Source: an uncultured Clostridia bacterium (lineage in GTDB: Bacteria; Bacillota; Clostridia; Christensenellales; Aristaeellaceae). Taken from it: a stretch of DNA of 44,095 nt. The notes under the pieces were generated by a model. That model saw nothing but the letters and a program-made list of their open reading frames with translations. It was not told where the DNA came from and made no database searches. Below, piece after piece: positions 1 to 44,095 of this stretch. Each line of letters starts with the position of its first letter. Positions within the stretch are counted from its first letter, which is position 1. A program made the translations under genes and the position numbers. The DNA is taken from contig CAMENN010000012.1 in NCBI GenBank assembly GCA_945928315.1, positions 1 through 44,095 on the forward strand, read 5' to 3'.

Positions 1-52
1 AGGTTCTAGTGAAAGCAATTTCATGCAGGTTCAAGTCCTGTTTCCCGCACCA
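1..52 (+). tRNA. 3' part of a class II tRNA (long variable arm), probably tRNA-Leu; truncated by window start
   Basis: Variable-arm stem TGAAA-GCAA-TTTCA, T-arm GCAGG-TTCAAGT-CCTGT, acceptor strand TTCCCGC + A + CCA ending at 52. Isoacceptor not determinable because the anticodon is outside the window. Confidence 0.85.
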
Positions 53-57
53 TGATG

Positions 58-88
58 CCCGGATACCGAAAGGTATCCGGGTGTTTTT
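58..88 (+). terminator. Rho-independent terminator after tRNA
   Basis: CCCGGATACC-GAAA-GGTATCCGGG followed by TGTTTTTG. Confidence 0.85.
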
Positions 89-255
89 GCTTTTCCGGCA
101 TCGTGTGGGGAAGCGTGCAGCGGGCATGAGCGGGGAGCGGGATGACTCTAGCCTGTCTTCGTGAAGCGCCGGCGCGCCGCAGAAGCGCGAAGCGGCGCAC
201 GGACAAACGAAAACCCCCGGAGGCGCCCAGGCGGGACGCAAACCGGGGGTGTGGA

Positions 256-1707
256 TTATCGCAGATACCGCTTCTTCGGCGGGCGGATATCCGGGGCCTT
301 GGCGCGCTTTCTGCGGTGCTTTTTGATGAAGCGCATGATCAGCCACAGCGCTGCCAGCACGATGGCCGGGGGAACGAGGTAATCGAAGGAGAAGCGCGGC
401 CAGGGACTCTCATCCGCGGCGGTGTAGGCCTCGATCTGCTCCAGCGTCGGCGGCGCGTTTTCCCGCGCAGCGATGGAGCGCGTGGCGACCAGCTCGTAGT
501 CGGCCGTAGTGCCGTCCTCCGCGTAGAACGTGAGGATGCCCATCACGTCGCCCATGTTCACCGGGGCGCGGAACTCGCGCGTCCAGCGGATGACGGAGAC
601 CTCGCTGAAGTTCTCACGCAGCAGGTCGATCTTCTCCTGATTGCCGACGATCGTCATGTCGCGCGTCTCATCGACGGCGCGGATGCCCAGCGTCAGCTCG
701 CCGTGGCCGCTGTCCTCCAGCGAGAAGCCGGAGATGTCGATCACCCGCGGGCTCTCCGCGTAGAGCGATTCCGGGCTGATCGACTCCACCTGCGTGAAGC
801 CGTATTCCATCAGCTTCTTTGTGTCCGTCCAGCGGCCGGCCTTCGACGTGTAGAGCACGACGGAGATCAGCTCGATGCCGCCGCGCCTGGCGGAGCCGAT
901 GAAGCAGTAGCCTGCGGCGTTCGTAAAGCCGGTCTTGATGCCCGTGGCGGCGGAGTAGAAGTAGCTGTCCTCCGCCTTGAGGATCGACGTGCCGCCGACC
1001 AGCGTGCGCGCGGGGCGCATGTTCGTATCCGGCATGTCGTAGGTGGGCTTTGAAACGATCTCGCGGAAGAGGTCGTCCTTCATCGCCTCTTGCGCGATGA
1101 TGGCGAGGTCGCGCGCGGTCGTGTAGTGGTTGTCATCGTGCACGCCCGAGGGGTTCGCAAAGTGCGTGTCGGAGGAGCAGCCGAGCATCTGTGCCGTCTG
1201 GTTCATCAGGTCCGCGAAGGCCTCGATGCTCCCGCTGAGGTATTCGGCGATGGCGTTGGCGGCCTCGTTGCCCGACATGACGAGCATCGCGCCGACCAGG
1301 TCCTTCATGTTCACCTTTTCACCCGCGCTCAGCGGCACCTTCTGGTAACCGGAGGGCACCAGGTCGATGGCCTCCTGCGAGATGGTGACGACGTCGTTGT
1401 CAAGGTCCGCCATCTGCAGCGCGATGTAGCCGGTCAGAATCTTGGTGGTTGAGGCGGGGTAGAGAATCTCGTCGGCGTTCTTCTCGAAGAGCACCTCGCC
1501 GGTTGTCGCCTCGATGAGGATCGCGCTCTTGGCGACGAGCATGTCCTTGTCGAGCAGCTCCGGATGCGTTTCATCCCAGCGGATGGCGTCGTCGGGCAGC
1601 TTGGGATCGACCCAGACGTCCGCTGTGTCCTCCGCAAGGCCGGGCGGCGCGAGACAGCTTATACAAAGCGCGACGGCGAGCATCAGCGCAAACAGGCGAT
1701 GGGACAA
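256..1707 (-). CDS. Serine-type D-Ala-D-Ala carboxypeptidase (DacF/DacA-like PBP5 family)
   Basis: Signal peptide, STTK active-site motif (YPASTTKILTGY), SGN motif (VMSGNEAANA), KTG motif (GIKTGFTNAAGYC), C-terminal TM segment and basic tail. Confidence 0.93.
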   Translation of the reverse strand: MSHRLFALMLAVALCISCLAPPGLAEDTADVWVDPKLPDDAIRWDETHPELLDKDMLVAKSAILIEATTGEVLFEKNADEILYPASTTKILTGYIALQMADLDNDVVTISQEAIDLVPSGYQKVPLSAGEKVNMKDLVGAMLVMSGNEAANAIAEYLSGSIEAFADLMNQTAQMLGCSSDTHFANPSGVHDDNHYTTARDLAIIAQEAMKDDLFREIVSKPTYDMPDTNMRPARTLVGGTSILKAEDSYFYSAATGIKTGFTNAAGYCFIGSARRGGIELISVVLYTSKAGRWTDTKKLMEYGFTQVESISPESLYAESPRVIDISGFSLEDSGHGELTLGIRAVDETRDMTIVGNQEKIDLLRENFSEVSVIRWTREFRAPVNMGDVMGILTFYAEDGTTADYELVATRSIAARENAPPTLEQIEAYTAADESPWPRFSFDYLVPPAIVLAALWLIMRFIKKHRRKRAKAPDIRPPKKRYLR

Positions 1708-1915
1708 GCGATTTCCTCCATCATGGGTGTGTTTTGGCCAAAAAGGCCATACCTGCCCTTTAATATACCACTTTTGCCGGGAATTGTACAGATCAAGAAA
1801 CCGGATTCCCGCCCGGGAGAGGCATAAAAGGGGGAAATCTGCGGAAGAAATATTTCACAAACGACGTAAAGACCGGAAAATGTTACAAACAATGCGAAAA
1901 AGTATGTCCGGCACC

Positions 1916-1945
1916 TTGATTTCTATGGGCTTTTTGCGTTACAAT
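1916..1945 (+). promoter_or_regulatory. SigA-like promoter upstream of response regulator
   Basis: TTGATT (1916-1921), 18-nt spacer, TACAAT (1940-1945). Confidence 0.55.
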
Positions 1946-2004
1946 AGGTCTATATTCAGAGCATGGCGGATACTGCCCTCCGCGCTCGGGAATGGGGAAT
2001 AGAT

Positions 2005-2703
2005 ATGGCGAAAAGAATTCTGCTTGTGGACGACGAACCCCTGATTCTCAAGGGACTGAAATATTCGCTCGAACAGGACGGCTATCAGACGGACTCCGCG
2101 ATGGACGGCGAGGAGGCGCTGGAAAAGTTCTTTTCCGGCGAGTACGACCTGATCCTGCTGGACGTGATGCTGCCCGGCCTCGACGGCATTGAGGTCTGCC
2201 AGCGCGTGCGCGAGCGCTCCAACGTGCCCATCATCATGCTCACCGCCAAGGGCGAGGACATGGACAAGATCCTGGGTCTGGAGTACGGCGCGGACGACTA
2301 CATGACCAAACCGTTCAACATCCTGGAGGTCAAGGCGCGCATCAAGTCGATCTTCCGGCGCAGCGCGCCCGCCACCGTCGTGGAGGTGGAGGAGAAGCGC
2401 ATCGTGCGCGTGCGGGATCTGGAGGTCAACTGCCAGAACCGCACCGTGACGCTCGCCGGGCGTGCCGTGCGCCTGACGGCCAAGGAGTTTGACCTGCTTC
2501 AGCTGTTCATCACGCACCGCGGCAAGGTCTACAGCCGCGAGAGCCTGTTGGAAACGGTCTGGAAGTACGACTACATGGGCGATATGCGCACCGTGGACGT
2601 GCACATCCGCCGCCTGCGCGAGAAGATCGAGCGGGATACCTCCAGCCCGGAATTCATCCTGACCAAATGGGGAGTGGGTTACTATTTCACGGACAAGGAT
2701 TAA
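2005..2703 (+). CDS. OmpR/PhoB-family response regulator
   Basis: ILLVDDEP..LILLDVMLPG..MLTAKGE..ADDYMTKPF receiver plus winged-helix C-terminus (TVDVHIRRLREKIE); ATG at 2005 preferred over the upstream in-frame start at 1963. Confidence 0.95.
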   Translation: MAKRILLVDDEPLILKGLKYSLEQDGYQTDSAMDGEEALEKFFSGEYDLILLDVMLPGLDGIEVCQRVRERSNVPIIMLTAKGEDMDKILGLEYGADDYMTKPFNILEVKARIKSIFRRSAPATVVEVEEKRIVRVRDLEVNCQNRTVTLAGRAVRLTAKEFDLLQLFITHRGKVYSRESLLETVWKYDYMGDMRTVDVHIRRLREKIERDTSSPEFILTKWGVGYYFTDKD

Positions 2704-2716
2704 CCCGCTGCACTCC

Positions 2717-4153
2717 GTGCGAACCAAAATCCTGATCGCCTTCCTGCTGGTCATCGGCGCGTCATTCTATCTGGTGGCGGCGTCAACGATCCGCATGGTC
2801 GGCGATTCTCTTTTTGAGGACACGGTCCGCGCGCAGATGACGCACGTGGAGCAGCTGGCGGTGACGCTCGCGGAGCAGGAGATGCCCGCCGACGCGTTTT
2901 ATCAGCGGCTTTTGGAGGCGGCGCGCCAGAGCGGCGGCCGCCTTCTGGTCGTCGATACGGACGGCAAGGTGACGTTTGACACGTTCGACGAGCGCTGCGG
3001 CACGCGCCTGGCGCTCTCGGAGGTCTACGCGGTGCTGGACGGCGAGAAGGACGCCGACTACGGCTTCCATCAGCAGGACGGCGAGGGTCGCCGGCAGGCT
3101 GCCTCCGTGCTGGACAGGCTCAGCGGACGCGATCTGAACCAGATCTGGGTCGGATGCTTCTGCGCGGCGCTCTGGCGCGGGGGACAGCGCACGGGCGCGC
3201 TGGTGCTCGTCACCTCCGTGCAGGACACCGTTGATTCGCTGACCTCCATGCGCGACCAGATGCTCGGCGTGTTCCTGTTGGCGCTGGCGGTTGTGCTGGT
3301 GCTGGCGGGATTCATCTCGCGCATCGTGACCCGGCCGGTCCGGGAACTCTCCGACGGCATCGAGCGCATGAGCAAGGGCGACTATCAGCACCGCGTGCAC
3401 GTCCCGGGCAAGGGCGAGATGGCGCAGCTGGCCGCCGCGTTCAACCAGATGAGCGAGCAGGTGCACAACCTCGATGAGGCGCGCAACCAGTTCGTCTCCA
3501 ACGCCTCCCACGAGCTCAAGACGCCGCTGGCGACGATCAAGATCCTCGTGGAGTCGATGATGTATCAGGACGACATGGACCCGCAGCTGCGCAGGGAGTT
3601 CCTGGGCGACATCGACAAGGAGATTGACCGGCTGTCCTCCGTGGTCGGCGACCTGCTGACGCTCGTGCACATCGACAGCCACAAGCTGCGCCTGCGCCGC
3701 GAGATGATGCTCTTTGCCGACACCGTGCGCGAGAGCGCGGCGCGCCTGGCGCCGCTGGCAAAAAAGCGCGGACAGACCCTGACCACCGAGATCGCCGACA
3801 GCTGCGAGATGTTCGCCGATCCCGGCAAGCTCGCGCAGGTCTGCTACAACATCATCGAGAACGCCATCAAGTATACGCCCGACGGCGGCACCATCACCGT
3901 GACGCTTCATCGCATGGGCCGCGACGCCGTGCTGGAGATCAGCGACACCGGCGTAGGCATCCCGGCGGAGGACCTGCCGCACGTCTTTGACCGCTTCTAC
4001 CGCGTGGACAAGGCGCGCTCGCGCGACACGGGCGGCACGGGCCTCGGCCTGTCGATCGTCCAGCAGATCGTGCGCCTGCATGCCGGCTCCGTGACCGTCT
4101 CCTCCGAGCCGGGCAAGGGGACGACGTTCACCGTGCAGCTGCCCGTCAAGTGA
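2717..4153 (+). CDS. Sensor histidine kinase (HAMP, HisKA, HATPase_c)
   Basis: Two TM segments, extracytoplasmic loop, HAMP, H-box SHELKTPLATIK, N-box, DTGVGIP, GTGLGLSIV; GTG start. Confidence 0.94.
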   Translation: MRTKILIAFLLVIGASFYLVAASTIRMVGDSLFEDTVRAQMTHVEQLAVTLAEQEMPADAFYQRLLEAARQSGGRLLVVDTDGKVTFDTFDERCGTRLALSEVYAVLDGEKDADYGFHQQDGEGRRQAASVLDRLSGRDLNQIWVGCFCAALWRGGQRTGALVLVTSVQDTVDSLTSMRDQMLGVFLLALAVVLVLAGFISRIVTRPVRELSDGIERMSKGDYQHRVHVPGKGEMAQLAAAFNQMSEQVHNLDEARNQFVSNASHELKTPLATIKILVESMMYQDDMDPQLRREFLGDIDKEIDRLSSVVGDLLTLVHIDSHKLRLRREMMLFADTVRESAARLAPLAKKRGQTLTTEIADSCEMFADPGKLAQVCYNIIENAIKYTPDGGTITVTLHRMGRDAVLEISDTGVGIPAEDLPHVFDRFYRVDKARSRDTGGTGLGLSIVQQIVRLHAGSVTVSSEPGKGTTFTVQLPVK

Positions 4154-4164
4154 GGAGGATGCGC

Positions 4165-5169
4165 ATGAAGAAAGCGATCATGACGGTTCTGCTTGCGCTG
4201 GCGATCGTGCTCCTTGGCCCATCCGTGCGGCAGCTGGTGCAGGAAGCCGCTCAGGGCATGCGGCAGGAGGAGGCGGCGCCCGCCGTGCAGCAGGAGCCGC
4301 TGTTCACGCAGACGGAGCATGTGGCCTCCGATGAAATCGGGGTCACGCTCTATTACCGCTACGGGGAGACCGCCGTGCTGGGCATGGAGCGGCACACGTT
4401 CGATCTGCGCCGCGAGGAGACCGTCGCGCGCAGCATCGTCGAGCAGCTCGTCGCCGGGCCGGACAGCGCGCATGGCCGCCTGAGCGGCGTGTTCCCGCGC
4501 GATACGCAGGTGCTCTCCGTCACCGCGGAGGGCAGCACCGTGTATGTCACCCTCAGCGACGACTTTCTGGGCCGGCCGGATGGCGCGCCTGAGGACTGGG
4601 AGGACCTGAGCGATTGGCAGGAGGAGGCGACGCTGCGGCGCTGGCTCGCCGTGCAGTCCCTCGTCTGCTCTCTGACCGAGGGCGGACGCTATCAGCGCGT
4701 GCAGCTCTACGTCGCCCGGAGCGACGACGATGTGCCCGAGCGGATTCCGCTGTACTGGTTTGACCGGGACGTGCGGGACAGGACGGTCGTGCTGGCGGCC
4801 TGTTCGCGCGATGAGCAGGTGATCCTGACGCCGCAGCGCGCGATGCAGATGATCCTCGATGGCTGGCAGCAGCGCGACGAGGCGGCGGTGTATGCGCTGC
4901 TGTGCGCGGACGAGGACGGGCAGATGCTCACGCTCAGCGCGTTCGAGGCGAAGATGCGGGAGGCGGATGTCTCGCTGCTGACGGCGGAGATCTCCGGCGG
5001 CACGATCGACGCGACGGGCCGGGCGGCCACGATCGTGCTTGACGGCGCGATCCGCTCGAGCGACGGCGGCGAGGCACGGATTATCCGCGAGTCCGTGCCG
5101 CTGACGCTCGCGGGCGACAACTGGGCCATGCGCATGAGCACCTTCCTGAGCCTCGTCATCCGGGAGTGA
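4165..5169 (+). CDS. GerMN-domain envelope protein
   Basis: N-terminal membrane anchor; GerMN-type pattern (VTLYYRYGE..LVAGPDSAHGRLSGVFPRDTQVLSVTAEGSTVYVTLSDDFL..QSLVCSLTEGGRYQRVQLYVA); ATG at 4165 after GGAGGATGCGC. Confidence 0.8.
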   Translation: MKKAIMTVLLALAIVLLGPSVRQLVQEAAQGMRQEEAAPAVQQEPLFTQTEHVASDEIGVTLYYRYGETAVLGMERHTFDLRREETVARSIVEQLVAGPDSAHGRLSGVFPRDTQVLSVTAEGSTVYVTLSDDFLGRPDGAPEDWEDLSDWQEEATLRRWLAVQSLVCSLTEGGRYQRVQLYVARSDDDVPERIPLYWFDRDVRDRTVVLAACSRDEQVILTPQRAMQMILDGWQQRDEAAVYALLCADEDGQMLTLSAFEAKMREADVSLLTAEISGGTIDATGRAATIVLDGAIRSSDGGEARIIRESVPLTLAGDNWAMRMSTFLSLVIRE

Positions 5170-5223
5170 CAGGACGCCCGGAACCGGGCTGCATGCGATT
5201 CTTTCCATATATAAGGAGCACAC

Positions 5224-6738
5224 ATGAACACAACCACGATCCGCCGGGCGGCCTGCGCCCTGATGCTGGCCGGAACGCTTGCCCTGCTCACCGGCTGCGT
5301 CTCGCAGATGACCGAGCGGCCCGCGCAGGACATCTCGGCGATGGACATTCCGATCGACGCGCAGGCGCCGGAGGCCGACGCCTTTGCCGCGCGCGAGGAG
5401 ACCTTCGCGCTTTATTACCTCAGTGAGGACGGCGCACGGCTCCGGCCTGTCGTCCGGACCGTCACCGTCGAGGACGGCATGAGCCGCAGCGAGGCGGCCC
5501 TGCGCGCCCTCATGGACGGCCCGCAGGAGGGGGAGGACGGCGTGAGCTGGCCGGAGATCGGCCGTCTCACCGGGGCGCGGAGCTATGCGCTCTCCTGCGG
5601 CGTGGCGACCGTCGAGCTGCCCGCGCGGGCGCGCGCGCTCACCCCGGCGCAGCTCTACGCCGTGCGCATGGCCGTTGCCTGCACGCTGACCGAGTTCCAG
5701 GAGGTTTCCTACGTCAATGTGCTCGTCGGCGGGCGCGAGGAGGGGCTGGACCTCGCCGGAACGCTGGCCGTCGGCGCGCTTTCCCGCGCAGAGGACCTCG
5801 ACGTGGCCTCCCGCTTTGCGCGCCTCGATGAGCAGCGGCAGAGCGCGTCTGGCGGCATCACGCGCGACACCACGCTCTGGTTTCCCTCGCAGGACGGGCA
5901 GTGGATTGTGCCCCAGGTGCGCAGCGTGAGCTATTCCTCCGCCTCGGCGATCGACTACCTGTACACGCTGCTGGAGGAGCTGGGCGCCGGGACGGACCAT
6001 CCGATGGCCGCCGGGCTTCCCGCGCCGATGCAGTATATCGGGGAGATGCCCGAAATCGTGCGCACGGAGGACGGCGCGACCCTGGCCGTGGAGCTGCAGT
6101 TCGATGCGTCGCTCGATGCGGCGCTTGCAGAGGCCGGGCTCACCCGCAGCGTATACCTCGCGGCGCTGACCGATACGCTGATGGGCTTCATTCCCGGCAT
6201 CGACGGGCTGCGCGTGCGCATCGGCGGGGAGGCGGTTGAAGCGCTTGACGCGCAGCAGACGCCCCGCGGTGAAGCGCTCCTCTTTGCGGAGGGCATGATG
6301 ACCCGCGCGGACTTTGCGGGCTATGCCGGCGCACCGTGCACGCTCTATCTCCCGGCGGAAGGGGGGATTTGCGAGGTGTCCTGCGTCGTCGATCAGCAGC
6401 GGGCAAACAGCCCGCGCGAGCGGCTTGGCCAGCTGATGCGCATGGGCGCGCTGCCGCGGGGCCTGACCGACGCAGACGTGCTTGCCGTCGCGGTGGAGCC
6501 GGAGCGCGTGCTCGTGAACCTCTCCGGCGCGTTCGCCGAGGCGCTGTCCGGGCTGAGCGCGCAGGAGGAGCGCGCAGCCGTCTACGCGATGGTCAACACG
6601 CTCACGGAGTTCGCCGGGACGGACGGCACGCCCCAGCGCATCGCGTTCTTCTTTGACGGGGTGCAGCGGGAAAGCCTGGCCGGGGGCATCGAGATGCGCG
6701 GTGAGCTGATGAGAAATCCGGGAATGGTGGTGGATTGA
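5224..6738 (+). CDS. Lipoprotein with repeated GerMN-like domains
   Basis: Lipobox LLTGC; GerMN-like segments (FALYYLSEDGARLRPVVRTV..; LWFPSQDGQWIVPQVRSV..; C-terminal AVYAMVNTLTEFAGTDGTPQRIAFFFDGVQ..); RBS AAGGAG upstream. Confidence 0.8.
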   Translation: MNTTTIRRAACALMLAGTLALLTGCVSQMTERPAQDISAMDIPIDAQAPEADAFAAREETFALYYLSEDGARLRPVVRTVTVEDGMSRSEAALRALMDGPQEGEDGVSWPEIGRLTGARSYALSCGVATVELPARARALTPAQLYAVRMAVACTLTEFQEVSYVNVLVGGREEGLDLAGTLAVGALSRAEDLDVASRFARLDEQRQSASGGITRDTTLWFPSQDGQWIVPQVRSVSYSSASAIDYLYTLLEELGAGTDHPMAAGLPAPMQYIGEMPEIVRTEDGATLAVELQFDASLDAALAEAGLTRSVYLAALTDTLMGFIPGIDGLRVRIGGEAVEALDAQQTPRGEALLFAEGMMTRADFAGYAGAPCTLYLPAEGGICEVSCVVDQQRANSPRERLGQLMRMGALPRGLTDADVLAVAVEPERVLVNLSGAFAEALSGLSAQEERAAVYAMVNTLTEFAGTDGTPQRIAFFFDGVQRESLAGGIEMRGELMRNPGMVVD

Positions 6739-6740
6739 CG

Positions 6741-7754
6741 ATGGATCAGTGGGCGTTCTTTGACGAGCTGAAGGCGGGTACCGTCCGCAATGTCTACTGC
6801 TTTTACGGGCCGGAGGCGTACATCCGGCGCAGCGCGGTGGCAAAGCTGCGTGAGAAGGTGCTCATGCCGGGGCTGGAGGACATGAACGAGACGGTGCTCT
6901 CCGCGCCGACGGCCCAGCAGATCATCGAGAGCTGCGAGACGCTGCCGATGATGAGCGATTACCGGCTGATCATCGTGCGGGACTGCGCGCTCACGCAGAA
7001 CGGCAAGGCGAAGGACGAGGCGCAGGAGAGCGCCGCACTGTGCGAGTATCTGCCGCGCGTGCCGGAGACGACCTGCCTGCTGTTCGACCTGGGCGACGGC
7101 GTGGACAAGCGCAAGAAGCTCGCGCAGGCGCTGATGAAGCTGCCGGGCGCGGTCGGCTTCGACGCGCTCGACGATGCGCAGCTTGCCCGCTGGATGGGGC
7201 AGACGCTGCGCCCGCTGGGCAAGCGCATGGACCGCGCAGCGTGCGAGGCGCTCGCCTTTACCAGCGGCCGCGACCTCACGATGCTCTCCGGCGAGCTGCA
7301 GAAACTCGCGGCGTACGTCGGCGAGCGCACGGACATCACGACGCAGGACATCGAGCAGGTCGCCACGCACACGGCGGAGTGCACCGTGTTCGCCATGGTG
7401 GACGCCATCACCGAGGGGCGCGCGCAGCAGGCGTTCGAGCTGCTGGGCGTGCTGCTGCAGGGCGGCGAGCAGCGCATCGGCATCCTTGCGATGATCACGC
7501 GCCAGTACCGGCAGATGATGCATCTGAGCGCAATGCAGGGCGAGCGCACGCCGCAGGCGCAGCAGGCGAAGCTGCTGGGCGTTCCGCCGTTCGCCCTGAA
7601 CCGGCTGACGCGCCAGGTGGGCAGGCGCTCCTATGCGTCGCTGCGCGGATGCGTGGAAGCCTGCGTGCAGGCGGATTACGACATCAAACGCGGCGCGCTG
7701 CGCGAGGAGGCTGCGCTTGAGCAGCTGATGCTGCGGCTGCTCAGCGCGCGGTGA
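6741..7754 (+). CDS. holA: DNA polymerase III subunit delta
   Basis: VYCFYGPEAYIRRSAVAKLREKV N-terminus and overall HolA pattern (LAFTSGRDLTMLSGELQKLAAYVG; AFELLGVLLQGGEQRIGILAMITRQYRQ). Confidence 0.9.
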   Translation: MDQWAFFDELKAGTVRNVYCFYGPEAYIRRSAVAKLREKVLMPGLEDMNETVLSAPTAQQIIESCETLPMMSDYRLIIVRDCALTQNGKAKDEAQESAALCEYLPRVPETTCLLFDLGDGVDKRKKLAQALMKLPGAVGFDALDDAQLARWMGQTLRPLGKRMDRAACEALAFTSGRDLTMLSGELQKLAAYVGERTDITTQDIEQVATHTAECTVFAMVDAITEGRAQQAFELLGVLLQGGEQRIGILAMITRQYRQMMHLSAMQGERTPQAQQAKLLGVPPFALNRLTRQVGRRSYASLRGCVEACVQADYDIKRGALREEAALEQLMLRLLSAR

Positions 7755-7784
7755 CATGATGCTCAAAAGCACGAGCTATAAGCG

Positions 7785-7960
7785 CGAAGCGAGGAGGGGT
7801 CCGGGGACTGGTCCCCAGGCTAGGGGTTTGGGGGATGAAATCCCCCAACGTTCCCGAATCGCGAAGCGACCAAAGAAAAAGCAGTCAGGGAGCGAAGCGA
7901 TCCCCGAAGGCGGGCTTTCTCATGGCATGAGTCATCCTGAGCGCAGCTGACGCGAAAAAA
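7785..7960. repeat. Intergenic repeat/palindrome-rich element
   Basis: GCGAAGCG motifs (AGCGCGAAGCGAGG, TCGCGAAGCGACC, GGAGCGAAGCGATCC) and hairpins GGGGACTGGTCCCC and TTGGGGGAT-GAA-ATCCCCCAA; GCGCGAAGCGAGG shared with 10261-10310. Confidence 0.55.
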
Positions 7961-7999
7961 CCCTCCGCCGCATACGATAGAGCGGAGGAGGGATGTTTG

Positions 8000-8221
8000 A
8001 TGAAGAGCCTGAAAATGCAGGACCCGGCCCTCTCGGAGCGGGTCGTCTTTGCGCCGGCGCTCACGCCGATGGAGGCCGCGATGCTTCCGGCTATGCAAAG
8101 GCCCCGGTGCGGCGCGCTGGCCCTGGCGCGCGCATCGTTTGCGCCGGGAGAGCGCAGACGGGAGGAGGGGCTTCGCCTGCCAAGGCTGCCCGGCTGGGGG
8201 CCTCACCGGCAGAAGATCTGA
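8000..8221 (+). CDS. Possible small orphan protein (73 aa)
   Basis: ATG at 8000 with GGAGGAGGG about 7 nt upstream; no recognisable family; 3' end overlaps the convergent CAP gene. Confidence 0.35.
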   Translation: MKSLKMQDPALSERVVFAPALTPMEAAMLPAMQRPRCGALALARASFAPGERRREEGLRLPRLPGWGPHRQKI

Positions 8222-8721
8222 GTGACGTATACATATCCACCGGCTGTCACCGCGACGCCGACGCCCACCTTCGTGTAGGCGGTGGAGAGCACGTTGCGCC
8301 GGTGTCCGGGGGAGGAGAGGAACGCCGCCTGCGCCTTTTCCACGGTGCTGTGCCGGGCGATGTTTTCGCTCGCGGCGGTATAGCTGTAGCCGAAATGGGT
8401 CAGCATAGCGCGGACGTCGCCGTAGGTCGGCGAGGTGTGGGAGAAGTAGCCGCGGTCGAGCATGTCCTGCGATTTGATGCGGGCGATGCGCGAGAGCGCC
8501 GGGTCGATGGTCAGCGCAGGCAAATTGTACCGACCGCGGTCAGAATTCAGAAGATTTCCTGCTTCCTGCTCTTGCACTTGAAGGGAAGCTGATGTATAAT
8601 GTGCGTCGAACGCGGCCGCTTCGGCTTGGGGAGCACCGGCCGGGGAGAGGAGCAGCGCCATGACGGCGGCTGCCAGGAGCATGCGGGCGCGCCGCTTCGG
8701 TGCAAAACGGATGTGTCTCAT
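8203..8721 (-). CDS. Secreted CAP-domain (YkwD/SCP-like) protein
   Basis: Signal peptide; LLNSDRGRYNLPALTIDPALSRIARIKSQDM..YFSHTSP..ENIARH..FLSSPGHRRNVLSTAYTKVGVGV. Confidence 0.92.
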   Translation of the reverse strand: MRHIRFAPKRRARMLLAAAVMALLLSPAGAPQAEAAAFDAHYTSASLQVQEQEAGNLLNSDRGRYNLPALTIDPALSRIARIKSQDMLDRGYFSHTSPTYGDVRAMLTHFGYSYTAASENIARHSTVEKAQAAFLSSPGHRRNVLSTAYTKVGVGVAVTAGGYVYVTQIFCR

Positions 8722-8832
8722 GAAATACCTCCTTGGTGGGTTCCCTGACAGTGTAGCGCAGGCCGCGGGAAGGTTTCAATCATATTGGCAGGGAGCTGCC
8801 ATGGAAATATACGTGAATCGGGAGGAGAGCCT

Positions 8833-9231
8833 ATGGGCTTTATCAAGTGTCCGCGCTGCGAGCTCAACTACATTCAGGAGGATGAGCAGTACTGCCCGGT
8901 GTGCAAGCGCGAAATGAAGGGCGAGGCGCACGATGATCCGTTCGAGCTGTGCTCGATCTGCAACGAGAACCCGGTCATGCCGGGCAAGGACGTGTGCTAC
9001 ATGTGCTACAAGGAGATGACCCAGCAGCAGGGGCTGCGTGATGAGACGCTTGACGAGGCCGAGGCTCCGGACGTGAATCATCTCGACATGGAGGACGTCT
9101 CCGAGATGGAGGAGATCGAGCTCGACGGTCTGCCGGAGGATATGCCGGAGGACATCGGCGAGCAGATCTCCCTCGAGGAGGAAAAGAGCAAGGAGGACGC
9201 GGAAGACGACGAGGAGGAAGAGGACATCTGA
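8833..9231 (+). CDS. Zinc-ribbon protein with acidic C-terminal tail
   Basis: CPRCELNYIQEDEQYCPVC and CSICNENPVMPGKDVCYMCYKE pairs; Glu/Asp-rich tail; RBS GGAGGAG. Confidence 0.8.
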   Translation: MGFIKCPRCELNYIQEDEQYCPVCKREMKGEAHDDPFELCSICNENPVMPGKDVCYMCYKEMTQQQGLRDETLDEAEAPDVNHLDMEDVSEMEEIELDGLPEDMPEDIGEQISLEEEKSKEDAEDDEEEEDI

Positions 9232-9264
9232 TCCCGCCGCGATCCGCAGTCAGGAGGTAGGACT

Positions 9265-9972
9265 GTGCGCGTATATGCCATTGGGGATCTTCACCTGCCG
9301 GGCGGCGATCTGAAGCCCATGGACGTGTTCGGTCCGCACTGGGAAAACCACTTTGAGCGCATCAGCGAGAGCTGGCGGGCGAGCGTGTCGGACGAGGACC
9401 TCGTGCTCATCCCCGGGGACATTTCCTGGGCGATGCAGCTGGCCGACGCCGCGGCGGACCTGCGCCGCATCGCGCAGCTGCCCGGCACCATCCTCATCCT
9501 GCGCGGCAACCATGACTACTGGTGGTCCTCGCTCACGCAGCTGCGCTGCTGTCTGCCCGAACGCATGCATGCCGTGCAGAATGACGCCTATGACGCGGGC
9601 AGCCTCGTCGTCTGCGGCACCCGCGGCTGGACGATCCCCGGAGCGGGCGCCAGCGCGCAGGACGAGAAGATCTACAGGCGCGAGGAGCTGCGCCTGCGCC
9701 TGTCACTGGACGCGGCGAAGAAAATCGCAAACGGGCGGCCCATCCTGGCGATGATGCACTATCCGCCGCTGCTGCCCGAGCACCGCGCCTCGGGCACGGC
9801 CTTCACGCGGCTGCTCACCGAGTACGGCGTCGCGCGCTGCGTCTACGGCCACCTGCACAGCCAGAGCGTGCAGCGCGGCCTGCATGGCGTCTATGAGGGC
9901 GTGCGCTATGACCTCGTCTCCTGTGACGCGCTCGATTTCCGGCTCATGGATGTGACGCCGGAGCTTCCCTGA
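9265..9972 (+). CDS. Metallophosphoesterase
   Basis: GDLHLPGG, PGDISWA, LRGNHDYWW, YGHLHS motifs; GTG start after AGGAGG. Confidence 0.92.
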   Translation: MRVYAIGDLHLPGGDLKPMDVFGPHWENHFERISESWRASVSDEDLVLIPGDISWAMQLADAAADLRRIAQLPGTILILRGNHDYWWSSLTQLRCCLPERMHAVQNDAYDAGSLVVCGTRGWTIPGAGASAQDEKIYRREELRLRLSLDAAKKIANGRPILAMMHYPPLLPEHRASGTAFTRLLTEYGVARCVYGHLHSQSVQRGLHGVYEGVRYDLVSCDALDFRLMDVTPELP

Positions 9973-9998
9973 CCCCCAAAAAATAGAATAGCCTGCAT

Positions 9999-10026
9999 GC
10001 GCTGCGAGGAATCGCGGCGCTTTTTT
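9999..10026 (+). terminator. Rho-independent terminator (first of tandem pair)
   Basis: GCGCTGCG-AGGAAT-CGCGGCGC-TTTTTT. Confidence 0.75.
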
Positions 10027-10037
10027 GTGCCCATCCG

Positions 10038-10066
10038 GCGTTCCGAAGCATCGGGACGCTTTTTTG
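10038..10066 (+). terminator. Rho-independent terminator (second of tandem pair)
   Basis: GCGTTCCGA-AGCA-TCGGGACGC-TTTTTTGCTTTTTTTT. Confidence 0.75.
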
Positions 10067-10152
10067 CTTTTTTTTCGTCCCCTGTCCGTGAAAACCTCCC
10101 CGAAATCGCTGCGCCGGGTGCCTGCTTCGGGGAGCCCACTGTGCCAGGTGAG

Positions 10153-10368
10153 TTTCGGAGGGCCTTCCGCCCGAACGAAACAGCATGGAAACGGGAGAGG
10201 GACTTTGTGCGCCAACGCCGCATTCGAGGGCCCTCCGCCCGAAGAATGCGGTTGAAGCAAGCGCGAAGCGAGGTGGGAGTGGGCACTGCCCACGCGCGAA
10301 GCGAGGTGGGTGCGGGCACCGCCCGCCCCGAAGAATGCGGTTGAAGCAGGCGCGAAGCAAGGCGGACG
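10153..10368. repeat. Cluster of imperfect direct and inverted repeats upstream of mraZ
   Basis: CCGAAGAATGCGGTTGAAGCA(A/G)GCGCGAAGC(G/A)AGG at about 10239 and 10328; GCGCGAAGCGAGGTGGG at 10261 and 10294; GGGCC(T/C)TCCGCCCGAA at about 10158 and 10229; CCGCATTC/GAATGCGG inverted repeat. Confidence 0.75.
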
Positions 10369-10443
10369 CGGGCGCCACCTGAATTTATTACACAATTGTT
10401 ACGGCCTGATTTTTGATTTAGCAAAAACTTCATCCGGAAGTGC

Positions 10444-10495
10444 TTGCAAAGTGGTGGAGAATGGTGTAAAGTATCAGGGAAAGGGTGCAAAGTGG
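10444..10495 (+). promoter_or_regulatory. Putative MraZ-box operator / dcw promoter region
   Basis: GCAAAGTGGTGG, GTAAAGTATCAGG, GCAAAGTGGTTG at about 20/21-bp spacing; TTGCAA-17 nt-TAAAGT promoter-like match inside the repeats. Confidence 0.55.
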
Positions 10496-10524
10496 TTGAT
10501 GTGGGGAAGGGAGGAATGACCGGC

Positions 10525-10977
10525 ATGGCGCAGACGACGTTTTCGGGCTCGTTTGACCACTCGCTGGATGGCAAGGGCCGCGTCATCATTCCGTCCTCCT
10601 TCCGCGAGGCGCTGGGCGATGACTTTACCATCACCATCAACCCCGACAAGACCGCCGTCGCCATCTATCCCAAGGCAATGTGGGACCAGCAGCTCGAACG
10701 CCTGGCCCGGATCGATCCCATGGACAAGCTCGGCGCGCGGTATGAACGCTACCTCATGAGCGTATCCTTTTCAGGCAACAGCATGGACGCACAGGGCCGC
10801 GTGCTCATTCCCCAGAAGCTGCGCGCCAAGATCGGCCTGACCCGCGACATCGTGTTCGTCGGCGTCAACCGCTATATCGAGATCTGGGATGCCGCCGTCT
10901 ATGCGAAGATGGAGGCCGAAACCGAGGACGACTTCGACGGCCTCGTCGATTACGTCTACCAGAAGTATCCGAACTGA
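10525..10977 (+). CDS. mraZ: Transcriptional regulator MraZ
   Basis: Duplicated SpoVT/AbrB-like halves: FDHSLDGKGRVIIPSSFREAL and NSMDAQGRVLIPQKLRAKIGL; alternative start at 10516. Confidence 0.96.
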   Translation: MAQTTFSGSFDHSLDGKGRVIIPSSFREALGDDFTITINPDKTAVAIYPKAMWDQQLERLARIDPMDKLGARYERYLMSVSFSGNSMDAQGRVLIPQKLRAKIGLTRDIVFVGVNRYIEIWDAAVYAKMEAETEDDFDGLVDYVYQKYPN

Positions 10978-11018
10978 TTCCTCCGGCCGTGTGACGCCGG
11001 TTCTTGAAGAAGGGGTGG

Positions 11019-11690
11019 GTGAATACACTGATGGCGAGCACGAAAACGGGCTCCGCAAGCCGCGGACAGTATGCGTCCGACGGCAGCGCTGGCGAGCGCG
11101 AGCTGTACATCTCCGCTGTGCCCGCGGGCTCCGCACAGGACAACCTGCGCGATTTCAACCGCATCGGCTACCGCTCCGAGCGCCCCTGGAACGACACACC
11201 CCGGCCTGCGTTTGCCGATGGCGCCGCTGTCGCCGCGCCCGAGGCGCCCACTGTACACAAGCCCCGCAGGAAAAAGGCGGGCTTCTTTGAGCGCGCCGCG
11301 TACCATGCCCGCCGGGACCGCAAGGGCGTCATCGCCTGTGTGGCGCTCAGCTGCGCCATGCTCATGATGACGGCGCTGTGGGGCGGCAGGATGGTGGATG
11401 GCGTGCAGCTTGCGCGCGACATCGCCAGCTATCAGAGCCAGACCCTCGCCCTCCGGCAGGAGAACGAGGCGCTGACCCGTCAGCTGGAGCTGGCCTCCAG
11501 CGGCGAGCGCATCCGCAACCTGGCCCAGAATGAGCTGGGCATGCTGCGCCGCGAGCGCGCCAACCAGGAGACTATATACATTCGGACCGACAATATCCAG
11601 AACACGGCTGTGCAGCGGGACGAGGAGCCCCGCATGGAGCTGCTCGACGTGCTGCTGGGCCTGATTGACGTCTTCCATATAGGAGAGTGA
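11019..11690 (+). CDS. ftsL: FtsL/DivIC-like septum protein
   Basis: Single TM segment then coiled-coil (SYQSQTLALRQENEALTRQLELASSGERIRNLAQNELGML) between mraZ and a PBP; start approximate. Confidence 0.75.
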   Translation: MNTLMASTKTGSASRGQYASDGSAGERELYISAVPAGSAQDNLRDFNRIGYRSERPWNDTPRPAFADGAAVAAPEAPTVHKPRRKKAGFFERAAYHARRDRKGVIACVALSCAMLMMTALWGGRMVDGVQLARDIASYQSQTLALRQENEALTRQLELASSGERIRNLAQNELGMLRRERANQETIYIRTDNIQNTAVQRDEEPRMELLDVLLGLIDVFHIGE

Positions 11691-11696
11691 GAGGGC

Positions 11697-13820
11697 TTGC
11701 GTTCACCGGGAGCCACCGTACGAAAGCGGCTGGTTCTGCTGATGGGCGGATTCTTTCTCCTCTTTCTTTGCGTGATTGCGAGGCTGTGCGATCTGCAGAT
11801 CGCGCAGTCCGAGATGCTCACGCAGCGCGGCGTCGCCCAATGGACCCGCAGCGGCATCGTCTCCGCAAGGCGCGGCAGCATCGTCGATACGAAAGGCCGC
11901 ATGCTCGCGCAGTCGATGACCAGCTTCATCCTCAGCGCCAGCCCGCGCGAGGTCACCGACCCCGAGGGGCTGTGCGAGGTGCTCGTGCGTGAGCTGGGCG
12001 CCGACGCGGACACGATCATGCGGCGGCTCTCCCAGAAGAACGCCGCCAGCGTGACGCTCGTGCGCCAGGTCTCCCGCGAGGACGCGGACAGGCTGCGCGC
12101 CATCCGGGCTGACAACGCGAATCCCGACAGCGCGAAGCTCGCCGGGCTCTCCTTTGACGAGGACGTCAGCCGCTGGTACCCGATGGGCAATATGCTCGCG
12201 CAGGTGCTGGGCCTGTGCAACGTGGACGGCGAGGGGCAGAGCGGGCTGGAGCTCGTCTATGACGACGTGCTTGCCGGCGAGCCGGGCCGCATCGTGACCG
12301 AGGTGGACGCCCGGGCGCGCACGCTGCCCGACGGCGTCACGCTCTATGTGCCCGCACAGGCGGGCAACACGCTCCGGCTGACCATCGACCGCGAGGTCCA
12401 GGCGGCTGTCGAGCGGGCCGTGCGCGAATGCGCGCAGGTCAATGAAGCCAAGAATGTACAGGCGATCGTCATGGACGTGAACACCGGTGCGGTGCGCGCC
12501 ATGGCGATGTATCCTTCCTATGACCCGAATGACCCGCCGCGCGAGGACGTCGGGACGCTGACGGGCCTCATGCGCATCACCGCCATCGGCGACGTCTATG
12601 AGCCGGGCTCGACCTTCAAGATTCTGACGGCGGCCGCCGCGATCGACTGCGGGGCCACCAACCCCGACGAGGGCTTTTACTGCTCCGGCCGCATCACCGT
12701 GGACGGCAGCACCGTGCGCTGCTGGGGCGCGCCGCACGGCGCGGAGAACATGAAAAAGGCGCTCCAAAACTCCTGCAACCCGGTCTTCACACAGTTGGCG
12801 CTGCGGCTGGGGAGCAACCGGTTTTACCGCTACCTGACCGCGTTCGGCCTCGGGCAGCGCACCGGCATCGACCTGCAGGGCGAGGCGGCGGGCATCCTGA
12901 TCGCCCCCGACCGTGTCAAGAACGTCGATCTGGCGCGCATCGGCTTCGGTCAGAGCGTCGCGGTGACACCGATTCAGATGATCACCGCCGCGTGCGCCGT
13001 GGTCAACGGCGGACGGCTGATGAAGCCCTATCTGGTGGAGGCCATCGAGACGGAGGACGGCGAGATCATCGAGCAGACGTATCCGCAGGTGGTCGCCAAT
13101 CCCATCCGGGAGAGCACGAGTGCGACGATGCGCGCGCTGCTGCTGAGCGTCGTGGAGGAGGGCGGCGGCAAGAACGCGCGCGTTTCCGGCTACGCCATCG
13201 GCGGCAAGACCGGCACCGCGCAGATCTACAGGGACGGAAAGATCGACAAAAACCTGCATATCGGTTCGTTCGTGGGCTTTGCCCCTGCCGATGACCCGGA
13301 GGTGGCCGTGCTGGTCATCGTCGACGAGGCACAGGTGAAGCCCGATTACGGCGGCACGACGGCGGCACCGTTTGCCGCGAGAATATTTGAAGAAATCCTG
13401 CCGCTTTTGGGCATCCATAAGGAGCAGGAGGGGAGCGGGGCACAGAGCGCCGTCATGCCGGAGGTCACCGGCATGGACGTGAGCGACGCGCGCAAGCTCC
13501 TTCGGGAACTGGGCATCGACTGCGTCACGGATGGCGCGGCGCAGACAGTCACCGGGCAGCTCCCGCCCGCGGGAACGACGGTGACGGAGGGCTTTTGCGC
13601 GATGCTCTATGTGACGGGCGGGGAAGCGCCCACCGCGCAGGACTACGCACAGGTGCCCGACGTGATCGGGCTGCCGGTACGCGAGTGCGCGCAGACTCTG
13701 CGGGAGAGCGGCTTTACGTTTTCGGCGCAGGGCAATGGACTGGCAATCACACAGACCCCGGCGGCGGGACAGTATGCGGCCGCGGGCACGACCGTGACGG
13801 TGACGTTTGAGGAGCCGTAA
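11697..13820 (+). CDS. Class B penicillin-binding protein with two PASTA domains (SpoVD/FtsI-like)
   Basis: ARRGSIVDTKGRMLA, YEPGSTFKI (SxxK), SCN (NSCNPVF), KTGTAQ, C-terminal PASTA repeats (MPEVTGMDVSDARKLLRELGI.., VPDVIGLPVRECAQTLRESGF..). Confidence 0.94.
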   Translation: MRSPGATVRKRLVLLMGGFFLLFLCVIARLCDLQIAQSEMLTQRGVAQWTRSGIVSARRGSIVDTKGRMLAQSMTSFILSASPREVTDPEGLCEVLVRELGADADTIMRRLSQKNAASVTLVRQVSREDADRLRAIRADNANPDSAKLAGLSFDEDVSRWYPMGNMLAQVLGLCNVDGEGQSGLELVYDDVLAGEPGRIVTEVDARARTLPDGVTLYVPAQAGNTLRLTIDREVQAAVERAVRECAQVNEAKNVQAIVMDVNTGAVRAMAMYPSYDPNDPPREDVGTLTGLMRITAIGDVYEPGSTFKILTAAAAIDCGATNPDEGFYCSGRITVDGSTVRCWGAPHGAENMKKALQNSCNPVFTQLALRLGSNRFYRYLTAFGLGQRTGIDLQGEAAGILIAPDRVKNVDLARIGFGQSVAVTPIQMITAACAVVNGGRLMKPYLVEAIETEDGEIIEQTYPQVVANPIRESTSATMRALLLSVVEEGGGKNARVSGYAIGGKTGTAQIYRDGKIDKNLHIGSFVGFAPADDPEVAVLVIVDEAQVKPDYGGTTAAPFAARIFEEILPLLGIHKEQEGSGAQSAVMPEVTGMDVSDARKLLRELGIDCVTDGAAQTVTGQLPPAGTTVTEGFCAMLYVTGGEAPTAQDYAQVPDVIGLPVRECAQTLRESGFTFSAQGNGLAITQTPAAGQYAAAGTTVTVTFEEP

Positions 13821-13846
13821 AGCGCAGACAACATGGAGGAATGCAT

Positions 13847-15307
13847 ATGAACCTGGCACAACTGACAAAGGATATGCCGGAGCTGATCCGGATCACCTCG
13901 GGCGGGGAGACGGAGATTGAGGCTCTGACGGCGGATTCGCGCGCCAAGTGCGGGCGCGGCCTGTTCTTCTGCCTGCCCGGCGCGCGCTTTGACGGGCATG
14001 ACTTTGCCCCGCAGGCGCTTGCCAACGGCTGCTGTGCGCTGGTCGTGGAGCGCGAGCTGGCGCTTGACTGCCCGCAGGTGGTCGTCAGCGATGTGCGCGC
14101 GGCGATGGCGCGCATCGCCAGCGCGTTCAACGGCCATCCGGAGCGCAGGCTGCGCCTGGTCGGCGTCACGGGCACCAAGGGTAAGACGACCACCACCTAC
14201 ATGCTCAAGAGCATCATCGAGGCGGCGGGTCTGACCTGCGGCATCATCGGCACCACCGGCTGCATTGCGGGCAATACGAAGCTGCCCAGCCATCTGACCA
14301 CGCCCGACCCGATCGAGATGTTCGAGATCCTGCGCATCATGGCGGATGCGGGCGTGCAGGTCGTCTGCATGGAGGTGTCCGCGCACGCGCTGTACCTGCG
14401 CAAGCTGACGGGCATCGTCTTCGAGGCGGCGGCCTATACCAACCTTTCCCAGGACCACCTCGATTTCTTCGGCTCGATGGAGAACTACCTGGCGGCCAAG
14501 CGCCTGCTGTTCACCACCGGTATGGCGCGCAACGCCGCCGTCAACGTGGACGAGGAGACGACGGAGATCGTGCGCGAGGGCATGACCTGCCCGTACATGA
14601 CCTACGGCATCAGTCAGGAGGCCGACCTCTTCGCGCGCGACATCGACATCACTGAAAGCGGCGTATCCTTCACGATCAATCTGCGCAACCTGCATACCGA
14701 GCGCGTGCATCTGCTGCTGACCGGCATGTTCAACGTCTACAATGCGCTGGCCGCAGCGGCCTGCGCGCTGATTCTGGGCGTGGCGCTGGAGGATGTGCGC
14801 AAGGGCCTGGAGGCGGTCGTGTCGGTCCCGGGACGCGTGGAGATGCTGGGCACCAGGACGCCCTACCGGATGATCCTCGACTATTCGCACTCCCCGGACG
14901 CGCTGGAGAACATCCTGCGCACCGTGCGCGAGTTCTGCCGCGGACGGCTGATTCTGGTCTTCGGCTGCGGCGGCGACCGCGACAAGGGCAAGCGCCCGAT
15001 GATGGGCGAGATCGCCGGCCGTCTGGCGGATTATTCCATCCTGACCAGCGACAATCCGCGCTTTGAGGACCCGATGACGATCCTTGCGGCCATCGAGGCA
15101 GGAATTCGTCCGATGGGCGCGAAATATGAAGTGATCGAAAACCGCCGCGAGGCGATCCGCCAGGCCATGGAGATGGCCGTCGGCGGGGACATCATCGTGC
15201 TGGCGGGCAAGGGTCACGAAACCTATCAGGATATCAAGGGCGTCAAGCATCCGTTTGATGAAAAGCGCGTCGTGAGCGAGCTGCTCGAGGAGATGCGCCG
15301 GGACTGA
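13847..15307 (+). CDS. murE: UDP-N-acetylmuramoyl-tripeptide synthetase MurE (probably meso-DAP adding)
   Basis: VTGTKGKTTTTYMLKSI, HTLLTGMFNVYNA-type motif, TSDNPRFEDP (DNPR motif), GKGHETYQ; ATG at 13847 after ATGGAGGA. Confidence 0.95.
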   Translation: MNLAQLTKDMPELIRITSGGETEIEALTADSRAKCGRGLFFCLPGARFDGHDFAPQALANGCCALVVERELALDCPQVVVSDVRAAMARIASAFNGHPERRLRLVGVTGTKGKTTTTYMLKSIIEAAGLTCGIIGTTGCIAGNTKLPSHLTTPDPIEMFEILRIMADAGVQVVCMEVSAHALYLRKLTGIVFEAAAYTNLSQDHLDFFGSMENYLAAKRLLFTTGMARNAAVNVDEETTEIVREGMTCPYMTYGISQEADLFARDIDITESGVSFTINLRNLHTERVHLLLTGMFNVYNALAAAACALILGVALEDVRKGLEAVVSVPGRVEMLGTRTPYRMILDYSHSPDALENILRTVREFCRGRLILVFGCGGDRDKGKRPMMGEIAGRLADYSILTSDNPRFEDPMTILAAIEAGIRPMGAKYEVIENRREAIRQAMEMAVGGDIIVLAGKGHETYQDIKGVKHPFDEKRVVSELLEEMRRD

Positions 15308-15329
15308 CGCCCCAAACGGAGGAAGGATC

Positions 15330-16301
15330 ATGCAAAGGATGATGATTACCCTGCTGATCGCGTTCGCGGTCGGCGTCGTGCTGGGCAAGCTGCTGCTGCC
15401 GGTGCTCCACAAGCTGAAGTTCGGGCAGAACGTCTACGAGCTGGCGCCGGAGAGCCACAAGAAGAAGCAGGGCACCCCGACGATGGGCGGCCTGGTGATC
15501 GCGGGCGCGGCGATTCTCGCTTCGCTGATCATGACCGATTACAGCGTGCCGGTCTACCAGAACATGACGCTGGCCATGCTGCTGATGGGCCTTGGCAACC
15601 TGTGCATCGGCTTTGCCGACGACATGACCAAGATCCGACGCGGCAAGAACGGGGGCCTCACGCCCAAGCAGAAGATGTTCTTCCAGACGATTCTGGCGCT
15701 GGCGTTCTCGCTCTACTGCTACGCGCATCCGCTGGTCGGCTCCAGCATCAAAATCCCGTTCCTGCGCACGGAGCTCGACCTGGGCATCCTGTACGTGCCG
15801 GTGATGATGTTCATCATCGTGGGCACGACCAACAGCGCGAACCTGCTTGACGGCCTCGACGGCCTGCTGACCAGCGTGTCGATGGTGGACTTTGCGACGC
15901 TGGCGGTCATGGCGGGCGCAGCGGCGCTTCCGGGCGTGGGCGTGTGCAGCGCGGCGATGTGCGGCGCGTGCATGGGCTTCCTGACGCGCAACGCGTACCC
16001 GGCGCAGATGTTCATGGGCGATACCGGCTCCATGTTCATTGGCGGCACGGTCGTCGCCGCGGCGATGCTGCTGCGTCAGCCGCTGGTGCTCGTGCTCATC
16101 GCGTTCTGGATGCTCATGAGCAGCCTGTCGGACATCATCCAGGTCGCCTATTTCCGCAAGACGCACGGCAAGCGCATCTTCAAGATGGCGCCGATTCACC
16201 ATCACTTCGAGCTGTGCGGCATCCATGAGACGAAAATCGTCATGATGTACATGGTCACGACGATCATTCTTTGTGTGATTACCCTGCTGGGTGTGCTGTA
16301 A
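15330..16301 (+). CDS. mraY: Phospho-N-acetylmuramoyl-pentapeptide-transferase
   Basis: KKQGTPTMGGL, FADDMTKI, TTNSANLLDGLDGL, FMGDTGSMFIGG, MAPIHHHFEL. Confidence 0.97.
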   Translation: MQRMMITLLIAFAVGVVLGKLLLPVLHKLKFGQNVYELAPESHKKKQGTPTMGGLVIAGAAILASLIMTDYSVPVYQNMTLAMLLMGLGNLCIGFADDMTKIRRGKNGGLTPKQKMFFQTILALAFSLYCYAHPLVGSSIKIPFLRTELDLGILYVPVMMFIIVGTTNSANLLDGLDGLLTSVSMVDFATLAVMAGAAALPGVGVCSAAMCGACMGFLTRNAYPAQMFMGDTGSMFIGGTVVAAAMLLRQPLVLVLIAFWMLMSSLSDIIQVAYFRKTHGKRIFKMAPIHHHFELCGIHETKIVMMYMVTTIILCVITLLGVL

Positions 16302-16316
16302 CGGAGGCATGAAATC

Positions 16317-17681
16317 ATGATGGACGTGAAGGGAAAGCGCGTGCTGGTCTGCGGCATGGCGCGCAGCGGCATCGCCGCGGCGCGGCTGCTGTGCGAGCTG
16401 GGCGCGAAGGTCACGATCAGCGATCTCAAGGAGGAGAGCGCCTTTGACGGGCAGCTCGCCTTTCTGCACGATATGGACTGCGCGTTCGCGCTGGGGCAGG
16501 CCCCCGACGCGTACATCCCGCAGCAGGACGTGATGGTCATCAGCCCGGGCATCGCGTGGGCAAAGCCGTTTGTGCAGAGCGCCATCGCGCAGGGCGTCGA
16601 GGTCATCGGTGAGCTCGAGCTGGGCGCGCGGCTCTCGCGCGGCGAGCTGGTCGCCATCACCGGCACCAACGGCAAGACGACGACGACGACGCTCGTCGGC
16701 GAGATCTTCAAGGCCTCGGGCCGCAGGACGCACGTCGTGGGCAACATCGGCTATCCCATCACCGCGACGGCGGGCATCTCCACCGACGCGGACGTGACGG
16801 TCGCCGAGGTCAGCTCCTATCAGTGCGAGGGCATCAGCACGTTCCACCCGCGCGTGGGCGCCGTGCTCAACATCACCGAGGACCACATCGTGCGCCATGG
16901 CTCCATGGAGGTCTATATCGCCATGAAGCGCCGCATCTTCGCCAACCAGACGGACAGGGACGTCGCTGTGTTCAACTACGACGACGCGACGTGCCGCGAG
17001 ATGGCGAAGGGGCTGCGCGGCAGGGTTGCCTGGTTCTCCCGCACGCAGAAGGTCGATTGCGGCGCATACGTCGAGGACGGGCGGATTGTGCTCGACTTTG
17101 ACGGCGTCCGCAAGACCGTCTGCCGCGCGGACGAGGTGTTCATCCCCGGCCCGCACAACCTGGAAAACGCGCTGGCGGCCGTCGTCATCACCGGCGCGAT
17201 GGGCGTGCCCACGGACGTGATGGCCGGTGTGCTGCGCACGTTCCGGGGCGTGGAGCACCGCATCGAGACGGTGCGCGAGCTGGGCGGTGTGACCTGGATC
17301 AACGATTCGAAGGGCACCAACGTCGATTCTACGCAGAAGGCCATTGCGACGATGACCCGGCCGACGGTGCTGATCCTGGGCGGCAGCGACAAGAAAGTCT
17401 CCTTTGATCCGCTGGCGGAGACGATCATCGCCGCCCCGCAGATCGAGCACTGTGTGCTCATCGGCGACACGGCGGAGCAGATCCGCGCGGCACTCGACCG
17501 CGTGGGCTACAGGGCCTACACGATGACGGGCTACGACTTTGACGCCTGTCTGGCGGCATGCCGCAGCCTGGCCAGGCCGGGCGGCTGCGTGCTGCTCTCC
17601 CCGGCGTGCGCCAGCTTTGACATGTTCAAGGATTACGAGGACAGGGGACGCATCTTCAAGGAAAAGGTCATGGCGCTGTAA
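16317..17681 (+). CDS. murD: UDP-N-acetylmuramoylalanine-D-glutamate ligase
   Basis: GMARSGIAAARLL, ITGTNGKTTTTTLVGEI, LNITEDHIVRHG, NDSKGTNVDSTQKAI, SPACASFDMFKDYEDRG. Confidence 0.97.
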   Translation: MMDVKGKRVLVCGMARSGIAAARLLCELGAKVTISDLKEESAFDGQLAFLHDMDCAFALGQAPDAYIPQQDVMVISPGIAWAKPFVQSAIAQGVEVIGELELGARLSRGELVAITGTNGKTTTTTLVGEIFKASGRRTHVVGNIGYPITATAGISTDADVTVAEVSSYQCEGISTFHPRVGAVLNITEDHIVRHGSMEVYIAMKRRIFANQTDRDVAVFNYDDATCREMAKGLRGRVAWFSRTQKVDCGAYVEDGRIVLDFDGVRKTVCRADEVFIPGPHNLENALAAVVITGAMGVPTDVMAGVLRTFRGVEHRIETVRELGGVTWINDSKGTNVDSTQKAIATMTRPTVLILGGSDKKVSFDPLAETIIAAPQIEHCVLIGDTAEQIRAALDRVGYRAYTMTGYDFDACLAACRSLARPGGCVLLSPACASFDMFKDYEDRGRIFKEKVMAL

Positions 17682-17741
17682 ACCGCCCCGGCCGGCTGCA
17701 AAAGAGGACATTCCGACAGGCAGCCGAAAGGGGAGGTGTGC

Positions 17742-18896
17742 TTGAAGCGCTTTGCCGCAAGGCCGCGGCGTGCGTGCGATCATACCGTGGCCGCGCTGAT
17801 GGTGCTGCTGCTCATTCTGGGGCTGATCACGCTCTTCAGCGCGACGTATTATCCCCGCACGGTGGCGGGCGATCCGCTCTCCGCCGTGCGCAAGCAGCTC
17901 ATCGGCGTGGGGCTGGGCGCGGCGGCTTGCATCGTGCTCTCGCGCGTGCCGTACAGGGCGCTGCGCTCCGGCCGGGTGATGCTGCTGCTTCTGGCGGCGA
18001 GCGCCGTGATGCTGGTGCTTGTGATCATCCCCGGCATCGGCGTGAGCATCAACGGCTCGCGGCGCTGGCTGAGCATTGCGGGACTGAGCATGCAGCCCTC
18101 CGAGTTCGCCAAGTACGCGATGGTCATCTTCATGGCGGGCGCGCTCGACCGGTGGAGCGACAGGCTGCCGCGGCTCTTCACGGGCGTGGCGCCGCTGCTC
18201 ATTGTGCCGGGCGTGATGTTTCTGCTGATTCTCGAGCAGCCGAACCTCTCCACCGGCGGCAGCATCCTGATCTGCGCGCTGGTGATGCTCTTCTGCGCGG
18301 GGCTGCGCGTGCGGCATATGGCGCTGCTGAGCGCGGCGGGCCTTTGCGTGGGCGCGTTCTACGCGTGGAGCGCGCCGTACCGGCGGGAGCGGCTGCTGTC
18401 CTTCCGCGACCCGTTTGCCAAAATGAGCGACGAGGGCTATCAGCTCTCCCAGTCGCTGATCGCGCTGGGCTCGGGCGGGCTGTTCGGCATGGGGCTGGGG
18501 CAGGGCAGGCAGAAGTTCGCCTACCTGCCGTATCCGGAGTCGGACTTCATCTTCGCCATCGTCGGCGAGGACTTCGGCCTGCTGGGCTGCACGGCGGTGA
18601 TTGCGCTGTTTGCGGCGTTCGTGTTCGCGGGGCTGCGGGTGGCGCTGCGCTGTCCGGACCGCTACGGCTGTCTGCTGGCGGCGGGCATCACCTCAATGAT
18701 CGGCCTGCAGGCGTTCATCAACATGGGCGTGGTCACGGGCATCCTGCCCACGACGGGCCTGCCGCTGCCGTTCTTCAGCGCGGGCGGCACGTCTGTGACC
18801 ATGATCATGGCGGCGGTGGGCATCCTGCTGAGCATATCGCGCGCGTCCGGGCGCAGACTGCCGGACGGACATGACAACAAGGGAGAGCGGGCATGA
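17742..18896 (+). CDS. ftsW: SEDS peptidoglycan polymerase FtsW
   Basis: Multi-TM; INGSRRWLSIAGLSMQPSEFAKYA, DEGYQLSQSLIALGSGGLFGMGLGQGRQKFAYLPYPESDFIFAIVGEDFG, PTTGLPLPFFSAGGTS; TTG start after GGGGAGG (GTG 17736 alternative). Confidence 0.95.
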   Translation: MKRFAARPRRACDHTVAALMVLLLILGLITLFSATYYPRTVAGDPLSAVRKQLIGVGLGAAACIVLSRVPYRALRSGRVMLLLLAASAVMLVLVIIPGIGVSINGSRRWLSIAGLSMQPSEFAKYAMVIFMAGALDRWSDRLPRLFTGVAPLLIVPGVMFLLILEQPNLSTGGSILICALVMLFCAGLRVRHMALLSAAGLCVGAFYAWSAPYRRERLLSFRDPFAKMSDEGYQLSQSLIALGSGGLFGMGLGQGRQKFAYLPYPESDFIFAIVGEDFGLLGCTAVIALFAAFVFAGLRVALRCPDRYGCLLAAGITSMIGLQAFINMGVVTGILPTTGLPLPFFSAGGTSVTMIMAAVGILLSISRASGRRLPDGHDNKGERA

Positions 18897-19723
18897 GACA
18901 CAGAAAACGCAGCAAACACGCAAAACAGACGATGGCCATGGCCATTGCGCTGATTGGCGCTCTGGCCCTTTTGATCGTTTTGGCGTGCAGCCGGGTGTTC
19001 ATCATCCGCGACATCATGGTCGTGGGCAACCGCAGCCTCCTCAGCGAGGAGGTGATCACCCAGAGCGGGGTGAGCATCGGGGACAACCTGCTCTCCATCA
19101 GCACCCAGCAGCTTCGCGAAAACCTGGAGCGCAACCGCTACATCGAGTACAGGAGCCACAGCTTTGACTACAAGGGCCGGCTCACGATCACCATCAATGA
19201 GCGGCTGGGCCGCGCGGTTGTCAACGTGCTGGGCCTGTATTACGTGCTCGACGCGTCGGGCATGGTGCTCGAGTGCGCGGGCAGCGCGTATCCTGCGGGC
19301 GTGGCCGGGCCGTATGTCGTCGGCCTGTCCATCCCGAGCAACGCGCAGGTGATCGTCGGCGAAACGCTGCCGGTGCGCGACCGCAGCCAGCTGGACGCCA
19401 TGGAGCAGGTGATCGCCGGGCTTGACAGCGTGGGCATGCTCGCGACGGCGTCCGAATTGAGCGTCAAGAATCTGGATAACCTGTATTACACCACGTCTGC
19501 CGGAGTGAAGGTGGAGCTGGGCAACCTTTCCTCCCTGCACACCAAGCTGCTCATCGCCCGGGAGGTGCTCGCCCTGCGTGAGGCCGACGAGGGCGTGACC
19601 GGCGCGAAGATCGACGTCTCCTCCGGGACGAGCGCGCATTACATTCCGGCGGTGCTGCCGACGGTGACGCCGGTGCCGACCGCCACCCCGACGGTCAATC
19701 CCTCGCGCTCACCGGGTGCATAA
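18893..19723 (+). CDS. ftsQ: Cell division protein FtsQ/DivIB (POTRA)
   Basis: N-terminal TM, POTRA start IRDIMVVGNRSLLSEEVITQSGVSIGDNLLSI; Pro/Thr-rich C-terminal tail; 4-bp overlap with ftsW. Confidence 0.9.
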   Translation: MRHRKRSKHAKQTMAMAIALIGALALLIVLACSRVFIIRDIMVVGNRSLLSEEVITQSGVSIGDNLLSISTQQLRENLERNRYIEYRSHSFDYKGRLTITINERLGRAVVNVLGLYYVLDASGMVLECAGSAYPAGVAGPYVVGLSIPSNAQVIVGETLPVRDRSQLDAMEQVIAGLDSVGMLATASELSVKNLDNLYYTTSAGVKVELGNLSSLHTKLLIAREVLALREADEGVTGAKIDVSSGTSAHYIPAVLPTVTPVPTATPTVNPSRSPGA

Positions 19724-19789
19724 CGGAGCATACGGGCGCCGGCCGGAGCGAAAAATCGGCGGTTTTCGGACAAAATTTGCTCAAGTGGC

Positions 19790-19818
19790 TTGAAAGAAAG
19801 AGCATAATGGGTTACAAT
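19790..19818 (+). promoter_or_regulatory. SigA-like promoter upstream of ftsA
   Basis: TTGAAA (19790-19795), 17-nt spacer, TACAAT (19813-19818). Confidence 0.7.
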
Positions 19819-19904
19819 AAACTCGCATAATAATAGCAAATAAGATGAATTCTTCCGCCTTTTGGGCGAATTTGCATGCGGGGCAGACAGGAGCATGAGA
19901 TCGT

Positions 19905-21083
19905 ATGATGAAAAAAGCGACGGCGGTTCTGGACTTTGGCACGTCCAAGGTGCTGGTATTGCTTGCAGAGGAGAGCGCGTATCAGAAGGTAACCATCACC
20001 TCTGCGGGCATGGCGCAGTATGATGGATTCATGAACGGGGAATGGAATACCCCGGGCGAGGTGACGGACGCCATCGCCAGCGCGGTGGAGGCCGCCGAAA
20101 AGAAGGTCGGCGCGCACATCCGCGAGGTGTATGTGGGCGTGCCGGGCGAGTTTGTTCGCGTGTATGTGATCGAATCGAGCGTCACGCTGCAGGGCGCGGA
20201 CCCCAAGGTGACCAGCGCCGACGTGGAAAAGCTGCAGCGGCAGGCGACCGAGATGCTCGACCGCCCGACTGGCGTGATCATCCACCGCTCCCCGGCGTGG
20301 TTCAAGGTGGACGGCGGCCAGAAGACGCTCGAGCCGGTCGATCAGAAGGGCTCCACGCTCGAGGGCATGATCGGCTTCGTGCTCGCCGACCAGTTCTTCA
20401 TCAACGACGTCACCGAGCGCCTGCGCGATCTGAACATCGAGGTGCGCGGCTTCTTCTCCACCTCCGTGGGCGAGGCCATGCAGATGATCCCGTACGAGGA
20501 GCGCGACCATACGGCCATGCTGGTGGATGTGGGCTATCTGTCCACTGAGGTCATGGCGGTGGAGGGCGACGCGCTCATCTGGCAGAAGGTGCTGCCCATC
20601 GGCGGCGCACACATTACGCTCGACCTGACCTACGGCCTGGAAAAGCCGTTTGACATGTGCGAAAAGATCAAGCGCAATTACGCCTTCAACGCACCGAAGA
20701 ACACGCAGATCGAGGTGCAGGGCGAGAACGGGCAGATGGAGAGCTTCTCCGGCGAGCAGATCAGCGAGATCGTCGATGCGCGCGTGGACGAGATGCTCGA
20801 GATGATCGACGACGCGATCAAGAAGAGCGGCATCCGCCTGGGCAACTGGTCAAGCATTTACCTCACCGGCGGCGGTCTGATGCCGATGTCCGGCGCACGG
20901 GTTTACGCGGCGGGCAAGCTCTCGCACAACGTGCGCGAGGCGGCGACCAAGACCGTCAAGCTCAAGCCGGCGCAGATCTACGCCAGCGGCAGCGGCCTGC
21001 TGGAGCTGGTGTACAACACCATCGAGATGGAAGAGCAGGACGAGGGCCTGTTTGAGCGCATCAAGCGCATTTTCCGCAGATAA
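19905..21083 (+). CDS. ftsA: Cell division protein FtsA
   Basis: Actin-like fold motifs ([45 protein letters not shown]), C-terminal amphipathic [11 protein letters not shown], adjacent to ftsZ. Confidence 0.92.
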
Positions 21084-21181
21084 CACACTGGCCGGCACGC
21101 GCCGGCGCAACACCGACAAAGAATGTAAAGTCCAACGCCCGTGCGGGGCCTGGCTTTCACGAGCAAAAGGGGGATTTTCCT

Positions 21182-22504
21182 GTGTTTGAAATTGAAATGG
21201 ACGAGCGTCCGGCAGCTTCCATCAAGGTCGTCGGCTGCGGCGGCGGCGGCGGAAACGCGCTCAACCGCATGGTGGACTGCGGCGTGACCGGCGTGGACTT
21301 CATCGCGGTGAACACCGACGTGCAGGCGCTGCGCACCAGCCGCGCGGCGACCATGATCCAGATCGGCGAAAAGCTGACCAAGGGCCTGGGCGCGGGCGCG
21401 ACCCCGGAAATCGGCAAGAAGGCCGCCGAGGAGAGCCGCGAGGAGATCGCCAGCGCGCTCAAGGGCGCAGACCTGGTGTTCGTGACCGCGGGCATGGGCG
21501 GCGGCACCGGCACGGGCGCTGCGCCCGTCGTCGCGGAGATCGCGCGCGACATGGGAATCCTGACCATCGCGGTGGTGACCAAGCCGTTTGCCTTTGAGGG
21601 CAAGACCCGCATGCGCAAGGCCGAGGCCGGCATCGACGAGCTCAAGCAGCGCGTGGACACGCTGGTGGTCATCCCCAACGAGCGTCTGCTGCAGGTCTGC
21701 CCGAAGGGCACGTCCTTCAAGGGCGCGTTCAACTTCGCCGACGACGTGCTGCGCCAGGGCATTCAGGGCATTTCCGACCTGATCTCCCAGACCGGCATCA
21801 TCAACCTCGACTTCGCGGATGTGAAGGCGGTCATGGAGTCCGGCGGCATGGCGCACCTGGGTATCGGCATCGGCAAGGGCGAAAAGGCCATGGCCGACGC
21901 CGCGCAGAACGCGATTTCCTCCCCGATGCTCGAGACGAGCATCGACGGCGCGCGCGCTGTGCTCATCAACGTGACCTGCAACTCCAACTGCTCCATCGTG
22001 GACATCAACGACGCGGTCGAGATGATCACCGCCGCCGCGGACAGCGAGGCGAACATCATCTTCGGCGCGAGCATCGACGACACGCTTGAGGACGAGGTCC
22101 ACATCACCGTGATCGCGACCGGCTTTGAGAAAGTACCCTTCCCGCCGCGCGCGAGCACCGCGGACCGTCCGGCCTCGCTGCCGTCCCAGGCGGCGTATGT
22201 GCCGCACAGCGCGTACAGCGCTTCGACCTATCAGCCGCAGCAGCCGCCGGTGAGCAGCTATACGCGCTATGATTCCGGCTATGCGCCGGTGGGATCGCCG
22301 TATACGCCCGTGCAGGGCGGCGCGCCGGCAGCGGAGCCGGAGGTGCCGCTGTTCGGCAGCGAGCAGCAGCCGGCCGGCCAGCGCGTCTCGCCGTTCGCCG
22401 CGATGCCGGAGACGAACGCGCCTGCCGCCCAGCAGGAGCGTCAGGAGGAGCGCGGCCCGCGTTCCTTCATGGACGGCATCCCCGCCTACATGCGCCGGAA
22501 GTAA
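21182..22504 (+). CDS. ftsZ: Cell division GTPase FtsZ
   Basis: [49 protein letters not shown]-terminal conserved peptide [13 protein letters not shown] start. Confidence 0.98.
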
Positions 22505-22513
22505 GCTTTATCG

Positions 22514-22538
22514 AGCCGACCCTTGCGGTCGGCTTTTT
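22514..22538 (+). terminator. Rho-independent terminator after ftsZ
   Basis: AGCCGACC-CTTGC-GGTCGGCT-TTTTC. Confidence 0.85.
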
Positions 22539-22580
22539 CTTTGGGATTGACGATGGTTCGTCCGGAAAATGAGGTGACCC

Positions 22581-24146
22581 ATGGAAAAGAGTCGATGCCT
22601 GCGCGCAGCCCGCGTACTGAGCGCTTTGCTGCTCATCGCGGCGCTGGGCGCCGTGCTGGCGCTGCTGCTCTTTGCGTTTCCGCAGGTGCAGTTTGACCGC
22701 AAGCGCGAGGCGTTCGGCAGCCTGATCCCGCTGGCGGCGCTGGGTCTGGTCGCGGCGCTGCTGGGCGCGTGGGGCGGGGGAAGGGCGGCGGATTGCGAGC
22801 TGCGCGGACGGCGGCTTCGTGCGCCGGTGCTGGCGGCGGGCTGTGCGGCGCTCTTCTGCGTGCAGGCGTTTCTCTGGTATCACGCGTATTTCATCGCGGG
22901 CTGGGACCTGGTGTCCATCCTGAAGAGCGCGTACGCCATCGCGGGCGGCGACGAGCTGATCGACAACTACTACCTCTCCATGTATCCGAACAACGCGCTG
23001 CTCACGCTGGTTTTCGGGCTGCTGATGCGCGCGTTCCGGGCGGTGACGGGCGGCGCGCGGCTCGACCGCTGCGTGTTCATGCTCATCCTGGTCCAGTGCG
23101 CGCTCAATGCCGCGGCCTGCTATCTGACGGCGCGCGTCGCGCAGAAGGGATTTTCCTCTGACCGCGCGGGACTCGCGGCGTTCATCGGCTATGCGGCGTT
23201 CACCGGCATTTCGCCGTGGATGATCGTGCCGTATTCGGACAGCATGGCGCTCATCGTGCCGGTGGGCATCCTGCGCCTGTACCAGCTGGGCGCGGAGGAG
23301 AAGCGGCGCTGGGTCTGGCCGTGCATCGGGCTGCTGACGTTCGCAGGCTGGAGCCTCAAGCCGCAGGCGGTCATCGTGACCATCGCGGTGCTGCTGCAGG
23401 AAGGCGCGCGCAGCGTGTCGGAGCGGCGGCTGCGCGGTTATCTGGCGAAGGCCGTCTGCGTGATCGCGGTGGCGGCGGTGGGCATCGGCCCGGCGACGGA
23501 TGCGATCCTCGAGGCGTCGCCGATCGAGCTGCGCGAGGGCCGGAGCGTCGGCGCGCTCCACTATGTGATGATGGGGCTCAACCCGGAATCGAACGGCGTC
23601 TACCGCGACGAGGACATGATCCTCACCGCGTCCGCGCCCGATCCGGCCTCCCGGCGCGCGGCGCAGTGGGAGAAGATCGGCGAGCGCGTATCCGTCATGG
23701 ACGCGGGCGACTGGGCGGGCCATCTGGCGAAGAAGGCGCTCTCCAACTTCGCCGATGCGCCGGTCATCTGGTCGGCGGGCGGCGTCACCTGCTGGCAGGC
23801 GATCGAGGATAAGGACAGTGTGGTTTCCCCCTTCCTCAAGGGCCTGCTGGGTGTGGAGAACGGGACGATGTTTTCGCCGCTGTTTACCTACTTTGAGTGC
23901 GTCTGGCTCGCACTTTTGCTGCTGGCGCTGGCGGGCTGTCTGGCGGCGTGCAGGCTGATTGGCGCCGGGCGGGAGGCGGACTGGCTCTTTGACGCGATGC
24001 TGGCGGTGTTCGGCTTCATGCTCTTTCAGATGATCTTTGAGGCGGGCAACCGTTACTTCATGATCTACACGCCGTTTGTGGTGCTGCTGGCGGTGGGCGG
24101 TCTGCGGGCGATGGGCCGCGCAGCGGGGAGGAGGAGACGCGCATGA
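22581..24146 (+). CDS. Polytopic membrane protein, GT-C / glycosyltransferase family 39-like (copy 1)
   Basis: About 10 or more hydrophobic segments; GWDLVSILKSAYAIAGGDELIDNYYLSMYPNNALLTLVFGLLMRAFR. Confidence 0.65.
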   Translation: MEKSRCLRAARVLSALLLIAALGAVLALLLFAFPQVQFDRKREAFGSLIPLAALGLVAALLGAWGGGRAADCELRGRRLRAPVLAAGCAALFCVQAFLWYHAYFIAGWDLVSILKSAYAIAGGDELIDNYYLSMYPNNALLTLVFGLLMRAFRAVTGGARLDRCVFMLILVQCALNAAACYLTARVAQKGFSSDRAGLAAFIGYAAFTGISPWMIVPYSDSMALIVPVGILRLYQLGAEEKRRWVWPCIGLLTFAGWSLKPQAVIVTIAVLLQEGARSVSERRLRGYLAKAVCVIAVAAVGIGPATDAILEASPIELREGRSVGALHYVMMGLNPESNGVYRDEDMILTASAPDPASRRAAQWEKIGERVSVMDAGDWAGHLAKKALSNFADAPVIWSAGGVTCWQAIEDKDSVVSPFLKGLLGVENGTMFSPLFTYFECVWLALLLLALAGCLAACRLIGAGREADWLFDAMLAVFGFMLFQMIFEAGNRYFMIYTPFVVLLAVGGLRAMGRAAGRRRRA

Positions 24147-25669
24147 GGGCATGCCGGTGGGCCGTTGCGGCAGGCTTCTCGCTGATGATGGCCGCGATTC
24201 TCGCCGCGGTGCTGACGATGGAGACGGCGGTCCGACCGCTTCTGTTGGGGCAGGGACTGCTGCTGGCGATCGGACTGGCGGTGCTGCTGGGGCTCTGCGC
24301 ACTCACGCTGCGGCAGGACAAGCCGCTCACGCGCCGAGCGAAGCTGGGTGAGGCTGCCTTCTGGCTGGCGCTGTTTGTGCTGCAGGCGGTGCTGTGCTTT
24401 TTCGCCTACTTCATGACGGGTTGGGACGTGAAGACGCTGCTGGAATCGGCCTATGCGCTGGCGGGCGGCGACGCGATCGTCGATCACTACTACTACAGCC
24501 TGTATCCGAACAACGCCTTTCTGACGCTCGTCTTTTCGGGCGTGATGCGCGCATTCCGCGGGGTATCGCCGGGGGCGGGATTGGCGCGCTGCGCGTACAT
24601 CCTGATCGTTGGCCAATGCGCGCTGAACACGCTGGCGGGCGTGCTGACCCGGCGCACGGCGCTTCAGCTGACCGGCTCGCGACGGCTTTCCTGGCTTGCG
24701 GCGGTGGTGTATGCGGGCTTTGTCGGGCTGAGTCCGTGGCTGATGATCCCGTATTCCGACAGCATGGCGCTCTTATTTCCGGTGGCCGTGCTGTATCTCT
24801 ACGCCGGGCGGCGGGAAAAGGGGGGCGGAACATGGCTGGTCATCGGTCTGCTGACGGGCGTGGGCTACCTGATCAAGCCGCAGGCGGCGATCGTCACGAT
24901 CGCGCTGGGGATCGTCGAGGCGATGCGCGCGGTCAGCGAGCGGCGTCCGGCGCGCTTTGTGCTGCGCGCGGTCTGCGTGCTGGGTATTACGGCGCTGCTG
25001 GCGGGGCCGGGCTTTGATGCGCTGCTCGCCCGCTCCGGCATCCATGTGCGCGCGGAGCGGACGCTCGGGCCGCTGCACTTCGCGATGATGGGCCTGAGCG
25101 AGCGCACGGGCGGCACCTACGACGCGGAGGACCTCGCGCGCTCGGTGAGCGTGGAGGACCCGCAGGCGCGTGCGCAGATGCAGCGGGAGGAAATCGCCGC
25201 ACGGCTTGAGGCGATGGGCCTGCGGGGACTCGCGCGGCATCTGCAGCGCAAGACGCGCATCAATTACGGCGACGGCCTGTTTGCCTGGGGCGGCGAGGGC
25301 AATTTCTTCGCGGAGCGGATCGGCGACAAGGACGGTCTGCTCTCGCCTGCGCTCAAGCGCGCGATCGGCTGTGAGGGCGACAGCGCGTCCGGCCGGGCGC
25401 TGGCGAGCTGGATGCAGGCGATCTGGCTGGCGTTGCTCGCAGGCAGCGCGGGCATGGTGCTTGCCTATGCCGCCGCGCGGGGCGATGATCATCGCCGCGA
25501 CCTCCTGCTGACGCTCATGCTCGCCCTCATCGGCCTCACGCTCTTTGAGACGATCTTCGAGGCCCGGGCGCGGTACCTGTTCGCCTATGCGCCGCTGTAT
25601 GTGCTGGCGGGGATCTGCGGCATCCGGGCTGTCGTCATACGGATGTGCGGAGTCTGCAAAAAAGCATGA
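24143..25669 (+). CDS. Polytopic membrane protein, GT-C / glycosyltransferase family 39-like (copy 2, paralogue)
   Basis: Multi-TM; GWDVKTLLESAYALAGGDAIVDHYYYSLYPNNAFLTLVFSGVMRAFR parallels copy 1; 4-bp overlap with copy 1. Confidence 0.65.
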   Translation: MRACRWAVAAGFSLMMAAILAAVLTMETAVRPLLLGQGLLLAIGLAVLLGLCALTLRQDKPLTRRAKLGEAAFWLALFVLQAVLCFFAYFMTGWDVKTLLESAYALAGGDAIVDHYYYSLYPNNAFLTLVFSGVMRAFRGVSPGAGLARCAYILIVGQCALNTLAGVLTRRTALQLTGSRRLSWLAAVVYAGFVGLSPWLMIPYSDSMALLFPVAVLYLYAGRREKGGGTWLVIGLLTGVGYLIKPQAAIVTIALGIVEAMRAVSERRPARFVLRAVCVLGITALLAGPGFDALLARSGIHVRAERTLGPLHFAMMGLSERTGGTYDAEDLARSVSVEDPQARAQMQREEIAARLEAMGLRGLARHLQRKTRINYGDGLFAWGGEGNFFAERIGDKDGLLSPALKRAIGCEGDSASGRALASWMQAIWLALLAGSAGMVLAYAAARGDDHRRDLLLTLMLALIGLTLFETIFEARARYLFAYAPLYVLAGICGIRAVVIRMCGVCKKA

Positions 25670-25670
25670 A

Positions 25671-25702
25671 AAACGCGCCCGCCGGATGCTGCCGGCGGGC
25701 GC
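25671..25702 (-). terminator. Strong hairpin terminator for lipoprotein gene (minus strand)
   Basis: 11-bp stem GCGCCCGCCGG/CCGGCGGGCGC (25675-25685 with 25692-25702); GTTTTTC on minus strand. Confidence 0.75.
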
Positions 25703-25718
25703 TGCGTGTGTATGCGGA

Positions 25719-26492
25719 TCAGTTGAACTTGAGCGTGTTGCAGACGTTGCGGAACACGTGCTCGTAGTAGGAATACCAGTTCTGCGGGGCGGTGATGCGC
25801 ACCTGGTACAGCGCCTTCTCGTGCGCGACGACGATGATGCGGCCGCGCATCTGGTAGGTCTTCGTGCCGTCGTTGTACTCCGCCTTGTAGTAGCAGTAGT
25901 AGCCCTTGGCGTCACCGATGCTGCGGGAGGCGATCGTGTACGGTGTGAACGAGGTGAACGTGCTTTCCAGCTGGGTGAGCGTCGTCTCCAGGCGCTCGCG
26001 GGCGTCATCCGCCGTCTGCGTGAGGCCGGTGTTGACCTTCTCGATCGTCAGGCGCGTCTGATAGCCGTCCGGCTCCATCATCTCGCTCTTGGGCTCCACG
26101 AACTGCAGGGTCGTCGTCTGGTTGGTGTTCGGGTTGAGCAGCCAGGTGTAGGGGATGGAGAAGGAGATGTTCAGGCTGTCCGACGTGTAGGTCTTGTACG
26201 CATAGTTCGGCGTGGGCATCGGCGTGGGCGTCGGCTTGTCGATGGGATCGACGGGGATCGGCGTCGCGGAGGGATCGTCTGGCGTCAGGTTGGAAAAGTC
26301 GAGCTGCACGTCGCCGGAAACCGGCGCCGGCGTGGGCGTCGGCTCCTGTGTGGTCTCCGGCTCAGCCGTCGTCTCCCCGCCCGCGGGGGCGAAGATGAGG
26401 GAATCGGGTTCGGGGGTGGCCTGGCTCTCGGCGCTGGCGCAGCCGGTCAGCAGCAGGCAGGATACCGCCAGCAGCAGGAGAATACGCTTCAT
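25719..26492 (-). CDS. Lipoprotein with Pro/Thr-rich linker, unknown function
   Basis: Lipobox LLLTGCAS; TPEP/PTPTP-rich linker; C-terminal domain YKTYTSDSLNISFSIPYTWLLNP.. Confidence 0.8.
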   Translation of the reverse strand: MKRILLLLAVSCLLLTGCASAESQATPEPDSLIFAPAGGETTAEPETTQEPTPTPAPVSGDVQLDFSNLTPDDPSATPIPVDPIDKPTPTPMPTPNYAYKTYTSDSLNISFSIPYTWLLNPNTNQTTTLQFVEPKSEMMEPDGYQTRLTIEKVNTGLTQTADDARERLETTLTQLESTFTSFTPYTIASRSIGDAKGYYCYYKAEYNDGTKTYQMRGRIIVVAHEKALYQVRITAPQNWYSYYEHVFRNVCNTLKFN

Positions 26493-26676
26493 ATGATGGA
26501 CCTCCGTTCAGAAGTGAACTGCAAACAGACCGGGCGTGCGCACACTGCCCGATATTTGTACAGTCAGTATAACAGGTTGACGCGAAAAAGTCAACGGCGT
26601 GCGGGGGTTGAAAGACTGGACGGCGCGGCGTATAATGGAAAAAAGAACGAAAAACGCCGGAAAAGGAGAGAATTGC

Positions 26677-27645
26677 ATGAAGATTGTCGTGCTGGACGGA
26701 TATACGGTGTGCCCCGGGGACCTCACCTGGGACAGCCTGCGGGCGCTGGGCGAGGTGACGGTTTATGAGCGCACGCCGCGGGAGGAGGTCGTCCCGCGCA
26801 TCGGCGACGCGCAGGTCGTGCTGACCAACAAGGTCGTCATCTCGCGGGAGGTGCTTGCGGCCTGCCCGAATGTGCGCTATATCGGCGTGCTGGCGACGGG
26901 CTACAACGTCATCGATCTCGCAGCGGCGGATGAACGGGGCGTCGTCGTCACGAACGTGCCCGCATATTCCACGCATGCGGTCGTGCAGCACGCGATGGCG
27001 CTGCTCCTGCAGAGCGCCAGCCATGTTGCGCAGTACGACGCGCAGGTCAAGGCAGGGCGCTGGGGCAGCAGCCCGGACTTCTGCTTCTTTGGCGAGCCGA
27101 TGGAGGAGCTGGCCGGACGCACGATGGGCATCGTCGGCTTTGGCCACATTGGCCAGGCGATGGCGCGCGCGGCGGCCGGACTGGGCATGCAGGCGATCGT
27201 CAGCACGCCGCACCCGAAGCCGGAGTTGGCGGGTGAGGACGTGCGCTTTGTCGCGATGGACGAGCTGCTCGCCGGAAGCGACGTGATCTCGCTGCACTGT
27301 CCGCTGACGGAGAAGACGCGCGGGCTGATCGGCGCACAGACGATCGCCGCGATGAGGGAAGGCGTGCGCGTCATCAACACGGCGCGCGGTCCGCTGGTGG
27401 ACGGCCGGGCGATGGCCGATGCGCTGGCATGCGGCAAGGTCGCCTGCTACATGGCGGACGTCATGGAGAACGAGCCGCCGCGCGCGGACGATCCGCTGCT
27501 TTCCGCGCCGAACACGATTCTCACGCCGCATGTGGCCTGGGCGCCGCGCCAGACGCGTGAGCGCCTGCTGTCCGTCGCTGTGGGCAATGTGGCGGCGTTC
27601 CTCTCCGGCACACCGCGCAACGTCGTGAATGGGGTGAGAGCATGA
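26677..27645 (+). CDS. D-2-hydroxyacid dehydrogenase (glycerate dehydrogenase-like)
   Basis: GRTMGIVGFGHIGQAMARAA Rossmann motif, VINTARGPLVDGRAM, TPHVAWA. Confidence 0.92.
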   Translation: MKIVVLDGYTVCPGDLTWDSLRALGEVTVYERTPREEVVPRIGDAQVVLTNKVVISREVLAACPNVRYIGVLATGYNVIDLAAADERGVVVTNVPAYSTHAVVQHAMALLLQSASHVAQYDAQVKAGRWGSSPDFCFFGEPMEELAGRTMGIVGFGHIGQAMARAAAGLGMQAIVSTPHPKPELAGEDVRFVAMDELLAGSDVISLHCPLTEKTRGLIGAQTIAAMREGVRVINTARGPLVDGRAMADALACGKVACYMADVMENEPPRADDPLLSAPNTILTPHVAWAPRQTRERLLSVAVGNVAAFLSGTPRNVVNGVRA

Positions 27646-28304
27646 GCATCCGCGGGGTGATCTTTGACCTGGATGGCACGCTGCTGGACACGGAGAAGCT
27701 CTATCAGCGCTTCTGGGTGGAGGCAGCGAATCGGCTCGGTTATCCGATGAAGCCGGAGCACACGCTGGCCATCCGCGCGACGGCGTCGGTCTACGCGCAG
27801 GACATCCTGAAGCACCTCGTCTGTCCGGAGTTTGACTATTACGCGGTGCGCGCGCTGCGCCGGGAGCTGATGGAGGCGTACATCGACGAGCACGGCGTGG
27901 ACCCGAAGCCCGGCATGCACGAGCTGCTGAGCGAGCTGCGCCGCCGGGGACTGCGCATCGGCCTGGCGACGGCGACGGACGAGCCGCGGGCCCGCAAGTA
28001 TCTGCGCATCGTGGGTGCGGAGGACTATTTTGACGCGGTGACCTGTGCCAGCATGGTGGCGCCGCACGGCAAGCCCGAGCCGGACATCTATCTGCTGGCC
28101 GCGCAGCGCACGGGCGTGCTGCCCGCGGAGGCGATGGCGGTGGAGGATGCGCCCAGCGGCATCCGTTCCGCGCACGCGGCGGGCCTGTTCACCGTGATGG
28201 TGCCCGACCAGGATCAGCCGGATGCAGCCCTGCGCGCGCTGTGCGATGCGGTCGTGCCCTCGCTGTTTGATGTGGCGCCGCTGCTGGATACAGCGCGCCC
28301 GTAG
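27642..28304 (+). CDS. HAD-superfamily phosphatase (beta-phosphoglucomutase-like)
   Basis: VIFDLDGTLLDTE, HGKPEPDIYL, VEDAPSGIRSAHAAGL. Confidence 0.93.
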   Translation: MSIRGVIFDLDGTLLDTEKLYQRFWVEAANRLGYPMKPEHTLAIRATASVYAQDILKHLVCPEFDYYAVRALRRELMEAYIDEHGVDPKPGMHELLSELRRRGLRIGLATATDEPRARKYLRIVGAEDYFDAVTCASMVAPHGKPEPDIYLLAAQRTGVLPAEAMAVEDAPSGIRSAHAAGLFTVMVPDQDQPDAALRALCDAVVPSLFDVAPLLDTARP

Positions 28305-28335
28305 TCTTATTTTGTAAGAAAATCGCATAAAGCTG

Positions 28336-28363
28336 TTGATTTCGGCCGCCGATTTGGTATAAT
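28336..28363 (+). promoter_or_regulatory. SigA-like promoter
   Basis: TTGATT, 16-nt spacer, TATAAT (28358-28363). Confidence 0.55.
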
Positions 28364-28409
28364 TTACATAGAGGAGAACAACCTTTGCGCATAGGCAGGA
28401 GGGATCTTG

Positions 28410-29033
28410 ATGGATAACCGTGTGATTACGATCGCCCGCAGCTACGGAAGCGGCGGCCGCAGGATGGGACGCCTGCTGGCCAAGGAGCTCGGTTACGAGT
28501 ATTATGACCGCGAGATTCTGCGCATCGCCTCCGACGAGAGCGGAATCAACGAGGAGCTGTTCAGCCAGGTGGACGAGAACCGGCGCATGCCGCTGTTCCG
28601 CATCGCGCGCGAGGTGTATACCGGCGAGGTGATTCCGCCGGACAGCGACGATTTCATTTCCAACGAAAACCTCTTCCGCTATCAGGCGAAGATCATTCGC
28701 GAGCTGGCCGCCACGCGCAACTGCGTGATCGTGGGCCGCTGCGCCAACTTCATCCTGCGCGGGCGGGAGAACGTGATCAACGTGTTCGTCTCCGCGCCGG
28801 TGGTGGACTGCGTGCGCCGCGTGATGGAGAACGACGGCCTCACGCTCGAGGAGGCGGAGAAGAAGATCAAGAAGATCGACAAGCGACGCGCGGACTACTT
28901 CAAGTATTTCACCGGCCGCCAGTGGCACGACGCCGCGCTCTACGACCTGTGCCTGAACACCGGCCATATGAGCGACCAGCGCTGCGTGGACGTGGTGCGC
29001 GCCTACATGGACGCCCGGTTTGAGGAAGACTGA
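28410..29033 (+). CDS. Cytidylate kinase-like family protein
   Basis: VITIARSYGSGGRRMGRLLAKELGYEYYDREIL; CVIVGRCANFIL; DKRRADYFKYFTGRQW. Confidence 0.9.
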   Translation: MDNRVITIARSYGSGGRRMGRLLAKELGYEYYDREILRIASDESGINEELFSQVDENRRMPLFRIAREVYTGEVIPPDSDDFISNENLFRYQAKIIRELAATRNCVIVGRCANFILRGRENVINVFVSAPVVDCVRRVMENDGLTLEEAEKKIKKIDKRRADYFKYFTGRQWHDAALYDLCLNTGHMSDQRCVDVVRAYMDARFEED

Positions 29034-29058
29034 GGGCGCCGGAGACGGAGAAACGACG

Positions 29059-29088
29059 GGGAACGCTGCTCGTTCAGCGTTCCCTTTT
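29059..29088 (+). terminator. Rho-independent terminator
   Basis: GGGAACGCTG-CTCGTT-CAGCGTTCCC-TTTT. Confidence 0.8.
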
Positions 29089-29178
29089 GATCTGTCGGGA
29101 AGGATCTGGCAGCCGGCCCTGCGTCGGAAAGCGCAGGGCGCGCCGGAGGCGGGAGCGGCCGATGACGCGTTCTGCGCC

Positions 29179-29207
29179 TTGCGCCGCGCTGCCCGGTGCG
29201 CTATAAT
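29179..29207 (+). promoter_or_regulatory. SigA-like promoter upstream of tdk
   Basis: TTGCGC, 17-nt spacer, TATAAT (29202-29207). Confidence 0.55.
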
Positions 29208-29255
29208 AATCTGAACACAAAAAACGCCGCTTGCGGCGCAGAGGGAGATACAGGG

Positions 29256-29834
29256 ATGGCGAAGCTCTATTTCCGGTACGGGGCGATGGGCTCCAGCAAG
29301 ACGGCCAATGCGGTCATGGTGCAGTACAACTACAGGGAGCGCGGACAGCAGGTGCTCATGCTCAAGCCGAAGCTCGAGAACCGCGACGGCGCGACGATCG
29401 TACGCTCGCGCTGCGGGCTGGAGGCGCAGTGCCGCTTCGTGGAGGAGCTGCCCGGGCTCTGCCTTGACGGCATCGCGTGCGTGATCGTGGACGAGGCGCA
29501 CTTTTTGACGGGCGCGCAGGTGCGCATGCTCGTGGACATCGTGGACGAGCGGGACATTCCGGTCATCTGCTACGGCCTGCGCACGGACTTCCGCGGCGAG
29601 CTGTTCGAGGGCAGCCGGGAGCTGCTGTGCTGGGCGGACACGATCGAGGAGATCAAGACGGTCTGCTGGTGCGGCCGCAAGGCGACGTTCAACGCCCGCG
29701 TGCAGGACGGGCGCATTGTCCGCGAGGGCGAGCAGATCCTGCTGGGCGGCAACTCGCAGTATATCAGCCTCTGCCGCAAGCACTGGAAGAGCGGTGAGCT
29801 GGGCAGCTTCCGCGATCTCAATCTGGAGGATTGA
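29256..29834 (+). CDS. tdk: Thymidine kinase
   Basis: LYFRYGAMGSSKTANA P-loop region, CVIVDEAHFLTGAQV, VICYGLRTDFRGELFEGS, CxC-type zinc site (CWCGRKATFNAR). Confidence 0.92.
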   Translation: MAKLYFRYGAMGSSKTANAVMVQYNYRERGQQVLMLKPKLENRDGATIVRSRCGLEAQCRFVEELPGLCLDGIACVIVDEAHFLTGAQVRMLVDIVDERDIPVICYGLRTDFRGELFEGSRELLCWADTIEEIKTVCWCGRKATFNARVQDGRIVREGEQILLGGNSQYISLCRKHWKSGELGSFRDLNLED

Positions 29835-29980
29835 GATCGCGGATGTGAACGGGCTGCAGGCATGAAGCAATCAAAAAAAGCGGCCAGGGAACGCAGCGCT
29901 GCCTGACGGAGCCTTGGGCATGGATGCTGCAATTTGAAGGCAGTATGAGGCGCAATTTCATCTTCAGATAGATATAGAAA

Positions 29981-30019
29981 AGCCCCTTTCCGGAATGGAT
30001 CCGGGAGGAGGCTTTTTTT
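29981..30019. terminator. Terminator between convergent genes
   Basis: AGCCCCTTTCCGG-AATGGAT-CCGGGAGGAGGCT-TTTTTTC. Confidence 0.75.
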
Positions 30020-30038
30020 CTACAAAGAAGGGAGCGCG

Positions 30039-30935
30039 TCACGCCTTCAGCGCGGCTTTGAGGTTGGCGAGCACCTTCTGGCTGAGCAGGACGAAGGCCT
30101 GCTTCGTGCGCCCGGAGGAGGCGTTCACGCAGTGGACGTTTTCACGTGCCCAGAAGTCCCCGCTGACCGCGCCTGCCGCGGCACGCGTGTCGCAGAAGAA
30201 GTGGTTGCCGGGCCGCGCGACCCAGCGCTCCAGCGCGGCACTGTCAAAGCCGGGACCGATGGAGGTGTTGAAGAGCACCTTGCCATCGCCCAGCGCCTCA
30301 AATTCAGGCGCCTGCAGGAGCAGCACGTTCTTGTTGAGGCAGGTGAAGACGACCTCGCTCTCGCGCAGCAGCGCGTGAAGCGGCCGGAACCTCATGCCCG
30401 CGGCCTCCGCATCCGGCTTGGGCGCACGGGCGAAATAGCGGATGTCCGCGCCGAGTAACTGCAGCGCGTCGGCGATCATCCGCCCGGAGACGCCCAGTCC
30501 TACGATGCCCACCCGCAGCCCGGTGATTTCCACCGGCTCGTCGCGCAGCATCGGCATGCCGAAGCCGTGCAGCAGGCCCGTCAGCTCGTGGAGCACATAC
30601 TCGACGACCCCGCGATCGCCGTAATCCCGGATGCCCAGCACGCGGATGCCGCGCTCGCGGGCGCAGGCGATGTCCACGTTGGCGCTCTCCTCGGAATACA
30701 GGCTGCAGCACATGCCGATATAGCGCACGTTCGGGCAGCGCTCGATGACCGCGCGGGTGATGCGGCTGGTGTAGCTGACGAGCACAGCGTCGGCGTCACT
30801 GATGCGGTGCAGGATCTCTGCGTCGTCCGCCGGCACGTCACGATAGAGGACGACCTCGCGCGCGTAATCGTGCAGGGCGGCCTCGGCGTCGGGCACCAGA
30901 CTGACCGGCTCAATGGCGACCAGCTTGTCAAACAT
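30039..30935 (-). CDS. D-isomer-specific 2-hydroxyacid dehydrogenase family protein
   Basis: GLRVGIVGLGVSGRMIADALQLLGADIRYF; VLFNTSIGPGFD; overall SerA-like layout. Confidence 0.85.
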   Translation of the reverse strand: MFDKLVAIEPVSLVPDAEAALHDYAREVVLYRDVPADDAEILHRISDADAVLVSYTSRITRAVIERCPNVRYIGMCCSLYSEESANVDIACARERGIRVLGIRDYGDRGVVEYVLHELTGLLHGFGMPMLRDEPVEITGLRVGIVGLGVSGRMIADALQLLGADIRYFARAPKPDAEAAGMRFRPLHALLRESEVVFTCLNKNVLLLQAPEFEALGDGKVLFNTSIGPGFDSAALERWVARPGNHFFCDTRAAAGAVSGDFWARENVHCVNASSGRTKQAFVLLSQKVLANLKAALKA

Positions 30936-30949
30936 GGCGGTTTCCTCCC

Positions 30950-31741
30950 TTAATAGAAGCACACGGGCGATGCGAGGTTGCGCAGCAGCGCGACGACGCT
31001 CCAGCCTGCGATAGCGCTCGTGCGGGAATAGATGTCCACCACTGCGCGCACTCCGTCGATTTCTGCGGTGATCCTGTGATCGTCGCCCTGCCAGTCCGGC
31101 ACGCTGTGCATCGTGACGCCGGTGATCTCCGGGCCGGTCGTCGCCAGCGATGTGGCGACGGCGACATTGACGCGGCGGGGGAAGGTGGCGATGGCCTCCT
31201 TCGCGTTGCCGGTGAAGACGGTCTTCTCCTCGGTGAGCAGCGCGTCCTCCCAGACGGGCGTGGGCATGAAGCCGCGGCAGCCGGTGTGCGTGTCGATGCC
31301 GGCGGTTTCCGGCAGGCTTTGCGCCTGAGCCATCAGTGTGACGGTCTGCAGCACATCGAAGCCGCCGATCGCACCGGAGGCGATGTGTACGCGTGCGCCG
31401 CCCTCGATGGCTGCGGCCTTGACGCGATCATAGAAGGCGGCGTCGGCAAACGCACCGATGGAGATGACGACCAGGTCGCAGCCCGCGCGCAGCACCGGCT
31501 CGGCGATGGCACGCACGCACTCCACGGACGCGGTTTCCACGACCATATCGGGCTTCAGCGCGAGCAGCTCATCGATGCCGTCCACGGCGCGGCAGCCCAC
31601 GCGGTCGGCGAGGGCCTGCGCGGACGCCTTCGTCCGGCTGGCGACGCCCAGCAGCTCGTAGTCCGGCAGCAGGCCTTTGGCGTATGCGTCGGCGACGATG
31701 CCGCCCAGAAAGCCGCAGCCCATGATGACAAACCTCTTCAT
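30950..31741 (-). CDS. Aspartate dehydrogenase-like (NadX family) oxidoreductase
   Basis: FVIMGCGFLGGIVADAYAKG; VVETASVECVRAIAEPVLRAGCDLVVISIGAFAD; IASGAIGGFDVL. Confidence 0.82.
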   Translation of the reverse strand: MKRFVIMGCGFLGGIVADAYAKGLLPDYELLGVASRTKASAQALADRVGCRAVDGIDELLALKPDMVVETASVECVRAIAEPVLRAGCDLVVISIGAFADAAFYDRVKAAAIEGGARVHIASGAIGGFDVLQTVTLMAQAQSLPETAGIDTHTGCRGFMPTPVWEDALLTEEKTVFTGNAKEAIATFPRRVNVAVATSLATTGPEITGVTMHSVPDWQGDDHRITAEIDGVRAVVDIYSRTSAIAGWSVVALLRNLASPVCFY

Positions 31742-32155
31742 TCGGATAACCCCTTTTCCTGCGGCGCGAAGCCGCATTTGCTGTCCCTCTATTGTACCAT
31801 GACCGGGAGAAAAAGGAAAGCGCCGCGGTGCAGGGGACGCCGGACGGAATGGCGCGCCTGGCGGGAAGGGAACGCCGCATCCGCGGATACCAAAATGTAA
31901 CATCCTTCACATTTGACGGCAGAGGCGTGTCGAAAACCGCTCCGAAAACGGAAAAACAGGGCGGCTTGGCGGACAGCACGTCGAATCCTGACGGACATGT
32001 CGGCAAAAATGTGAAGATAGTTCATAAATTCATTTCAAAATTCCGAAAAACAGGTGGAATTATATGTCTTATATGGTATAATACGATCAAAAAAGACATA
32101 AATTGACGGTGAACGCGGATTGCAGCGGACGGCATGAGGAAAGGATGTGACAACC

Positions 32156-32581
32156 ATGGGCTGGATGCAGATGGCCGGTCAGAAGGACTTTGGCGGTCTT
32201 CGCCTGCTGATTGCGGAGGACAACACGCTGTACGGGGAGATGATGACGGAGCTGCTGACCATGTATCACGCGAAAGTCCGCCTGGCGAAAAACGGCGTGG
32301 AGGCGCTGCGCCTGCTCCGGGAGAGCACCAATGCGTTCGATGCGGTGCTGATGGACGTGCTGATGCCGGGCATGAACGGCTATGAGACGACCCGCGCCAT
32401 CCGGAGGTTGGACAAGGCGCACAATGGTCAGGTGCCCGTGCTGGCCATGACCGCGGGCACGGATGAGAGCATCCGCCGGCGCGCCCGGGAGGCCGGCATG
32501 GATGCCTTTCTGGGCAAGCCCGTGGAGGTGGCGGCGCTGGATGAGGCGCTCGGCAGGGTGCTGCGGGAAAAGGCGGTCTGA
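32156..32581 (+). CDS. Stand-alone receiver-domain (CheY-like) protein
   Basis: LRLLIAEDNTLYGEMM..DAVLMDVLMPGMNGYE..VLAMTAGTDE..DAFLGKPVE; no output domain. Confidence 0.9.
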   Translation: MGWMQMAGQKDFGGLRLLIAEDNTLYGEMMTELLTMYHAKVRLAKNGVEALRLLRESTNAFDAVLMDVLMPGMNGYETTRAIRRLDKAHNGQVPVLAMTAGTDESIRRRAREAGMDAFLGKPVEVAALDEALGRVLREKAV

Positions 32582-32714
32582 CCGGAGCCGCATAGCGGCG
32601 CGGGCCGGCCGCGGATGCGCAAGGCAGCGGCAGGCGGACCTGTTCGCTGCTTTGTTTTTCGCGGCAGGCCCGGGGGCTGAACCGGAGTTCGCTCTGTCCG
32701 ATATATCTAGAATA

Positions 32715-32743
32715 TTGACATCATGCAAAACTGGAGATACATT
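32715..32743 (+). promoter_or_regulatory. SigA-like promoter upstream of SBP/hybrid kinase genes
   Basis: TTGACA (32715-32720), 17-nt spacer, TACATT (32738-32743). Confidence 0.65.
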
Positions 32744-32846
32744 AAAGGGGAGAAACGGGTGATGCGGCGGGACTGTGCCCGCAATGCCCGGCATGGAACT
32801 GCACCGCGGATTGAAACCATCCATGACAACGAGGGGGAAAAAAGAG

Positions 32847-34829
32847 ATGAACAAGCAGTACAGGCGCCTGCTCGCGCTGGCTGCGTGTCTGGCGCTGCTC
32901 TGTCTGACCGGCTGCGACAGGCGCACGGAGCAGAGCAGCCGCCTGCCGGTCGGCGCGGCGGAAAACGAGATCCTGACCCTGACGCCCGTGGCGCAGGACA
33001 AGGAGCTGGTCACTATCCACTACGAATACGGTCTGGACATCACCTCTGAGATCGAAAAGGCTGTCGAGGAGCGGTTCCCGAACGTCGATGTGGTCATGGT
33101 TCACGACGGTGCGAGCGATTCCATCGCGCTGATGGAGTGCAACCTCAGACACGGCACCGAATGCGACCTGATCTTCAGCCGCAGCATCTATACCCGCAGC
33201 GATCTGGCGGAGACGTACCTGCTGGATCTGTCCGGCGAGGCGTTCATCAACAACTTCTATCTCACCTCGCTGAGCACCTGCGTCAGCCCGGATGGCGGGC
33301 TGTATTACCTGCCCGGCCCGGCGAACATGTACGGCGTGATCTATGACAAGACCGTGCTGGAGGAAAACGGCTGGGCGGTGCCGGACAGCTACAGCGGGTT
33401 CGTGGAGCTGATCCGGACCATCGACAATGCCGGCCTGACCGTCATGGAGAACATCGACGGCGAGGTCAGCGAGGTGCCGGTGCGCGCCATCCGCCCCTCG
33501 ATCAAGTTCTCGGACGCCTTCCGCAGCCTGTTCTATCCCTTTGCCTACCGGGAGCTGTTCGCCGGGCAGGAGAACCTCGAGTGGCTGACCGCCTATCAGC
33601 GCGGGGAGGGCAGCATGGTGGGGCACATGGAGCCGTTCATCGACATCCTGCGGCGGCTCTTCGAGGACGGCGTCGTGCGCCCGGAGGACTGGGATTACCT
33701 GCCCCGCTACCGCCTGCCGATGCTGTGCGACACGCATTCCACCGTCATGATCCTCGGCCCGCTGAACACCTTCGCCAACGAGCAGCTGGTGAACAGCGAT
33801 CATGAGTTCGCCATTCTGCCCATGTTTACCGGCGATGATCCGGACAGTGACTACCTGTATTCCATTCCCACCTACTTCATGGGCATCAGCAGGGCGTCCG
33901 CGGAGGTCAGCCCGGAGCGCAGGCAGCTCCTTCTGGACATCATGGGCTTCATCTGCGCGCCGGATGCGCAGGAAAAGCTCTTCGGCGAGGCCAATACGCT
34001 GGTCTCCAACATCAAGGGCGTCAATCCCGGGGAGAACAGCTTCAACGCTGCCATCAAGGAGACCATCGAGGAGGGCCGCATCATCACCGATTTCTACACC
34101 TTGGCGGAGACGGCGCTCAACAGCGGCGCGCGGGACGTGGTTTCGGGCGCCATCACCGGGGAGGAATACCTGCTCGCCGGCGATGCGGCCCGGGATCAGT
34201 GGCTGAGCGGCACGCTGTTCGCCGAGCCGCAGGTGCTGGGCACCTGCGAGGAGACGCTCACCCGCTTTGAAACGGCCCTGCTGGTCGGCCAGATCTACCG
34301 CGACGTGACCGGGGCGGACATCGCGCTGGTGTATGTGAACACCGGGGATCAGGGCGTCAACTGCCGCCTGTTCGAGGGCACGGTGGATACCACCGACCTG
34401 AACAACATCGCGCCCGACCGCACCAGCGCGGCAGGCGAGGGCATCGCCTCGGGCTCGCTCACGGGCCGCCAGATTCTGGAATGCCTGAACGGCGCGAGCG
34501 CGCAGGTGGGCAATTCCAGCCAGTGGTATTATGTGGCCTCCGGGCTGAACGTCGAGTTCGCCCCGTGGATGCCCACCGGGGAGCGCCTGGTCAGCTGCAC
34601 GCTGCCGGACGGCAGTCCGCTCGAGCCGGACGCCCTGTACCGGGTTGCGTACATGAGCGACAAGATCTTCACCGTCGAGGGAGACAGCATCATCGCGCTG
34701 GCGCCCGGGGATGAGCAGATCGTGGAAGGCGGATGGTCGGAGCTCTTCCCGAAATGGATCGGGGAGCACGGCGGCGTGATCCGGCGACCGGAGCAGACCA
34801 CCGTGCTGAACTGGATGACGAAGGAATAA
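32847..34829 (+). CDS. Lipoprotein: family 1-like solute-binding domain fused to a 5'-nucleotidase C-terminal-like domain
   Basis: Lipobox CLTGC; SBP-like region (EIEKAVEERFPNVDVVMV..YYLPGPANMYGVIYDKTVLEENGWAVPDSYSGFVELI); C-terminal region GADIALVYVNTG..LTGRQILECLNGASAQVGNSSQWYYVASGLNVEFAPWMPTGERLVSCTLPDGSPLEPDALYRVAYMSDKIF. Confidence 0.8.
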   Translation: MNKQYRRLLALAACLALLCLTGCDRRTEQSSRLPVGAAENEILTLTPVAQDKELVTIHYEYGLDITSEIEKAVEERFPNVDVVMVHDGASDSIALMECNLRHGTECDLIFSRSIYTRSDLAETYLLDLSGEAFINNFYLTSLSTCVSPDGGLYYLPGPANMYGVIYDKTVLEENGWAVPDSYSGFVELIRTIDNAGLTVMENIDGEVSEVPVRAIRPSIKFSDAFRSLFYPFAYRELFAGQENLEWLTAYQRGEGSMVGHMEPFIDILRRLFEDGVVRPEDWDYLPRYRLPMLCDTHSTVMILGPLNTFANEQLVNSDHEFAILPMFTGDDPDSDYLYSIPTYFMGISRASAEVSPERRQLLLDIMGFICAPDAQEKLFGEANTLVSNIKGVNPGENSFNAAIKETIEEGRIITDFYTLAETALNSGARDVVSGAITGEEYLLAGDAARDQWLSGTLFAEPQVLGTCEETLTRFETALLVGQIYRDVTGADIALVYVNTGDQGVNCRLFEGTVDTTDLNNIAPDRTSAAGEGIASGSLTGRQILECLNGASAQVGNSSQWYYVASGLNVEFAPWMPTGERLVSCTLPDGSPLEPDALYRVAYMSDKIFTVEGDSIIALAPGDEQIVEGGWSELFPKWIGEHGGVIRRPEQTTVLNWMTKE

Positions 34830-34854
34830 GCCCGGGCCCGGGAGGAAGGTACAG

Positions 34855-37797
34855 ATGGAAAAGCAATTCCGACACAACCGGTTGATCATGGTCTGCGTGC
34901 TGTTGATCTTCCTGGTGCTCTCCTGGGCCCTCGTGAACATCCTGGTCGGCCAGGTCGGCAGGAGCGCGGACGAGGAGGTCCTGACCCACATCCGGGAGAA
35001 CACGGAGCAGCTGTATTACAGCTTCAGCAACCGGATTGAGGACACCTGGACGATCATGCGGATTGAGGCCCAGAGCCTTGGCCGGCTGGCCGATGCCTCC
35101 GAGCAGGAGGTGCTCGAGGTGATCGCCCTGCTGCAGGAGCAATCCGTCGCCAACGACGTTTACCTGATCAACAAGGAGGGGCGGTATCTGGACGGCAGCG
35201 GCCGGGCCGGGCAGTGGCAGCTGGACGCGAGCATGCTGCCGCTGCTGCGCGGCGAGGAGACGCTCTGCCGCCTGCGCCAGCGGGATACCGGCGCGGACTG
35301 CCTCGACTTTGCGGTCCTGCTGGATACGCCGCTGACCGAGCACGGCTACTGCATCCTGCTGCTGGAATACACGCCGGACACCTTCCTCAAGGTGCTGGAG
35401 CTGAAGACCTATGGCGGGCAGGGCGTCGCCTATGTGGTGGACAGCGCGGGGTGGACCCTGTTCAGGTCGGAGGGCACGCTGCCCACCGACCATGTGCAGA
35501 ATTACTTTTTCTACCAGTTTCTGGAGGGTATGGCGTTCGAGGGGAATGAGGAGATCACGGACGCGGATGCGCTGCGCGCCGCGGTCAATGCGGGAGAGTC
35601 GGACGCCGTCTATGTCTCCGGGGAGGAATACGCCTATGCGCTCAGCTTCCGGCCCCTGAGCATCATGGACTGGCACCTGATCCTGATGGTGGAGCGCTCC
35701 GTCATCTCGGGCGGGCGCATGGAGTACATGCGGCAGGTGCAGTGGATCGCGCTGTGCGCCAACCTGTTCATCCTGGCGGTCTGTCTGGGCTTCTACTGGC
35801 TCAATTCCCTGTGGATCAACCGGCGCGCGGCGGTGCAGCTCTCCAGCCGCGAACGGATCATCCATGTGCTGTCCGTCAACAGTCAGGGCGTCTATCTGCT
35901 AATGGAGTCCACCACGGGCCGGTGCACCTTTGCCAGCGAGAGTCTGCAGAGCATGCTGGGCGTCGAGCCGCAGTCCCTGATGGGCAGGCCCGTGAGCATC
36001 CTTTTGGAGATGTTCGGCAATCCGGCGCTGCAGAAGATGCTTCAGGCGTGGGACAGGAAGGTCATGCTCGATTCGGAGCGCTTTCTCTTTCACGCGGAGC
36101 CGGATGATGAGGGCAGATACCTGCGCGTCCGCGTGTTCCCACCCCTCAAGGGCGAGGTGGTCATGGCCGTGCTGGATGAGACGGCGGATGCCCGGCGCGA
36201 GAAGGCGCTCGAGGACGCTGTCAACCTGGCCAGAAGCGCCAATCAGGCGAAGAGCATGTTCCTCTCCAACATGAGCCACGACATCCGGACTCCGATGAAC
36301 GCGATTATCGGCTTCACGACGCTGGCCATCGCCAATCAGGACAAGCCGGACAAGGTGAAGGACTATCTGTCTAAGATCCTTGCCTCGGGCAATCATCTGC
36401 TATCGCTGATCAACGATGTGCTCGACATGAGCCGTATCGAGAGCGGCAGGATTCATCTGGACGAGCAGGAGGCCAACCTCTCCGACATCTTCCACGACCT
36501 CAAGACGATCATCAGCGGACAGATTCACGCCAGGCAGCTCGAGCTGTACATGGACATCATGGACGTCACGGACGAGGAAGTGTTCTGCGACAAGACGCGC
36601 CTCAACCAGGTGCTGCTCAACCTGCTCTCCAACGCCATCAAGTTCACAGCGCCGGGAGGCACCATCACCGTGCGCGTCGCGCAACTGCCGGGCGCGCCGG
36701 AGGGGAAGGGGCTGTACGAGATCCGCGTGAAGGACACCGGCATCGGCATGAGCTCGGAGTTTGCCCGGCGGATCTTCGAGCCGTTTGAGCGCGAGCGCAC
36801 CTCGACCGTGAGCCGGATTCAGGGCACGGGTCTGGGCATGGCCATCTCCAAGAACATCATCGACATGATGGGCGGGGAGATTGCGGTCACGACCGAGCAG
36901 GACAAGGGGACGGAATTCGTGGTGCGCCTGACGCTCAAGCTGCAGTCCGAGCGCCGTCGTGTGGAGGTCATCCGCGAGCTGGCCGGCCTCAAGGGGCTTG
37001 TGGTGGACGACGACTTCAACACCTGCGACAGCGTCACCAGGATGCTCCTGCAGGTGGGCATGCGCTCGGAGTGGACCCTGTCCGGCAAGGAGGCCGTGCT
37101 CCGTGCGAGGCAGTCGCTGGAGATCGGCGATCCGTTCCAGGCCTACATCATCGACTGGCGCCTGCCGGACATGAACGGCATCGAGGTCACCCGCCAGATC
37201 CGCCGCCTGGGCGACGAGACGCCGATCATCATCCTCACGGCGTACGACTGGGAGGAGATCGAGGTGGAGGCGCGTGCCGCGGGCGTGACGGCCTTCTGCG
37301 AGAAGCCGATGTTCATGAGCGACCTTCGGGATACCCTGCTGCGCGCGCTGGGACGGGAGACGGAGAAGACGGACGCGCTGCCCGGCGCGGACGGAGATGA
37401 AGACCTCGCGGGCAAGCGCATTCTGCTGGTGGAGGACAACGACCTGAACCGCGAAATCGGCTGCGAGATCCTGACGGAGTACGGATTTGCCGTCGATGAA
37501 GCGGAGAATGGCGAGGAGGCCGTGCGCAAGGTGTCCCGCTCCGCGCCCGGGCAGTACGATCTGGTGCTGATGGACATTCAGATGCCCATCATGGACGGCT
37601 GCGAGGCCGCACGCAGGATTCGCGCGCTGGAGAATCCGGCGCTGGCGTCTCTGCCGATCATCGCCATGACCGCCAACGCCTTTGAGGATGACCGCAGGGC
37701 GGCGATTGACAGCGGCATGAACGGCTTCCTCTCCAAGCCCATCGACATCGCCGAGGTGATCGAGACGATCCGGGCGGTGTTCAGGCAGAAGCGCTGA
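34855..37797 (+). CDS. Hybrid sensor histidine kinase with two C-terminal receiver domains
   Basis: Two TM segments around an extracytoplasmic region, PAS-like segment, SHDIRTPMNAIIGFT H-box, GTGLGMAIS, receivers GLVVDDDFN..YIIDWRLPDMNGIE and ILLVEDNDLNREIG..LVLMDIQMPIMDGCEA. Confidence 0.94.
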   Translation: MEKQFRHNRLIMVCVLLIFLVLSWALVNILVGQVGRSADEEVLTHIRENTEQLYYSFSNRIEDTWTIMRIEAQSLGRLADASEQEVLEVIALLQEQSVANDVYLINKEGRYLDGSGRAGQWQLDASMLPLLRGEETLCRLRQRDTGADCLDFAVLLDTPLTEHGYCILLLEYTPDTFLKVLELKTYGGQGVAYVVDSAGWTLFRSEGTLPTDHVQNYFFYQFLEGMAFEGNEEITDADALRAAVNAGESDAVYVSGEEYAYALSFRPLSIMDWHLILMVERSVISGGRMEYMRQVQWIALCANLFILAVCLGFYWLNSLWINRRAAVQLSSRERIIHVLSVNSQGVYLLMESTTGRCTFASESLQSMLGVEPQSLMGRPVSILLEMFGNPALQKMLQAWDRKVMLDSERFLFHAEPDDEGRYLRVRVFPPLKGEVVMAVLDETADARREKALEDAVNLARSANQAKSMFLSNMSHDIRTPMNAIIGFTTLAIANQDKPDKVKDYLSKILASGNHLLSLINDVLDMSRIESGRIHLDEQEANLSDIFHDLKTIISGQIHARQLELYMDIMDVTDEEVFCDKTRLNQVLLNLLSNAIKFTAPGGTITVRVAQLPGAPEGKGLYEIRVKDTGIGMSSEFARRIFEPFERERTSTVSRIQGTGLGMAISKNIIDMMGGEIAVTTEQDKGTEFVVRLTLKLQSERRRVEVIRELAGLKGLVVDDDFNTCDSVTRMLLQVGMRSEWTLSGKEAVLRARQSLEIGDPFQAYIIDWRLPDMNGIEVTRQIRRLGDETPIIILTAYDWEEIEVEARAAGVTAFCEKPMFMSDLRDTLLRALGRETEKTDALPGADGDEDLAGKRILLVEDNDLNREIGCEILTEYGFAVDEAENGEEAVRKVSRSAPGQYDLVLMDIQMPIMDGCEAARRIRALENPALASLPIIAMTANAFEDDRRAAIDSGMNGFLSKPIDIAEVIETIRAVFRQKR

Positions 37798-39446
37798 TTG
37801 CCTGACTTTCCCGCGCGACAGGACGCATGCCTTCGGACAAAGCAAAAGCCTCGGGCGGGGCGGTCCGGGGGCATGCGTTTTTGCTGTTCGGGCAGAGCGG
37901 AGGGTAGAGAGGATTTCCGATGGGACAGGAAAAGCCCCGGACGAACGCATCGTCCGGGGCTTGCTGGCTCCCCAGCCAATCTGATATCCGAACCGCTATT
38001 ATTCTTTTTCTCGACGAGGTGCAAGTCGTTCAGCGTAATGGTTTCCGATCCTTCATGGAAATTGTAGGTGATGACCAGCCTGTCGTCGTAGAGAAAGATG
38101 GCATTGACGAAGGTGTCGATCAGCATTTTGCGTTGGGACTGTTGCTCGACATTCATGCTGCGAAAGCGATGGAGGAAGAAGCGAAGCTGTTCCTCACTGA
38201 TGCGGGGCTTGGAGAGCTTCTCGCAGGCAATTTTGCTTTCGAGGCTGTCCCGCGCAGCTTCCAGCTCATCCAGGCGTTCCTTGGTCGAGCGGGTCAAAAG
38301 CCCCTGTTCAATGGCGCTTAGCAGATTGCGGATAGCATTGTTGGTGTCGCGGAGCTGCTTTTCGTACAGCGGAAGCAGCGAGTTTTCTGCGTTTTGCAGC
38401 TCCATCAGAGCAGCCACAATAGCGTCAACTGTTGCGTCGTTCATCAGCATCTTCATTGTTGCATTGACGACGAGATCCTCGATCCATTCCTTCCTGACGG
38501 CCTTCTTCTTGCAGTCTGCCCTTCGTTTCTTGACGGAAACGCACTTGTAGTAGTGATGGACCGCTCCGCTGCGGCTGGTACCGCACTCCCCGCATAGATA
38601 GGCACCGCAATACCCGCAGAACAGCTTGGTTGTCAGCAGGTAATCATCCTCTGCCTTATGACGGGCAGGGGCTTTTTTGTTTTTGGCCATCATATCCTGA
38701 ACGCGGTCAAACAGGTTCTGTGGCACGATGGCCGGGATCGCATTGGGAACGATGACGTCTTTATAGCTGTATTCACCGATATAGCGTCGGTTGTTCAGCA
38801 TTCTCTGTATGCTGCCAGGCTTGATTTCTCCGCCAAGGGTATTTCGGATGCCGTTTTCCTTGAAAAAAGCGGCAATCTCTTTCATAGTTGAACCTTCTGC
38901 ATAGCGCTTGAATGCCTCAAGCACGAAAGGAGCGGTTACTGGATCAGGCTGAAAGTGCTGCTCCGCATCAATGATATAGCCAACAGGGCGTGTGCCGCCG
39001 TTGCATTTTCCTTTGAGAGCGTTTTCAGTCATGCCCCGGTGAACCTTCTCGGCAAGATCGGCAGAGTAATACTCAGCATAGCCCTCCAAAACGGATTCAA
39101 GGATGATTCCCTCTGCACCCTCGGAAATCTGCTCTGTTGCAGAGACAACCTTGACACCGTTTTTCTTGAGCTGCAGCTTATATCGGGTGCTGTCATACCG
39201 ATCACGGGAAAATCTGTCCAGCTTCCAAACGATAACCATGTCAAAGAGACGCTTATCGCTGTCCTTGATCATGGCTTGGAACTCAGGACGATTGTCTGTT
39301 CTGGCGGAATAGGCCCGATCAATGTAATGCTTCAGAATTGTGATGTCGTTCTTCTCAGCAAAGGCAGTGCATTCACGAATCTGACCTTCGATGGATTCCT
39401 CACGCTGATTATCGGAGGAATAGCGGGCATAGATGACGGCTTTCAT
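37578..39446 (-). CDS. Large serine recombinase (C-terminal approximately 150 aa likely non-native read-through)
   Basis: YARYSSDNQREESIEGQIREC, KLDRFSRDRYDS catalytic domain, recombinase domain, zinc ribbon (CGYCGAYLCGECG), coiled-coil; ORF continues into antisense of the hybrid kinase 3' end. Confidence 0.88.
   Translation of the reverse strand: MKAVIYARYSSDNQREESIEGQIRECTAFAEKNDITILKHYIDRAYSARTDNRPEFQAMIKDSDKRLFDMVIVWKLDRFSRDRYDSTRYKLQLKKNGVKVVSATEQISEGAEGIILESVLEGYAEYYSADLAEKVHRGMTENALKGKCNGGTRPVGYIIDAEQHFQPDPVTAPFVLEAFKRYAEGSTMKEIAAFFKENGIRNTLGGEIKPGSIQRMLNNRRYIGEYSYKDVIVPNAIPAIVPQNLFDRVQDMMAKNKKAPARHKAEDDYLLTTKLFCGYCGAYLCGECGTSRSGAVHHYYKCVSVKKRRADCKKKAVRKEWIEDLVVNATMKMLMNDATVDAIVAALMELQNAENSLLPLYEKQLRDTNNAIRNLLSAIEQGLLTRSTKERLDELEAARDSLESKIACEKLSKPRISEEQLRFFLHRFRSMNVEQQSQRKMLIDTFVNAIFLYDDRLVITYNFHEGSETITLNDLHLVEKKNNSGSDIRLAGEPASPGRCVRPGLFLSHRKSSLPSALPEQQKRMPPDRPARGFCFVRRHASCRAGKSGNQRFCLNTARIVSITSAMSMGLERKPFMPLSIAALRSSSKALAVMAMIGRDASAGFSSARILRAASQPSMMGI
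37824..37882 (+). terminator. Candidate terminator after hybrid kinase
   Basis: CGCATGCCTTCGGA .. TCCGGGGGCATGCG stem with about 26-nt loop followed by TTTTTG. Confidence 0.5.
37932..37962. terminator. Perfect 13-bp hairpin, possible bidirectional terminator
   Basis: AAGCCCCGGACGA-ACGCA-TCGTCCGGGGCTT. Confidence 0.6.
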
Positions 39447-39796
39447 GATTGCTCCTCCATGATGCGATATAGGCTGTCCTTTAGCTTCGCATTAGCAGGC
39501 GTCCCGGGCTCAAAGCATACATCGAGAAATCTGCGGATCTCTTCCTGCTGTGGTTTGAGCTTCGGATGGAAACCGTAGGTTTGCCCCTGCGGATTATCCG
39601 TTCGGCCAAAAATATAATCAAGGGATACATCGAAGTAGTCTGCATAGCGTCTGAACAGGGCAACAGACGGCGTGCTTTGACCATTTTCGTACCGATTGAG
39701 GCTGGATTGAGAGGTGCCCAATTCAGCAGCAAGCTTTTCCTGAGAAATGCCGACGGATTCTCTCAGGGAACGAAGACGTTTGGCACAGGATTCCAT
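39443..39796 (-). CDS. XRE-family transcriptional regulator
   Basis: RLRSLRESVGISQEKLAAELGTSQSSLNRYENGQSTPSVALFRRYADYFDVSLDYIFGRTDNP; 4-bp overlap with recombinase; RBS AGGAGG. Confidence 0.93.
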   Translation of the reverse strand: MESCAKRLRSLRESVGISQEKLAAELGTSQSSLNRYENGQSTPSVALFRRYADYFDVSLDYIFGRTDNPQGQTYGFHPKLKPQQEEIRRFLDVCFEPGTPANAKLKDSLYRIMEEQS

Positions 39797-39821
39797 AGGA
39801 GTCACCTCCTCTAATCTATGG

Positions 39822-39853
39822 CATATGATAACCCATCATATGGAATTTGTCAA
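39822..39853 (-). promoter_or_regulatory. Promoter and palindromic operator of XRE-recombinase operon
   Basis: Minus strand TTGACA (39853-39848), 17-nt spacer, TATCAT (39830-39825); perfect inverted repeat CATATGAT-AACCC-ATCATATG at 39822-39842 overlapping the -10. Confidence 0.75.
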
Positions 39854-39919
39854 CCCGAAGGAGTTTGATGCAATCATTTCTCAGAAGAAACAGAGAATAT
39901 TGTCAAGTGTATCGGTAGG

Positions 39920-39988
39920 ACAGCTCTGGACAGTTTCGGCAAAAATGCTGTGTTAGAATGGTAGGGCAAAAGATGATGCCATGGTCTA
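39920..39988 (+). repeat. Phased-repeat promoter-like element, copy 1 (degenerate)
   Basis: ACAGCTCTGG-ACAGTTTCGG then AAAAATGCTGTGTTAGAATGGTAGGGCAAAAGATGAT..TGGTCTA, matching 43561-43639. Confidence 0.7.
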
Positions 39989-40167
39989 CAGCTGCATCAA
40001 AAAACTGTTCTGCAAAAATCTGTTGTATTTTCCCGTGAGGCTTTACCCGGATGCAGATTTCTTCTCTCTGCCAGATCATCAGTCGCCCATCGGATTTACA
40101 ACAATGTTACACGCACACAAAGAGGGGTATGTTATAATCAGAAGTTGAAAGGAAGGAGGCGTATGTG

Positions 40168-40836
40168 ATGGCCAATATCCTAGTTGTTGAAGATGACACT
40201 GCGATTCGTCAGGTGCTTGTTATGCATCTGGAACTGGTTGGTCATACATGCCGAGAAGCGGATAATGCATCTGTTGCGCGTACCTTGCTGGATGACTTTG
40301 TGCCGGATGCTGCACTGTTGGATGTGATGATGCCCGGGGAGGATGGATTTTCGCTCGGTGAAGCGCTGATTTCGCGAGGGATTCCAGTGCTGTTTGTCAC
40401 AGCGAAGACAGCGGTGTCTGACCGCGTTCGTGGACTGCGCATGGGCGCAGAGGATTATATCCTCAAACCGTTTGAGCCGGCAGAGCTTTTGGCGCGAGTG
40501 GAAAACATCTTGCGCCGTACGCATAGAGAGGATGCTGTGTTTACTTGCCCGGGGCTGGAAATTGACATTGGGGCCCGCCGTGTCATCTGTTCCGGAAATC
40601 TTGTGCCGCTTACTTCACTGGAATTTGACCTGTTGGCAATGCTTGTGCGTCGCCGTAATGTCGCTATGAGCAGAGAAGAACTGCTTGACGGCGTATGGGG
40701 CTATCATTATGCAGGAGAAACGCGTACTGTAGATGTGCATGTGCAGCGGCTGCGCAGCAAGATCGGCGCGGGCTTTATCGAGACGGTGTACAAATACGGT
40801 TACCGCTTCAACGATAGTGGAGGAGGACCGGTATGA
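40168..40836 (+). CDS. OmpR/PhoB-family response regulator
   Basis: ILVVEDDTAIRQ..ALLDVMMPGEDG..FVTAK..AEDYILKPFEP plus winged helix TVDVHVQRLRSKIG. Confidence 0.95.
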   Translation: MANILVVEDDTAIRQVLVMHLELVGHTCREADNASVARTLLDDFVPDAALLDVMMPGEDGFSLGEALISRGIPVLFVTAKTAVSDRVRGLRMGAEDYILKPFEPAELLARVENILRRTHREDAVFTCPGLEIDIGARRVICSGNLVPLTSLEFDLLAMLVRRRNVAMSREELLDGVWGYHYAGETRTVDVHVQRLRSKIGAGFIETVYKYGYRFNDSGGGPV

Positions 40837-42011
40837 GAACGCAAATTGTTGCCGCCATGACGGCTTTGGTGCTTCTGCTCTTCCCTCTTGGTGCGTTCAT
40901 GATTGTGCATCAGGGCTTCTCGCTGACCATGGAACGGGAGCGTGCGCGTGCCCTTTCTGAAGAGGCGGCCATTGCCCGAGCGGTAGCATTGGAGCTTTCC
41001 GGAAAAAGTAAAGAAGGGGTATTTACAACGGCTTCCTCCCTGCAGCGGCGATACGGATCGCAAGCCTTGTCAGTTGCGCTCGTCTATCGCGGAGAGACGA
41101 TGGCGGGTAACGAGCGCCCACAGGTACAGGGGATGGAAGAACTTCTTGAAACGCAAGGGCGTGCCACACTGTTGGATAGCTCGACACAAAAGCTCTTCAT
41201 TGCTCATAAACTTTCAGACGATTTGACACTGCTTCTTGCCTCTGATGTATCAGCAGTGTATGAGTTCCGGCGCGAACTGGCGTTTTGGGCAGGCGGATTG
41301 AGCGTTGTTGGCGTCGTTCTGAGCTGCATGCTCTCCGTTATTGTATCCGGCTGGCTGGCCAGGCCTTTTAAGCAGTTGGCGGCGCAACGCCAGGAGCTGA
41401 TCGATGCGTTGGCGCACGAAATGCGCACGCCGCTGACAGCCATTCTGGGCGGCGTACGCTTGCTGGAGCGTGCGAATTTGGATGAAGAAAAACGCGTCAG
41501 ATTGCTCGGCTCCATGGCAAAGGAGGCGCAGCGCCTTTCCGATATGGGTGATCGTTTGCTTATGCTTACTCGGCTGGAGCATGATGCGCCGGAGTTTGCA
41601 CCGTTTTCCTCAATGGAGATGGCGCGGGAGGCGCTTGATGCGTTCGACAGTGTCATTCTTGAAGGAGAAGACGCCGTCTTTACAGGCGAGAGGGAACTGA
41701 TGATCTGCCTGCTGCGCAATCTTGTGGTCAATGGTATGCGCGCAGGAGGAACAGAACCTGTTCGCATAACGCTTATGAAGAATGGTTTTTCTGTTACGGA
41801 CAGCGGATGCGGTATGACGAAGGAACAGATTGCCCGTGCGTTTGACCCGTTCTATAAGGCAGACAAGTCCCGTGCCCGCACGCATGGCGGTGCCGGTCTG
41901 GGGCTTACGCTCTGCAAAAAGATTGCGCGTTTGCACGGCGGCAAACTTGAGATTGAATCCGAAGTGGGCAAAGGCACGCGTGTTGTTTACCACTTTGATA
42001 CAAGTCTGTGA
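40833..42011 (+). CDS. Sensor histidine kinase
   Basis: Two TM segments, H-box ALAHEMRTPLTAILGGVRLLE, DSGCGMT, GAGLGLTLCKKIARLHGG; 4-bp overlap with response regulator. Confidence 0.93.
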   Translation: MRTQIVAAMTALVLLLFPLGAFMIVHQGFSLTMERERARALSEEAAIARAVALELSGKSKEGVFTTASSLQRRYGSQALSVALVYRGETMAGNERPQVQGMEELLETQGRATLLDSSTQKLFIAHKLSDDLTLLLASDVSAVYEFRRELAFWAGGLSVVGVVLSCMLSVIVSGWLARPFKQLAAQRQELIDALAHEMRTPLTAILGGVRLLERANLDEEKRVRLLGSMAKEAQRLSDMGDRLLMLTRLEHDAPEFAPFSSMEMAREALDAFDSVILEGEDAVFTGERELMICLLRNLVVNGMRAGGTEPVRITLMKNGFSVTDSGCGMTKEQIARAFDPFYKADKSRARTHGGAGLGLTLCKKIARLHGGKLEIESEVGKGTRVVYHFDTSL

Positions 42012-42118
42012 ATACTCTGAAATGGGATTTGTCCTATCATGAAATCAACAAAAGGACATCGTCTGTGCGCGGGATTCTGGCCGTTGCGCAGACGTCCCAA
42101 GAAACAAGGAGGATTTGT

Positions 42119-43483
42119 ATGAAGAAATGGATTATGTCTTTGGCGCTCTGCTTGCTGATCCCTGTGGGCGCGATGGCCGTAACAGAGGGTGTGGTAGAAG
42201 CTGCGGATCAGGTGGAAATGGACCAGATACCTGTGTCTGAGCTTTCCTTTCTTCCGGACAGCAGCTATTACGCAGATTATGGCGATTGGATGCCGGCCTG
42301 GGAAAATGCCGAAAGTTGGGTGGAAAGCGAATTTGACGGAGAAAGCTATTTTGACGTGGAGCAGCGCCCGCGCATGACAGCGGGTGAAGCGGTACGCGCC
42401 GAGAAGCTGCTTATGGATTACAGGGCTGACAAAACGATCTACAAAGGCGAGAGTATCCTGAATAAGATGGAGAATGTGATCGTTGGCGTGTATGCGCTGA
42501 GCCCTGAAGATTTTGATGGCGAAGCCGCTTTTGTAATTCTGCCCGGCCCGTGTATGACGGATGAACAGATCCTGGGCGTGATCGATGCGTATGATCAGCT
42601 GGGGTTGACGTTTGATCCTGCGAAGCTGAGTGCGCGCAACTGTGCTCGTGGCGGCGGGATTGAAACGAACCGCTTTATGAATGAAGAAGAGCGTGCCCGA
42701 TATGAAAATCTGGCTCACCTCGTTGAGCGTGGGCTTCTGAATACCTCTGATGTGGATGAGGCGAAGGTGCTCAATGTGAAGCTGGACAGCCGTTACTTCT
42801 GCAACATGCAGGATTTCACGCTTCTCCCCTATCGCGCAGTGACGGATGAAGAATTTATGGCATTGCTGGTAGGCCTGGGATATCGCGATAAAACGGATGA
42901 AATCAGCTATGACTCCGTTGAGAAGGAGAGCCGTGCAATTCTCAATGGCAGGCTTGGTGCTGCTTTGTCCATGGAGTTAACTCAGATCTATCATGAGGGC
43001 AGCTATGTGCCCAGAATGTATGATGAGAGCTGCAATGAGGGTTATGACTGGAATGCGCAGGGCCGCAGATGCTACGGAGCGAACTACACCTATTATACCC
43101 CGGATGGTATTTTGGTCTATGCAGACGTCATGTTTGACTGGGAGACGAAAGAGCTGGTCGAGGCGAGCGTGATGTACAGCAAGAAAGGCGGCGGCGAACC
43201 GCTGGGGGATGATGCGCCGGTGCTTACCAATGAGCAGATTGCATCTGCGATTGATGAAGCCGAGGAGCAACTAAGTGTCTCCGGAATGGAATGGCATCTG
43301 CTGACTGACAAAGAAATCTGGACCAATTGGGGACCGTGCACGATTGCGCGTGCCCGGATTGATGAAGGTGAATGGATAACCGTTTATATCGGTTGTGAAG
43401 ATGGCAGGATGCGCGGTCTTGAGCTCAGCGGCGGCACACTGGTAGAATCGCTGCCAGAGGACGATATGCCAGCGAATGGATAA
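42119..43483 (+). CDS. Secreted protein of unknown function, 454 aa, downstream of two-component system
   Basis: Signal peptide MKKWIMSLALCLLIPVGAMA; RBS AAGGAGG; long acidic extracellular sequence with no family I recognise. Confidence 0.85.
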   Translation: MKKWIMSLALCLLIPVGAMAVTEGVVEAADQVEMDQIPVSELSFLPDSSYYADYGDWMPAWENAESWVESEFDGESYFDVEQRPRMTAGEAVRAEKLLMDYRADKTIYKGESILNKMENVIVGVYALSPEDFDGEAAFVILPGPCMTDEQILGVIDAYDQLGLTFDPAKLSARNCARGGGIETNRFMNEEERARYENLAHLVERGLLNTSDVDEAKVLNVKLDSRYFCNMQDFTLLPYRAVTDEEFMALLVGLGYRDKTDEISYDSVEKESRAILNGRLGAALSMELTQIYHEGSYVPRMYDESCNEGYDWNAQGRRCYGANYTYYTPDGILVYADVMFDWETKELVEASVMYSKKGGGEPLGDDAPVLTNEQIASAIDEAEEQLSVSGMEWHLLTDKEIWTNWGPCTIARARIDEGEWITVYIGCEDGRMRGLELSGGTLVESLPEDDMPANG

Positions 43484-43549
43484 AGGTGTGGTAAACAACT
43501 GTTTTATTGATTACTGCATCAATGAAGAAAGAGTATGATCAAACTTAAA

Positions 43550-43639
43550 ACAGTTTAGGACAGTTTGGGACAATTTAGTACAATTTGGGACAAAATGCTG
43601 TGCTATAATGGTAGGGTCAAAGATGATATTCCTGGTCTA
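43550..43639 (+). repeat. Phased-repeat promoter-like element, copy 2
   Basis: ACAGTTTAGG ACAGTTTGGG ACAATTTAGT ACAATTTGGG (10-bp units, 43550-43589) then TGCTATAATGGTAGGGTCAAAGATGAT. Confidence 0.85.
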
Positions 43640-43750
43640 TCCTTTGACCATGATCTTTTCCATGCTCAATGGCTTTCGCTGGATACCGAGCAGTCCGTCT
43701 TGTAGCCGAGTGTTCGTCGTGCCCGGCCGAAAGCCCTTGGAATCCTGCTT

Positions 43751-43870
43751 GGCGCGAATCGAATCCTAAAAGTTGGCACACAATGTCGCACGGTGTCGCA
43801 TGATGTCGCAAGACGCCCAAGTCAATACATGCTATAATGTAAACTGTCAAAGAAGGACAAGAGAGCATAC
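43751..43870 (+). repeat. Phased-repeat promoter-like element, copy 3 (tandem unit A)
   Basis: TGGCACACAA TGTCGCACGG TGTCGCATGA TGTCGCAAGA then CGCCCAAGTCAATACATGCTATAATGTAAACTGTCAAAGAAGGACAAG. Confidence 0.85.
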
Positions 43871-43877
43871 TCAGCCC

Positions 43878-43985
43878 GGCGCAAACCGAGCCCCAAAAGT
43901 TGTCACCGGATGTCGCCAAAAGTCGCGAGACGCCCAAAGCAATATGTGCTATAATGTAAGCTGTCAAAGAAGGGCGAGTGCGCAT
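43878..43985 (+). repeat. Phased-repeat promoter-like element, copy 4 (tandem unit B)
   Basis: TGTCACCGGA TGTCGCCAAA AGTCGCGAGA then CGCCCAAAGCAATATGTGCTATAATGTAAGCTGTCAAAGAAGGGCGAG. Confidence 0.85.
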
Positions 43986-44053
43986 GATGCAGCCCTGCAT
44001 CGGAGAAACCCATCCACGGGCATTACATCCGGTTGATCATATAAAACCAAACC

Positions 44054-44085
44054 AGCGTTGGCGGAAAAACCGTCAGCGCTTTTTC
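44054..44085 (+). terminator. Rho-independent terminator-like hairpin
   Basis: AGCGTTGGCGG-AAAAA-CCGTCAGCGCT-TTTTC. Confidence 0.65.
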
Positions 44086-44095
44086 TTTGCCCAAA

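Follow-up and report, generated by a model that had tools for sequence, protein, structure and literature searches.

A lipoprotein joining a solute-binding fold to a 5'-nucleotidase C-terminal domain, probable input subunit of a dCache hybrid kinase in gut Clostridia

What could be the function of a lipoprotein that carries two modules of the ligand-recognition type, when its gene adjoins that of a hybrid histidine kinase rather than those of a transporter? The question is raised by a locus of the window, i.e. the whole stretch of 44,095 nucleotides of an uncultured Clostridia bacterium analysed here, whose relevant features are:

32147..32581, + strand: stand-alone receiver protein, 144 aa, possible phosphorelay partner (Pfam Response_reg, E 2.1e-23)
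32847..34829, + strand: lipoprotein, 660 aa, solute-binding protein (SBP) fold and 5'-nucleotidase C-terminal domain (Pfam, profile, AlphaFold/Foldseek)
32847..32915, + strand: lipoprotein signal peptide, lipobox LTGC, acceptor Cys23 (sequence)
32949..34166, + strand: family-1 sugar-type solute-binding domain, residues ~35-440 (profile 3quf, E 1.4e-31; Foldseek 3quf/RafE)
34209..34811, + strand: 5'-nucleotidase C-terminal domain, residues ~455-655, nucleoside-site motifs lost (Pfam, profile, fold, motifs)
34855..37797, + strand: hybrid histidine kinase, 980 aa, with TM1, extracytoplasmic dCache-like domain, TM2, PAS, HisKA, HATPase and two receiver domains (Pfam)
34945..35733, + strand: extracytoplasmic domain of the kinase, residues ~31-293, proposed docking site of the lipoprotein (covariation with the lipoprotein)
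36175..37794, + strand: conserved kinase core, residues 441-980 (identity to related kinases)

Two folds in one lipoprotein

A purine-rich ribosome-binding stretch (gagggggaa) lies directly 5' of the ATG of the lipoprotein gene, and the lipobox cysteine, Cys23, is invariant or nearly so in the alignment of the family. Taken as a single sequence the lipoprotein gives a SBP_bac_8 match (residues 107-191) that stays under the Pfam cut-off; the profile of 75 family members, for its part, matches the solved family-1 SBP 3quf over positions 33-416 (E 1.4e-31), and Foldseek on the AlphaFold model of the whole lipoprotein (pLDDT 74, pTM 0.80) ranks sugar-binding proteins first, 3quf (E 1.5e-17) and also RafE. 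At the other end, Pfam recognises 5_nucleotid_C at residues 477-603 (E 1.1e-10, 42.3 bits for a cut-off of 23.6), the C-terminal positions of the 75-member profile match 3ivd, 2z1a and UshA, and a profile of this domain built from 17 members matches 2z1a (E 3.6e-17). Since the full-length Foldseek search put solute-binding proteins first, residues 455-660 were folded separately: with this model (pLDDT 82.5, pTM 0.83) all of the 50 matches listed belong to the 5'-nucleotidase family, 2z1a having an E of 4.4e-12. The domain fusion is real, two separate folds standing in one lipoprotein, and the C-terminal part has its own 5'-nucleotidase-type fold.

The preliminary description of this DNA, which had read the protein as a lipoprotein with a family-1 SBP domain and a 5'-nucleotidase C-terminal domain, was right on both halves. 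It had also proposed a binding-only protein with no ABC permease nearby: Pfam finds no metallophosphoesterase domain in the lipoprotein, nor in the 75-member tally, and by the search used no ABC permease-like ORF was found within the 44-kb window. The lipoprotein thus shares the fold of its C-terminal domain with UshA, 2z1a and CD73, but is devoid of metallophosphoesterase and has lost the nucleoside-site motifs; likewise its residues ~35-440 fold like the ABC sugar-binding proteins 3quf, RafE and MsmE, but it has no adjoining permeases, is fused to a second domain and is paired with a kinase.

A family that neighbours hybrid kinases

The lipoprotein belongs to a widespread, apparently undescribed family. 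At least 78 non-redundant full-length members, in at least 67 loci, were found in uncultured and named gut Clostridia, among them Faecalibacterium prausnitzii ATCC 27768 and isolates of Pseudoflavonifractor phocaeensis and Oscillibacter valericigenes. They were collected from the host's family, order and phylum, and from a GTDB scan with a close subset. The order- and phylum-wide searches scored the best three candidates per genome, so that the spread of the family is a lower bound; the query of the GTDB scan was the closer four-member alignment, the 12-member one being too divergent for a scan of the collection, and the named loci are therefore biased to one clade. In 75 members, Pfam detects 5_nucleotid_C in 69, SBP_bac_1 in 35 and SBP_bac_8 in 23. 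A described fusion of SBP and 5'-nucleotidase C-terminal domains was not found in the open-access literature, which is a faint hint of novelty. The same genome holds, on another contig, two tandem lipoproteins of this type followed by a dCache hybrid kinase (L033:2591-9403), and many related loci likewise have two lipoproteins in this order.

Only the lipoprotein served as query in the search for loci, 60 of which had enough flanking DNA to be evaluated, seven ending too soon. In 57 of the 60 a hybrid kinase is encoded on the same strand at no more than 400 bp, and in 55 at no more than 60 bp, the median gap being 23 bp; that of the window starts 26 bp 3' of the lipoprotein gene. The same fusion is thus found beside hybrid kinases in other genomes, where the preliminary description had suggested looking for it. 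Three evaluable loci (L115, L145 and L151) have no adjacent hybrid kinase, and L134 was set aside, its neighbour being a receiver-EAL-GGDEF protein and its contig ending 157 bp past the gene. The side of the kinase varies, downstream as in the window or upstream. Among 52 neighbouring sequences scanned with Pfam as kinases, one of which is the non-kinase of L134, HisKA is present in 51, HATPase in 51, a receiver in 50 and dCache in 29. In the window kinase, the dCache match (E 0.015) is under the Pfam cut-off, and hydrophobic segments occupy about residues 8-36 and 294-322.

Ordinary solute-binding relatives show the reverse arrangement: among 20 of them, taken from sister genomes, two permeases lie within ~1.2 kb of 17 and a hybrid kinase adjoins only one, whereas cognate permease genes are rare beside the family members and none was found in the window. 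Besides, SBP-only lipoproteins do exist beside hybrid kinases, in L173 and in L198 (the latter followed by an ORF that by eye resembles a sugar kinase), so that the 5'-nucleotidase domain is not generally required for the SBP-kinase arrangement. This suggests that the domain was added to a pre-existing SBP-kinase pair.

Joint divergence of the lipoprotein and the kinase ectodomain

Across 48 loci, the pairwise identities of the lipoproteins correlate with those of the kinase ectodomains at r 0.963 and with those of the cores at 0.631, values that are not corrected for phylogeny; the best of 1000 permutations reached 0.39 for the lipoprotein-ectodomain correlation. When the core is held constant the ectodomain keeps a partial r of 0.94 with the lipoprotein, and the core given the ectodomain falls to 0.14; inside the largest clade these values are 0.78 and 0.22 respectively. 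The lipoprotein changes in step with the kinase ectodomain, and not with the catalytic core. The cytoplasmic PAS provides a further control: the ectodomain keeps 0.72 with PAS held constant (0.74 inside the largest clade), while PAS keeps 0.11 with the ectodomain held constant (0.05 inside the largest clade), the 12 loci outside this clade allowing too few comparisons for this control. As to which domain of the lipoprotein contacts the kinase, covariation cannot firmly tell, because the identities of the SBP and 5'-nucleotidase domains themselves correlate at 0.97.

The window locus displays a peculiar distribution of identity. Its kinase core is 81% identical to that of L106, 79% to L105 and 76% to L140; by comparison with L106 the ectodomain drops to 20% and the lipoprotein to 21%, and L105 and L140 also give about 20%. 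Along the kinase there is a sharp break at residue ~437, past the PAS region: identity is ~20-35% before it and ~75% or more beyond. The nearest lipoproteins are found elsewhere: G021 (45% over the N-terminal 416 residues), L152 (39%) and L097 (29%). In G021 and L152 the window-type lipoprotein is the first of two, before a kinase with another type of ectodomain, so that the choice of partner in these tandem loci is unclear. These identities give the window locus the appearance of a natural chimera, for which an exchange of the input cassette would be the simplest reading; the donor was not found among the compared loci. We disfavour the alternative that the N-terminal half of the window kinase plainly evolved fast: in 220 non-window pairs with cores at least 68% identical the ectodomains average 61%, against 18-20% for the nine window pairs, and the eight lowest pairs listed among the 220 all involve L092. 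The mismatch between core and ectodomain in L092 itself was not used, its kinase ORF overlapping the lipoprotein ORF and its start being unconfirmed.

Could the joint divergence be explained by genetic linkage only, lipoprotein and N-terminal half of the kinase being exchanged as a DNA block without any contact? The break of identity after the PAS region agrees with this, since the exchanged block would be contiguous. Yet within this same block the correlation of PAS vanishes on controlling for the ectodomain, whereas that of the ectodomain persists; moreover the adjacency is near universal with the kinase on either side. We consider linkage alone improbable. A different objection is that the protein may be an orphan transport lipoprotein serving an ABC permease encoded elsewhere, the kinase being there by coincidence or merely regulating the lipoprotein. 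Its fold is indeed that of ABC sugar-binding proteins, and the family gene of L035 stands near an ABC operon; but this operon has its own 445-aa solute-binding protein, permeases rarely adjoin the family when kinases do so in 57 of 60 loci, ordinary relatives behave in the opposite way, no permease-like ORF was found in the window, and the identity of the lipoprotein follows that of the kinase ectodomain. Such a transport function seems to us very unlikely. A sensor role, rather than that of a transporter component, had been proposed in the preliminary description, and kinase adjacency, the permease control and covariation with the ectodomain all argue for it.

Ligand, output and relation to known sensors

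In CD73, Phe417 and Phe500 sandwich the base of the substrate, Asn390 and Asp506 bind its ribose, and Arg354 and Arg395 its phosphate (PMC8677862). We matched the nucleoside-site residues by motif, aligning the family with two genuine 5'-nucleotidases from related genomes. The CD73 residues are placed in what we take to be their motifs, NGGxIR and [FY]..GGDGY. Both are absent from the window lipoprotein in the motif alignment, and the positions like Arg354, Phe417, Phe500 and Asp506 are replaced or deleted in it and in most of the family, although one aromatic (Tyr) persists at the Phe417-like position of the window lipoprotein. NGGxIR is gone from 70 of 75 members; five (L096, L089, L095, L037 and L038) keep it, together with a [FY]..G..GY block.

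Where a theme is recognisable, the neighbourhoods of the family point to carbohydrate use: alpha-L-fucosidase, GH106 rhamnosidase and an ABC sugar operon with sugar permeases in L035, a GH38 mannosidase in L038, an apiosidase-like enzyme in L037 and KduI/IolB in L106. The window locus itself has no sugar-related gene next to it, so that a sugar ligand is there deduced from the fold and from the relatives.

The preliminary description had favoured a nucleotide, nucleoside or sugar-phosphate as ligand, and one may imagine that an extracellular nucleotide or nucleoside is sensed through the C-terminal domain. The 5'-nucleotidase fold of this domain, and the five members that keep NGGxIR and the [FY]..G..GY block, speak for such a sensor. 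At the opposite, the positions that would make the contacts seen in CD73 are lost in the window lipoprotein and most of the family, and even in the lineage that kept the motifs, two loci (L037 and L038) lie close to carbohydrate genes. We regard nucleotide sensing as a highly improbable function. For the window lipoprotein in particular, a nucleotide ligand is unlikely because the nucleoside-site motifs are lost, and the earlier suggestion finds no support; for the few members that keep the motifs such a ligand is less improbable. In the window lipoprotein the C-terminal domain has probably been reused as a structural or docking module.

The output appears to vary. In the window the stand-alone receiver protein, 265 bp upstream of the lipoprotein and of uncertain membership in the system, has no output domain, and other kinds of response regulator occupy its place in related loci; the host genome contains two HPt ORFs. 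In L125:4570-5448, L148:5942-6898, L116:6007-6885 and L123:5930-6829, regulators of reversed order (HTH_26), the Cro/C1-type HTH being N-terminal and the receiver C-terminal, stand directly upstream of the lipoprotein-kinase pair. Receiver-EAL-GGDEF proteins occur in L093:3612-6221, L134:4270-6852 and L105:2856-4520 (with a shortened GGDEF match in L105), which suggests a cyclic-di-GMP output in some loci.

On the 3' side of the window kinase (37578-39805), two ORFs converge on the end of the kinase gene, that of a serine recombinase (Resolvase, Recombinase, zinc ribbon), which runs antisense into it, and a small one resembling HTH repressors; a mobile element was possibly inserted directly after the kinase. 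Elsewhere in the window, 10444-22504 carries a division and cell-wall cluster identified by eye (mraZ-like, penicillin-binding, murE, mraY, murD, ftsW-like, ftsZ-like), in which the interval between the mraZ-like and ftsL-like ORFs showed no rsmH-like ORF, and a tandem pair of related multi-membrane proteins, each about 510-520 aa long, lies directly 3' of the ftsZ-like gene (22581-25669).

Four features have been established by computation: the lipobox, the presence of two folds, the pairing with kinases across the family, and the fact that lipoprotein and ectodomain diverge together. From them we think it quite probable that the lipoprotein serves a three-component sensor as its extracytoplasmic input subunit, with the dCache hybrid kinase as partner. 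The lipid anchor would hold it on the outer face of the membrane, where its solute-binding domain would capture a small ligand, for which a sugar or an oligosaccharide is the likeliest candidate. The lipoprotein would then dock on the dCache-like ectodomain of the kinase encoded 26 bp downstream, the 5'-nucleotidase C-terminal domain serving as structural or docking part, and docking would raise or lower the kinase activity. Phosphoryl groups may pass from the kinase's own receivers, presumably through a stand-alone HPt, to a response regulator.

Such arrangements have precedents. CuaD of Ruminiclostridium cellulolyticum is a lipoprotein family-1 SBP beside a kinase and acts in sensing, not in transport; it binds the kinase ectodomain in two-hybrid assay as well as cellobiose, and improves cellobiose sensing (PMC10384115). 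Like CuaDSR, the window has a gene for a lipoprotein family-1 SBP beside that of a membrane histidine kinase. However, CuaD is a single-domain mature protein of 410 aa without 5'-nucleotidase domain, and CuaS a classical HAMP kinase with an AraC-type regulator, whereas the window kinase is a dCache hybrid with two receivers. In XylFII-LytS of Clostridium beijerinckii the SBP docks on the sensor kinase, with two binding proteins and two sensors per complex (PMC10384115). The window family resembles it by the pairing of an SBP with a sensor kinase, docking being here a proposal. XylFII-LytS differs by its kinase family, its single-domain binding protein and its specificity for xylose. By analogy, the window family is best read as a variant of SBP/kinase three-component sensors such as CuaDSR, from which it would depart in having an added domain, a hybrid kinase of the dCache type and output proteins that vary between loci. 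Gene proximity is certainly not always a functional link, since the Pseudomonas aeruginosa neighbours PA0602/AgtB-AgtS and PA4985-AruS showed no interaction in the binding tests done (PMC11113362).

On a wider scale we propose, as a tentative view, that the hybrid-kinase sensors of gut Clostridia may include a large family not yet described, in which the lipoprotein gene and the extracytoplasmic/PAS half of the kinase would be exchanged as one unit between near-constant cores, and in which the 5'-nucleotidase C-terminal domain would have turned from nucleotide binding to a docking or structural part. To our knowledge, no signal has been assigned to most sensor kinases of gut Clostridia. The present family offers a computable rule that pairs a lipoprotein with its neighbouring kinase in at least 67 loci, some of them in isolates workable at the bench. 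Its C-terminal domain is a simple mark to separate sensing from transport SBPs, proteins that annotation would otherwise tend to assign to ABC transport or to nucleotidases. Finally the chimera-like locus of the window suggests that input cassettes may be movable between kinase cores.

Follow-up and report, generated by a model that had tools for sequence, protein, structure and literature searches.

The window analysed here is the complete contig C12, which ends at position 44095 (44095 bases). It carries four copies of a repeat-bearing, promoter-like element on the forward strand between 39918 and 43985, where the first-pass annotation had placed them. Copy 1 lies 200 bp upstream of a gene for an OmpR/PhoB-type regulator with a Trans_reg_C domain (40168-40836), and copies 2 to 4 stand at the head of an integrative mobilizable element (IME) of ~9 kb, cut off by the contig end.

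Promoter copies and repeat phasing in the window

Copy 2 (43548-43627) begins with a putative type A operator (43548-43592), consisting of four full 10-bp units and a half unit of GGACANTTTN with a shift-10 score of 21/25, and continues into the extended -10 element TGCTATAATG (43601-43624), with a start predicted at ~43616 and the initial sequence GTCAAAG. Copy 3 (43774-43868) has a putative type B operator (43774-43813) of 10-bp units TGTCGCANNN, three of them exact and the first degenerate, with the extended -10 TGCTATAATG at 43830-43852, a predicted start at ~43846 and the same GTCAAAG. Copy 4 (43901-43985), which is 79% identical to copy 3 over 85 bp, contains a putative type B operator (43901-43930) of units TGTCACCGGA, TGTCGCCAAA and AGTCGCGAGA, the extended -10 TGCTATAATG at 43947-43969, and GTCAAAG at a start predicted at ~43963. 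Copy 1 (39918-39977), which matches copy 2 at 78% identity over 60 bp, retains TTAGAAT, GGCAAAAGA and two degenerate 10-bp units, and looks like a decayed relic of that type A promoter. The common architecture originally proposed for all four copies stands, with an exact -10 sequence in copies 2 to 4 and a degenerate form in copy 1. From the predicted start of copy 4 a leader runs to the contig end (43963-44095) ahead of parM, and contains an intrinsic-terminator-like hairpin followed by a T-run (44054-44086; -18.3 kcal/mol, z -3.9). The last bases, 44048-44095, are 100% identical to the start of a query sequence taken from upstream of parM in a related element (L038).

Self-similarity was scored across the whole 44-kb window, with shifts from 7 to 13 bp and a threshold of at least 18/25. 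Shift 10 gave two clusters only, at 43541-43564 (score 21) and 43773-43786 (score 20), both inside copies 2 and 3, and no cluster of 18/25 or more was found anywhere in the window at shifts 7, 8, 11 or 13. This spacing supports the earlier idea of protein units bound one helical turn apart. Six matches to TGYTATAATG with no more than one mismatch were identified in the window, against 1.04 expected, a number that no shuffled sequence reached; the three exact matches are those of copies 2 to 4. The core TGTGCTATAAT is a widespread promoter core in the clade, so that the -10 alone carries little meaning. Both unit types are confined to this contig: even with three mismatches allowed, neither recurs elsewhere in the 2.94-Mb genome. 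What sets these elements apart is that 10-bp units, extended -10 and GTCAAAG occur together. We obtained no match to the region in an Rfam search, and no DNA match to the array in a plasmid collection.

The OmpR/PhoB-type regulator was initially put forward as the protein binding these repeats, a suggestion favoured by its position beside copy 1 and by the direct repeats of ~10-11 bp typical of OmpR-family sites. Among the 11 best orthologues of this regulator in the genus (69-76% identity), none has the arrays upstream, nor is the copy 1 element found there. Instead, all 11 share a TTTACAACTTTGTTACA-like box with a TATAAT of their own, a pair that is also present in the window at ~40097-40139. 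Arrays occur in four other genomes or contigs (G025, G028, L035 and L038) that are devoid of this two-component system, and we consider binding by the OmpR-type regulator barely credible.

The mobilizable element and its relatives

In four related sequences (G025, G028, MT837999 from human gut and the MAG contig L038) the array runs into a hairpin leader and then into the IME genes. These are arranged, as far as the contig of each relative reaches, in the order parM (actin-like), a small ORF, a MobV relaxase (Mob_Pre match 1.4e-29), primases, TnpV, a RhuM-like gene and a large serine recombinase. The IME gene sets of the relatives include no secretion genes, and no IME protein matched the Ltr activator families phrog_36 or phrog_248. 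The IME therefore combines a relaxase and a recombinase without a mating apparatus of its own, as in helper-activated IMEs. In the genome from which the window derives, contig C3 opens with the 3' part of the IME (97% identity over 3.5 kb), and the gap between C12 and C3 thus very likely corresponds to the middle of the element.

We identified different promoter orders between relatives: B-A-B-B in G025 and G028, A-B-B in the window and MT837999, and at least B-B-B in L038, in which the contig end cuts the array. Copy 3 of G028 is shorter by exactly 20 bp, and the sequences compared here point to the gain and loss of whole 10-bp units. Three or four copies are retained in five IMEs, with units, -10 and GTCAAAG mostly intact, and some copies in G028 and MT837999 have a changed -10 or initial sequence.

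Homologous promoters beside Ltr genes in conjugative elements

We identified close homologues of both promoter types in other elements. For type A, copy 2 is 81% identical over 68 bp to a promoter in G026 and G797, located directly 3' of a DUF1492/ArpU-like (Ltr) gene (phrog_36, 3.6e-15) and upstream of parA; the order in both is Ltr, type A-like promoter, hairpin and parA-parB-sortase, and G797 additionally encodes VirD4 and PrgI. For type B, copies 4 and 3 are 85% identical over 97 bp and 81% identical over 85 bp, respectively, to a promoter directly 3' of the Ltr gene of G933 (phrog_36, 4.6e-18). Downstream of it are a hairpin, parA-parB-sortase and, further on, a VirD4 coupling protein (PF02534, 8e-58), a VirB4-like ATPase and an NlpC/P60 protein, with a tyrosine integrase on the other side. 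The G933 and G026/G797 elements have in common parA-parB-sortase, SpaA-like proteins and the VirD4 coupling protein, and by this gene content are integrative conjugative elements (ICEs). The type B pairing of Ltr gene and promoter is represented by one intact ICE (G933), and by a B-type promoter remnant in G020. In L079, the third of the ICE-like records, an Ltr gene is followed by about nine 10-bp units of different sequence, CTGTGCTATAATAGTAGTGTCGAAAG, a hairpin and parA. A hairpin with a T-run thus precedes parA in G933, G026 and L079, as it precedes parM in the IME.

These linkages bear on several earlier proposals. Activator-dependent promoters that lack a -35 box had been suggested for the window, and the position of homologous promoters directly 3' of Ltr activator genes in G026, G797 and G933 supports this reading. 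The suggestion that two unit types might reflect two paralogous regulators has likewise gained candidates for both, namely the Ltr genes upstream of closely similar promoters. A loose fit of one unit to a LytTR half-site finds no counterpart in gene content, as no LytTR gene is linked to any copy and the linked regulators are of the Ltr type. Spo0A-like boxes (TGTCGAA), which had also been considered, were dropped once the linkage to Ltr emerged.

Copies 2 to 4 share with Ltr-type (phage-late) promoters an array of imperfect direct repeats, arranged in tandem ahead of a TATA box or extended -10. Phages that infect Gram-positive bacteria use Ltr proteins to turn on their late operon via direct repeats preceding a TATA box; in phi13 (P23), deletion of either the direct repeats or the TATA box abolishes Ltr late-promoter activity, and in TP901-1 the repeats bound by Alt lie between -76 and -32 (PMC13123087). 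The window promoters resemble these Ltr/Alt/RinA/ArpU late promoters in the position of their repeats, and the homologous ICE promoters also have the small activator gene directly upstream. They differ in that they stand in an IME with no activator gene, in several tandem copies and with two unit types; furthermore, the Ltr genes of G026, G797 and G933 precede a conjugation operon rather than packaging genes. The ICEs examined appear to employ the Ltr activator class for transfer. We found no published description of Ltr-type regulators in ICEs, in a literature search covering few subscription journals.

Pattern scans across the order and class showed that the exact motifs are scarce beyond the genus, and we therefore searched for Ltr loci instead. 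The genus and family were searched for phrog_36 proteins, and the 3' regions were read at 106 Ltr loci. Many consist of the regulator gene, tandem 10-bp units, an extended -10, GTCAAA or GTCGAA at ~+1, and a hairpin. Strong shift-10 phasing was identified 3' of the Ltr gene at 23 of the 106 loci. Shuffled sequences would give ~0.1, and among generic tiles, which themselves include some such elements, 4 of 391 showed it (p = 4e-13). Residues of the Ltr recognition helix track the unit sequence across genomes, with the unit AGTTCAC accompanied by the helix RRWVL in five loci, and ATTCCAG by SNVFK in four. Within the viral_contigs collection, protein scans with ParM and the G026 Ltr recovered no relatives, and scans with the type B pattern gave no match and then two chance matches unlinked to Ltr genes.

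Ltr proteins and the same promoter architecture are frequent in phage-like loci of the genus, which raises the possibility that the helper is a prophage that, once induced, turns on the IME promoters with its late activators. We regard this as distinctly improbable, since for type A and type B units alike the nearest matches are promoters of ICEs that carry parA and conjugation genes, and the IME encodes a relaxase.

The arrays could also be a parC-like centromere and operator, at which the ParR-like small protein encoded after parM would bind the repeats, keep the promoters repressed and link the DNA to ParM filaments. Sites of the parC type typically have direct repeats of ~10 bp, and the arrays are located where such repeats would be expected, with parM and a small, possibly RHH/ParR, ORF lying ~150-700 bp downstream; in a Ruminococcus albus plasmid, other direct repeats precede parM. 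The likeness to ParMRC thus extends to repeats upstream of a parM-like gene that is followed by a small gene. However, the repeats are not confined to parM-ParR elements, as the same promoters and units precede parA-parB in the ICEs, where an Ltr gene stands immediately before them and a parM-small ORF pair is lacking, which lowers our estimate of this reading. In addition, five ParM relatives (L039, L074, L075, L076 and L078) lack such an array in the part of the upstream region that was read, the small ORF after parM has no significant RHH domain match, and two unit types on opposite strands are hard to fit with one ParR. A centromere function is on this evidence unlikely.

Finally, the arrays might be non-functional leftovers, in an IME descended from an ICE through loss of the Ltr and transfer genes. 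The clear decay of copy 1, and the altered -10 or initial sequences in G028 and MT837999, would fit such an origin. Against it, five IMEs keep multiple copies in largely intact form, the length changes involve whole units, and promoters of two different ICE types are present in one element, which makes mere residue rather improbable.

Proposed helper activation of the mobilizable element

The IME has no Ltr gene but carries both ICE promoter types and an ICE-like leader terminator, for which induction by a helper ICE is the simplest account. The homology of its promoters to those adjoining an ICE activator gene is the arrangement known from helper-activated IMEs. As no Ltr gene lies directly upstream within the same element, we call the promoters homologous to, and probably working like, the Ltr type, in a helper-dependent variant rather than a complete Ltr locus. 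We consider it probable that stacked Ltr-dependent promoters of two specificities make the IME mobilization operon inducible by helper ICEs.

From the computed promoter architecture, the homology to ICE promoters, the adjacency of Ltr genes in the ICEs and their absence from the IME, we infer binding, activation, leader readthrough and co-mobilization by a helper as follows. Copies 2 to 4 would be sigma-A promoters that depend on an activator and belong to the phage-late (Ltr/ArpU/RinA-superfamily) type. A small activator resembling sigma region 4 would occupy the tandem 10-bp units as several molecules along one DNA face, between about -72 and -36 in copy 3, and bring RNA polymerase to the extended -10, which has no -35 box. 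Type A and type B units would be the operators of two different Ltr proteins from helper ICEs, and the Ltr of a helper may turn on, in trans, the partition, mobilization and replication genes of the IME together with the ICE transfer operon, with RNA polymerase reading through the leader terminator ahead of parM. The IME thus apparently carries two "key types", through which helper conjugative elements could turn on its transfer genes. Whether one element stacks the transfer promoters of two helper ICE types, each answering to its own phage-late-type activator, before a single mobilization operon, such that any of several helpers triggers it, and with a readable code from Ltr recognition helix to 10-bp unit, we judge to be evenly balanced.

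Among the sampled genomes, none contained both the IME and an ICE bearing the cognate Ltr; the IME-bearing genomes searched are incomplete MAGs or metagenome scaffolds, and a helper need be present only transiently. The MAG G000 has only one full-length phrog_36 match, with no such array beside it, and no phrog_36 match was identified in the MAGs G025 and G028 at E <= 1e-13.

Similar relationships have been described elsewhere. The promoters of SGI1, which like related islands is induced by AcaCD of IncC (IncA/C) plasmids, also lack a -35 box (PMC5058578; PMC4605294), and MGIVflInd1 is induced by SetCD of SXT/R391 ICEs (review PMC5704250). By analogy, the IME described here would resemble SGI1 in responding to the master activator of a helper through promoters without an obvious -35, and MGIVflInd1 in having an ICE activator turn on the genes of a hitch-hiker. 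Unlike SGI1, with its FlhDC-like AcaCD, it resides in clostridial hosts, its presumed activators are phage-late-type sigma-r4 proteins, and apparent operators for two helper types are stacked before one putatively inducible operon. The activator family and host differ likewise from those of MGIVflInd1, and the probable target is a partition and mobilization operon, as opposed to the integrase and RDF. To our knowledge, only a small number of systems, the majority of them gammaproteobacterial (AcaCD, SetCD), show in detail how helpers regulate IMEs, and we know of no multi-helper logic in SGI1-like systems.

Our data suggest that gut Clostridia employ a different activator family, common to phage late regulation, both for ICE transfer and for satellite mobilization, and that a satellite may carry operators for more than one helper. 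Short DNA motifs are predicted to tell which ICE mobilizes which IME, and the recognition code of the phage late-activator superfamily becomes testable over ~100 natural pairs of regulator and operator.

Genes and a probable regulatory site around copy 1

Copy 1, the decayed promoter relic, adjoins a pair of minus-strand genes (37578-39805), in which a large serine recombinase (37578-39446) is followed by an XRE-type regulator (39443-39805). This pair is possibly the leftover of a different mobile element. Upstream of the OmpR-type response regulator, we identified a conserved box, TTTACAAC(A/T)(A/T)TGTTACA followed by TATAAT (40097-40139), that is common to the 11 best orthologues of this protein and contains TTACA units spaced 11 bp apart. 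The box is likely to be the autoregulatory site of the response regulator.

Repeat arrays and neighbouring loci in other elements

We additionally identified a candidate second stacked-promoter element in genome G005 (L017:1480-1800), interrupted by the end of the contig, with two arrays in tandem, of TGTCAC-type and TGTCCG-type units, that carry the near-identical core CGTGCTATGATNATAATCGGAG. In the Ruminococcus albus plasmid pRUMAL02 (L077, approximately 2800-2960), three TTGACA units, then three TTGTCA units and the core TGCTATACT precede parM; this arrangement could represent a parC site or else a promoter of comparable type. Finally, in MT837999 (L035:2029-7648), the IME copy adjoins a type I restriction-modification locus.

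Unit sequences and leader hairpins of Ltr promoters

Across the loci compared for Ltr, the phage-late-type activator, the sequence of the 10-bp unit covaries with the HTH recognition helix, a possible specificity code of the Ltr superfamily. Many Ltr promoters, located 3' of Ltr genes (L040-L181), have a terminator-like hairpin within approximately 60-130 nt downstream, ahead of the first gene, an arrangement suggestive of antitermination or attenuation as a component of this promoter class.
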